Part shown: piece by piece, positions 1 through 64,000 of the stretch
Position numbering within the stretch: the first letter of the stretch is position 1
How the letters are laid out: every line of letters begins with the position of its first letter
Origin: Antedon mediterranea
Taxonomy: Eukaryota > Echinodermata > Crinoidea > Comatulida > Antedonidae
DNA length: 64,000 nucleotides
Assembly: GCF_964355755.1 (NCBI RefSeq)
Contig: NC_092677.1
Span: 13,724,601 to 13,788,600, forward strand
Direction of reading: 5' to 3'
Position numbers and translations under genes: made by a program
The notes under the pieces: model-generated
What the model was told of the DNA's origin: nothing
The model's input: the letters and a program-made list of their open reading frames with translations, nothing else
The model's database searches: none

Positions 1-1050
1 TTTAATGCAATATATATTGTAAGTGTATCAGTAAAAGAGACATAACTATGGATGGCTTGAGGGGTAATGAGTTAAAGAGAAGGGTCACCTTTAGACGTTC
101 TAAAAGTGTTTGAGGGAAGATGACGACTTCGTACTAAACTTTCATTCAAAAAACAGTTTTGAATAAAACACCTTGTGGTGCCCTTCAATTGTACATTGAC
201 ATTTTTAGTCGCGTGGAAGCGACTCTATAGTTCACTATGTCGGTCGGTCGGTCTTTCTGTCTGTCTGTCGGTCGGTCCGGTATCACTATGTGTTTTATCG
301 CTTTCTGACCTTATCTTGATATCAGTTTAATCTAGCTAGGTCAATTTTTCACAGTATATTCCTTATGGCCAGGAATCAATGTGGTAATGTTTTCACGGTG
401 CGCAATAAAAAATTACGCGGTCTACGCACGATTTAACGAAATCACGTTTGTAATCATATCTTCACAACCATGAATCACAATAAAATAAAATTTGGTACTC
501 ATAAATTTCAGGGCATAAATCATCATATGGCAATACAATTACGTGCGTAGCGCATGTAACGCATGCGTACGCACGCTTAAAATTTTCAAAATTTATTTTC
601 GATGAAATAAGAGTACATTTCAGGCAATTTTAAGCGTTTACAAAATTGCCATGAGTGCGCATATTTTTGCGCGCGCACTGCGCGTTAAATGTTATTACGC
701 ACTCTTTTTTCCCGATTTCTGTTTTCTTGACTTACTTTTCAACTCGAAATTACGTTATACAAGCACGTCGAAAGTGACAGGCTACGCACGTGTAAATTAA
801 AAAAATATAAATGTTTTTAAACATTTCAACATTTTTAAACATGTTCAGTAATTTCGGTCAGTATAGTTCACTATGTCGGTCGGTCTGTCTGTCTGTTGGT
901 CTGTTGGTCTGTCTGTCGGTCTGTCTGTCGGTCTATCGGTCTGTATGTCGGTCCGGTATCACTATGCATTGTAGCACGCGACTTAATGGCTGTTGGCCTT
1001 GTTTAATTATTAATTTTATAAGTAAAATTTACCTAAACTGCCGATAGGCC
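1..1050. repeat. Dispersed repeat with two GTCG/GTCT microsatellite blocks, no gene
   Basis: Two blocks at about 225-287 and 863-966 share the same frame: TATAGTTCACTATGTCGG, then GTCGGTCTGTCT-type tetranucleotide runs, then a shared CCGGTATCACTATG end. Between them lie CG-rich words such as GCGCGCGCACTGCGCG. A reverse-oriented, degraded relative (GACTGACCAACCAACCGACAG, then a CACGTGACTAAAA end) sits near 19135-19185, so this is a dispersed family. The open frame at 811-1047 is low-complexity translation of the microsatellite and is not a gene. Confidence 0.6.
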
Positions 1051-1110
1051 TACAACGATAAATTGTTTTTTGTTTATAAGCAAAGTTGAGTCTGAGGACA
1101 GGTATATTAA

Positions 1111-1302
1111 GGTATTTTAAACAGTAGGATATTTATTGATTGATTAAAGTATATTTTCTTTATTTTTCTTTCTTTTTTTGTGTTCTTTCTTTCTTTCTCT
1201 CTAATTGAGCAATACGTACTTCTTAATTTTGTACTGGGCCAGACCCATAAAAATCATTTCTTATATTGAAGCTATAATTTCTACAATTAAAATTAAATAA
1301 TA
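1111..1302 (+). repeat. Copy 1 of a 190-bp CT-rich dispersed element
   Basis: This stretch is repeated with small changes at 2057-2251. It runs from GGTATTTTAAACAGTAGGA through a TTTCTTTCT-rich middle to an AATTAAAATTAAATAATA end. No open frame or family is recognised. This copy lacks the clean flanking duplication seen at the second copy. Confidence 0.7.
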
Positions 1303-1381
1303 ACGCGGAGAGAGGGAAACCCTGTCTTGCCATTCATTTGAAAACTTCGGACAAATTAAATCCATCCATTATTTACAATTG

Positions 1382-1450
1382 CCATTTTCAATCCCAGGGT
1401 TGGAACTCGCGACTCTTTCATCTCCGCTTCCTAAGCCTCAAAGACTTAGT
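1382..1450 (-). repeat. Remnant of a tRNA-derived SINE (reverse)
   Basis: The reverse complement contains a B-box-like GCGAGTTCCAACCCT and the CTTTGAGGCTTAGGAAGCGGAG tail words shared with other SINE copies in this window, for example at 53643-53775. The A-box end is not preserved. Confidence 0.4.
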
Positions 1451-1881
1451 TTAACGCGCACGAAGCATAATAAATTATAAAATAGTTTATCCATCCTTAA
1501 ATGGCGAGTTACTCGCTGTTGAATATTTTCACTCCGCGATTATGTGTGCGGCTCATTTCATTTTTCAAAGCATTCGTTAAGACGTTACAGACAACGTGTT
1601 TTATATTATTCCAAAATAATGTATAGAATTCTACTCGCAACCCATCACATCTTGGAGGTTTTGCGTTGCGTTGGTTGCGGCTCTGATCTTTTTTTGTCGA
1701 TCCTCTGTTTTTCGGCATCGTCGAGTTTTATTCTTAATGGTCAACCTTGTACCTGTTAATTATTATTATATTAGTTTAAATATTGTAATTACCTGTATAC
1801 AGTAGCTTTAATATTTGGATAGCTGTTTGTATAGGGCCTATCCCGTCCTAAAAACAAGTAGGCTTACATATTGGTGGGCAT

Positions 1882-2046
1882 AGCGCTTGGGTTACCACTA
1901 CAGTAGGGCTCCGGCAGCGCAAAGCCACGTAGGGCGGCAACGCAAGTAATTTGACCAATCACAAGCGATGTGTTATTCGAACTGCCGCTTGTGATTGGTA
2001 AACTCGCGTGTGTTGCGCTTACTTGCGTCCTAGCGAGAATCAAGCT
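1882..2046. mobile_element. MITE, AAGCTTGGTTCCCACTAG family, copy 1
   Basis: The ends are imperfect inverted repeats: GCTTGGGTTACCACTA on the left, and the reverse of CTAGCGAGAATCAAGCTTA on the right. The interior holds the inverted pair TTTGACCAATCACAAGCG / CGCTTGTGATTGG. Related copies lie at 5213-8045 (split by a LINE), 39183-39294 and 63699-63827. It has no coding capacity, so an autonomous partner elsewhere is inferred. Confidence 0.7.
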
Positions 2047-2056
2047 TAAAGATAAA

Positions 2057-2251
2057 GGTATTTTAAACAGTAGGACACGCATTGATTGATTAAAGTATAT
2101 TTTCTTTCTATTTTTCTTTCTTTTTTTGTGTTCTCTCTTTCTTTCTCTCTAATTGGGCGATACGCACTTCTTAATTTTGTAGTGGGCGCACCATTGGCAT
2201 TTCTTATATTGAAGCTAAAATCTCTACAATTAAAATTAAATAATATTTAGT
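2057..2251 (+). mobile_element. Copy 2 of the 190-bp CT-rich element, with 22-bp flanking duplication
   Basis: The element is flanked by a perfect 22-bp direct repeat (2035-2056 and 2252-2273) that begins GAGAATCAAGCTTA, which is the end of the adjacent MITE. That marks a recent insertion into the MITE terminus. A duplication of this length is typical of target-primed (LINE-mobilised) insertion, so a non-autonomous retroelement is likely. There is no clear pol III box. Confidence 0.6.
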
Positions 2252-2679
2252 GAGAATCAAGCTTAAAGATAAAAGTGATTTATGTTTATACTTTATAACC
2301 AGATATGTTAAACATTGACTCCATAAACACTCAAACTACTCGTGATGCATTTGTTAAACAGTTTGTTGTTTTTTATTTCATTCTCATCTAATTATCTGCT
2401 GTTTGCAAGTGAACAGAAGTTATATAATAATAAAACAATCTCTCATTAGTAGGATTCTCATTTAACCGTCACAAACTTTTTATTTCATTTTCTAAATCAT
2501 TTGGTGTAGAAGCTTTGCCAACTTGTCTCACTGTCGAAAGAATGTTTTTCACACCATCAAAACCCGAATCAATCGTCATTTTTATTCTCATAGAGACTTC
2601 ATTAGGAATCCTTTAAAGCAAAAATAATATCATGTACCATCTTATATCTTTCCAAAAGTTGATACATTGTTATATAGAT

Positions 2680-3914
2680 TTTTGTGGGGAGGAAAAAGGG
2701 AAAAAATTAAAAGAAAAACTCTTATAAACACTGTAGATAAAGGTGGTATAAATATGGTGAATTTTAATATCTTAGTTGAGTTGTCTGAAGTTGAGTTAAG
2801 AGACTGTTAAATCCTAACCCAGGTATTTGGAAATGTATTCCAAACTACTATATGCATCCAGTTGATTATACTGCGAATTGTAGTAAATTAAATACTGAAG
2901 CGCATACTAAATTTAAAAATATGCCAGTATTTTATATGAATATGTTGAAAGCAGCTGTAAAGTTAAACAATAGTGTATATTGTTTAGAGCCGCAAAATTT
3001 ACAAGAAATTAGGTCACAACACTTATGGGAAAACAAATTTATAACATCAATTGAGGGAAAATCTCTATATTTCAACACCTGGTTAAACTCTGGATACAAA
3101 AGAGTAAATGATATAGTCGTTAATAACAGGTTATTGACTGCAGCAGAAATTATTCTAACTCTGTCGAATAAACAGAATGGATTAATTGAATACTTTGCAA
3201 CAATAAATGCAATACCTGATATATGGAAAGAACAAATAAGGTTGGAAAATGCACGCATAGATATACAATTAAGAGAACATAATATATTTCATAATAGGAT
3301 AAGATCGTCTTACTATTATAAGCAGTTTATAAATGATATATGTATTATTCCAAATCCTCAAATGAAATGGGAAATAGAATTTAGAGATGAAATTATTGAC
3401 TGGAATGAAATATGGAATAGAAAAGTATGTAGAATGAAACAAATGGTTGTTACATCGAATCCTTATATGTAAAAAAAGACTAAAAAGATGGAAATTATCC
3501 ACAACAGACAAATGTAATAAGTGTAAGAATCATATAGAAAATGAAAAACACTTATTAATTGCATGTAAAACTATTCAACCAGTCTGGAAAAATTTTAAAG
3601 ATATGCTGGTTCAGTGTCTTCCAAATGAGGTTACAGTACAGCAAGACTTCCCAAAGTGGGTTAATGTAATTTTGGGAACAACAAACAAACTTGTAAATGA
3701 ATTAATTTCAGTTTTTACTTTTTGTATATATAAATCCTCCATACTATATAAAGAACTAGAAACGACAGAAAAAAAAGAATCTGCAAATATTTGGGGGCTA
3801 TTTAAAAATGAAATTATAAACCTCATAAATCATGAGTATTCGTATAACTTTTATACTGCTTATCAGAAATGGAAAAATAGTAAAGACAGGATATTTGACC
3901 TATTGAATAATTAA
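2680..3914 (+). pseudogene. Broken ORF2 C-terminal region of the L1/Tx1-like LINE
   Basis: Reading continuity needs at least two frame changes. One lies near 2790-2820. The other is at a run of A's at about 3470-3477, where the open frame 2852-3472 hands over to 3447-3914. The second piece carries the cysteine motif DKCNKCKNHIENEKHLLIAC, followed by a VWKNF-type segment, as seen at the C-termini of L1/Tx1-clade proteins. No catalytic RT motif (YADD-like) is left, so no activity is expected. Confidence 0.7.
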
Positions 3915-4349
3915 AATATATATGTGCTGGAGATCTCTATCCCTACGTTTTACAATTGTATTTTATATTAGTGTGACATATGCTGTATAAGTTTTAATAT
4001 AAATGTGTTGCTCTTTTTTATTTCAAGTGATTTTAAATGTAACCATTGATTATGTTTTTAGACAATTTTAATAACTTATATGAAATCTGTAATTATTGGT
4101 ATTTATTTTTTAATATATATATATATTTTTCTATATTTGTAATATTCATATTGTATACATGTCAATGTTATCTGCATGTATTTGTATTTGTCCAATATAT
4201 ATATTTTTTCTATATTTGCAATATTTTATATCGTAAATACAAATTGTAAGTAGTAGTTGTACCAAGGTGACATCGGGTATGAAGCGTCTCACATACGCAC
4301 AGAGCCAAAATCGCATATTGGACTTGCACAGTGTATGGACTCTAACCTT

Positions 4350-4410
4350 ACGGTTTTCATTAAATATATCATTATATATATTTATATATATTTATATATA
4401 TATATATGCT
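4350..4410. repeat. TA-rich microsatellite
   Basis: A run of ATATATTTATATATA-type sequence inside the 3' UTR of the L1/Tx1-like element. A second AT-rich run lies near 4100-4215. Confidence 0.6.
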
Positions 4411-5258
4411 ATCATTCTAAATATCTAATTTTCAAACTTTTGCATCCCTCTTTTTCATTTCATCCTTTTTATCTTGGTGAAAAGGGAGGATACTACATTT
4501 TCCTCCCCTGAGTTTATAGCCTCTCTACTCGAACACAAATAAGATCACAAATAAGATAGTTTAACAAGAAAATTTTAATCATGTATTTTACCGCCATTTT
4601 TCATTTTGACATTTTAATTAACATCGTATCTAAAATTTTAATGAAAACAAATATGGTTAATACTGAATTCAAGCATCTTATTATGTAAATATACCTGTAT
4701 TTTAACTACTTTAAACACTTACTTTTAATTGTCACAAATGTACTTATATGTATGTAATATATTCACCAATGAGAATTTAAATAAACGTGAGATGAACTCA
4801 CACAAGACAAAAAAAAAAGAAATCCTTTAAAGCAAAAATTGTTATTATTAAAATAATATCATTATAAAAACCAATAAAATATTCTTTAGACAAAAAAACA
4901 GGCTTATAGATAGTCGTTTTTAAGCTGATTTAACTTTTTTTGATAAACGCTCATGGAAAATCATATATTATTATTGTACCAGTAAATTCCGTGAATGTTG
5001 TTACATTCACTCACTGAGATTTCAAAATTCTTTAATATTTAGCCAATATCGGTTTACATTCTTAAATAAGAGATCATAATTAACATTTTATAAGAACATA
5101 ACACTTGGAACGGTTTTATCTTACAATATAATAGATAATATAATAAGCATTGCCTTTTATGTCATTCAGTAAATGATTATAATTTTGCTCATGTGTTCCT
5201 GCATTATTATCTAAAGCTTGGTTCCCACTAGAACGTAACGCAAGGACGTAAACGCAAG

Positions 5259-7903
5259 TATAAGAGAGATTATTGTTGTTGGTGACTTAAATTGGAATAT
5301 ATTTGATAAACAGCATTCTCGGAACATTAAAACCCTCCACCAAATTTTCCAATTAAACCAGTATATTAAAACTCCAACGCGCGTAACGGAAAACAGTAGT
5401 AGTTGTATTGATTTAATTTTTTCAAATAGGGATGACTTTATAAGCAAAACTGGAGTTGTACCAATTGGAATTAGCGATCACTCATTGATATATGCAATAC
5501 GTAAAAAAATTAAAATAAAATTGCCCCCGCGTATTTTACATACGAGAACCTTCCGGAAATTTAACGAAGATTTGTTTATTTCTGATCTTGCATCTGCTCC
5601 GTGGAGTATTTGTGAGGCGTCCGAGGATGCTGACGAGGCTTGGGACATTTGGAAACACATTTTTACTGATATTTGTGATATTCATGCTCCTATGGTGACG
5701 GTCAGGAGGAAGGGAACTGATATTCCATGGCTTACAGACGAATTTGTTTCTCTTTCTCGTGACCGTGATTATTTAAAACAAAAAGCCGAAAAAACTAAGA
5801 ACATAGATGATTGGAATTCTTACAAAAAGGCAAGAAATAAATTAAATAATTTGTCTAAATCACTAAAACGCGACTATATAAATAATAAATTAAAGGATAA
5901 TGTTAATGACACTAAAACATTATGGAAAACCATGAAAGACTTTTTACCCAATAAAAAGAAACAAACTAAAACAACTCTCAATGTAAACGGTAATGAAATA
6001 AACAATCCAACTGATATTGCTAATCATTTTAATAAATATTTTTGTTCAATTTCTAATGAACTTGCATCCCATTTTAATGACAACCAAAACGATATTACCG
6101 TTGAATCGTTATCACAATTTCAACAACGTTTCAACTTTAAAGATATTAATGGAAATGAAATTGAAGCTTTGTTGGAAAAGTTAGAAATTGGAAAAGCTAC
6201 TGGAATTGATGGGATTTCGGCTAGGTTACTTAAAATTGCATCTTCACAAATTTCTCAAAGTCTTGCCTTTTTGTTTAACTGGTCATTAAGATCTGGTGTT
6301 ATTCCAAGTGAATGGAAATGTGCTAAGGTTACTCCGCTTTATAAAGGAGGATGTAAACATGAACTTAACAACTACCGTCCAATATCTGTTATACCTATTG
6401 TTATGAAAGTTTTTGAAAGATGCATCCATAATCAAGTTATGAATCATATAAATGAGTTTAATTTATTATGTAAAAATCAATCTGGTTTTAGGTCGTTACA
6501 TTCAACTTCTACTACACTGATAGATGTATGCAATTATATATATAAAAATATTGATAATGGCTTGGTAACTGGAGCAATTTTTCTTGACCTAAAAAAGCCG
6601 TTTGATACGGTAGACCACGATATTTTATTACGTAAATTATGCACCTTTGGAATGATAAACACTGAGCTTGCATGGTTCAGTAATTATTTAAAAAATCGCA
6701 AACAATTTGTTAATTTTAATGGAAAAAAATCTGAAATTTTAAATGTCAACTATGGGGTACCACAAGGCTCAATTCTTGGCCCTTTGTTGTTTATTTTATA
6801 CATAAATGACTTACATGATAGTGTTGATGGGATTTGTAAAACAGTCCTCTATGCAGACGACACTGCGCTTTTTTATGCATGTAAATCAAATGAAGAGCTT
6901 ACAACAGTTTTAACTGAACAGTTGGAAAATGTAAAACAATGGTTAGATAAACATAAATTAACTCTAAACATTGATAAAACCAAATACATGCTTTTTGGTA
7001 CTCATGCACGTGTTAATAAAACAACAGATGAAACAGTAATTTTTGATAACATTCCGATTGAGAAAGTTGAAACGTTTAAATATTTGGGACTTACATTTGA
7101 TGAACAACTCTCATGGAAAGTACATATTGATTCTATATGTGCAAAACTATCAAAAATTCTACATCTATTTTATAGATTGAAAAGTTTTACATCTCTTAAA
7201 ATTATTAAAAGATTATACAATGCTCTATTTTTATCACATATTGACTATTGTTCAACAGTCTGGGGTACTGGTTCAAACGCCCATATTTTAAAATTGCAAA
7301 GGGTACAAAATAGAGCTGCACGATTAATACTAGGTGCTGATATTCGAACTCCTGTTAGACAAATGCATTATGATTTAGGTTGGCTAACAATTAAGACAAG
7401 AATTGAATATCATACAATTTGTACAATATTTAGATGTTTACAAGAATCTGTACCTTCATACTTATGTGATGTTTTGCAATATATTAGTAGTGTACACAAT
7501 ATTCAAACCAGAAACTATGAAAATAATCTGTTGTATTTGCCCAGATGTAACCTCGAAATATACAAACGTAGTTTTGTTTATTATGGAAGTTCACTCTGGA
7601 ATGGCCTACCTTATGAATTAAGAAAACAAAACAATTATAACCGTTTTAAATCACTTGTTAAGATTCATTTATTGTTGCCGGTGGTCTAGGATGGTTCCAG
7701 TGAAATATATTTAAATATGGTATAAAAGTATAATAATAATGAGAACATGCATTGAAGTTTAGTTTTAGTTTAAGTTTTAGTTTAAGTTTAGTTTAAGTTG
7801 TTTTCAAATTTCAAATTAAATGTGCCGTAGGGCCCCTCGGAAGAGCAGTTTTATTTTATTACTGAGAGGGCTACCCTACTAAAAGAAAACGAAATAAATA
7901 AAT
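5259..7903 (+). mobile_element. Jockey/CR1-group non-LTR retrotransposon, 5'-truncated
   Basis: The insertion lies between copies of the 9-bp duplication AAACGCAAG (5250-5258 and 7904-7912). The 5' end is cut inside the endonuclease domain. The 3' end carries TTTAGTTTAAGTT-type UTR repeats and an (AAAT)n tail at about 7890-7903, the usual short tandem tail of this group. The reading frame is still open, so the insertion looks fairly young. Confidence 0.85.
5260..7689 (+). CDS. LINE endonuclease (partial)/reverse transcriptase polyprotein
   Basis: The open frame runs from the truncation point; the first ATG is at 5485, but that is not a natural start. Before it are the C-terminal motifs of the AP-like endonuclease, VVGDLNW (about 5275) and ISDHSL (about 5470). 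The reverse transcriptase follows, with a YRPIS motif, FLDLKKPFDTVDH, VPQGSILGPLLFILYINDL and the catalytic YADD box (about 6850-6865). A C-terminal region with HIDYCSTVWG and LQRVQNRAARLI ends at 7689. In one palm motif a lysine (KKPFDTVDH) stands where A or K plus A is usual. The missing endonuclease N-terminus makes the copy non-autonomous. Clade assignment (CR1, L2 or Jockey) is from motif memory only. Confidence 0.85.
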   Translation: MREIIVVGDLNWNIFDKQHSRNIKTLHQIFQLNQYIKTPTRVTENSSSCIDLIFSNRDDFISKTGVVPIGISDHSLIYAIRKKIKIKLPPRILHTRTFRKFNEDLFISDLASAPWSICEASEDADEAWDIWKHIFTDICDIHAPMVTVRRKGTDIPWLTDEFVSLSRDRDYLKQKAEKTKNIDDWNSYKKARNKLNNLSKSLKRDYINNKLKDNVNDTKTLWKTMKDFLPNKKKQTKTTLNVNGNEINNPTDIANHFNKYFCSISNELASHFNDNQNDITVESLSQFQQRFNFKDINGNEIEALLEKLEIGKATGIDGISARLLKIASSQISQSLAFLFNWSLRSGVIPSEWKCAKVTPLYKGGCKHELNNYRPISVIPIVMKVFERCIHNQVMNHINEFNLLCKNQSGFRSLHSTSTTLIDVCNYIYKNIDNGLVTGAIFLDLKKPFDTVDHDILLRKLCTFGMINTELAWFSNYLKNRKQFVNFNGKKSEILNVNYGVPQGSILGPLLFILYINDLHDSVDGICKTVLYADDTALFYACKSNEELTTVLTEQLENVKQWLDKHKLTLNIDKTKYMLFGTHARVNKTTDETVIFDNIPIEKVETFKYLGLTFDEQLSWKVHIDSICAKLSKILHLFYRLKSFTSLKIIKRLYNALFLSHIDYCSTVWGTGSNAHILKLQRVQNRAARLILGADIRTPVRQMHYDLGWLTIKTRIEYHTICTIFRCLQESVPSYLCDVLQYISSVHNIQTRNYENNLLYLPRCNLEIYKRSFVYYGSSLWNGLPYELRKQNNYNRFKSLVKIHLLLPVV

Positions 7904-9296
7904 AAACGCAAGCGTTTTAACCAATGACAAGCGAAGTTATAGACAGTTAGCAATCACAAGCGAATAAGCCATCGCTTGTGATTGGTCAATTCACTTGCGT
8001 TGTGTTACGTCCTTGTGTTGCGTCGCTAGTGGGAACCACGCTTAGGTTCTTTTCGATCGTCTGTTAAACCCAGAAGCATGTATGCGTCTTTGTCCACGCA
8101 GTCATTCACTTGCAGTTTGACGTCATTACCTATTTTCATTCCATCCTGTGGTAAATAAATGTAAACTGGTTTTATATTGACTATTGAAAATAGATTCGAT
8201 ACACTTAAAAAATCAAATAAAGGCGAACAGACGGAGGGGGTACGCAATGGGTGTAGGGTGTATTTGTTAATTATTATCAAAACAAAATAGGCCATATAAA
8301 AAACCTTCCACTCCTGGATTGGTCAACCTCTTTTTTATGTCAAAAATAGGCCGATAAATTACAAATAAAAATTATAGAAAAATATTTTATTTGTCAAATA
8401 TTATTACTGCTTCTGTATATTACTCTGCTTCCGTACAGTAAACTCTAACGAATAGATATCATACCACAATCATTGAAATTGCGTTTTATAATTATTTATT
8501 ATCAATTATATTATATAGGCCTACATATTTAAAATAGGAAGCCAAAATAAACAAAATAGGATGCGTCTTATGGTTAGTTTTACTTATAGTAAACAAACCA
8601 TTATACTATTTTTCTATAAGTATCTTGCCATTGCACTATAATAAACACTGGTCATCTATCGTTGCACGAATGTCTATTTATTAACTATAATATACACACA
8701 AACCAATAAAGTAACCTATATTTTAAATTTTGGAGTGGTTTTAAACAAATAAAAATGTACCAGTAAAAGAGAAAAAATTTTAATTATCCATATGGCACAA
8801 GTGTCACAATGCCATGTAAACAATGAAATTGATATTTAGAGTGGGATGATCACTTTGGTGATCACTAACTCTTAATGGTCAATTGTAAAATAATAATAAC
8901 AATTACCTATACTCAACTTATTTGACGAAAACACCAAATAAAAGCTTTCTCTTCAAATCTAGATTTGGCCTTGTAAATGTAATATAAAGTAGGCCTCTTA
9001 ACAATATTTTGATTTTAAGTAAATAATGTGTAAACTGTAACTGATCATTCTTAAATCATATGGTAAATTATATTTCATAGTTTTTGGCCTTGATAGATAA
9101 TATTTATTATTTCGTGAGGAACGAAATGAGGAGCTTTAAGTTTAATAGGTTATTAAGTCTTGTACATTATAGTTTAAATTTATGATATGTGGTAATATAT
9201 GATAAAACAGACCTGGAATAAATGTTAATACCTACAATTCATATACAGTAGGCCTACTTCTAGTTGCTTAAACAAAGGTGCAGATGGTAAAGGCCA

Positions 9297-9465
9297 ACTC
9301 AGAAAGCATCGTACGACGAGGCCCGACTCGTTGACTCGTCGGTGCTGCTGTCCGAGTTGAATTACTACGAGAGGAGTCGTCTTGAGATAGTTTTTAGTTC
9401 GTCGTGAGAACTTTAAACATGTTTAATTTTCATCGAGCCTCGTCGTATGACGCTGTCTTAGTAAC
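9297..9465. mobile_element. MITE with CATCGTACGACGAGGC terminal inverted repeats
   Basis: The left end AGCATCGTACGACGAGGC is mirrored by GCCTCGTCGTATGACGCTGT on the right, around a 120-bp interior rich in CGTCG words. It has no coding capacity and no clean target duplication was identified. Confidence 0.55.
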
Positions 9466-9768
9466 AAATCGAACAAACATGGCGATCAAAGCAGCATCAG
9501 AAATGTACAACATTGTTATTTTTGCAAACAAAAAGGGTATTCTCTTGTAATTAAATATGTGTGGAAGAAGGTAAAATGTGTAAAGATAGATAGATAAGTC
9601 TAAATCAACAAAACAAAGTTCCGTTCTTCTAATAAAACAAGAATGAAACTTGATTAGTATACAGCTACGTCATTTAGAATTGCATAGTGCATTGTGAAAA
9701 AAACTGCTCTATGGGCCTACACATAGTTGAAACTCTCTATTGACTAATTGGTAACTATAACTTAATTG

Positions 9769-9922
9769 GGTTGATATAAGGTTTGCGGTACACCACGTAT
9801 CTTAGTTAATTCTGAAAAGAACTGTTGAGTTTCGATCAAAGCACATTAATCGAAACGTCGAGAAACTCAACAGTTCTTTTCAGAACTAAGATACGTGGTG
9901 TACTGCAAACTTTATAATCAAC
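9769..9922. mobile_element. Hairpin MITE, near-perfect 50-bp arms
   Basis: The arms at about 9781-9832 and 9860-9911 are reverse complements over some 50 bp (ACACCACGTATCTTAGTT and CTGAAAAGAACTGTTGAG blocks). One side has a 2-4 bp insertion, and the loop itself contains GTTTCGAT / ATCGAAAC. The outer flanks GTTGATATAAGGTTTGC and GCAAACTTTATAATCAAC extend the symmetry. A degraded half copy (GTTCTGAAAAGAAATGTTGAG) lies near 48834. Confidence 0.75.
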
Positions 9923-10111
9923 ATTTAATTTCGCCATGCAAACCTCCAAACAATAAATAACTTGGGTGTTTTATGTTTTTTTTTAAATATCCTATCATTC
10001 CTGCATTTACCTGGTAGGCGATGTCCTGAATTTTGACATTCTTTTATTTTTATTGAATAAAGAATGATTAAACCGAAGGATCGGGACGGACCATAGCCCA
10101 CATTTCGAATA

Positions 10112-10234
10112 TTAGCTCTGTCTACACTATCAAAATTGTTTAACAAAAAAAGTGTGATATGCACAAATATGGTATAGTGATATGACACCACATTTTTTGT
10201 CTCATAAAGTTTGATAGCGTAGACACAGCTTTAA
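10112..10234. mobile_element. Hairpin MITE, GTCTACACTATCAAACT family, copy a
   Basis: The left end AGCTCTGTCTACACTATCAA is mirrored by TTGATAGCGTAGACACAGCT at the right. The family core words are present: GTGATATGCACAAATATGG, GATATGACA and TTTTTTGTCTCATAAAGTT. Copies recur at about 13788, 14797, 36832, 37402, 39839, 41676, 46406 and 58106. Confidence 0.75.
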
Positions 10235-10510
10235 ACCACCTATCGTCTATTGTATGACAATGACGCTATAACCAAATATTGAAGGACAAATATTGTTAGC
10301 GGTACTACCAATATAATAAATTGCTGATTATATAGTTTCAACATAACCTTTGAACACTAGCAAACATCACCCGTAGCTCGACTTGTCATTACGGACTTAT
10401 TTTCAATGATGAGAAGATTTTGTAAACGGAAAGTTAACTTTAAATAGGCCTACTAATAAGACTTGGAGAGATTCAACACAAAACGGTGAAAACTTGTAGA
10501 ATAGAAAAAT

Positions 10511-12509
10511 ATGGCAGATCTTGATGGATGGAATACGAACCCGAACCCGGTGCGGGAGGAAAAGAACGATTCAAATATGGACACTGAGGGTTGCACATTT
10601 GACACAGAATACGTAAAATCTATACGTGGTATTCTGAAATTAAAAGAGATGGTAAGTGCTTTAAAGTTAAGGGTAGGCCTGTGTAATAAATATCGTCACC
10701 ATAAAACGTATTTGATACTCTCGACTATTAATGCTAGGCCTACTCTAAGCCTACATTTACATTGAATTAATCGGTCTATTCTTTTATACTATTTAAAGCA
10801 TTTGGGCCTAGTATTTCTCTGCGTAGAAGGATATAATTCATAGATTGAAAACCGTATAAATTCCACAGCATGTAAACCTATGATATGTACATATCATGAC
10901 GAATGAATACGGTGTCATTTAATCTACCAATTGTCAATTGACATTTACGTATAGCTTCTGTCCGACCCATCCTGGTCACCCCTCCTTCAACAACAAGACT
11001 ACAATCAGTATTAACGGGTTTATTTTTTCAATATTACAGGGATGGTCAATACTAATTTTTATTTTGGTTTGTGTCGGAGCTGCCACAGGTGTTAAAGGTG
11101 GATTTATGATTTTTGTATCAATCTCAGTGTTAATATGTACGTTAATAGTGTTTATGATGTTTCTAACACATCTACACGTGAAGCATAAACTGTTCAACAT
11201 GGATTGGTATTTAATGGTAAGATGTTCTTCCTGCTACAGACTATACTTGAAGAATGTTTACGTGCGACAGTTAGTGAAAATAACCAAGAGTTAGCATTCT
11301 CGAGTAATATTCCATTAAAATAAATTTGCACACGAGTGTCGTTAGCATACTTGAGACACGAGGAGAGAATTCTTGATCAGCATCACTTTAACTTAATAGT
11401 GGGTCTAGTAGTTTCCCCTTTAAATGAACCCCCTTTTTAATAAGAAGGGGTATAATTATAAAATAACAACACCCAGGTCCACATTTGCACCGTGTGCTTT
11501 CGATTCTTTTACAGTTTGCCTGTGAATCATGAGTTTCTCATGATTCTCCAGCATCCAAAATCCACATCTAAAGCTAGTTTTTACAAATGAATGAAGTTGT
11601 GGCTTGGTGGTTATGATGCTGGGCTACTCCAAGGGTCCTAGGTTCAGGTCCCGTCACATGTCAGAAGGATAAAATTACGACTCCACTCCCAAAGACTTGT
11701 AATAAGAATTTGTTTATGTAGAGCATCTTGTGTATGTTTGTCTTGTAAACCTATGAGGGTCCCTAATGATCAGCAATTGCTGGATCGATCACCCTCTCAT
11801 TAAATATGGTAAAAAAGAGACTTTATTTCTGTTTCTAGGATGTCTTACTGTCGATTAGTGCTACACTGCTATATTTCATTGCAAGTCTAACTGTTATTAT
11901 AAGCCCACTGAAACCAGTGATGATAGTCGCAGGGGTAAGTATTATGATAGCGCTAGTCAAAACCCGTTATGCGTGATTAATTAATAGAATGACGTGCATA
12001 GACGGCATAGAGAACGGTTGGTAGATGGGAGACTACCTTATGCTATTGTAACAAATGTAGTCTAAGACAACTAGATCAAATATTTTATATTACGGTATAT
12101 TTGGCTGCGACACGATCAGTACTTGGTACTGTTGTAACCGCAACTAGTATGACTTTTGTCGCAGCCAATCCTAAGATCAAAGGACGGTTACAAGTTCTCA
12201 TCTTGGCCAAAAAAAAAAAAAAACAAAAAAAAAACCAAAGCATAAACCGCGTCATATATTGTACAGTAGTAAGATAATACTTGAAGAATACAGAGTTGGA
12301 TCATTACAGGTACGAAGGAAATTGCAAATAATAATTGCACCAATAATTATAGGCAACTACAATTAAACTGTTGTTTAATACTGTTTTATCGTCAGGTATT
12401 TGGATTTATCGCTATGGTAGTGTATGGAGGTGGAACATACTTCGCATGGATAAAATGGCAGGACAGTAAAAAACGGACACGTGCACCGGACTACAATCCA
12501 GAGTATTGA
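10511..12509 (+). CDS. MARVEL-domain four-transmembrane protein (plasmolipin/CMTM-like)
   Basis: Four in-phase exons with GT-AG introns: 10511-10651, 11040-11216, 11839-11934 and 12396-12509, giving 175 aa. Exon 1 holds an acidic cytosolic N-terminus and SIRGILKLKEM, the usual lead into the first helix. The hydrophobic segments are GWSILIFILVCVGAATGV, MIFVSISVLICTLIVFMMFL, ISATLLYFIASLTVIIS and VFGFIAMVVYGGGTYFAWIKW. They are followed by a short basic/acidic tail ending NPEY. The HVKHKLFNMDW loop and ISATLLY segment resemble plasmolipin and CMTM proteins, which act in membrane apposition and vesicle trafficking. Length fits the family (150-210 aa). PLLP versus CMTM identity is unresolved, and the start is the first ATG in a frame with upstream stops. 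Intron 2 carries a SINE. An AATAAA lies 3 bp after the stop (about 12513). Confidence 0.85.
11590..11812 (+). mobile_element. tRNA-derived SINE in intron 2 of the MARVEL gene
   Basis: An A-box-like GGCTTGGTGGTTATGATGC and a B-box-like GGTTCAGGTCCCG are spaced as in a tRNA promoter. They are followed by the body words ACTCCACTCCCAAAGACTTG and TAGAGCATCTTGTGTATG. The same order occurs at 56992-57136, and reverse copies occur elsewhere in the window. Confidence 0.7.
12101..12168. repeat. Small inverted-repeat element
   Basis: TTGGCTGCGACA at the left is the exact reverse complement of TGTCGCAGCCAA at the right, 44 bp apart, inside intron 3 of the MARVEL gene. It is probably a short MITE remnant. 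Confidence 0.5.
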
Positions 12510-13787
12510 AGAATAAAACGTCATTATGAGTTCAAAATGACTGTCCAACAATACAATAGTACCGTATTTGGTGCATTTCAATATGCAAGCAATGGTAAAT
12601 TATTTTTCGACATAATGTATTTTGACGTATAGAAGAGGAAGATACAAATCGCTATATTCATCATACACTAATGTGGCGATCCAGAAAATGGTTAAATTCT
12701 GTAAAAAGTGTTAATAATAATAACATAATTAATTAATTAAATAACTGTATTTGTCGAAATGTAGCCCATATGTTACAAGTACAGACAAAGTCAATACAAA
12801 GCACGTGATATAGGTGACGTCATTTAAAAAGTCAGAAACAATCAATCATTCAATCATCTTGAACACAATTCTATTATCATCAACGAATTGTATAATAATT
12901 GTTTGATTGTAGAAACACACACACAATAATCTAAATCTTAGGATATGCCTATAACATTTTATATTATATAATACCTAAATAAATTCCTGTCATTTTGATT
13001 GGACGATTATTTGTACCATTACACTCATAAACAGTCATTATCTGTATACTATTCCATGGTTAAACTCAGAAACGTCTTTACATGTAATGTATATCTGAAA
13101 TGAATTTAATCAATCTATTATGCACGTGATGCAATGCTGTGATGCAATGCTACGATCTATAAAAAATACATCTTGACAATGACAAGTAAATTCTGTATCT
13201 ATTATTTTAAGAAATAAGGCCTAAACATTTTGTTATCAGTTTAAAAAGGTATAAATTTACCGTTTTTATAAATATGTAAATAATTGATATAGGTACGTAC
13301 AAACTAATTTATTTTTCAGACTGACCTTTTCTTCTAAATTAAAAATGTTTGCTTTTACTGACTTATTTTAAGTACATAGACTATCAAAATGCACTTACTG
13401 TTGTTCAAATGCTAAACCACAACATAATTCTTTTGATTCTCGCAAATAAATTCGTTAGTGGAAAACTTAAGTAAAAAAGAACATAACTTTCTATAAACAC
13501 TGTTTGTTGTCACTGTTGTATACAATAATAATATTTTAAACCAAAAAATAATTGCATAGCATATTACTGTTATTCTTTTCTATAATACATACATTTCTAA
13601 AAATTATTGTTTAATAATACAGTATAAGTTAAGTCATAAGCTTACCAAATTGTCAAATATTTAACACGCTTATTAAAAAATGTGGAAGACTATTCCATTG
13701 CACTAAGTATTATATTAACATGTTTGTAAATGTGTGTAAATAATAAAACAAGTTAGAAACATCACTTTAATAGAAAGGCTGAATGCT

Positions 13788-13932
13788 AAAGCTCTGTTTA
13801 CACTGTCAAACTTCATGTGACAACAAAAATGTGATGTGCCTATATATGGACAAGATGATGTAATATCACTACCATATTGGGCACATCACCCATTTTTTGG
13901 GGGCAAACTAGTTTGATAGTGCCAGACAAAGC
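13788..13932. mobile_element. Hairpin MITE, GTCTACACTATCAAACT family, copy b
   Basis: The left end AAAGCTCTGTTTACACTGTC is mirrored by TTTGATAGTGCCAGACAAAGC. The inner words GTGATGTGCC, TATATGGACA, TATCACTACCATATTGGGC and ACATCACCC match other copies in this window. Confidence 0.7.
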
Positions 13933-14796
13933 GACAAGGTGCTTCGTTGATTGTTTGACTGTACTAAACATAAGCCAGGGTTAGTGCCTGGCGGAGGTGG
14001 TGTGCTGACCTCTAGGAGTGAGGCGATAGGGGTGCATTGACCTAAAGCATGCATCTATGATTCGGGGGTACCAGTCTTTACCTGATGACATCACCAATAA
14101 ATCAATCTTACCTAAACCCTATTTCAAAGTTACTACTACATTTCTATATCTACTTATACAGTATCTATATAAAATCATTAGTAGTTAATATTGCCACTAT
14201 TCTGATAATTTACATTAAATTATATTGCTAAAATTGTATTCAATCAACTATAATAGAAAACAAACAGTGCAGTAAAATTAAATTTATGCAAAAATAGATA
14301 TATCTGTTATTTAAAAGTAGATTTTTCATATGATAGAAAATAGACTGTTTTAAAATTGTTTTATATATATTTCACTTACAATAATTACTTTAAAGCAATG
14401 GTAAATAAATGCACAATTACCTTACCACAGCACCACACTCAAGTGAAAATAAAAATTTAAAAATCCACCACCAGGATTTGTTTAATCCCTTGCAGAATCA
14501 AACTATGTTAAATATTATTCATATTAATTCAACAATGATATTAAATTAAATATTGGCCATAACTAATATTGTTTTTGTTTTGGAAAATATACAGTTATGA
14601 GCAAGTGATAGGCATAGGCATGAACAGATATGATCCAAGGTATATAAGGTCATCACATACATTTGGGAGAGATGGTAACCCTGGATGAGTGTTAATGTTA
14701 ATATTATTTATTTAATTGTTACATTATATATTATTTGGACCAAAGGTCATAAATAATAAATATTTTTTGGATCATTCCAAGAAATAAAGTAATATA

Positions 14797-14870
14797 GTAG
14801 TGATATGACATCAAAATTTCCATATATGGGCACATCACACTTTTTGTTACATAAAGTTTGATACAACCAA
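14797..14870. repeat. Partial hairpin MITE, same family, right half only
   Basis: Keeps TAGTGATATGACATC, CCATATATGGGCACATCACA and TTGTTACATAAAGTTTGATA but lacks the left terminal sequence. Confidence 0.55.
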
Positions 14871-14993
14871 CATTGGTCTGTCCATGGTGGAATTAGTGTA
14901 TATCTCTGGTTTGTCTAATGTAACAAAATACTTAAAGGAGTATACAAATAAATGTGATTCTGTAAGGTGCGGTAATTTCATAGTATAGCACAG

Positions 14994-16460
14994 TTAAGGG
15001 CCATTGATGAGGGAGTTTGTAGCATCACGTCCAATCAGAGTCCTTCCTTCTTCTTCAAACTCCTCAGCAGTCTTCAATATTGTATCAGACAACTCTGGTC
15101 TCAGAACTTGTATCTGGTTTATTGTTTCCACATCCAAAGCACAGAAACAATGCAGTACCTTTATGATAAAACAAATGACATAAAATGTGAAAGAACTGTT
15201 TTGACACTTTTGTCTCTCTCAAATATTTTGTTATAAAAACCTTGAATACACATTTAGTAAAACATAAAAATACGTCTAGTCTAGGTTCTAGACCGAAAAG
15301 ATAAATATTTTGGCACATATGGCGTTTCATACGTATAATACTTAAGTTCACAATATTATTCCAGACAAAAATCAAAACGCCGACTGGTGGACTAACATAA
15401 AAAAAGACAATAGGCAAATTTAAAACATGTCTTGTAATACCTTTAAATTTAATGACATAGAGACAAGTCTCAATAGCTCCCTTTTTAAGTCTGCAGTTCC
15501 TTTGGTGGTGATGACAAGTTTCTCCAGTGATTCATGGAAGTAGTCTGCAACCAACTGGACTTCCTCATGAAGCTCTGTCATTGTTGTCATCGACAGTTGA
15601 GTTAAAGGAATTGGAGGACAGAGAATTCTTCTAATGCGATGTTTTTCAATCGTGTGATCAAAATCAATATTAACCACAAGATCTGGAGATGACCGCACAA
15701 GAGATTCCCAGGCACTTTCTGGAATCTCCACATGGTATTTGTTTTCACGCCTGCAACCTATTGAGAGGTATTTCAGAGGTCTTCGATCTAGTTGCACAAG
15801 AGCTTCAAAGACTTCTTTTGACAAGCTTTTGTAGAAACAACTGAGTCTTTGCAATTGGCGGCATTTTGTCACAAAGTTCAGCATACAATTAGAATGGATC
15901 AAACAGGTAAGCGACTGGTTTTGTATGTTAAGAGTATGAATTGTCTGGTGATTGTCTGCTAACAGATTCAAAAGTATGCCTTCTAAAGTAACAGACAGAT
16001 GATTAAGATGAACCGATTTAAGCGTGTAAACTACTCGATTTTTTGGATCAGCCGGGCCAAATAACTCGGCAAGACTACAAAGAAACTCTTCTCCGCGGAA
16101 GAACAATGGATTTTCTTTGGTGAATTCAATGGCAAGGGTTTCAAGTCTTCTTTCGTTTATTTGTGCCAAGTGGCTCAAAACTTGAGAGGATCGTGAACAG
16201 TTTTCTTTACTTGTCTGATCACATAATATCTCAACCTGCCTAAGATGTCGGGCATACTTATTTAAGAAATTCAGTTGGACGGAGTCTGTTGACTGTGTGA
16301 ATGAGAATGTAAATGAATGCCAGAGGTATGGAGAGTCAAATGAATCATGCCAATTTTTACAGACAACTGCAGCATTTAAGCGATCACCAATTGGAAGGTG
16401 AGAGAAAATATTAACAAGAATATGTTCCGGAAGAGATGACCAGATAAAAACAGAATTCAT
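14994..16460 (-). CDS. F-box protein, FBXO39/FBXO33-like
   Basis: Two coding exons on the minus strand, 15441-16460 and 14994-15158, joined in phase (AAG|GTATTA donor, TAAAG|GTACTG acceptor), give 394 aa. The N-terminal F-box is at about residues 8-50 (SSLPEHILVNIFSHLP, then AAVVCKNW). Degenerate leucine-rich repeats follow. The C-terminal region (AWESLVRSSPDLVVNIDF, then RILCPPIPLTQLS) resembles FBXO39 and FBXO33. Such proteins act as substrate receptors of SCF (SKP1-cullin-F-box) ubiquitin ligases; the substrate is unknown. The start ATG lies one base after a T10CAG acceptor-like tract, so a 5' UTR intron is likely. Reading through the intron gives only a short false end (VLQDMF). Assignment between FBXO39 and FBXO33 is tentative. 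Confidence 0.85.
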
Positions 16461-16639
16461 GCTGAAAAAAAAAACATATTAAAAAACTATTATTCAAATA
16501 CTAACCTAAATGATTTTACAGCAGTCCATGTGTTGTGTAACTAAGTCCAGACTTTAATTCTGCTTTAATAAATATGTGCATCAATAGTTACCTAACTAAA
16601 CTGTAATGACATTTGACAGCCTAATGAATGACTAGCCTA

Positions 16640-16910
16640 GGCTATATTATTATTATATACAGATAATGAGTATTTATGCCGCCGCCCAGAAGGTTAGACT
16701 AGGCTAAGGCCTAGTAGTAGCTGGGAAGGAGGTATAGCTTTGGTGGCCTTCATAGCACTCGTAACTAGCCTACTAGTCTACAGTACTAGTACTACTATAC
16801 TAATATTATCTACAACTAACGGGCCACGGGGAACAACAACTAACCTACTACTACTACTAGCCTAGAGGTCTAGCCTAGCTAGGTAGTAGGCCTAGCCCAT
16901 AATATTATGT
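16640..16910. repeat. CTAG/GGCC-rich low-complexity tract upstream of the F-box gene
   Basis: Dense overlapping CCTAG, TAGTAG, AGGCCTAG and ACTACTACTAG words, in the probable promoter or 5' UTR intron of the F-box gene. A very similar tract lies at 22080-22320, upstream of the TRIM and RELCH genes. Confidence 0.6.
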
Positions 16911-16999
16911 CAGTTGGAAAAGTAAACTGTTTCATATTACTGTATTTGATAAATCATAAAAATACATATTTTTTTATAGACATCTAGCCTAGGCCTAAC

Positions 17000-19468
17000 C
17001 GTACCTGTCAGTAACTTAACCTAAAAAAACCAGCAAAATTCATCACGGAACCTGACACAGTGTGACAACAAAGGGCTATTTTTAATTTTACACACATTCC
17101 TCAAGAGTGTATGGAACGCCATATTGGCCTTTTGGCAGATTGCCTGCTAATTTCAATTGCTATCTTTTAAGTGATATCTTACTTTAGTGACTACTTTTTA
17201 ACTTGCATCCCAGGAAAGCATTCTAATTAGGTTCTCATGGGTATAGAGGAAGTAACCATCGGCAAATCATTGATGAAAGTTTAGAAAAGGATAGGCCCGA
17301 GAACACTAAAAAAGCGACCATTTACAGTAACCTTTTGTAATCACAATTTACAAAGATAAAGTGTATATTAAAGGTAACATGTATAGGCTGCAATTAGGGT
17401 AGTTATTTACTTACTACTATTTTATAATAATTTCATCAAATAGAGGACAGGACAATTTTAAAATCTTTCAGTTTTTGCAATAGAGATTTCGTATTTCCTT
17501 ACATTCCTAAGTTGCATTGATGAAACATTTTTTGATTTTGGTGCCAGTGATTAAAACTTTCATTTTTGCTTTTTTTTGTGCAAAATATATGCACAGGTTA
17601 GTCCTACGTTGGATCTCTAAATGTAATTCTTCAAGTGCCTGTCATAGTTTTTGGCATTAATATACCTACAACATTTTTGCACCCTTTTAAGCGAAACATC
17701 CTGTTTTACATATTATAGTGTCTGTAGTAGTAGGTAGTGTCTGTTTGTAGAGAGATAAGGTGATCCACCTTTAAATATGTATTAAGTCATAAACAATATT
17801 GCAAAAATAAAATATCACTGTACAATACATATATTAATAAGCAGCTTCAGTATTTAATGCTTTTCAACAAAAATACAAAATAAATATACAGTTTAATAAG
17901 TATACACAACTTTATGTGGGTTATTATATGCTGGGAAATTATAAATATATTTGTCCAAAAGCATATTTCACACCACACAGTACATGTATATCTGAAAGAG
18001 GATGCAACAAATGTACGCAAAAGACAAAATAACCAGTCACACAAAAAAACAAATTGTTTTCTTTTTATAACTTTACATAAAAATGTAAACAAAAAAAATA
18101 CTTATATAAGCAATTTTTTCTGCATATAATTGTGTTTTTTTTTTCAATTTTTCATTTCATTAATCCATTACAAAAGCAATTAACAACTAATTACAATAAA
18201 ATAATTGTTATTATTGATCATATAATGGAACAGTCCAATCTAATTGGATTTCTAAATTTTAACACGTAACTTCACGTTCACGGTTAAAACATTAATGCAC
18301 TAGAAACTATTACTTGTATTACTACTATAATAATACAATTATTTAATAATTATGTATTTTTAAAAGTACTATTACTAAATGAATTACCATTTAACTACTG
18401 TTACCTATAGTTATCATTATATTTTGTTATAAGTTTAAATCTTATCATCAATATTGTATCATTATTGTTACAACAATTGAATACAATTTAAAATGTTAAA
18501 ATACTAATACAATATATATATACACTGTACAATAATTATAACCATATAACATTATAATTAAATACAAATTTCAGTGTATTAATTAATTATGTTTGTTTGT
18601 TTATTAATTCTTTTCCACACACATCAATATAGATTTTATTAAATATTTAGATTTAAAAAAAGTATGATGAGTGTGGAAGATGACCAAATAAGTTGAAAAC
18701 TTTAGGATATGGTCACCTTCGTTAATAAGCTCATTTAATGTTTACAAAAATGTATAACATATTGTATATTTTAAATTACTGGTTACGGTTAAATGTGGGA
18801 AAATGATAATAGTTGTTTTGTTCGAAAGCACTTTCAGTGTCACATCAACCAGTAGGCCTAGTACATGGAAACATGTGATGTGACAGTACAGTATACAGAT
18901 TGAAGACAAGATAACCAATATCACCAAAATTTTCTATGTTAATTTTCTTTTTTACATTAAAAAAATGTAAAAAAAACAAAACAACTTTGTCTTTTAAACT
19001 AAATTATAAACAAAAACACAATTGTTCCTGCCAATAAAATTCTATTTTTCAATGTCAACTCTGTCATAATAGAATTCCAAAGCATTCAAGTAACAAGGCT
19101 ATATACATGGCTGCAGTCGCATATGCAAATTTGAGTTACCGACTGACCAACCAACCGACAGAGTTGCGTTGCACGTGACTAAAAACATTATTGTCCCCCC
19201 AGTATATTAAAAACAATTAATACTGCTAAACAAAATTATTATTTACGGTAATAAATAAATTAAATTAAAAAAATAAATAAAATGTAATCGCTATTAGAAC
19301 TTATTATTATTGTTACCACAATTGAGGATGTTTAATATTCTGGTAACTAAAGAAAAATTTTAATAATATCAAGTTTATTCAGTTTACCTGGAAAAGATGT
19401 TTTTTGTATGACTGTAACTGTATTTCTGTAAGCTCAATCATTTGTGCTAAGCTTGGTTTAAACATTAA
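17000..19468. other. Intergenic AT-rich region; no gene seen
   Basis: Low-complexity AT-rich sequence and the downstream flank of the TRIM gene. A minus-strand AATAAA (forward 19374-19379), 90 bp past the TRIM stop, is a plausible polyadenylation signal. A reverse copy of the GTCGG-type dispersed repeat lies at about 19100-19210. Short open frames (17847-18129, 18742-18927) show no domain. Confidence 0.5.
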
Positions 19469-21610
19469 TTAATAATCAAATATTTTTACTGTTTTGTCTT
19501 CATAATTTGCCACTGCCAGTCTACGTGGATGGTGTGATATGATGGATAATCCAAAAGGACGGATAAGTCCATCTTTTTCTTGATCAATCCTTTTAAGGAA
19601 CTTTCCATTATTATTAAAGAGCTGTAGTTTGTTCTCACTTGATATTATGATGTTGTCATTATCATCAACTACTACTCCTCTTGGATATCGTACCTTACCC
19701 TCTATTGCACCTTCATTTACAAGGATTTTAATAAAATTTCCCTCATTATCAAATAATTTTAAGCAGCTTTGACTACAGTACATTACAAGAATATTCTTTT
19801 CTCTTGTAAGCGCGACATCTTGGCAATCACCAGTATTGGGTGCTATTTCCTTAATGAGCTTTCCACTTTCAATGTTAAACATGGCTACATTCTTACCATT
19901 AGCTACATACATGACACCTGATTCTTCATCCACATGAATACCACGTGGAGATGTCAACACTCCCTTACCAATTAATTTAACCACCTCACCATTCATAGTG
20001 CATATTGTGATGCATGCATTACTGTTATTACTAAATACTATATTACCATTGTTCATTTTGATCAATATGTAATATGCTTGCACACCTTTTGATAGTGTAA
20101 CCATATCTATGTATTCACCTAATTGCTTGTATTTGTACATGACATTGTCTAGACATGAAACAAGCAAGCAATCATCTCCATAAGTTACTACATCAACTAC
20201 ATTTCTATCTATTTTTATAGTTCTTAATAATCCTTCTTTCTCCACTTTGATAGTCATTGGTGACTTCTTAATGTGTTCACCATCAACTCCAACATCAACT
20301 TTGCAAATCCCTGCACTTGTGCACCTTCCTTCTACAGTATAGTCACCATTGTCATCTTCTTTTACTTGAATGATGGTTGTCTCTCCTGTTGCTTGTGTCA
20401 ATGTAGCTTTTAAATCGTTTGCATGTATTTTACATACATCAGTTTTAATTATTTTAACATTGATTGTTTCACCTGTTGTCATATTCTCACATCCTTTTAA
20501 TGCTAAACATTCCGCCCTTGATTGTATAACAATTCCAATATCTTCATGCAGTGAGGCAATTTGCTGATTGTTTTTTAGAAAGTAAATCTCAGCATTACCA
20601 TCAAATTTTGTTTCAGAAGCTTCCTTGATCTTTTCATCCAGTGCTCTAATGACATCATTACCAGATAACATTGCAGTTGCTTCGTTGCCCTTCTCTAGGT
20701 GATGAAGCAAATTGATGTTTGTATTTATATACGATATTGATGATGTCACATCCTCTATGTTAGCATCAGTTGCCTTCCTCTTGATTTTGTACAGTGCCTC
20801 CACCTCACCTTTTAATTTGTCTCCACTGTCTCTTATTCTTGTTACCAATTCTTCAACATGATTTTCAATTCCTCTCAAACTTGTTTCCCTCTTTTCATCC
20901 AGTTTCTTTACACGATCAGTCATTACTTTAAGATTATCATTCAATTTTCCTGTACATTGTGTAGCAACTTTTTTCAAATCCGAGGATGTTTGTTTCAACG
21001 TTTTAAATGCATCGGATATGCTGATGGTCATGTGCTTGTCTTTTCCTTCCCATTCCTTGTGATCCATGATTGAACAGTGTATACAGATGGCAACATTGCA
21101 TATTTTGCAAAACACTGTTAAAGGCTCATTGTGGACGGAACACATAGGTGGGTGCATGGCATTGATTTCACTGACACTCATGGATCGAACATCTTCCACC
21201 GAATGCAACTTGTGATTTTTGCAAGATGGTATGTTCTTATGGGCATCATTACAAATGTGGCACAAATATCGTCTGCATTCTTGACAGTAGGTTTTAGACT
21301 GACCTTCCTTTCCACAAATGCATTTTGTCTCATCTGTATTTGTAAATTGTTCAATTGTTTCTAACAAATTATTCAGAAACGTGTTGGGTGGTAATTTCTT
21401 TAGACCGCCCTCTGGAATCTGATAAGATTTCGAGCAAGTTGGACAGGTTACTTTGTTAGTTTTCTTCAACCAGTTTTCAAGACAACTCAAGCAGAAGCTG
21501 TGAAGACAGGCTAAAGTTCTGGGTTCATGGAGTCGATTAAAGCATATTTGGCACTCTAAAACCTTTTCATCAACATCTTCTAGAAATTTAGCCAACTCAC
21601 TGGTAGCCAT
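19469..21610 (-). CDS. TRIM-type E3 ligase: RING, two B-boxes, coiled coil, filamin repeat, NHL
   Basis: A single uninterrupted exon of 713 aa. The RING finger C3HC4 ligands are C20, C23, C35, H37, C40, C43, C56 and C59. B-box 1 (about 94-140, CICG...CQEC...CHIC) and B-box 2 (about 150-195, CSVHNEP...CKIC...CIHC) follow. Next are a coiled coil (about 200-300), a filamin/ABP280-like domain (about 370-455, ending GEHIKKSPMTIKV) and NHL-type repeats to the C-terminus (SPRGIHVDEE, YPRGVVVDDNDN, RPFGLS). This is the TRIM2/TRIM3/TRIM71 architecture, known for ubiquitin ligase and RNA-binding roles. ATG 21610 is chosen because only a TTG codon precedes it, and TTATTTGCAG, an acceptor-like sequence, abuts it; a 5' UTR intron is therefore likely. 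An intronless CDS suggests a lineage-specific or retro-derived paralogue. Confidence 0.9.
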   Translation of the reverse strand: MATSELAKFLEDVDEKVLECQICFNRLHEPRTLACLHSFCLSCLENWLKKTNKVTCPTCSKSYQIPEGGLKKLPPNTFLNNLLETIEQFTNTDETKCICGKEGQSKTYCQECRRYLCHICNDAHKNIPSCKNHKLHSVEDVRSMSVSEINAMHPPMCSVHNEPLTVFCKICNVAICIHCSIMDHKEWEGKDKHMTISISDAFKTLKQTSSDLKKVATQCTGKLNDNLKVMTDRVKKLDEKRETSLRGIENHVEELVTRIRDSGDKLKGEVEALYKIKRKATDANIEDVTSSISYINTNINLLHHLEKGNEATAMLSGNDVIRALDEKIKEASETKFDGNAEIYFLKNNQQIASLHEDIGIVIQSRAECLALKGCENMTTGETINVKIIKTDVCKIHANDLKATLTQATGETTIIQVKEDDNGDYTVEGRCTSAGICKVDVGVDGEHIKKSPMTIKVEKEGLLRTIKIDRNVVDVVTYGDDCLLVSCLDNVMYKYKQLGEYIDMVTLSKGVQAYYILIKMNNGNIVFSNNSNACITICTMNGEVVKLIGKGVLTSPRGIHVDEESGVMYVANGKNVAMFNIESGKLIKEIAPNTGDCQDVALTREKNILVMYCSQSCLKLFDNEGNFIKILVNEGAIEGKVRYPRGVVVDDNDNIIISSENKLQLFNNNGKFLKRIDQEKDGLIRPFGLSIISHHPRRLAVANYEDKTVKIFDY

Positions 21611-22079
21611 CTGCAAATAATTTAAAATGTTACCTTCAATAAAAAAACAATATTATAATTGTTCATAATTCATTTTTTTATTGAGCAGTTCAGCATGAAT
21701 GAAAAATCAATCAATTTTGCATTTATTCTAATATAATTATTCGACTGTGTTGTGACGTAATAATAATTCTGTATTCTCTAGTCGCACAAGTAAAAGTATG
21801 ATTTTTTGGGGTCGTCATAGCTAGCAATACCATGCTGGCAGAAGTTAACCTATCCATCTGTCAGAGTTGTGCATGATTTGAATGATATGCGCAGTGATTT
21901 CATTGTTCAATTTGTTCAACATCCCATACAATTTGAAACAGCACTGTGGAAAGTGACACTGACAATAATGTATGCTTTCATATTTTTATGACAAAACATG
22001 TTTGTGCATAAAAAAAAATTACAAGCATCACAATTAGTACTACTAGTATGTACTCTCTCTCACTCCGACGAATACAAAT

Positions 22080-22320
22080 ACGCCTAGGCCTATACCTACC
22101 CTTGCCTAGAGTAGAGGCTAGGCCTAGCCTAGCTAGTAGGCCCTAGTAGTAGTAGGCTAGCCTCTAGGCCTACCTACTACTACTACTAGAGGTCTAGGCC
22201 TAGCTAGGCCCTGGGTGGGCGGCCTCTAGCTAGGCTAGCCTATTAAGGCCTACCTAGAGTAGAAGCTAGTATAGGCCTAACTAACTATCTGCGCCTACCT
22301 AGGTATAGCCTAAAAATTAA
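22080..22320. repeat. CTAG/AGGCCT low-complexity tract
   Basis: Built almost wholly from overlapping TAGGCCTA, CTAGCCTAG, TAGTAGTAG and ACTACTACT words. GC content is clearly higher than the surroundings. It is similar in composition to 16640-16910. Confidence 0.65.
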
Positions 22321-22407
22321 AATTAAACCTAAAAAGTTGGCAGTTTTCTAGGTTCTCGCCAACAGTAAATTATAGCGAAATCTCTTACATTTATTTCAAA
22401 AAGTTAA

Positions 22408-22433
22408 CAAATTTGGGATCGATCCCAAATTTG
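22408..22433. promoter_or_regulatory. Perfect 26-bp palindrome in the TRIM/RELCH divergent region
   Basis: The half-site CAAATTTGGGATC is followed directly by its exact reverse complement, with no spacer. It is centred 217 bp upstream of the RELCH start codon. A dimeric factor site is possible, but nothing else supports it. Confidence 0.45.
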
Positions 22434-22637
22434 CTTTGGTTTACTTCAGTTTGAAGATTGTTCCGTTCCGTTGGTGGTTTTTACGTCTGGTTTTTCCCGT
22501 AATTGTATTTTTTGTTCTTTATTAGAATAGCGCCCTCAACAAAAGATTGATTTTACGCATGATTGAATCGAATAGATTAACCTAGGGTTAAAGGTTATAT
22601 TTTCTGATCGCGATTTGTCATCAAAAACACGATCATC

Positions 22638-25600
22638 ATGGCTGACAATTACAATCCGTTTTTAGATGATATTGATTCAGATACTGTCGGTGTTAGTATT
22701 GCAGATTGTATTGAAGTTGATGTAAATAGTAGTCAGGAAGAATTATCTACTCGTAAGGAAACGTTAACACCACAACCAAATGAATTAAACTGGGATATAA
22801 TCGCAGCTAAGCTAATCAAAGACAACCTGGTTCTCACCGCCCTCGAACTGCATACTGAGTTGGTAGAGAGCGGCCGAGAGCTGCCCCGCCTCCGCGATTA
22901 CTTTTCTAACCCTGGGAATTTTGAAAGGCAAGATAATACATTCAAAGATGCAGGAACTCTACCACTACGTAAGCTAATTTTAAATCATAAACTATTATAG
23001 TTTATTCTAAATTTCTTTTAATATTATTTTTACATTACATTGAATTTAAATTAATAAAATAAAGAATGAAAACATTATTGTGTGTGATGAGGCTATGCTA
23101 GCTATATGGCCCTGCTGGCTCGGATTAGGCCAAGTTGAGCCGCCGACAAGTTGAGCCGCCACCAGAAAAACGTTATTTTTTATGGAACGCCAAATGCTAA
23201 CTTTCGCCGGTGCTCGTTCTATTTATATTAGGGATCGATGTACATTCAAAAGTTTATATATCATGGTTTTTAGTATATATATTATTAAATATTATAATTA
23301 AAGAAATAATTATGAAAATCTGGCTTGTAGATTCCAAAATATAAAACATCACCGAAAGTGATCGTTTTAGCCAAAAATGACGTAAACATGTTGCCCCTCA
23401 GTCGGCAGTTGTATGAACTAGGCTTACTCCATTTTTCGGTAAAATAATTACATAAAATCACGTTTTTTAGTAAAATATTTTGTGTATTAACATTGTAAAA
23501 TTCAATAAAATATGATATTAAAAGATTAGTAAATAAAAAATAATATTTATTTAACCTCATTCGAAGAAGGTTAATACTCTATTAATTAGTCCTGAGAGAG
23601 GACAACATAGGCCATCGGGTGAAAATCCTATCGTTCAATCCCGTTCCAGTCTCATTAGCCTAAAAAAACTCTACATGATAATTATGTTAATAATATTTTA
23701 AAAGTAATAACACAAAGTTTCACCTAAAAAACGTATCATATAACAAGGAAATCACATTTCAACGTCAGTATTTGAAAATTTTTTTACATTGTGTTGACCC
23801 ATGACCTTTTCCACACGAAACTCTTTTAGCCAAAAAATGTTTTTTTTTCATTGAGGTTTTATTCATTAAATAAAATATTTATTCACAAAAACTACATTGA
23901 AGAAGCTCAGTGATATTTAGTATATTAATTATAACAGAAAACTTGATAATAAAACAGTATTATCGTAATTTTAGTACAACAATTGTTAACGATTTGGTGA
24001 ATATGGACGCGTGACATGAACTGTGCACAAACAACAGCATGGCTTCGATTGATGAAAGCCACGTTTGTGATCTTCAAATAAAATGTTGTTTTCACCATGA
24101 AAACATTACTGATAAAACGGCATTTCCAATTACGGAAGTTCGATTTTATAAGGTTGTTGCTTGTACCAAGTTATGGGTAAACTTAGATGGTACCTGTAAA
24201 GATATTGCTAATAAACTAGTATCCGAGCTAGATATTCTTAATGCGTCATATGAAGACATAATAACAAAGCATCCATATTTTGGATTTCATCACCATTGTT
24301 ATCGTAAATACATCAACACAAGAACGATAGAATTGGTAAGTTTAACACATTCACTAGCCTAGGTTTATTTCCTTTAGTGCAAACGATTCAAACCAAAATA
24401 TATAAAATTAGGCCAACAGAAGAGTACCCTCCTCCTACCTTTCCTCCAAAATAAGGTCCTTATCTAGTCCTAGCTAGGGCCTGGCCCTAGCCTAGGCTAT
24501 AATGTATACGCCCTGACAGTGACTCGAACAATGAAAGTAACTAGACTAAAAATTAGAAGTAGGCCAACAAATAGATATAATATACAACTGTGCAGTGGTA
24601 GTAAACTGAGAAACTCTACATTGCCAGTTAACAAAATTATTCTTAATTTTTCATTCAGGCTGAAAATCGTGTGTCGAAAAAACGAAAAATGGAAAGTTCC
24701 CAGCCAACTGACCTTGCTAGTACTAGTAGTACTGCTAGTGATCCTCCACCTACTAAGAAGACAAAACATTTGTTACGGAGCAAGACCCGTATCAGTCAAT
24801 CAGGGACTATTTTACCTAAAGTATGTATCATTTGTAAAAAGGCACAGAAGCAGATTAGAAAAAATTACAAAACCTGCAACCAGAAATTGAGAAAGGCTCT
24901 CACAGATGATGCAGGTAAGAGCCTTTTAAAACAATTAATACAATTTTTTGTACGTGGTATAGATTATGTACATATATAACTTATTAACCATTTTTTTATG
25001 CTGTATATTTAAAGGATTCCTAAGAGCAGCTGCTGAAATGAAAAATGACCAAGAAATGTTGAAGGACATACACGGAAAGAGCTGTGCTTGCATTGAAGTG
25101 AGGTACCATGACTCATGCTACAGGGAATATATAAAAATTGTGCACCGAAAGAAACATATTCATGCAAAGTATGTTTAATTTTATTTATGTTAAGTTATTG
25201 TATGTAAGCCTTATTATTATACATATTATTATTACTGTATATATTAATTTGATATATATCATATACCAACCAAGAGATTTGTCATTATTTGTTCAGGTCT
25301 TCAACAAAGTCATTTTTTGATGAACATAAAAAAGGCTACAATGTGTTTTGTGAAACAATTATTAAAGGAAGAATGAAAACCGGTCAAGAAATCATCAGAT
25401 TAAGTAAACTTCAGAAGTACCTTGACAAGTATATTCAAGAAGAGGAACATATTAATTTGGGATATGTAAGGTACTGTATGCAGTTTGATTAATTTTCTTA
25501 CCTTACAATGGAACATATGCGTAATAATGATATTGTTAATTTAATTTACCTTCACAATAAGTTATAGCTTCTAATGCAATATTTTGTTTTATAACAGGTC

Positions 25601-28600
25601 AGATTTACTAAAAGCAAAACTCGAAAAAGATTTTCCAGAGCTTGTATTCCATTTACCAAGTAAAAGGTTAGTAATTACAAATTGTAGATATATAGATGGT
25701 AACCCATAACAAATTGGAATGCTTTTTTTTTTAACAATTTGAATGTATGTATACTATATTATAATAAAGTAATTATACTTTTTTTGGCATTTTTTAGGAA
25801 TGAGGCAACCATGGTTTATTTTGCTGACATATCCACAGGCTCTTTTGCTGAGCAATTTTTGGAATCAGAAGAGAGTACTGACCTGTCATCAGATGCATCT
25901 GTTAATCCTGATATATCTACCACTACAAATAAAGAGGAAAGATATCATTTGCAAGATGAATCACGAACAATTCACTTAGCAGGTAAACCATATTGTATAA
26001 TTGTTTTAGACAACATATGAATTCATTAAAATAATAGCCTATTTAATGGTAACTTTATTTGTCTTTACAGGCCTGATTTTAAAGAATGCAATCAAGACAT
26101 CAGAGTCAATGGACTATAAGTGGCCTCCACGAGCAAGTGATATTAACAATGTAGTTATGAGTGACATCATTCCATTCCACCTTTTTAATATCTTGGCAAT
26201 ATGTACCAACACAGTACAGGAACACATTGATCCATCGATGGCAAGTGTTCCAGAAGAAATCCGAAATAAACTTGAGGCAATCTGTCAAGACATTGTGTAC
26301 TTAGCTTCAAGAGGCAGGCGACAAACACCAAAATCCTTAGCACTTGGTCTTACTGTTAGGCATATGACTGGTTCCACGCACCTCTTAGATGTATTAAGTA
26401 AATTTGGACATTGTAGCTCTCCAGACACTATTGTTTCATACGAAACAAGTCTTGCGATGTTTCGATTGTCCACTGCTAATGCTGTTCCGGATGGTTTCAG
26501 GCGTGGGGAACTTGTTACTATGGTTTGGGACAACATTGATTTTAATGAAGAAACCACAAGTGGCCAAGGCACAACACACCACACCAATGGCATTATGCTT
26601 CAAGTGCAAAAAGATGATCCATTGCCAACTTCAGAAGAACGTCCAGTCATTAAAAAAGGTATCCGTAAATTTAAACATGTGGAAGTTGAGCTGAATGAAT
26701 ACAATCGTGTAAAGCGTGTTGGTCCATCATGCAATGTTCACGATCCAGAAAGCTTGTCTGTTGATAACTGGAAATCACTTCTCACTCCTTCCCAAGAAGC
26801 AGATTTCAGATTTTTGATGGCAAGGCTATATGGCGGTGCGTCCATACCTGGATGGACAGGCTACAACATCACTACCCACAACTACAGTATCCAAAAAACT
26901 GCAATTCACTACTTACCTGTGATAGAAGCCTCTGCTACAGAATTGACAACTATTAATACTGTGATATACAAAAGTATTGATATGGCAAATAGGTTCATGT
27001 TACCGCATATAGTCTGTGTCTTTGACCAGGCTATTTATGCAAAAGTACAAGAAATTCGATGGGCTGATGACAATTTGAAGAGTAGACTCGTTGTTCGCCT
27101 AGGTGAATTTCACACCTGCATGTCCTTTATGTCCATTATTGGAAAGAGATTTAGCGATACCGGTTTTCAAGATATTCTTGTTGAGGCAGGTGTTGTTGCT
27201 GGTGGATCGATAAAAGGAGTTCTTTCAGGTCATCACTACAATCGAGCCATACATACTCATAAAATTATATTTGAGACATTTGAACAACTGAGATTCCATG
27301 CCTATCTTGATTCACTTGAAGAAGGTCAATATGACACTACCATTTCCCAATTGGAAGGAATTGATTGGAAAGATGTTCAAAGTCATAGAGATGATATTCA
27401 AGACATTTACGGCATGTATGAATGTTACATAACGATGAAGAGGAAAGATGATCCAACTTTTGACTTTTGGAGCTCTTACCTTGATATGGTTTCGTTGCTG
27501 TTATCGTTCATACGAGCAACTAGAACGTCTGATTGGCAACTTCATCTAGCCACAATCAGGATGATGCTACCATGGTTTTATTCATATGACCGAACCAACT
27601 ATGCCAGGTACCTGCCAGCCTACTGGGTAGAGATGCTAGAATTAGAGAGGACCCACCCGAAAGTCTACAAAGACATATGTCAGCAGGGAACATGGACTGT
27701 TCAACGACAAGACAGATATCCATTTGCATCTATAGCATGTGACCAGACTATAGAAGAAACCTTAAACCGAGATTGCAAAATACAAGGAGGTATCAAAAGG
27801 TTCACATTGAACAGATCTGCAGTTCAACGTTGGTTGCTAGCCCAACCTGAACGTGCGGAGATTGCCAGATCCTGTGAGAGGATGTGCGGATTTGAAACTG
27901 AATTTCGTAATTCAAAAGAACTTGATGGCACACGAATCAAAATGATCAGGGACTTAGTGGAATCTGTCAAGTCTACAACCTGTAGCATGGTCAACCCGTT
28001 TACATGTTCCAGTGAAGAATTGTTAAACATAAGTTCAGGTGCAGTGGCTATTGAAAAAGTCCGTTCAGATCTTCTGACAGCGTATGATGTTGGGGAGAAA
28101 GAAGCAGATGAATTCTTAAAAAGCAGGATCTGCAGTACTGGAACGACCTCATTGTTTGCAACAGTTAAGCAAAAGAAATTGAAAACCTTTCAAGACAACT
28201 ACAAGCAAACAAAAATAAGTTCTACAACTATAGTGAAAGGGAATAAAGAGCTGTACTCCCGACTGCTTGTTGTTGGGCAAACTCGTGGCATTAACATGAA
28301 GGAGGTTATGTCATTCTGTCTGGGTGATATTCCCTTTCCATTGGCCAACGGTCCGAAATCCTTGGTAAAGACAGACAAAAGTTCACTGCTAAAGATTTTG
28401 GAAGGCAAAGGTGACAACTCAATTTACACATCAAAACCTGATCCAAATAGTGCACTCATGATTGATGCAATGGCACTACTTCAAGCTATTAGTAAACGCA
28501 ACATACCAAATACACTTGAAGAATTAGCTATGAACATTTTGAAGCAACTACAGTTTATTGCCTCATCATACAAATGTTCGCGGGTGGATTTTGTTTGTGA

Positions 28601-31600
28601 CAAATATCCAATTGTCAGCATTAAAAATCTTGAACGTGAAAAACGAGCTGGAAAGGGATCAGAGGTCATCAAAATCTATGGACAAGAACAGAAAACCCCA
28701 AAGCAATACAAGAAATTCTTGTCAAATGGACAAAACAAAGAGGCTCTTATAGAATTTATTTTTGAAACTTGGTCAAAATCAACAGGTATCACAATATCAT
28801 TTCCAGTCTATGTTACTCATGGAAGTCATTGCCATAAATTGACTTGGACAGATGGTGTTTGCAATGCTGTTAATGTGCCGGAATTGTTTTGTGACCATGA
28901 GGAAGCGGATACTAGATTAATTCTACATGCTGAGCATGCCAGTTATTCACACTCAAGTATAATTATCAAAAGTCCTGACACAGATGTGGCCATTCTTGCT
29001 TTAAGTCATGCCGAAACAATTCAGTCGCAGGTATTTTTTATGACGGGACACAACAACACAAAACGGATTATCAAGATCAACAAGCTAGCTGACATCCTAG
29101 GATTGCGCTTGTGCAGAGCTCTTATTGGGCTACACGTGTTCACGGGTTGTGATTCCACAAGTGCTTTTTATGGAAAAGGCAAGAAAAAAGCAATGGAGGT
29201 GATGTCTAATGCTGATGAGTACCTTGATGTTTTTCAAGAATTAGGGTCTTCATTTTCTATGTCTGACCAGCTGTTAATTTCACTAGAACGATTTGTTTGT
29301 TTGCTTTATGGTCATAAAAATGTAAGTCTTATCAATGAAGCAAGGTATTTGTCATTCTGCAAAACAGCATCTGAGAAATGTTTGCCACCATGTCAGGATG
29401 CACTTCTACAGCACATAAAACGGTGCAATTATCAATCTACAATTTGTCGTATGGCAACAACTCCTGTAGTCAACGCACCATCACCAAATGAACATGGATG
29501 GACAGTGGATGATTCAAAAATTAGTGTAAAATGGATGACTCAGGACCCAGCACCGCAGACATTATTAGAAATAATAAAATGTGGTTGTAAGTCTGGATGC
29601 AACCAAGGAAGGTGTCAATGCAAAAAATCAAGTATGAAATGCTCTGATCTCTGCCGCTGCACCAACTGCGAGAATAGACTGGAAAACAAAGCTGATGATG
29701 AATCAGAAGATGAAGAGCTTGATGATATCTGTTTGGATGACCTCTTTGCATAGGCTTTTTAATACCTTTTACTTACTGTATTTTACTTGTGACTTGTTTA
29801 ATGCACTGTATTATTTTGCCTAACAATAATCATTGTTTATAATGAAGGGATAAATTTTGTGTCATGTTAGAGCATTAAAGTACTTTCATGCACAATTTCA
29901 TATTCCCTACATTTATAATGTAGTATTTGTTATGTAAGCTGTAGAAGTTAACATACTACATTAGTATGGATTTTGACCACAGCCCTGGTTTTTGACTTGT
30001 GACTTGACTTGAACTTGGTTCAAAATGCCTACAATAATAAAGGGATCAATGTTGTGCCATGTTAGAGCAATTGTGCTTCCATGCATTATGTGCCTCATCC
30101 CTACATTCAAAATGTAGTATTTGTTATGTAAGCTGTAGAAGTTAACATACTACATTAGTATGGATTTTGACCACAGCCCTGGTTTTTGACTTGTGACTTG
30201 ACTTGAACTTGGTTTAAAATGCCTACAATAATAAAGGGATCAATGTTGTGCCATGTTAGAGCAATTGTGCTTCCATGCATTATGTGCCTCATCCCTACAT
30301 TCAAAATGTAGTATTTGTTATGTAAGCTGTAGAAGTTAACATACTACATTAGTATGGATTTTGACCACAGCCCTGGTTTTTGACTTGTGACTTGACTTGA
30401 ACTTGGTTCAAAATGCCTACAATAATAAAGGGATCAATGTTGTGCCATGTTAGTCTAGAATTGTACTCTCATGCATACATTATATTCCCTACATGTGGGA
30501 AGAATGACAGAGAACCTTCACGTGGTCCTTCCTGTTATGCCTTAGGGTAACCGATCTCTGCAACTATACCAATATTACTTACCGTATGTTCATTCATGTT
30601 GAATTATATAACGGATAAAATATATAAATCTGATAGCATTAGTATCCTTTTATTTTTGTAATTTGTAAATTCTGTATATGCATCTTATCTGTACATATTT
30701 TACAGTACTGTGTATTTTACTTTGTGTTTTAACATTTAAATGATTTTATTCTATTTTTATATTAAGTTGCCATGAGAAAAACCAATTTCAAATCTTTCGT
30801 TGATGAAGTTATCTTGTATCTTGTAAATCTAAACATTAAAATTTAGTTGAAATGTGTTGTGGTCTTAATTAAATGGTTTAATTTTCAAAAGTATTGATAG
30901 AAATAAAGAAATAATTCAAATGCTTTTAGAATTATATATATAACGTGTATTTGATGGCAGACACTCGTTTATAATTGTAAATTAAATAAACTACAGTAAT
31001 TTAACTTATGACGCGACTTGACTTAGCCTGACGCGTTTTACCTTGACAGTGACGCGATTAGATTTTAATTGACGCGATCTAACGAGTCGGGACGTAACAA
31101 CGTACAATTACCACGGTACTCGTCCACGCTTTTTGCCTGTTACTTCAGCGGGATGTTTTTAATCTTTCGGGCTAGCGATGGTCTTTTATCAAGATAATTG
31201 TGCTTATGTGATACGGTATTTTGGTGAAAAAGTTCAAATTATTACTTAAAACATGTTAATAGATTGATCTATGACAATTTTTTGTATACTAAAGAGGTTG
31301 GAGCGAAAAGTGTTTTCTAGTGGCTTTTTTTTCTTCACCCGATGGCCTAACATGACTTTACGTGGTAGGCCTACACGTGGCGAGAAAAATTATGAGTGCA
31401 CTGAATTTTTTCCTCGAAAGATTAAAAACAATTACATTATTAAATATTACTACTTTCCTTTGCTGTGTTGTTAATTATAATATGTAATTATATATTATTT
31501 ATTTTCATGACACAATAAACCAAGACCATGAACTTATGTACTAGGACACCATCCTAATCACTACGCGAAATGTCGTAAAAGACGCATGCACTGGGCGTTT

Positions 31601-34600
31601 CATAGAAATCACCGGCGGCTCAACTTGTCGGCGGCCCAACCGGTCATATCCCGCTGGCTCGAGTTGATGGATCTGATGGATTCTCTACTTCACGTTTTTT
31701 TTTGTTTCAGAGAGATTATTTAGAGGGTTAGGTTTTTAATATTTAGGAACTTTTACCGTACCATTAGCAAACGGAAGCACTCTATAATAATTACAATAGA
31801 CCTTAGTTTTTAGAAGTATGGATACGGTACCATATCTTTATTTAGCCATGGAATGGGATGGCGAAATATTAAATCCTTTTCATTCATTGCTTGGTGTATG
31901 TGCTGTATTTATATAGTTAGTACTGTAGTTTCCTGTTTTGTGTTTTTCTAAATCTGAACCTCTTGTATATTTAGTATTTATATTGTTTGTATTTATTTTA
32001 TATTTATTTTACTTTCAGTTATGATTGTTTCACTCCTAACCCTTTGTTTTGTTTTCTGTCAGAACGTACTTCCAGTGTCGCGACCTTTGACTCTTTGGAT
32101 TTTGCCCGTTACTCTGATGACGGTGTTAATCAGGCAGATGAACGATGTGCCGTTTTAGAATTTGAATTAAGAAAAGCGAAAGAAACAATTAAATCACTAA
32201 GAGTAAATTTAACAGAGGCCGCAGGTAATACTAATTTTCATTGTATAATCATTTTGGCTGGTTCCAATTAATGCAAATTTGGTGTATTATGTTAAAATGT
32301 ATAGGAGCTTTATTTTTTTCATAATGTTCTGTGCATTTAACTAAATTCTAGCAGTATGACTAACAATTGATTATTTTTTTTAACCAGCTGCAAAATTTTT
32401 ATCAAAAGACAGCAATCTTAATAATATTCATCATTTATTATACCTGTGCTAATGTACTGTGAAATAAAAGTTTGTTAATATCTAATAACCGACGACCGAT
32501 TACTGTAATTTAATACTAAAAAAAGTTCTTTATTAGCAAACCTTTATATAGTTCTTTATAATCCTTTACATTTAGTGATAAACAGTCTATTTTGTGCCTA
32601 GCTTACCTGGATAAACCGATAATAGCCCTTTCTCCTCGAAGAGCGAGATATACCTCATAAAGTAGACATTTTTCACATTTTATTCTTACAGTACTGTATA
32701 TCTGGAATTAATTAGAATGTCCTAATTTCAATGATTTAAAAATATGATTTATAATTTAATCTTTATGATACTATTTAGTAATTAATTTGTAATGAATCTA
32801 AAACCTCTACCATTGACCTATAAATTAAATATGTCCATGATTCTACTAAGCACAATTGTAAAATATAAACAAACTGTAAACAAATTGTTTTATTAAATAC
32901 AGACATTAAAAGATTCCATTAATATCCAGAAAAATGGAATGAATGAATTAATTTTCAGTAGCCTATATCATCAATGGGCAGTTTGGAGTTTGTTGAAGTC
33001 TATAAATTATTTTACAGTAAATTATTTACTTTAGTATAAATTATTCCAGATTTTGTCAGAAAACTAATCATTTTTTGCATTTTCCTTTTACTAACTTGCA
33101 TGTACTGTACATAATTTTTCGTTGTCATAAGTCCTTACACTCTCTATGTTGATTGATTAAGTTTGAGTAGGGAGTAATTACAAGACAACTCACTGGTTTG
33201 AGGTTGAATTTAATTATCCATTAAACTAAGCTTTTGTATTGTAAATTTTGAAATATTAATTATTAATATTAATGCCTTCTTTACGCAGAGAGTCAGATGA
33301 ATCCTTATTATTAAAAGCTTTTCAATGTTATGAAGTAAATTATGGACATTCCATGTAACGACAATGTCTTACTTGGCAACATATTTATATTATACCAGGA
33401 GATTGAGTAAATGATTTTAGATAATAGACGAGTGTAGAGTAACAAAACATCTATTGTACTATTAGTATTTGATCATTTTCAAGAATCTCATTATTTTCAG
33501 GATTCTTAATGATTAAATATTGTAGATCCAAATGTTGATTTCTCAAAAGTGTCTTTTGTCTCTGTCATTATTTAGAAGAATACATATGCATGTATTATTA
33601 TTATTCACAATTACTTCATTTCATATAATTATTTTCAGCTATTGTGTTTTTATTATTAAACAAACAAGGAAATAAAATAAACCAATCATTATAATCATAA
33701 TCAATATCAAAATCATAATCAATCATAAAGTGGTTAATTAAATTTATTTACTTCATCTTTGCTACCAACGTTATAACTTTAACTTTATTTCAATACAAAA
33801 TTCAACACTTGAATCATCAGATCGAAGGCTGCTACTTATTATAATACTACTGTATTTACGAAAGTTATAATTTACGTACTTATGATTAAAAAACTCTACA
33901 AAAAAAGAGAGACTTACTATTATTGAATCATATTTTATCTGAAACATATTAGTACAGTAGTAACCTGCACATACATTATTTACAATATTGGTGATGATAA
34001 TTGATATCATAATTTACATTGAGAGTGGATGAAGTTTAATCTAGAATGAATACAATGTGAACAATGGGTCTCTCTGATATAAATAATCTATGATTTCCCC
34101 AATTGTTGTATGTAATTTGTGTATTGTTCTCTTTTGAATACAAAACACTATTATTATTATTATATTTTCCATACACTGTACTGTAGTTACAGCAATAGTA
34201 CCTTTGTAGAAAGGGATTAATAATCCTTACATTCATTCAAATATTTTACCAGCATAAAAATTAGAGGAAAAACTATTATGAATAATGTTGACAGTATTCA
34301 ATACATGTATTAATAGTATAGAGAATTGATTTTTTATAAAGAAGAATAATAATTGTGTTATTTTATAGCATTATATAATATAATGTTGGGAAAGGGGAAA
34401 GCTGAGCACAGGATAGTCTCCCAGTAGTAATAGTAGTAGTACATAGTAAAGAGGGAAGCCAATTTTTCTTATTTTAAGCCCTTCAAAAGGAGTCTTCTAC
34501 GTAGATTCTTTTGTTGAATTTTAAGTTTTTTTACATTTGTTATTTTTTCTTTTTTTAGAGTGTGAATTATCGTCACCTACTCACAGTAAAAATGATAATG

Positions 34601-37600
34601 TTTCATCAAGTAGTGAGGTACCTGTAAGTCATTAAATGAAATCTATTTTCATTTTATTGAATTGTGATCGATTACCATATTTACTCAAATAAACGCCCCA
34701 GGGTGTTTATTGTTCAGGAGGTTTTTTTAGAGGGGTGTTTATCCGAGGGAGGCGTTAATTTTTTTGGGATGTAATATTGTAACATGTATTATCACAAAAT
34801 TCTCCCTAAATATGAAAGAAAATACAACAAACCCAATATCAAAAAGTGTGTAATATTGTAAATATTGCATGTAATGTATGTGGCGGGGCGTTTATTCCAA
34901 ACACTGCCCTAGGGAGGTGTTCGGGATGAGGAGTTTATTAAAATAAATATGGTAATTGATTTATTGTTCTTTTTTGTTGATCCAGTACTTTAACCAATGT
35001 ATCTTTTGAAATTGTGTTTTCCCTTTTTTTAAATGTTAATGGACACACCTTCACAAGTTGAAGTGTGCCACTGATACAAAGGTGAAGTGGAAATAACATT
35101 ATTTTTTGTTGATACAATAAAAAATAAAAAAACAAGTTAAAAAATACAGTATTCTTTTTGTAAATTTACCAACTTTGCAAATTCTGGTGATTGATATAAA
35201 AAGAACATCACACTTTCAAATTAATTACTTGGAAATTATTTCTCGATTTTGTTAATTGATATTTAAAGTATATTTATAATTATTTGCACTTGAAAAAATC
35301 CAAAACCCCAAACCTTGATCCTCTACGTTTTTTTCTCATTCAATTGATTAAGTTTTGCCTATAAACAATAATTTTCTTTTTTAGCAGGACTTATTGAAAC
35401 CTCATGAGAAGCGTGCGTTGAACTTTCTCATTAATGAATATCTGTTGAAGAATGAGTACAAGCTAACATCAATTACGTTCTCAGATGAGAATGAGGATCA
35501 GGTTAGAACACTTTTTTGAATTTTAATTTATAAACATTTTAAAAGTATAAGGACACAGCAATTTACGGCGAGCCCTAATATTACATTGTCAAAATATGGT
35601 TGTCAGTAAAGTTGTCGTAATACATTCAACTATGAATATCAGTTACTTACAGTACATCAGATATAATTGTTACAAAATTTAAACATCATCATACTCTATT
35701 TCTAAAAAAACATTTCAATCTTCAATTCAATCAACTAAAACAAAAGAATTAGATCCATTTTGTAGTTTATAATCACCAGATAGACTTTCTTCCTTAATGC
35801 TCTATGAATGGATAACTAGTTTGGGGCAGGAAAGCTATTACTGAACCCTGTACCGTTTTGTGATAATTGAAAAATGGTATGATATTGTATTTGGGGCTTT
35901 TGAGCAGTAATGTAAATAAAATGGTTATAAAAGAAATAAAAAATGAATGAATAAATAAAACATTCAGCTTTTTTTATCGATCATAGAACTGTTATTACCA
36001 CTCATATACATGGAGTTTATTCTTACTTTGTACAGAAAGGAACATATTAAAAGCCTGTGTGCTCAACTAATATTTCTTAGTAAAAAGAAAAAACTTGAAT
36101 ATGTGATCCTTGTAAAGTCACTAAATAATCCCAGTGAATTATAAGAACTCTTTAAAAAGATTAGGGCTATTCCAGATGTTAGGCTGGAATCCTACTTGGA
36201 GAATAAATTATTTACATGAAAGCCCCAGTGGTCTAATGGTTAGGACATCTGCATATAAAGCAGAAGGTTGCGAGTTTGAAGAATCTTGGTTAGGGGATCT
36301 TGGCACAGTTTTGATGGTTTCTTGGTCCTGACGATGACTGATGACACGTCGATTGGTAGGTTGTTAATCGAAGCAAAATGAAAGCTACAATATGGGTAGT
36401 CTAATCAACATTGTACATTTTAGACAATACTGTATTGTAATTTTAGTAAAGTCATTTTATTTGATTATGCATAGTATCATCATATACAAATAGTTATTGT
36501 TTTTATTTACATTGTTTTGTGAATATTTACATTTGTGAAGATGCATTTCTATGCAACAAAACCGCATGATACTGATAGAGAATTTTATATTATTAGATTA
36601 CAATAAATACTATACTGTAGTTTGATGTTAAAAAAAGCAATTTACTAGAAAATAAAAATTGTGGATGAAGAAATGCTCATACTGACTGTATTACTTCAAA
36701 CAAATGGCATTGGCAACTTTACAAACATGATACTGTTGTTGACAATACTGTTAGACCCATGCCTTTTTTCATAATCTGTAACATTGTTTCTGATTGGCTG
36801 AATCATAATATACCTTCTGGTATTATGCTCCCTCCGTCTGTAAACTATCAAACTACAGTAGTTTGACAAAAACAGTGTGATGTGCCCAAATATGGTAGTG
36901 ATATGTCCAAATATGATAGTGATGTACGCAAATAATGATAATTACTGTAATGTTCAAATATTGTAGTGATATGACATCATCATGTCCATATATGGGCACA
37001 TCACGTTTTTTTGTCACATAAAGTTTGATAGTGTACAGTAGATACAGAGCTTTAGTAAAAACTTTATGAGAAATTAAAATGTTGTTTTGTAGGATTTTGA
37101 TGACTGGGATGATGTTGGATTGAATATATCTCGTCCTCCTGATGTTCTACATCTATATCGTGACTATGGCAACCATGTTATCCCTGCCAAAGAGACCAGA
37201 GACATTGGATGTGGAGAGGATGTGGTGATGGAGGAGCAAGCGGAAGAAGTTGAGGCGGATCAAGTTCAAGTAGCTGAAGAGGAAAGAAAACAATTTGTAA
37301 GTTATTTTTATTTTTTAATGTTTATCATAAAATGTTGTTTTGTATTATTATCATTTGGGTCCCAGTAATTTCATCTCATCATCAGTTACACCTCTCATCT
37401 TAAGCTGTGCCTACACTATCAAACTAGTTTGACAAAAATCACATCAATCACATTTTTTTGGTCACATAAAGTTTGATAGTGTAGACCGAGTTTTACAGAA
37501 GACAGATAATCTTATGATACTGTACATGCATATATCATGACTATACCATTAGAAAATCTGTATGCATTCTAAATGAGGGAAAAACCTATAAATTAGATGG

Positions 37601-40600
37601 CTTTTCATTGCACAGTAACATAAATTAAATTGCAGGCAGAAAGTGCCTAAAGCATTCATTTCATGATGATTCACCAAGTTCAATTGATACAAACTAATAA
37701 TAATAGTGGCAATTCATCAGAATACAATATAAATGATATTTAAAAAATAAATTAAAATAATTAAGACTGAATAGTAAAACAATTATTCTTTGATTTAATA
37801 TTAAAATTGTATAATGTATATTTATTTTAAAATAAATATTTAGCTGTACCGTAATAATACATTTTTTAAATATTATTTCTAGGATGAACAATTGGTGAAA
37901 TTAACTGAACAAGTAATCACATTAAATGAAGAAAAGGAAACATTAAAAAAGCAGATTGAAATACTTGAAAGGTAATAAGTCAAATTATTATTTCTATTAT
38001 TAGTGTCAAAGCATTTTGTAAAAATATCATTTCAGATTCCACCTCCAGTGTTCTCCAATTGTTCTATTAAATCCACTTCAAATTCATTTCATTTCATAGT
38101 AACATTTATTTCCTTCATAATATACAAAATATAAATAATACAAAATTCATAACGAGAAGTAAGGTAGTTAAAACAAAAAATTTTTTGTCCATCTTTAAAA
38201 TGAATAAACAATATTATGAAGGAGGCACAATTCCTGGAAAGCAAAAGCTTGTGTTGAAAGTGCCTGAACAAAAACAAAAAGTAATTAAAATCAGTTTAAG
38301 ACTATGTATAAAAAGCAATTTAGTACCAAATCTTAGGTGTGTTTTAGGTGTATATTGTAGGATAAATACAAAACAAAGTGTCAAATATTTGTACTTTACC
38401 AATCCTATTAACAAGTAGTCTCTGATTATTCTTGTTCAATGTTTTTAATGTGTAGGCTTCTCACTATTAATTAAGTGTCATGTTTATTTTACAGTTAAAA
38501 AACAATTTATTCCTGTACATCTTTCTGGTAAAACCGGCTTTCATGATATCACTCTATATATAATAAATAATATTATATAAATTATATAATAAATCCTTAT
38601 TCATTCATTTATATTATTTTTTTTAGAGATATTCAAGAATTAAATGCACCAAAAATGTCAACACCTATGATCAGTCCTATAGTGTCACCAAAGAAAAACG
38701 AATCTACCTCAGCAGACATGAGAGGGCAGGATACCGACACGAGTCCCGAGGCAGATTCAGTGGTCGTCCAAGTAGGTTCACCGCAACCTTCGCAAAATGT
38801 CGCAAATACATCAGCTAATTTGTCTTCGTCTGATAAACCTTTAGAAAGACGGGATATCAGTGAAAGGAATGTGACGGGTGGGGCAGACCTTGAGGGAAGT
38901 CTTGTTAGAGAAGAACCCGAGGGTAGAGCTGAGGAAAAGTTAAATAGGTTTGTATCATGCGGATTACCACCATTGTCTATGTTATTTATTTTAACCATAT
39001 CTAACAGCTATATTACCAGATGCCTTGAGGAATTGTACTGTGAACTGTGTAGGGATTTGAACCCCGGACCCTAGGATTGGTAGAGTACAGGATTAATTTG
39101 TAGTACATTATTACCAGCCCAAAACAATGGCAGCCTACTAGAGAATAAACTCCAACTCCCTGCCCTGCTGTTGGCATCACTTAAGCTTGGTTCCCACAAG
39201 GACGTAAGCAATTTGACCAATCATAATAAATGGATCATCCAAACTGTTGCTTGTAATTGGTCAACTCACAAGTCTGAAGTTGAAACCCAAGCTTTACCTA
39301 TCATTTATTTCACTTCCTTTCAGTTTTTAAACTCTTGGCAACTTACACAGACTTAAAATGTTTGTTTTTATCAAAGGTTGTTAAAACGATTATAATAATG
39401 AATATTTGCTATACAGAAACATTTCTGATGCCTTCCGAGAAGCAATGACCAATCTGACATATGCTGACAGTATATTAGAAGGAAGACTAGCTGAGGAGGT
39501 TTCTAAAATTGCCAGAAATGATGAAGGCGTTGTTCTTATGTTAGCTCGATGCCTTCCACATATTGTACCCAATGTTCTACTTGCCAAAAGAGAGGTAATG
39601 TATAAATTCCATACATAATTATTTTATTTAATTTAAAATATTTAATAGCCAAACGGAATAAAATATACAAAAATATCAATAAATTAGATAAATAAACAAA
39701 TAATTATAGATAGCCAAGCATGTAAGATGTTTGTGTGTAGGTTATGACCTAGTTCTATATTCATACAAACTCATAAAAACTCCAAATAATACTGAATATA
39801 TATCACATTTTATGTCATTTGGGCATTAACATGTTAGACGTCTCTGTCTGCAATATCAAACTAGTGTGATGTGCTCAAAGTATTAGTAGTGATATTTTGT
39901 CATTATTTTTCACCAAATCATTAATTATTATAAAAATACATTAAACAAATATTTGTTTACGTTTAACTACTAAAATCTTCACAAAAATAATGGTTAGTAG
40001 CGGTTGGAAGAAAACAAGTTTTCTTTATTGCCAGTAGGTTATTTTTTTATATGGTCGGGATGGAAGAGAAATGTAAGACCTTCCACCTGTGTTTTAGCTG
40101 CCTACCTTTTCCTCTATCATGTTTTGTTTCGCTATTATGCTAATTATGTTTCTGTAATACCAGTATACTAACAATATTAATTTACAAAATTCTTTGAACC
40201 TTTGTCTGTGGTTTGTCTGGAATGAAATGAATAATTCAACATAGATTTGATAATATATTTATATAATAATAATAATATAATAATATATTTATATTTTGTT
40301 TATTATAATAGGAGTTAATTCCAGTGATACTGTATACAGTCAGTCTGCATCCAGACACTAGAGAACGGGATAAATTACTAAACATTTTATTTAATCTTAT
40401 CAAGAAACCAGATGAGGAACAAAGGTAATGAATGTATTTGTGAGATCAACAAAAGGGAAACAAAATATCAATAATAATTAACTGCTAATTCTGTACACTT
40501 TCTTTGTTTTAAAGCATTTATATTAACAAAAGAAAAACAAATTTATTTTTTACCTGCCATATGAGAATATCAAGAGATGATGACATTTTATGCAATAAAT

Positions 40601-43600
40601 ATTTAATGTTTGACAAGATATACATGACTTTGAATTATTTATACAAAACCTTTAGCAACTGTTCTATGTGAAGTTTTATGTTTATTTACTCCATATTCAT
40701 TTCAACTTTTCTTTGATGAAAACGCTCTCACAACATGAAAACTAATGACCATAATTAAGGAATAAAATCAATCTTATTATACTATATATTATGTATTGTC
40801 CCCAAAACATTAAAAAAAAATAATGATGAATAAAATCAAACTTTAGTATTTAAGTAGTTTAAATAAGGATATTTACTTTCACCAAGAAACAAAACAAAAA
40901 TAAGAATTCAGATTATTCAGAAAATGACAGGATATTATAAATAATGATTGTCTTTATCAGGTACATATTTATTTTTTCTGATTCAATTTTTGGTTTATTA
41001 TGTGTCGTCAACAAAAAAAAAGGGGGAAATATCTTTAAGATAGGTTACCTGCAAATTGCCTCTTTTGGCATTGTCATATTATAGATATCATATAGAAACA
41101 GGTATATAGCATATACTTACATGTAAACTGTTTCCAGATGTATGTAAAATGAACTTCTCTTAATTCTGTTACATAAATTATTCTACACTAAATATTAAAT
41201 TGCAAGAATACTCCAAGGAATATATATTTCTGTAGTTAACATCTTCCTGGTATACACTGAACTCAAATTAATCAATTATATACTAATGAACTGCACGTAA
41301 ATCTGATTATCTGAGATTGATTAGTTTTAAAGTGAGGCCACATTAGATTTGTGATCTATCAGTATGTGTATTGTATGCGTTCATATTTATATAAGTTTAG
41401 TACAGTTGGTTTGAATAATCATACAATATTAAAGATGATGATTTTTTTTGATTTTTTATTATTTCATAGTCATCCAACAGTCAATTACAGGATGGATAGA
41501 TTATTTTATAATATATTGTGCTTATAAACTAAATCTCATTTGATGCTTAGGGAGTGGAGTTTAAATAGTTGTGACTTACAACCCTGGCACTAGGTCAGGA
41601 TTGTATTTTTTTTGTAAGACTCTTTGTTTATATGTTAGAAATTTCTAAAAATCTTATTTCATTTCATTCATTTACCTGTCCACACGATTAAACTTTAAAT
41701 TACAAAAAAATGTGATATGCCCATATATGATGATGTCATATCACTACTATATTTAGCCATCACTACCAAATTTAGGCACATCACGCTTTTTTGTTATGAA
41801 TTCCTTAATAATGAATGTGTAAATCTCTTTCTACACTATCAAACTATGATTAATCATGTTTTTTTTTATGTAGACAAATGATTCTTCGAGGTTGTGTAGC
41901 ATTTGCCCAGCATGTTGGGCCTGCTAGACTAGAGGAGGAATTATTACCGCAATGCTGGGAAGAGATTAGTCATAAATACCAAGAACGTAGATTATTAGTA
42001 GCTGAATCCTGTGGTGTGCTAACTCCACATCTGACTGTAAGTAATAACACAGTTAAACATTAAATCTGGTTTTTGAAAGAAAGATACAGTCATTCAACTG
42101 AAAAGTAACATCCTTTTCACACTGAATAAATTGTTAGTCAAGTCAAGTCAAGTATCATTTATTATCATTTGTTTTAGGAAAAACATAGAAATTCTGTTTG
42201 CTCTGTTGGCGGAGCACAATATCCAACGGGCACAACACGAACTCAAAAACAAAAACATTACAAAAAAAAGTGTCTACATCATATTTAAGGCTCTAATAGA
42301 TCCTGGAAAGAAACTATTTGTAAATCGTGCCTTATTGGCCTTAATAGAACGAAATCGCCGACCGCTGCGCATCAACTGGAACATACTAGAGGCCGGATGA
42401 AATCTTTGATAGCCACTGCCTGCTATTTTGATCTCCCAATTTATTACAAGTTTAAAGAATGGAATAATTTACCAATTAACATTAAGGAATCAAAAACTGA
42501 ACTGTTTGTTGTTTTAAAAGTAATGTTAAAAAATATCTACAGGAACGTACACTAGTAGGAGAGACTAGTAGGAGAGCACTTACCTGATGTTGAATCCTTG
42601 TATAAAGAAAATGTGTTAAAAAAAGTAAAAAGTATCATTGATGATGAAACACATCCTCTTCACAAACAATTTGCTCTCATGAATTCTGGCATAAGACTAC
42701 GTGCACTTAATACCAAAACAAAACGGTTTAGGTGCTCGTTTGTACCTAATGCTATACACTTATATAACTCCAGAGTACAAAGGTAAAATGTAACCGATAA
42801 TTTTTATCTTATCTTATATTTATTTTTAGCCTCTTAACTTTTTGTGTGTGTTTTTGTAAATTGTATTTTATATTTTTGTATTTTGCCAGTTTTCAAATCA
42901 CATTTCTGTTTTTTAAATGGACAATAAAGTATATATGACTATGACTAGCACTAGAAACTATTTAATAAGCGCTTCTTCTATTTTTTATAGTCCTATTGTT
43001 GTTTTTTTTGTAATTTTTATATGTTTCATTGTATGTCTTTTTGCTGTTCTTTCAAAGGACCTCATTGGAAACAAGTCCGTAGAGGAGTTATCCTTGGCAT
43101 CCTTTCTTGTTTTATTCATGGTTTTTTATATTTTCTATTTTTAATTGTATGTCTGTGATTTTTTATGTACTGATGCCGAAATAAATCAAATCAAATCAAA
43201 TCAAACATACGTGTTCACAAATGTGGGGGAATACTCTGTGACTTGCAGCCTACTGGGCTGAATTGTGCACAGGTGTGGACGACAACTAGAACAATTTAGA
43301 GTTCTTTTCTAGCATACAAATGATACAGCACTATACATCTCATCATTTCAAAATGTCGCTGTAAAAACTGGATAAAAAAAATATTTACCTGAAAAAATGT
43401 AATTTAAAGCAAAAAATACTTAAATTGTCTTTCAGTCAATTGTTTTTGGTTAAAATTAACCGTTTTTGGCAGAGTTCTTTTTTTACAGAAGTGATTAACT
43501 TTATTAAAACTGCAAAATGGCATATTTAAAGTCTAATTTTATTAATCTTCATTTTTCATGTTTTTGGCGGACAATACATCTTTGAAAGTTTTGTTGATGC

Positions 43601-46600
43601 ATCAATAATGTTCTTTAAAACTTTTCCATTTCAGAAAGAAATACGTAGTTCTCTATTGCTATCCATGCTTCAAATGATGTTAGATGACAAAGCCAATGAA
43701 GTACGTCAGGCAGTCATCAAGAGCCTAGGAGTTGTTCTCACTTGGGTAGATGACCAAGATAAGTACAACCTAGGCTGGGAGCTTCTATGCAGAGGCCTAC
43801 ACGACAGTTCAGAAGCAGTGGTAGCTACAACTTTGAAGGTGCTCTTGCCGTCTTTTTCCAGCTGGGCCTTAGAGTTAGGCCGTCTAGAAAAACAAATAAT
43901 TGGCCAGTTGCTTAAGAAACTTGAAGACTCTGTAAAGGTATATTATATTATTTTAAATTTTGTTGAGACTGCAGTAAATGCTCTCAAAATTAGACCCCAT
44001 AAAGCCTAAAAATCTTCCAAAATCGTTAAAAATCATGACTTTGTAAAAACCACATTTTGGGGCACCATGATTGGTTCATGTTTTTTCTGTTTATGATTGA
44101 TTAAACTTTAGTTTAACTGATAAATGATAATTGTATTCTTTATTTAAAAAAAATCTAAATCGCTGAAAGAACTGAATCACTGATTTTTACAATAGTTGAA
44201 ACTTTTCAATGTAAGAAATTTTTCTGTGGCAGCTTCAACCCTGTGGAATTCCTTAACAATTCCAATCATATAGCGTGCCACTCTAAGCTCTTTCAAGAAG
44301 AAGTCTTTCCTTTTTAAACAAGATTTTCATTCATTTAACTTATTGCCACTTCTCGTCTATTTTAAGTTATGTACAGCGCATTGAGAGCTTGCTTATATGA
44401 GAATGAACTATTATTATTATTAAACAATGTATCTCATAGTGTGTATACATTTTTTTCCAAATTTAATTCCATTGAATTATGTTTGTAATTGCTCAGGTGT
44501 TATGTTTTACAGAATGTGAAAAGCAATCCATCGTCTGACAATGCAGCAGATGTACATTCTATACAAGTGTATTGTCAAACACTACAAACCTTGACGCCTG
44601 TACTATTTGCAGCTGTTTTGCTATCCGCCCCATTCACACAAGGACTGGATATTGAAGGAGCTCAACCATTAGAAGGTACAGTTAATGACCATTCACACTA
44701 CAGTTTAAGTTGAATAAAATATAAGCCTTTATTTTGTATGTGTATTAATAATATATCTGATTGAAACTTAAAGATGTATTGTCCCCCAAAAACATGAACA
44801 ATATAAGATTAATTAAGTCAGACTTTGAATAGGTTATTTTGTAGTTTTAATAAATTGAATACTTCCATAGAAAGAATAATGTTATCACTTATAAAAAGAC
44901 AAAAGAAATGATTATTTTTAACCAAAAACCATTGTCTTGCAGACAATTTAGGTATTTTTTGCTTTAATTTTGTTTTCATTAAAATGGCATATTCAACAAA
45001 AAATGTTTACAAAATTGTCTTTTTTTAGGGGGAAAATAAATCTTTAAAATTAAAAGCACATATTCATAAGTTCTTATGATATTTAATATTTTATTTCAGT
45101 TACTAGGTTTCCAAAGCCATATTCTGGGCTTTTAGACCTTTCTGTTTTAGTTGGAAGTCGTGAGCTGCTGGCGGCTCACGTTGGAGCATTTGAGAGCCAT
45201 ATAGGACAGAGCAATCACCAGGAATGGGATACTTATAGTTGGGTACTTAAAGAATAGTATGTATTCTTTTTTTCTTATTCATTCTGCTTAATGTTTCTAT
45301 TCTCTACAGTGTTTAGTTAATAATACATGGTTTGACATAAGAGTATGTGAATCATTATCTGTGTTTAATGAGGCGTAAAAAGAGTGATTTGCTAACACTG
45401 ATAATTGTCAGCATATAGTTGTTGAGGGAGTTGTTATTAGAGTCTAAACAACTCCCTGGTAATAGTTATTATATGGAAAGTGAAGGTATGTAGATGTATC
45501 TAGCCTTTCTAATAGATTTCTTAGATCTGAATTTATGCTAAGTAAACATGAGGGATGTTGAATGTTGCTGAACAGCTTATGCAGTAAAGCGCCAGTAAAT
45601 TTATTACACATAAAAATCATGATCCTCTCAGGCATCTGGTTTATTTTAAATAAATACCCTTCTTGAAGGACTGTATGTACATTAATTCAAAATATTCAAA
45701 GCATAAAATGTGATGTATTAAGCCTTTTTTCCAGTCAACGTAACGTTTTACGGTTAGCTGGACCGATAATATTTACACATTTTTACGCGATCGTTCATAG
45801 TTGCTTCGTTCTCTTGAACATTGCTGGGACATGCAAATGTGAAGTGTTGCAAACATCGACTGGAAAACAGGATCTAAAAATATAATATTAATTGTATAAC
45901 TAAGTATTGTTATATATAATATATTTAATTTATTTCTTTCATTGTAGTTTACCAAGGCTACTTGAGGTTAGCTGCAATCTAGACATGCTATATGTTGATA
46001 GTATAAAGGCCCTTTCAAAGGTTCTGAACAGTCTTTCGAAAACCTTTGGCAAAAGTTTTACAGAAACAAGGGTAAGCTTTAATTAATATTGAGTATATCT
46101 ATAAGAACAATTGAATGTTAAACTACTTTTGCTTACTTGTTTGCATTTTACTGTTTTACAGTTAAAGCCAAAATTTCAAGCCATGTTGAATGTACCGGAT
46201 GAGCAATATGGTAAGTCTTTTTATTTCTAATTAAACAGAAAACCATGTTTGTTTATGTATAGGGTGTTGTTTTCTTTGACCTATCTGTATAAAGTTGTCC
46301 ATATCTAAAATAAAAATGAGGATAAGGATGCTCCCACTTGTGTAAATATCCTTGTGTCTGTCCACATGCGTGAACTACTCAGTACAATTATAAACTTACT
46401 GGTCTTAAGCTCTGTCTACACTACCAAATTTTATGTGACAAAAAAATGTGATGCGCCCATATATGGACATGATGATGTCATACTACCATATTTAAGCATA
46501 TCACTACCATATTTAGGCACATCACATTTTTTTTGTCACATGAAGTTTGATAGTGTAAACAGAGCTTTAGGTCTGAACGCGATGTTACCAAACTCGTGTT

Positions 46601-49600
46601 CACCTAGCATCTAGTGAACATTAATTTTCAAAGCTTTTATTTTTGTAAAGGCACTATATAACTGACAATTTTATGTTTTATTATGTCATTGAACAGAATA
46701 TTATTATAAAATATTATATAAATGTATATATATACTTTTATTGGCACAATACTTAAACCTGAATTTTTTTTTGTTATTTAAAGACACATTAATACAATCT
46801 GGGCAGTCAGCATTAACCAAAGCAATAGTTCCTGTGTTTGTCTCTGGTGTTCTATCATGTTACAACACTGAAGATGATCGTAAACAGTTAGCAACATTCC
46901 TACAAGATACAATAGCCACTCTTGCCGTCAATCACGCATCTATGGATAGCATTCAATTAGCATTCGCAGAATTACAGTAAGTCTTCTACATAATCATGTA
47001 CATTAAACATCACACCCAGTGGTGTAAAACAGAAGCCTGAGGCTCCTGGTTTAGGAAACCTAAGTGGCCCTAGGATGTTTTTAATGCCTGTTTTTTCTTC
47101 TGGGCACTGCTCATGGGCACCTATAAGCTCCGGGGCCCCTGGGTTTAGTCAGTGAGCACTCATCTGAGCCGTTACGCCACTGATCACGCCTTCTCCCCTC
47201 CCTACTTACAGGAGTAATTATTGTCTAGATAGTACCTTTGTTCATTATACAGTACATGGCGAGTTGAGTGGCTTTGTGGTTAAAATTGGGGCACTGTAAC
47301 TAAACATATATCCATAAATTAGCGCATTTTCAAGGCCCTCCTTGTTCATAATTCTGGTAAAACAAGTTATCTTGTAAAAAAAATGGAGGTCCAGTGTACG
47401 CATACAGTATTAATCAGGTGCACTTAGAAAAACCCCAGAGTATCTTTTGTGGTGAGTAGAGAGATTATTATTGTATGTTCTTATTTTCAGTCACAACCCT
47501 ACCTATCATGAACTATTGTTAACAGTACTATGGAACGGTGTGGTTGACACCTCGGCGCGTGTACGCATCGTTACAGCCAACATGTTTACGTTACTTTCAA
47601 AGAACATTCATGAAGGATTGGTGTCATCACGAATTGTTCCAGCACTCATTACTCTTGCAGGAGATGAGGAAATGTAAGTTTTAAGACCATTTATAGTATA
47701 CCTGGTATTTTCCTGAAAAATCATAAAATCAAAACTGTAAAGAGGCCGGCCATAACAGAATGTTATAAAGTGCTATAAATAATATAATATAAATAATAAA
47801 GTAATTGTTTGTTGGAACTCTTCATTTCATTCATTGCTTTACCACGTTGAAACACCGAAGTTAAGCAACATTGGGCCTGGTTAGAGCTTGGATGGGAGAC
47901 CATCTGGGAATATCGGGTGCTGTATATGGAGCTGGGGTCCTGTTGGGCATTTGAAATCAGCATTGCTGACTCTTATGGCAGCCCCTGCATCTAGTATCTG
48001 CCTCAGATTTATTGGCCCATGCCTTTCCTCTGGTCAAGGTGGGCACTGGACGAGAGAAGCCCTTGATCAATGTTAGGACCAATCAATGTGCTTTAAACAG
48101 TCCTGGCTTTGTTTGTATCAAACCTGTAATAGTGGTGGTAATTATTGCTGTTAGTTTTGATTGAATAAAAAAAAAAATTATTACAGATATTTTTATTTAT
48201 TAAAAATAAAGAATCATAACATTTACTAAAAAACATACCTTATTAAAAAATATCTTTTTAGTACAATCATACCGATAATACTGTCTATATACTTTCATAT
48301 TATTATTTTACGTTTCTCTGTTAATTTTTTATTATGTTTGTGTTTTTATATAGAATGGTTAGGATTGCCACAGTTCCTGCTTTTGGTGCAATTATAGAGA
48401 GTACAACACAGAAAGAGGTTAGTAATAATAATGTTTGTTATTATACAATATGTTGATATATTAAGTTTTTTGGTACATTACGTGTGTACATTACGTGTAC
48501 AGCCCCATTAGAGAATGTGTTCATTTTTACCCGAAGTTTTGAAAAATTTCGAGTAAATGTCACTTAACCTCCTACTGTGACATGTGTTTATATAAGTCCA
48601 ACTTTGATAGGCAAGTCGTTAAACCTTTTGATCCTAGCCGAATTCTGCTAGTTTTTGCCTGACCATTGACCTGGCATACTGAAGAATGTACCTTGTCCTA
48701 ATCAATCAATTACAAGAGAGCTAATACAATCACAGGGGTATAATAGGATGCAGGTAATTAATCACCTACTTAGTTTATTTATCTGATAAGGATTTTGACC
48801 AAAAAGTTCTAATGGGGATGTACACCTAATGTAGTTCTGAAAAGAAATGTTGAGTTTCTCCCATTATAATAATGATCAAATAATAATAATAATATAATAC
48901 AATAAAACAGAACACTCAAATAAATCAACAAACAAATACCTACAAACCTGTGCACTTTGAATAACCTAGTACATCTTTCGAGACGAGTGGGAGGTTACCC
49001 CGGTGTACTAGTTCACACACAGCCACTGATACAAACTCATCATAGTACTATACACTGTGCACTTTGAATAACCTAGTACATCTTTCAAGACGAGTGGGAG
49101 GTTACCCCGGTGTACTAGTTCACACACAGCCACTGATACAAACTCATCATAGTACTATACACTGTGCACTTTGAATAACCTAGTACATCTTTCGAGACGA
49201 GTGGGAGGTTACCCCGGTGTACTAGTTCACACACAGCTACTGTCACAAACTCATCTTAGTACTATACACTGTGCACTTTGAATAACCTAGTACATTTTCG
49301 AGACGAGTGGGAGGTTACCCCGGTGTACTAGTTCACACACAGCTACTGATAAAAACTCATCATAGTACTATACACTGTGCACTTTGAATAACCTAGTACA
49401 TCTTTCAAGACGAGTGGGAGGTTACCCCGGTGTACTAGTTCACACACAGCCACTGATACAAACTCATCATAGTACTATACACTGTGCACTTTGAATAACC
49501 TAGTACATCTTTCGAGACGAGTGGGAGGTTACCCCGGTGTACTAGTTCACACACAGCCACTGTCACAAACTCATCTTAGTACTATACACTGTGCACTTTG

Positions 49601-52600
49601 AATAACCTAGTAAATTTTCGAGACGAGTGGGAGGTTACCCCGGTGTACTAGTTCACACACAGCCACTGTCACAAACTCATCATAGTACTATACACTGTGA
49701 CTGAAAAGACTACCCAGTATAACGAATAAATAATAATAATAACAAAAAACATTAATTACCTCAAACTATACAATTCAATTAAACTATAATATAATATTTT
49801 AATTCTTACTATGTAACTTAAGATTTTTTAAATAATAATAATTGTTTCTCTTTTAGACATTAGATCGTGTTTATTTACAATTACAACATTTCCTTGACGA
49901 CCCTCAATACAAAGGTGAACTTTCAATGTTGGTGGAGATTATTCGTATATTTGGCGTTGTCGGACCAAACACAGAACCAAAGTTTAGAGATGAATGTAAG
50001 TACTTTATTCTTTATTCAAAAATGTGAACTACTCACCAGTGTTGACGAAATTGTTAAATATTTACTTGATCAAGACTTCTACTCTTACTTATAACAATCA
50101 ACGTTTATGTAATATTTTTATCTTTTGGATCAACCACATTTTCAAACTAGAGGGTACTCTGAGAGTACAAACCTCCGCCTACTGTAAAATTCCCCTACAT
50201 AAAATGTCAATATATATATATTCTTAATTTTTTTTTTATTAGTTGTAAGTGTAAAAGTAAAGTTGTGGATGAGAGTTTGGTGTAGTGGTTATGTATCCAG
50301 CCTCTCACAGTTTAGATCGCTGGTTCAATTCCCACTGAGGTTTAAAAAAAATTTTTTTTTTTATTTCTTTTTTTTTGTGGAACTTAATCTTTGACCCTGA
50401 CCCTTCAAAATTTAACCACAATTATATGATGAGTCATTGATCATTGTGGCTAAGTTTGGTGAGAATAGGATAAAAACTGTGGTCTCTAGGCAGTAAAATA
50501 GTTTTTTGTTAGTTGTGACCTTGACCTATGACCTTTTTCCTTCAAAAGCGAACTTGTCCGAGCTTTTGAGGCATAGATCATTGTGGCCAAATTTGGCCGG
50601 TTTCGGATGAAAACTGTGGCCTCCAGGCTGTTCACAGACACACACACAGACACACAATACATACAGGGGTGAAAATATAACCTCCTTGGCGGAGGTAATA
50701 AGCAAAATAGCATTTTATTTAACTGTGACAGTGTTGTATACTTATTTACAAAAATATTTGTTAATGATACTGTATATCTTAATCTGTAGTTATTCCAAAA
50801 GATTTGCTATTTAGAATTTTGTTGTTATATATTTTCACCTTCTGTTGCTAAGCTCATATTTTTTTATATGTTGCAGTGGCTCCTGTGAGAAGCCTTTCTG
50901 TGAAATATTGAATTAAAAAAAATGTGCTGTATATGCATTTAAAAAAATATTTTTTAATAAAATATCTTAATCTGTACTCTACTGTCATAAATAAGTATTG
51001 AGTTTTCAATTAACTTAAGGCAATAAGGGTAAACTATATTGTTCTCATCAGTACCTCTCAAAATGTTTGTACTAGATTTCAATAAATTTCCATCTTTTAT
51101 GATTTCATGCCATATCAAATCAAGGTTTATTGGCATTCGTTCTTGAATCTTCATCGAATCCACAAATTAGATATTGTGTTTCAGCCACAGCTGCACACAA
51201 TCATGAGCAGCATCATTGAATTCAGCAAAGTTTTTGCTGTGCATCTCTGATTCAAATATGGGCATTTCAGTAAATTGTCCATTGTCTGCTAAGATTTCTT
51301 GTTTGGCTGATGAAATGCCTTCCACATTTGCACAGATGACAGTCAAAGCTTGTCCTAGAAAGGACCCTCTTTGGCATGATGTTAACAAAATCTAGTTGCG
51401 GTGGTGTTAAAAAGTAGGCCGAAGTCAGGTACTACTAGCTTGACTACACACTACACTAACTTATCCAGGGCCGCGTGTATATGTATACAGACGCTCCTAA
51501 CTTGGCTCTGAATAATAACAAATGAAAAATAATATTTTATGTATTTCCAAATTTAAAAAGACATGTATAATACAATGGAACCTCTCCTTTGGGACAAGAT
51601 AGAATATATTTGTTAACATTAAATGGCTAACCCCTATCCATGGGACATTCATATTAAATGGACTCTTCAGTAAAGTGTTCTACTGTACTGTTAACTAATT
51701 CTACTATTAATTTTGATTTATCTTGGTTTTGTAGTTATTTTACCTCGGCTTGCTGCAATAGCTCACACAAACAACAACACATCAAGTCGTAACAGGCAGT
51801 CTGAGGTAGCCATGGGATTATTTGAGGCCTACAGTGCTCTTTCTTGCTGCTGTATCCTTTTATTGTCTTTGAATTTTATATACATAATTTAATTAATCTA
51901 TTATCCTTGTATTTTGAAAATGACATGTGTGCTAGAAATTGCACTTCTTAACATATTCAGGTATGCTGTAGATGTGCTGTTTATATCTTGGTGTGGAATT
52001 CAAAAGTTTAATTAATTTACTCTAAAGTGGGCTGTAAATGGCAAAGAAGGACATTTAGGCTGTATGGTAGGCCCTGGTTAGGCAATTGATCGCACTCCAA
52101 CAGTTCAAAAACAAGGGCTGTGAACATCTATTTGTGATAATGGAACTCAAAATAAGAATCCATTACATGCCTTAAAATACTGAATGTGAAATCCATTTAA
52201 TTTATTCATGTACACAGTTTTTAAGATTGTAAGATTAAGGTAATTTCTAATAAACCATAGGGGTTCTAAATGAATAAACTAAACTTTCAAGGGTTTCTGG
52301 TAGAGAATTTTTTTTTGTATTCTCTACAGTACCATAGAAAAACGTAAAGAACATTTCTCTGTATTTTTCAGTTTTAATCTTTATGCATTTTTTATGTACT
52401 TTGCCTTTAACCGTTGGTTAGTTATATCAGAGGTTCAAATCCGTGACGCAATGCTTCCAGGTTTACGGTGCTTAAGGCAAGATCTGGAAACACTTTCACC
52501 AGAACATGAGGTAAAGTAAAAATATTTATTAAAGATTGATTGATAAAACTTTAAACTGAATGTAGGTGTACCCACATTTTATATAGCACATACCATTGTC

Positions 52601-55600
52601 TCAATGCGCTTTGAAATAGAGAAAAATAAATGATTCTATGCTATAACTGATAGAGACGTAAAACTATTAGAGGAAAAAACATCTTCAACAGCCTGTTGTG
52701 GAGTCGCTGGTTACATGGTTACTATCTCTATAGCTCAATTTTCACTAGTTACAGTTTTTTTTTCTTCTGCTATTCTTTGTTTCTTGTTGTTTGTGGTATC
52801 TTCCCATATCTCTGTATCTCTAGTTACTTTTAAAACATACAGTACAACTGTTGTATCATAGTACAGAAATATCCTATTTATTTATCCTTCTTTCTTTATG
52901 GAACTTCTGTAATTTGTTTATTGATTTGTCAAAATGTAATTTTGTTGAGGGCCTGTATATATAGAGATAGATATATTAACCTTTTAACATGGACACTAGT
53001 TATTTCAGTAAATGCTAATTGATTTGATATTATAAGGTTTTTAATTTAATATTATTGTGTTTCTGTTTTCAGGTTGTGGTATCGTCAATGATTAAAGATC
53101 TTGAAAGTAAAATTTCTGGTAGAGAAAGGTAAGATGAGCAGAATTGTATGTAACAAGTGATACTTAAAACAGCTTGTCAATCACGCTATCAGCTTTGGCT
53201 TCTGTCGCTAAATTAAAACATGTTTATTAACTGTATATGTACAATATATCCTTATAGAAATTACACATTAGATACACACAACTGAAGTTTGACTAATTTT
53301 ATAATAAAAAAAATACAGAACAGAAATCTTTAATAAATTTTATTAAAGTTTTAATAATATTTTTGTCTTATAAATTCAAAAGTAATATTGATTGATGCAT
53401 ATTGACGTTATTTATTAATTTGATTTAAATAATAATTTTTATAATTAATGCACAATCAAGGCGTTCTTGGATTTATTCATAATTACATTTCCAGTAAGTA
53501 CCATAAACACTAATCATATTTTCAGTAAGTATTTTTTTTTACATTACAGTTTTTTATTTATTTATTTTTATTGTTTCATAAATTGCTTTTTTCATTTATT
53601 TCATACACATCCAACAGCAAAAAAACCTCACCAATTCATGATGAACTATATTATGCTTGTAAACTAAGTCTTTCTCAAGGCTTAGGAAGTGGAGTAGTTT
53701 TAGTAATGAGTTACAAACTGGTTCAGGATTGAACCCTGGATCTTGGGAATCCAAGCACATGAACCACACAGTATATCTGGTCTACTTCAAGAGAGAATAG
53801 TGCGATTTAAAACACAAAGTTCTTGATTTACATATTTTTTAAAAGGTTGTGTCCATGTCCATGTTTGGAGACATGAAAACTGGGCTTGTCTATTTATTTA
53901 TCCTATAAAAAACAAACAAAACAATCCCCCTAACTTCCTATTTTTCGAAACTGTTTGGCCAAGCCGACTTGGCCCAACTCTGAATTCATTTACATACATG
54001 TACGTTTTTATGGATCAAATCTCCATTATAAATAGTATTATTATACAATTTTTATACAGCCTGACTTATGTCATAAATAAATGTAACTAAGAAAGTTACG
54101 AATTATTACAAAGATTACAAACGTTCAAAACAGTAAGGAGTACACTCAGGTTATTCACAATGTAAAAGTGCCAATTACGAACTCAGTGATGTAACTCACA
54201 GACTCGAGGCCACTGGTTTAGGAACCCTAAGTGGCCCTCCAACGCTGGAGACCTCGGGCCTGTTTTTCCTCCAGGCACTGCTCAGGGCCCCCATAAGCTA
54301 CAGGGTCTCTGTGTTTAGCGGGTGAGTGCTCATAGCTGTTACAACACTGTATGAACTGTAGTTTAAAATGTCTACACTACTGCTAATATTAGTAATAAAG
54401 ATATTAAAGACCATCATTACATTAACAAGTAAAAATGAAGAAGATTATCCTATTGATCATCAGCTTTTAAGTTTGCTTGTTACATATGAGGAATGAAACT
54501 TCTTTGCTTTGATTATTTGTCATTGGCTTTCATTTTCATACAGTGAGACATTGTTTCCCATCATGCACAGCATTTTAGTCACTTAAGTTCTATGTGCCTT
54601 GCATGGGTTTAGTATTTATTTGGGTTTCATTTTTTTGGGTTTATTTTGTAATGTATTATATGGTGTTATTGTTTGTTTGTTTTGTTTTCAATATTAAGCT
54701 CTTTTTTATTGCACTGTGTGTAGACATAGGAAGCATCTGACCACAGTAATCATATTACACAACTTATTACAGTGAGAGCTTATTACCTGTTCTGCATATT
54801 CCCTGCTTTCACAATGTTACATTTGTCGCATGGAAGAAATGGGAAACTACACAAAGCTAGATTTTAAGCCTGTGCTGATGATAGTGAAACAACATGTTGT
54901 TTATGATCTGTGACATCACATGATGCAATAAAAAAAGTTCATATTATGGGATTTATTTGGGATGGTATTGGAAGTATTGTTGATAGTTTAAGTAATAGCC
55001 TTTCATGCTCAAGAATTATTACAAAAATCCAAGCATGTAGTGGCAGTTTATATATGTCTATGATTCATTTTGTTTAATGCATTTGGTTTAAGTGTAATGC
55101 CTTGTGCGTTTTCTTTTTTTTTTTCAAATGTTTATATGATTAAAATTACATTTCCATTGATATGGAAAAAGCATATTAATGAAGTTAATTTCAAATGCAC
55201 ATATAATGAACAGATCTGAACCAGTAATTAAAAACCAATAATTAAACTAAGAAACCAATTTTTAAAATAATTGAAATCAATTTTAATAAGATTATTATTC
55301 TTATAACAACAAACATTAAAATTTTATTCTGATTGGAAAGCTGTTTATACAAATCACTCAAATGATTAGACTTGGAAGAGGACCTATTTATACTGTCTGC
55401 ATATTACATAGACTTAAATTCAAACCATTTTACACCACTGGGGTTTTTGGAGACATGTTGATCATCATCTTCCTATACTGTGCAGAAACTCATTTGAGTA
55501 TAGTTACACATGTTACCAATGTTTGTTTTTGTGTTAAGAGGTTATTATTATGAATACAATCCCCAATACAGAAAGGGCTGTAATAAGAATAGCAGATTCT

Positions 55601-56310
55601 TTTGTGTAAGCTGATTTTTGTAGGTTATGACAGAAGTACAAAGTTTTCAGAGATATGACCATTTAACCATTATGCCATGGGAAGTAGATTATATGGTTCT
55701 CATCAACCAATCAATCAAAAGACTTTTGATTATTATTACTAATTAGGCTAATTTTATATCTGTATAATAATGATAATGTAAAAAGTTTAGATGATCTAGG
55801 CCTAGCTATGCTTCCATATACTCAGATCTATTAAGTGTATGCGACATGCTTTCTCATCATGTGATCAAAATCTAATAATGAAAGTTGACTGACATTCCAC
55901 GCCAAGATTTTGAAAAGAAATGAAAAACCATAGAATATACAATATTTCCTCTAGCCTTGTTTGCAAATGTTTCAAAACTTGCGTGATGTATTAAGTAAAT
56001 ATTGAGTGACGTAATATTCAGGCACCAAATGGAAACAACAAGACAATTCAAATATGTAAGAAAAAAAAAGGAATTACTAATTTCGAAAGAGCCCTTTTCC
56101 AAATATTTGTTAGTGTTTTTTCAGAGAAAACATTTTTATTTGATCTTCTGCAGAGCTGCAAGTGGTGCCAGTTTAGCAAGTATTGGTGATTCTGTAGCCA
56201 ACATGGGTGAGGACGCCAAAAGCAAGATATTCAACCGTCTCGGCGCCCTCAAAGACAAGTCATCAGCTTCACGTTCTAAAGTTACATCAATGTTTAGCAA
56301 GAAGAAGTGA
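22638..56310 (+). CDS. RELCH: RELCH (KIAA1468): LisH and HEAT-repeat Rab11-binding protein
   Basis: Twenty-three exons, all in phase, encode 1178 aa: 22638-22968, 32063-32224, 34559-34623, 35385-35501, 37093-37296, 37883-37971, 38627-38947, 39417-39594, 40312-40424, 41874-42036, 43635-43937, 44513-44675, 45100-45256, 45948-46071, 46162-46210, 46784-46976, 47491-47673, 48354-48417, 49857-49995, 51735-51851, 52422-52510, 53073-53128, 56154-56310. A LisH motif (about residues 50-95, ELHTELVESGRELPRLRDYF), a coiled coil and HEAT-like repeats (KRALNFLINEYLLK, CLPHIVPNVLLAKRE, LLVAESCGVL, ELLLTVLW) match vertebrate RELCH closely, as does the lysine-rich C-terminus (MFSKKK). The vertebrate protein links Rab11 recycling endosomes to OSBP for cholesterol transfer to the trans-Golgi. 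Human RELCH is 1216 aa. Exon 4 could start 3 bp later. Intron 1 hosts a DNA transposon, and intron 20 is U12-type. Confidence 0.93.
23134..23160 (+). repeat. Left terminal inverted repeat of the transposon
   Basis: Two GTTGAGCCGCC blocks with a GACAA spacer, giving two likely transposase contact sites per end. It is markedly GC-rich against the AT-rich surroundings. Confidence 0.85.
24039..29753 (+). CDS. Transposon protein: Cys/His modules, D/D/E-like core, FEN1-like nuclease, CXC
   Basis: Seven exons (24039-24335, 24659-24914, 25015-25168, 25297-25470, 25598-25666, 25798-25982, 26071-29753), all GT-AG and in phase, give an intact 1605-aa frame. The N-terminus has two related Cys/His modules: C10..., H84-x2-C87-Y-R-K-Y-I, and C155-x2-C158..., H216-x2-C219-Y-R-E-Y-I. 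Between them is a basic, nuclear-localisation-like stretch (about 106-135). The central region has D532 (MVWDNIDF), D697 (VCVFDQAIY) and E750 (LVEAGVV), a possible DDE triad. Residues 1170-1420 carry seven acidic positions like FEN1: D1177, D1222, E1323, D1325, D1348, D1350 and D1406 (in LMIDAMALL, FVCDKYP, HEEADTRL, SPDTDVAIL and TGCDSTSAF). A TSO1-like cysteine cluster (from C1549) and an acidic tail end the protein. It is likely the transposase. Homologous uncharacterised proteins are, as I recall, multicopy in cnidarians and fish. Confidence 0.85.
29840..30500 (+). repeat. 194-bp tandem repeat, about 3.3 units, downstream of the transposon gene
   Basis: The anchor AGGGAT starts at 29846, 30041, 30235 and 30429 (periods 195, 194, 194). 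The middle units are almost identical, while the outer units diverge. Each unit contains ATGTAGTA ... TACTACAT, which can pair, and ACTTGTGACTTGACTTGAACT. It lies between the stop codon and the right end, so it may be 3' UTR or subterminal sequence. Confidence 0.85.
31009..31076 (+). repeat. Four phased TGACGCG subterminal repeats
   Basis: TGACGCG begins at 31009, 31029, 31050 and 31070, a spacing of 20, 21 and 20 bp (two helical turns). It lies about 0.6 kb inside the right end, in otherwise AT-rich DNA. It fits a cooperative binding array for the element's own protein, which is inferred. Confidence 0.65.
31614..31640 (-). repeat. Right terminal inverted repeat of the transposon
   Basis: Reverse complement of the left end apart from one base (a C on the plus strand in the outer block). 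Both ends keep the double GTTGRGCCGCC arrangement. Confidence 0.85.
32225..34558 (+). other. RELCH intron 2; AT-rich, no gene
   Basis: AT-rich intronic sequence with one dispersed repeat (32581-32672). Small open frames at 33771-34236 (minus) are AT-composition artefacts with no domain. Confidence 0.6.
32581..32672 (-). repeat. Dispersed repeat, inverted relative to 63345-63440
   Basis: Shares CTTACCTGGATAAACCGATAA, CCCTTTCTCCTCGAAGAGCG and AGATATA in reverse orientation with the stretch near 63345-63440. No terminal structure was identified. It lies in RELCH intron 2. Confidence 0.6.
36220..36360 (+). mobile_element. tRNA-like SINE in RELCH intron 4
   Basis: The head resembles a tRNA: GCCCCAGTGGTCTAATGGTTAGGAC (A box), a CTGC/GCAG anticodon-like stem, then a B-box-like GCGAGTTTGAAGAATC with an insertion. 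The tail is GACACGTCGATTGGTAGGTTG. The damaged T-arm rules out a working tRNA. Confidence 0.6.
36832..37054. mobile_element. Hairpin MITE, GTCTACACTATCAAACT family, copy d (expanded)
   Basis: The left end is CGTCTGTAAACTATCAAACT, and the right end is AAGTTTGATAGTGTACAGTAG then GATACAGAGCTTTA. The left half holds repeats of CAAATATGGTAGTGATATG, making this copy longer than copies a and e. Confidence 0.7.
37402..37494. mobile_element. Hairpin MITE, same family, copy e (short)
   Basis: Compact version: AAGCTGTGCCTACACTATCA at the left, TTGATAGTGTAGACCGAG at the right, and very little interior. It lies in RELCH intron 5. Confidence 0.7.
39040..39130 (-). repeat. Reverse SINE fragment in RELCH intron 7
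   Basis: GGATTTGAACCCCGGACCCTAGG is the reverse of a B box and its flank. The downstream GGTAGAGTACAGGATTAATTTGTA matches the tail order of the tRNA-type SINEs only loosely. Confidence 0.45.
39183..39294. mobile_element. MITE, AAGCTTGGTTCCCACTAG family, copy 3 (short)
   Basis: The ends are AAGCTTGGTTCCCACAAGG and GAAACCCAAGCTT. The interior TTTGACCAATCATAA / TTGTAATTGGTCAA pair matches the other copies. It lies in RELCH intron 7. Confidence 0.75.
39839..39902. repeat. Partial hairpin MITE, GTCTACACTATCAAACT family
   Basis: Only the left part remains (GTCTCTGTCTGCAATATCAA, GTGTGATGTGCTCAAAGTA, TAGTGATATTTTGTC). Confidence 0.5.
41515..41610 (-). repeat. Reverse SINE fragment in RELCH intron 9
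   Basis: Keeps GGGAGTGGAGTTTAAATAGTTGTGACTTACAACC and GGCACTAGGTCAGGAT, in the same order as the reverse SINE at 53643-53775. The B-box end is lost. Confidence 0.45.
41676..41848. mobile_element. Hairpin MITE, GTCTACACTATCAAACT family, copy g
   Basis: A diverged copy just upstream of RELCH exon 10. It contains GTGATATGCCCATATATG, ATGATGTCATATCACTAC, AGGCACATCACGCTTTTTTG and CTACACTATCAAACTATGA. Confidence 0.6.
42170..42950 (+). mobile_element. LINE 3'-end fragments in RELCH intron 10
   Basis: Two degraded coding remnants are visible. About 42390-42590 reads like the end of a CR1/Jockey-group protein (GRMKSLIATACYFDLP, KEWNNLPINIKE). About 42598-42786 reads HPLHKQFALMNSGIRLRAL, then RFRCSFVPNAIHLYNSR, a motif common at LINE C-termini. 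The 3' end has GGACAATAAAGTATATATGACTATGAC. Both pieces are pseudogenic. Confidence 0.65.
43055..43205 (+). repeat. CR1-like LINE 3' UTR with (AAATC)n tail
   Basis: GACCTCATTGGAAACAAGTC then TATCCTTGGCATCCTTTCT, ending GATGCCGAAATAAATC followed by several AAATC units. A tandem pentamer tail is typical of CR1/L2-group LINEs. Confidence 0.6.
44200..44425 (+). repeat. CR1-like LINE 3' end with ATT tail
   Basis: Begins with a decayed C-terminal coding piece (GTGGCAGCTTCAACCCTGTGGAATTCC, a TLWNSL-type motif). It continues to GTACAGCGCATTGAGAGC and ends in ACTATTATTATTATTA. It lies in RELCH intron 11. Confidence 0.6.
46406..46569. mobile_element. Hairpin MITE, GTCTACACTATCAAACT family, copy h
   Basis: Well preserved: AAGCTCTGTCTACACTACCA at the left and TTTGATAGTGTAAACAGAGC at the right. 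The interior has ATGTGATGCGCCCATATATGG and ACTACCATATTTAGGCACATC. It lies in RELCH intron 15. Confidence 0.8.
47017..47182. mobile_element. 166-bp non-autonomous hAT-like element, copy 1
   Basis: The terminal repeats CAGTGGTGTAA and TTACGCCACTG have the CAGTG...CACTG form of hAT ends. The 8-bp flanks ATCACACC (47009-47016) and ATCACGCC (47183-47190) match at 7 of 8 bases. Its sister copy at 54184-54349 has exactly the same length. Confidence 0.8.
47836..48177 (+). mobile_element. 5S-rRNA-derived SINE (SINE3/Deu-type) in RELCH intron 17
   Basis: The first 95 bp follow 5S rRNA: CCACGTTGAAACACCGAAGTTAAGCA, GGGCCTGGTTAG, the C-box TGGATGGGAGACC, TGGGAATATCGGGTGCTGTA. Part of the 5' arm is deleted. 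An unrelated body of some 240 bp follows, ending in a run of A's at about 48165-48177. A 5S head with a non-5S body and an A tail is the SINE3 layout. A Deu-domain body is possible but was not verified. Confidence 0.75.
48949..49697 (+). repeat. Seven-unit 107-bp tandem satellite in RELCH intron 18
   Basis: The anchor TGTGCACTTTGAATAAC starts at 48949, 49056, 49163, 49270, 49376, 49483 and 49590 (period 107, once 106). Units are nearly identical. They differ mainly at TTTCGAG/TTTCAAG and ACTGATAC/ACTGTCAC, and the variants alternate in a way that suggests duplication of multi-unit blocks. Each unit has CTAGTACA ... TGTACTAG, which can form a 41-bp stem-loop region. Confidence 0.95.
50268..50345 (+). 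mobile_element. tRNA-like SINE head in RELCH intron 19
   Basis: A-box-like GTTTGGTGTAGTGGTTATG and B-box-like GGTTCAATTCCCACTG are spaced as in a tRNA promoter, followed by an A/T-homopolymer stretch. There is no intact tRNA fold. Confidence 0.55.
50380..50702 (+). repeat. LINE-like 3' terminal repeat ending in a GGCGGAGG hairpin
   Basis: Two related halves are present: GATCATTGTGGCTAAGTTTGG...AAAACTGTGGTCTC and GATCATTGTGGCCAAATTTGG...AAAACTGTGGCCTC. A CACACACAGA tract and the end AACCTCCTTGGCGGAGGTAAT follow. Such a hairpin end occurs on abundant marine-invertebrate retroelements; the family name is not certain. Confidence 0.55.
51560..51690. repeat. Terminal fragment of a mariner-like or similar MITE
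   Basis: TACAATGGAACCTCTCCTTTGGGACA and GGCTAACCCCTATCCATGGGACATTC resemble inverted-repeat ends seen near 60860 and 60975-61155, but the pairing here is incomplete. Confidence 0.4.
51852..52421 (+). other. RELCH: U12-type (minor spliceosome) intron 20 of RELCH
   Basis: The donor is GTATCCTTT (51852-51860), the U12 consensus. CCTTTAAC (52404-52411) is a U12-like branch site with its branch A about 11 nt before the AG (52420-52421), and there is no long polypyrimidine tract. The flanking exons join in phase 1 to give SALSCCFISEVQIRD, which agrees with vertebrate RELCH, so the splice sites are well fixed. Confidence 0.85.
52545..52625 (-). repeat. Reverse LINE 3'-tail fragment
   Basis: The reverse complement contains CAAAGCGCATTGAGACAATGG and GTGCTATATAAAATG, the same tail type as at 44200-44425. 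Confidence 0.5.
53643..53775 (-). mobile_element. Reverse tRNA-type SINE in RELCH intron 22
   Basis: The reverse complement has GCTTGGATTCCCAAGATCC, then B-box GGTTCAATCCTG, then AACTCATTACTAAAACTACTCC and AAGCCTTGAGAAAGACTTAG. This order matches the SINE at 56992-57136. Confidence 0.6.
54184..54349. mobile_element. 166-bp non-autonomous hAT-like element, copy 2
   Basis: The ends CAGTGATGTAAC and GTTACAACACTG are flanked by TACGAACT (54176-54183) and TATGAACT (54350-54357), 7 of 8 identical. The interior (TGGTTTAGGAACCCTAAGTGG, GGCACTGCTCAGGGC) matches copy 1. It lies in RELCH intron 22. Confidence 0.8.
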
Positions 56311-57660
56311 ATCATTATAATAATAATAGGCTTTCAAATTACCAAAACTACCATATTGAGATATTGTTGCAATTATAGTATTATCAATAATCATATTATT
56401 CATTTAGGAACCTTATTACAATTATTTTACTGCAGTTACTGCAGTAACACTAGTTTGTAATATTCCTTTCCTGGCCAAAATGATGAATATGTATCAGTGT
56501 TCTATCTACAATATTTGTTAAAATGCTATTGTTTTTATGATTTCAAATACTTGATTGTTGAATTTTGTAGAATTGATTTGTATTCTTACATAATGTGCTA
56601 TACCATACATACTGTAAAACAGTAAACAGTTTGACATATTATTCATTAAATTAGATGAAATATATTTACCTCAATTGACTGACTAAAAATGAATTTAATA
56701 ATTAAGCACAAACTAGTTAATCACACCTTTTTTTAAAAATAAAAGAAAATTATCTATATAGAAAATAACTTTTAAAATATGCTGATGAAAACAATGATAT
56801 TTTTGGCAAATTTTCGTCAAAACAGATTGACCTCCTAGCCAATAATAATAGCATCTCACTTGTTTTCACAAAGGCATGAATTGATAAATCCTGTAAAATT
56901 ATTATACAAATAATGAACAGTTATTAGTTGCATGGAGAGAATATTTTTTATGACTGACTGTTCAGTTTTAATGAGACGAAGCCAAGTTACATGAGTGGAG
57001 TTGTAGCTTGGTGGTTATGATGCTCGGCTACCAATCCAAGGGTTCCGGGTTCAACTCCTGTCATGCCAGGACAAATTACAACTCCACTCTCAAAGACTTA
57101 TGTAGAGCATCTTGTATATGTTTGTCTTGTGAATAGGATTGCCACCTTTTAGAAGGACAGTGAACGAAATCGCTTATGGTTATCCTTGGCAAATATTTAA
57201 AAAAAAAACAAAAAACAGGCAGACTTTCGATATATGAAAATTAATCGCTGCTTCCATTTTTAAACATTGTGAAATAGGCAAGGCAAAATTGTGGTTTCAA
57301 TCAAACCAAACAGCCTATTTGAGTTTGGGTACAGAATGTGGCTGTGGATATGGTTTCTCTATGATGGATTAATACTGATGTGTGTTCATGCTGTATAATG
57401 TAACAAATTGCACTGGCACCCGTTCAGGCCTGTAAATATGTCCTAAACTATTTGAGATACTGAGTGCTTCTATATGTACCTTTTTTTCAAGTTTTATATA
57501 ATAATTTTATACTAGTACTATAATTTACTGTTTGAAAGAGAATTTTTTTGTTGTTTTTTGTTGTTGTTGGGTGACTTTACGATTGGTGCAATTTTGTAAA
57601 TCGTGTACATATTATATAGTGATCATACATTCCTGAAATTATTGCAAATAAAATTAATAC
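56311..57660 (+). other. RELCH: Probable RELCH 3' UTR
   Basis: No further coding segment follows the RELCH stop. AATAAA at 57647-57652 is the best polyadenylation signal, with an earlier weaker candidate near 56740. A SINE is embedded at 56992-57136. The UTR extent is inferred. Confidence 0.45.
56992..57136 (+). mobile_element. tRNA-derived SINE
   Basis: A-box TAGCTTGGTGGTTATGATGC and B-box GGGTTCAACTCCTG, with body ACTCCACTCTCAAAGACTTATG and tail TAGAGCATCTTGTATATG. It is the best-preserved copy of this family in the window. Confidence 0.75.
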
Positions 57661-58105
57661 ATATCTTGTCTATAATATCGTAGATGTCCAGCAAATAATG
57701 TAGTTTTGTTTTTTACATTTTTTAGATGAAATTGGTTATCTTGGGTGTATGTTTTCTAATTAAAATTTTAGAACCGTTAATTTTTTATGAGAATTTCTGT
57801 TGTCGTTATTTAATTAAAGGATGATGTATATTATTTTTTTATGTAAAAATCTTGTATTTTTTAAATACGACATTAAAAGTAACTAGAAAAAACAGAAGAC
57901 AAAGAATTTGGAAATTTGTTATCTATTTGAATATTTTTAAGAGTCCTATTCTTGAAAGGGTTGCATTATTTTATCTGTTTATAGGCAATATTTATTTATT
58001 GTTTAAAGGTGTGCCTAGGGAATAAACATTAGTAAAGTCAGGTTTTCTGTACACAATGCTTTTCTAAACAATGTAAAGTTAAGAATATCTTGACATTTCC
58101 GTTGT

Positions 58106-58313
58106 TAAGCTCTGTCTATACTATCAAACTAGTTTGACAAAAAATTGTTATGTGCTCAAATATGGTAGTAATATGCTTGAATATGGTAGTAATATGCTTG
58201 AATATGGTAGTAATATGCTCGAATATGGTAGTGATATGACATTATCATGTCCATATATGAGTACATCCCATTTTTTTGTCGCATAAAGTTTGATAATGTA
58301 GACAGAGCTTTTA
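58106..58313. mobile_element. Hairpin MITE, GTCTACACTATCAAACT family, copy i, internally expanded
   Basis: The ends AAGCTCTGTCTATACTATCA and TTTGATAATGTAGACAGAGC are intact. The left interior holds four tandem 21-bp units (58154-58237) of the form GCTTGAATATGGTAGTAATAT, where short copies have one. Confidence 0.85.
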
Positions 58314-58506
58314 ATCCTACAACTGTCTTCTCTTATAATGCTAGACCTGATTTTACTATTGTTCTATTCTATTGGAATGTTTTTTATTTCATCATTCAAA
58401 TATTATTTGATATTTTCTCTCCGACTCATCCAAGATTAAGATTATGATAATAGCATATACATAAGTCTACCAGGAAATATTATGTAAACTATTGCAATAT
58501 ATATGT

Positions 58507-58641
58507 CAGGGGTGGATCCAAGCCTTAAATTTCGCAAATTGTAATGCAAAATGATAGGACATCAAATTAAGCTCAGCCCTTCTTTTCACAATTGTTAGGC
58601 CCTGGGTCCCCCTATTTCAAAATCTTGGATCCGCCACTGCA
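58507..58641. mobile_element. MITE with CAGTGGCGGATCCAAG-type ends
   Basis: CAGGGGTGGATCCAAG at the left is mirrored by CTTGGATCCGCCACTG at the right. CAG...CTG ends suggest a hAT relative, but no matching 8-bp flank is present. Confidence 0.65.
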
Positions 58642-59102
58642 TGTAATGTCACCAATAATAGAAACATTTTAGTGCACTATCAATGGCATAATCATAAGGA
58701 GGCTAGCTGTAAAATTAATGTGTATATGGATATAATGCATGTACTATGTTTAGTACTATATTAAACATGCAAAATAGCATTCTGGTGATATCAATAATTT
58801 TCATTACATTCTTATTTACTAACTTAATTCATGCGTATAAAGTATTAGATCATGGACCAAAATTAGATGCTGGTTTATGATTACAAACTTCTTAGGGCAA
58901 TAATCAATGTTGTATAGTGTGACTCTATAAATCATGTGGTAAAAATTATGCCAACTCATCACATACAGTAATGTTACAGTTATAGCAAAATATTTCAATT
59001 TTAGTTTATAGTACTGTTGTATGAAGAAATTGTTACATAGTAAACGACCTCATTTTTGTGCTATATTATTGGCATAGTTTGCATGTATGTCTATAATATA
59101 GT

Positions 59103-59133
59103 GCTGTATCATAGAAAAATTCTATGATACAGC
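59103..59133. repeat. Short perfect hairpin, 14-bp arms
   Basis: GCTGTATCATAGAA is followed by AAA and then its exact reverse complement TTCTATGATACAGC. There is no sign of a surrounding element or of transcription. Confidence 0.6.
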
Positions 59134-60540
59134 ATCACATGTGAATTATTTATCATGGAATTTTTATGGTTAGGGTAAATGCTGCCGCATGTGACATTGT
59201 TGTTATGATACAAGGGTCACATGTCCGATAATTTGCATAGAAATAAAGTAATAATGGTCACCTGTAATTTTTAGATGGGTCTTTAAAAATAGTTTAACCT
59301 TGTATTATTGTGTTGGCTTCCCATTCAGTACCTTATTCCGATTGTTCATTTTTGTAAACCAGCCCGGTGCAATAAGTTATACTCCACCAAAATACTTCCA
59401 AAAAGTAGAGTAGATATTGAGTGGTATATTAGAATCCAAGAATTCTGTTTCATTATTTGGGTTTTTTTATATTTAGGTTTTTTGGAAATTCTTGATTCAA
59501 ATAGTTCACTTTTTAAAATGTCAATAGTTTGTATAAACATTGTAGAATTGGTAAATGTATTTCAATTATTGAATGCAAGAAAGAATTGTATATGTATTCA
59601 GATATGATTATCAATAATTAATATATACTATGAAATGTATTATGAATATACTGTAATGGTATTTTCTTTATAAAATAAAACAAAGATGTAATAAATCATT
59701 ATTTTAGTGTGTGGAATTTTTAACCAAACTATAGTGGACTGTTCTTGATATTTATGCGCTAAAGGCTTCAAATCATTTGATGGATTGACATGAAAGTTTT
59801 AAAATACACATTCTGCTTTCATGGTATATGTGTACCCTATTTACTTTAACCTAGATATCAGTTTTTTTTAACTTTGTGTGCCTTCCATATATATCATCCA
59901 TAGAACAAGGGTTCTCTTGCCGGTCAATTATGCACACATTTCATATGGGCCCTAAAGACAGTACTTTGCACAATATTTTAAAGACTTGTCATGGTAAGTG
60001 GCAGAAGGGGAGAGAATGTGGTTTGACAGACGCGGGTACCAACTGGCGTGCGCGCGGACGTTTGGGCCCAACTTTGTGGACGTTCGGGCTAAAGTGAACA
60101 CCACTCTCTTTTTATCCCTCTATTGCGAATATACTAGTACTGTAACTCTCTTGTTCATGGACATAGAATAATATTGTCTAGAGGGTCATTTCTTGTACCT
60201 TGCTCTCCTGGAAAGATTACAGTTACAAAGTCTCATTAAACAGTAATAACAATTGTTTATTTGTTCAACATGAAACATAATAAGTCATTTTTTTTTTAAA
60301 TTGAAAAAAAAAACTACTAAAACAACATTTTCTATCCATGAAAATTGATTAAAAAAGAACAAAAGCAAGAAATATGTATTAGTTAACTAATACTTAATAT
60401 AACTACTTACTATAATTTTTGGTATTTTGTTTTTACACTTTTTATATTGTTTTATATTAACATTATATTTTTTCAAGTTTGTCTAAGTATATCCATACAT
60501 ATTCAACAATGGGTATTAAATCAAAAAAATATATGCTAAA

Positions 60541-60625
60541 AATGGTAGTCTCTTCCAAGAGGATTTGAACTCGGGTCTCTAGGATTTCAAGGCAACTACC
60601 AAGCTACAGTGCCGCTACATATTGC
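60541..60625 (-). repeat. Reverse tRNA-like SINE head
   Basis: The reverse complement has GTAGCTTGGTAGTTGCC (A box) and GAGTTCAAATCCTC (B box) with tRNA-like spacing. Confidence 0.55.
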
Positions 60626-60974
60626 CAATGGCTTTAAACTAAAAATTGCATAAAACGGATCAACAATTCAACAATCAACTAAATATGGCATTGTTATTAT
60701 ATATTAATTAATAGTTATACTGCAGAATACATTCAATATATTTCAACATATATAGTAATTCAGGATTAATTGTCAAAAAACAACTAGAGGAGAACCCCTT
60801 CTTTGGTACACCTCTATGGGTGGGAAACGAACAAAAGCATGTTATACTGTAACACTAAATCTAACCCTATTCATGGGATCCCCCTAACAAAAACAACAAT
60901 AGAAGGTTAGCCATATTAGGAGATACCTTTGGTAATTGAAAAGTTAAAATAGTGTCCTCTGAATTGAATAGGGT

Positions 60975-61155
60975 TAGAGGTTTTAACCCCTATTCATGGG
61001 ACACCCCTAGTAGACACTTGGGTCCCAAATATTAATAGGGATTTTACTTTACAATATTTCTGGAACATTTTACTTACAGTATATCCCATATAGTATACAC
61101 TTTTAGTACTTACAAAGTGTTCCCTTAATAGAATTTCTCCTGAATAGGGGTTGAC
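60975..61155. repeat. Inverted-repeat element with AACCCCTATTCA ends
   Basis: TTAACCCCTATTCATGGGACAC at the left mirrors GTGTTCCC ... TGAATAGGGGTTGACC at the right. A related end lies near 60860. It is probably a MITE. Confidence 0.5.
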
Positions 61156-61179
61156 CTTAGTGTCTGATTGATTGCCCAA

Positions 61180-61275
61180 AAGGGAGGGGGGTCGAGGTAG
61201 GGGAGGGGGGTCGAGGTAGGGGAGGGGGGTCGAGGTAGGGGGGGTGGATGTTGGTGGGGGAGGGGGGGGGGGTAT
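61180..61275 (+). repeat. G-rich tandem tract, quadruplex-forming potential
   Basis: Three units of roughly AGGGGAGGGGGGTCGAGGT, then an almost pure G stretch ending in G9. Many runs of four or more G's lie close together on the plus strand. Confidence 0.8.
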
Positions 61276-61764
61276 GTGGTTCTACTGTATAAAAGTTATC
61301 TAATTTAAATATTTTAACAATATTGTATTACACAGTATTACTATTTATAGTACTCAAATATTATTCAACCCTTTCATTAAAAAAAAAGGATTATTATTAC
61401 ACTTAATTTCGGTGTTTGGTTGTTACACAACTTACACATATTTGTAAATAATATTACTGTATACAGTACACGCCGTAGTAACACTATCAAAGCAATTTAT
61501 GGTGATCAGATCTAAATGTGCGCTTAAATTTAAACCCTAAAAAAATATATATAGGCTTATGCCAACTTATGAATCTCAACATTTCTTAATATTAGACTGT
61601 AAAATAATACTGAATATATTAATTTGACAGTGAACAAGCAAAAAATAAATATTGAGGTACAGATTTTGAATTTAATATTTAAAGTGAACTATTTTGAAAT
61701 TTAAATTGCACCATTAAACATAGCATAAAACTTACTGATGGTATATTTGTTTACGTTTGAATTC

Positions 61765-61957
61765 AGGGCCTTTCACACCTGTTCCTGCACAGTTCCGGTC
61801 TGGCACCGGCAAATCAAAACGAACGTTGATGTTTTGTTTTGACGCGGCTACGTGCATAACTATTGGTGTATAGCCATGTGGAGTGTCATGAAAACGAAAC
61901 ATTTGATTTCAATTTGATTTGCCAGAGCCGGACCGGAACAGGTGTGAAAGACCCTTT
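61765..61957. mobile_element. MITE with GGGCCTTTCACACCTGTTCC ends
   Basis: Left CCTTTCACACCTGTTCC and right GGAACAGGTGTGAAAG are exact inverted partners. The symmetry continues through GTTCCGGTCTGGCACCGGC / GCCAGAGCCGGACCGGAAC and AAATCAAA. No target duplication was found. Confidence 0.7.
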
Positions 61958-62206
61958 ACGCATGAGGCCCAGCCACAAAATTATATAGACATAAGGGAGA
62001 CTTAGATCTCACTATCTATAAATTAGGTATATGTCATATCTATATTCTCTACAGTAATAGATATGACACAAAACACATAGTTATTTAAACGCCTTTGGTC
62101 AACTTCTTGATGAGTTTATATATACCCACAACCACACATGTCATTTTGAATTAGCATTGCGTAATGAGCCAAGCATCAGCAACATTCGAAGTTTAAAAAC
62201 TGGCTT

Positions 62207-62212
62207 TTTATT
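62207..62212 (-). terminator. PHAF1: Candidate polyadenylation signal of PHAF1
   Basis: AATAAA on the minus strand, 115 bp past the PHAF1 stop codon. Confidence 0.5.
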
Positions 62213-62327
62213 AATTGTAGAAAAGATTCTTTGATCTTACAGCATTTTGTAGTATTGACAATTTAGTAAATTGTTTTAATTATGGAATTTGAAAACATCT
62301 CTTTCTCTCTTGAATTCTGATGCAAGG

Positions 62328-63624
<1,297 letters not shown>

Positions 63625-63698
63625 TCATATTTTAATTAATTACTATTTAATGAAGGTGGCCTATCTAGTTTCTATGTTGTCATTTATGGTCCTTAATA

Positions 63699-63827
63699 AA
63701 GCTTGGCTCCCACTAGGACGCAATGCAAGGACGTAGACAATGACAAGCAATATACATCAAATAATTCATTGCTTGTGATTGGTCAAATCCATTAAGTTGC
63801 GTGCGTCACTAGTGGGAATCAAGCTTT
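63699..63827. mobile_element. MITE, AAGCTTGGTTCCCACTAG family, copy 4 (best preserved)
   Basis: AAAGCTTGGCTCCCACTAGG at the left mirrors CACTAGTGGGAATCAAGCTTT at the right. The interior AATGACAAGCAAT / ATTGCTTGTGATTGG pair is kept, and TA-type flanks are possible. Confidence 0.8.
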
Positions 63828-64000
63828 AAACATAAAAATAACAAAAGAAATATATCGTAATATTAGAAAAGTTATATAATCCAATATAAAACACCTCTAA
63901 TTGTATAATTTTTGCAATTTGATTGGTTAATTACGCATCAAGTTTCAGTTGGAATTAGCCCAACATGTTTATTTAATGGTGATAATACGCTCTAATGCAC

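Follow-up and report, generated by a model that had tools for sequence, protein, structure and literature searches.

The window, that is, the whole 64,000-nucleotide stretch of Antedon mediterranea DNA that was analysed, contains two nested DNA transposons, a reading to which we assign a probability of roughly 0.88. An outer element of about 786 bp, with an 8-bp target site duplication (TSD) in an apparent host intron, was later hit by a 7,742-bp Academ/AcademX-type element, which made a 3-bp duplication and carries the gene for one spliced protein of 1605 residues. The outer element is thus the older of the two. The original prediction had taken positions 23123–31652 for one 8.5-kb transposon; the ends, the border repeat and the gene found there do not form a single element.

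The gene-bearing inner element

The inner element was delimited by perfect terminal inverted repeats (TIRs) of 16 bp and a 3-bp TSD (window coordinates):

23605..23607, no strand: left 3-bp TSD (ACA); sister copy L007 has the empty site GGACAACATGAC
23608..31349, + strand: autonomous-looking transposon, Academ/AcademX-like, 7,742 bp
23608..23623, + strand: left TIR, TAGGCCATCGGGTGAA, 100% inverted match
31334..31349, − strand: right TIR, perfect inverted copy of the left one
31350..31352, no strand: right 3-bp TSD, the duplicated target ACA
29904..30485, + strand: three tandem 194-bp units, 3′ of the stop codon and within the element, which match the reference copy at identities of 100, 98, and 85%

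A second full copy, on contig C5, differed at one of 7,742 bases and had its own TSD, CCA. Four deleted derivatives of 3.1–4.5 kb had internal deletions in common, 5′ ends identical over 343 bases, and ends almost identical to those of the full element. These copies bear out the earlier view of a recently mobile DNA transposon gene. The TSD was an exact 3 bp in five of six copies of the same family and in four of five copies of related families, the exceptions being L028 and L030. A TSD of 4 or 5 bp with shifted ends would fit the window alone, and is excluded because the C5 copy reads CCA only with the ends TAGGCC...GGCCTA.

The coding frame of 1605 codons (4,818 nt) was open across six GT-AG introns and closed with one terminal stop, as originally proposed. 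The predicted splice model is supported by homologous frames in related families, which cross most exon junctions or are interrupted no more than two residues away. Comparison of related transposon families in one genome suggests intron turnover. The exons and predicted domains are as follows:

24039..24335, + strand: exon 1, with the first Cys/His module, residues ~16–88 (C-x2-H ... H-x2-C-Y)
24659..24914, + strand: exon 2, in which the second Cys/His module begins (C155-x2-C158)
25015..25168, + strand: exon 3, in which the second module ends (H216-D-S-C-Y); the homologous block of L053 breaks at most two residues from both junctions
25297..25470, + strand: exon 4
25598..25666, + strand: exon 5, joined without a break to exons 6 and 7 in L036/L053 and L034
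25798..25982, + strand: exon 6
26071..29753, + strand: exon 7, with transposase core, nuclease, CXC cluster and stop codon
26253..27863, + strand: predicted RNase H-type transposase core with helical insertion, residues 440–976; candidate triad D532 (or D535), D697, E940
28374..29486, + strand: predicted XPG/FEN1/Exo1-type nuclease, residues 1147–1517; acids D1177, D1222, E1323, D1325, D1348, D1350, D1406
29577..29678, + strand: Tesmin/TSO1-like CXC cysteine cluster, residues 1548–1581, below the Pfam cut-off

The domain set read from the sequence beforehand, with duplicated Cys/His modules, a D/D/E-like core, an XPG/FEN1-like nuclease and a TSO1-like cluster, was supported. The C-terminal part is predicted to fold as an XPG/FEN1/Exo1 nuclease (pLDDT 86.3, pTM 0.83), its fold and seven candidate catalytic acids matching that superfamily. 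The first 44 Foldseek rows were XRN/FEN1/XPG/Rad2/T5/Exo1-like 5′-nucleases, 15 of them at E ≤ 0.001, with low TM-scores (0.28–0.44 by query length). Structural alignment gave Z-scores of 15.8 with Exo1 (rmsd 3.9, 266 residues aligned), 14.5 with FEN1 and 12.5 with XPG, at identities of 12–15%, and the match of the sequence profile to the PDB was weak (best Exo1, E 0.11). All seven acids were acidic in every row of alignment A1 that covers them. In predicted fold and in acidic motifs the inner nuclease resembles human Exonuclease 1, FEN1 and XPG, from which it differs in its low identity and in being fused to a transposase.

The core is predicted to resemble DDE recombinases (pLDDT 84.4, pTM 0.85), which occupied the first 14 rows of the VIA structural alignment. 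Its match to the P element transposase (PDB 6p5a) had a Z-score of 10.4 (rmsd 5.1, 364 residues aligned), in a range, below about 13, in which mostly helical models can reflect a common arrangement only. Foldseek returned no match to the core model at E ≤ 0.001, its rows being mixed and unrelated, so that the DDE reading rests on the VIA alignment. Neither the core profile nor the exon 7 sequence matched any PDB sequence. The proposed catalytic E940 was replaced by Q in one of 14 aligned rows (L032, otherwise an open frame). Within the core, residues 648–940 matched the Pfam family DUF6589 (E 1.4e-6), barely above the cut-off (27.8 versus 27 bits).

Relationship to Academ and other transposons

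The inner element fits an Academ/AcademX-like transposon by its described features, a nuclease and a 3-bp TSD, rather than by Academ reference sequences, and looks like a recently mobile member of an already known group. The nuclease of Academ elements is XPG-like; the literature searched yielded no source that named Academ and XPG together, and no fitting title for XPG, TSO1 or FEN1 with transposon terms. AcademX encodes a nuclease and has TSDs of 3 or 4 bp (PMC10045372), and the inner element, with its predicted nuclease, agrees with it in both respects; like AcademX it also has terminal inverted repeats. The original assignment to an Academ-like group is supported. The further suggestion that the domain combination is unusual and could define a distinct lineage was not supported: AcademX fits, and all 19 other loci taken from the best search matches (L030–L048, taken without clustering, several being copies of one family) matched both the core and the nuclease queries.

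AcademH encodes a helicase; its TSDs are 9 or 10 bp long (PMC10045372), and a RecQ helicase in Academ is mentioned in PMC3627910. The 1605-residue protein matched no helicase family in Pfam, nor did any of the seven other frames of at least 80 aa within the inner element (longest 138 aa) at a threshold of E ≤ 0.1. AcademH is ruled out by this missing helicase match together with the 3-bp TSD. The inner element shares DUF6589 with a helicase-bearing locus of the same genome, L050, in which the family matched the frame adjoining the helicase frame (E 1.9e-20), an indirect link to Academ. Comparison of the helicase/DUF6589 pair L050/L052 gave no clear ends or TSD.

A separate DDE superfamily outside Academ, whose members gained the XPG-type nuclease and 3-bp TSD independently, appears improbable as a home for the nuclease-bearing elements. 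It would agree with a tie to Academ that is drawn from description, with no named reference sequence, with the missing Foldseek match of the core, and with the failure of the core profile A2 to match any frame of the DUF6589 and helicase locus L050. Against it stand the DUF6589 matches in the window core, in seven of the 14 members of A2 and beside the helicase, as well as the pairing of a nuclease with a 3-bp TSD that PMC10045372 reports for AcademX.

The P element, although the best structural match of the inner core, had 9% identity to it, no sequence-profile match and no significant Foldseek support. P elements have an 8-bp TSD, unlike the 3 bp of the inner element, and are not known to carry an XPG nuclease.

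The outer element and the nested insertion

The outer element was interrupted at its target ACA and flanked by its own TSD:

23114..23121, no strand: left 8-bp TSD (GCTGGCTC), identical to 31653–31660
23122..23607, + strand: left part of the outer MITE-like element, 486 bp, starting with GGATTAGGCC and closing with the target ACA; sister copies of 620–828 bp
31350..31652, + strand: right part of the outer element, 303 bp, closing with CATATCCC; its first three bases (31350–31352) are the duplicated ACA
31653..31660, no strand: right 8-bp TSD (GCTGGCTC), identical to the left one

The inverted ends that had been predicted were present, with 83% identity over 40 nt (23121–23160 and 31614–31653), or 32 of 39 matching positions with both ends set at GG. 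The predicted 9-bp direct repeat was likewise found as GCTGGCTCG at both borders, but once both ends are placed at GG, where the sister copies have theirs, the window duplication is 8 bp (GCTGGCTC) and the ninth base on the left is the first G of the element. Both features belong to the small outer element, not to the gene-bearing transposon. The right end was unrecognised in two of 20 fetched sister copies, which were left out of the count; among the other 18, the duplication was an exact 8 bp in 11, an exact 9 bp in three, 8 bp with one mismatch in two, and not found at the expected position in two.

Short, present in many copies, bounded by TIRs and a TSD and devoid of a transposase gene, the outer element has the character of a MITE or non-autonomous element. 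Its TIR had 391 genome matches, of which the first 100 listed were all exact and lay on contigs C1–C4; no autonomous partner was found among these 100. A wider pair of outer ends (L049, on C3, 3.7 kb) was considered as such a partner and proved to be an outer element swollen by repetitive-looking sequence.

One 8.5-kb transposon whose inverted ends measure 26/27 bp and whose duplication is 9 bp would account for a gene that lies between such ends and a border match of nine bases, and three of 18 sister copies do have exact 9-bp duplications. We consider it highly improbable and have dropped it on three lines of evidence. Among the matches listed, pairs of outer-type ends, formed from two lists of 40 rows each, lay just 620–828 bp apart in 27 of 28 cases, the window pair alone spanning 8,530 bp. 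The insertion site was continuous in 17 of the 20 fetched sister copies and deleted in the other three; L007 matched the predicted empty site GGACAACATGAC exactly, and most remaining copies have ACG instead of ACA. The C5 copy of the gene-bearing element begins 486 bp and ends 303 bp further in, with none of the outer sequence on either side and with its own duplication. A genome search with the outer ends, which the original prediction had put forward as a check, did show them recurring, but around gene-less copies of about 790 bp; the second full gene copy was not flanked by them. This outcome, which the prediction had named as refuting, counts against the proposed ends and not against the gene being that of a transposon. 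Although the frame is long, intact, multi-exon and located in an apparent gene intron, a domesticated host gene between chance repeats is rejected as extremely improbable on the copy evidence, namely the 99.99% identical copy that lies on a different contig and has the same termini but another TSD, and the four deletion derivatives.

Downstream of the nested elements, Pfam detected a HEAT repeat on the same strand (43530–44006, E 2.3e-6), but the presumed upstream exon had no Pfam match above the cut-off, so that intron 1 of RELCH is at most a plausible host site.

A possible transposition mechanism

Judging from the predicted folds and motifs, DNA binding may fall to the paired Cys/His modules at the N-terminus and to the CXC cluster at the C-terminus. 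The RNase H-type D-D-E core would cut at the TAGGCC ends and connect these to target strands at a spacing of 3 bp. Processing of the 5′ strand, or of flaps, at the transposon ends or at target gaps could be the task of the XPG/FEN1-type nuclease, and the internally deleted copies, having the same ends, may be mobilised in trans. Tentatively, and with less than even odds, the protein might be a two-nuclease transposase, in which the D-D-E core serves the 3′ ends and the fused FEN1/Exo1-type 5′-nuclease cuts or trims the 5′ strand, so that an ancestral stagger of 9–10 bp, like that of the helicase lineage, would have been shortened to 3 bp.

As a by-product, the uncharacterised Pfam family DUF6589, of which no mention was found in the literature searched, is tied to a predicted transposase core, and if the two-nuclease reading is true, DUF6589 would gain a function as part of an Academ-type transposase core. 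Through the test for nested insertion, a transposon that appears intact receives corrected boundaries. With two full-length copies that are nearly identical and whose ends and TSDs are defined, transposition by an Academ-type element bearing a nuclease can be tested directly.

Boundaries of the two nested elements

The 26/27-bp inverted ends, from which a single 8.5-kb DNA transposon at 23123–31652 had been predicted, are present, but they delimit a short outer element and not the gene-bearing unit. The genome was searched with 278 bases from the left end and 300 bases from the right end, and the best 40 of at least 342 and the best 40 of at least 265 candidates, respectively, were scored. Among the matches listed, pairing the two lists of 40 gave 28 elements, 27 of them 620–828 bp in length and that of the window 8,530 bp. 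The ends recur widely (391 genome occurrences of a 22-bp piece at ≤2 mismatches, 192 forward and 199 reverse; control 0), but they enclose short copies instead of the gene.

Features in the window
23114–23121 and 31653–31660: 8-bp duplication GCTGGCTC flanking the outer element
23608–31349: inner element, 7,742 bp
5239–7686, + strand: 816-codon open frame, judged solely by eye to resemble a LINE-type endonuclease/reverse transcriptase
15423–16478, − strand: 352-codon frame resembling an F-box protein (by eye only)
19472–21652, − strand: 727-codon frame resembling a RING/TRIM-type protein (by eye only)

Both ends were recognised in 18 of the 20 short copies fetched. The target duplication was exactly 8 bp in 11 of these 18, exactly 9 bp in three and 8 bp with one mismatch in two, with none at the expected position in two. 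In the window, the duplication is likewise 8 bp rather than the 9 bp first reported, and it belongs to the outer element, the inner duplication being 3 bp. Based on its short recurrent copies and mostly 8-bp duplications, the outer element is a MITE-like unit with the first bases GGATTAGGCC and the last bases CATATCCC. One copy (L049; G000:C3:23788378-23792298) has grown to about 3.8 kb through an insert that looked repetitive by eye.

A second gene copy, on contig C5, aligned to the window only across 23606–31349, and its flanks did not match the outer element; the predicted single transposon therefore resolves into two nested elements. A perfect 16-bp inverted repeat, TAGGCCATCGGGTGAA, bounds the unit common to both copies, and with the ends placed at TAGGCC...GGCCTA the duplication is ACA in the window and CCA at C5. 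Shifted inner boundaries were compatible with the window alone but were ruled out by the C5 copy. The insertion site was uninterrupted in 17 of 20 sister outer-element copies and deleted in the other three. Locus L007 reads GGACAACATGAC, exactly the predicted empty site, with the insert absent and a single ACA; most other sister copies carry ACG there.

Copies and recent movement

The C5 copy differs from the inner element by one mismatch in 7,742 bases, at 26391 (Val486 in the window, Ile at C5). Four more copies (L026–L029; 3,114, 4,499, 3,135 and 3,917 bp) have internal deletions in common, two of them also containing extra sequence; all four are identical to the window over 343 bases at the 5′ end, and identical or nearly so over 320 bases at the 3′ end. 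Exact 3-bp duplications surround five of the six copies (ACA, CCA, ATA, ATT and TGA; none at L028). Three related families (L030/L031, L032/L033 and L034) have a similar architecture, are 7.0–7.3 kb long and also begin their ends with TAG; 3-bp duplications (TCT, TAC, TAG and AAA) flank four of their five copies, with none at L030. By chance, 9 exact duplications in 11 would have p = 3e-15 at 1/64 each, although the ends were placed partly with duplications in view. The pairs L030/L031 and L032/L033 are each ∼99% identical, and so are young too. The transposon is real and recently mobile, within boundaries different from those first drawn. Three tandem 194-bp units (window 29904–30485; 100, 98 and 85% identical to the reference copy) lie 3′ of the transposase stop codon.

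The gene and its protein

The predicted seven-exon, nuclease-bearing gene was supported, with a frame of 1605 residues and one stop, and a nuclease recognised from predicted fold and conserved acids. L053/L036, the closest relative at 51% core identity, has intron positions 2 and 3 in common with the window gene (introns within 24336–26070), its homologous blocks ending ≤2 residues from them, and is without introns 1, 5 and 6, which are spanned by blocks 13–186 (intron 1) and 292–420 (introns 5 and 6). L034 has residues 118–420 in a single frame; in L030, L031 and L032 the window gene's introns are absent and the frame is open over 1550, 1550 and 1534 residues, respectively. Frames in L030–L034 are open over 1524–1550 residues, except in L033, with one stop; the aligned L035 sequence is a translation read through two stops. 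As intron positions differ among related families, introns seem to have been gained or lost between them.

Pfam DUF6589 matched residues 648–940 (E 1.4e-6; score 27.8 bits, cut-off 27), and 7 of the 14 members of the core alignment. The core model (residues 440–1114, from 14 sequences; pLDDT 84.4, pTM 0.85) had no Foldseek match at E ≤ 0.001. With a second structural aligner, the top 14 rows were all DDE recombinases, led by P element (Z 10.4, rmsd 5.1, 364 aligned), with ISCth4 (Z 8.1), Hermes (8.1), RAG (6.5) and Tn5 (6.1) further down. A DDE recombinase fold is likely but not proven, because, as the aligner itself cautions, Z values in this range may mean no more than an arrangement that helical models share. 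A candidate catalytic triad, put forward on strand order and conservation, consists of D532 or D535, D697 and E940: D532 and D535 are each D in 11/11 covering rows, D697 is D in 12/12, and position 940 is E in 13/14 (Q in L032).

For the nuclease model (residues 1110–1605, from 15 sequences; pLDDT 86.3, pTM 0.83), the top 44 Foldseek rows were nucleases of XRN, FEN1, T5, XPG/Rad2 or plastid Exo1-like type. Fifteen of these rows reached E ≤ 0.001, TM-scores were low, and row 45 was unrelated. The second aligner matched human Exo1 (Z 15.8, rmsd 3.9, 266 aligned, 12% identity). Sequence-only support was weak (Exo1, E 0.11, in two collinear pieces; one of 15 members matched by Pfam XPG_I at E 0.0056). 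Using the numbering of the seven FEN1 acids, D1177, D1222, E1323, D1325, D1348, D1350 and D1406 were matched by eye to FEN1-type acidic motifs; all are acidic in every covering row (13/13 for the first two, 14/14 for the next two and 15/15 for the last three). A TSO1-like CXC cluster, C-terminal to the nuclease, was visible by eye in 10 of 15 rows, the others being without it or ending before it, and Pfam TCR matched below cut-off in four of 15 members. Core, nuclease and CXC cluster occur together in a single 1259-residue frame at L051.

Direct observations on the inner element are its defined ends, its 3-bp duplications, a second and nearly identical insertion, and deletion derivatives that keep these ends. 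In a possible mechanism, DNA binding would fall to the Cys/His modules and the CXC cluster, cutting and joining of the transposon ends to the core, and processing of the 5′ strand to the nuclease, while deletion derivatives may be mobilised in trans.

Relation to Academ transposons

According to one study, target duplications are 9 or 10 bp in AcademH and 3 or 4 bp in AcademX, lengths tied to their helicase and nuclease, respectively (PMC10045372). The inner element is like AcademX, as described there, in its predicted nuclease and 3-bp duplication. DUF6589 matched seven places in the same genome, six above cut-off. The strongest is a frame at L050 (E 1.9e-20) adjoining an opposite-strand Helicase_C frame (E 8.9e-16), the arrangement expected of AcademH. 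L050 (G000:C5:20778500-20788499) and L052 (C9:8118665-8128664), about 99% identical, each carry a Helicase_C frame on the − strand and, on the + strand, a DUF6589 frame that includes a C2H2-like finger, and appear to represent an AcademH-like element. The core profile gave no direct match to L050, so the link between the nuclease and helicase lineages rests on DUF6589. Being found both in the inner-element core and in a frame beside a helicase, this domain bridges the nuclease-bearing and helicase-bearing kinds. The inner element is most likely a novel representative of an established transposon type, nested in an unrelated MITE-like element.
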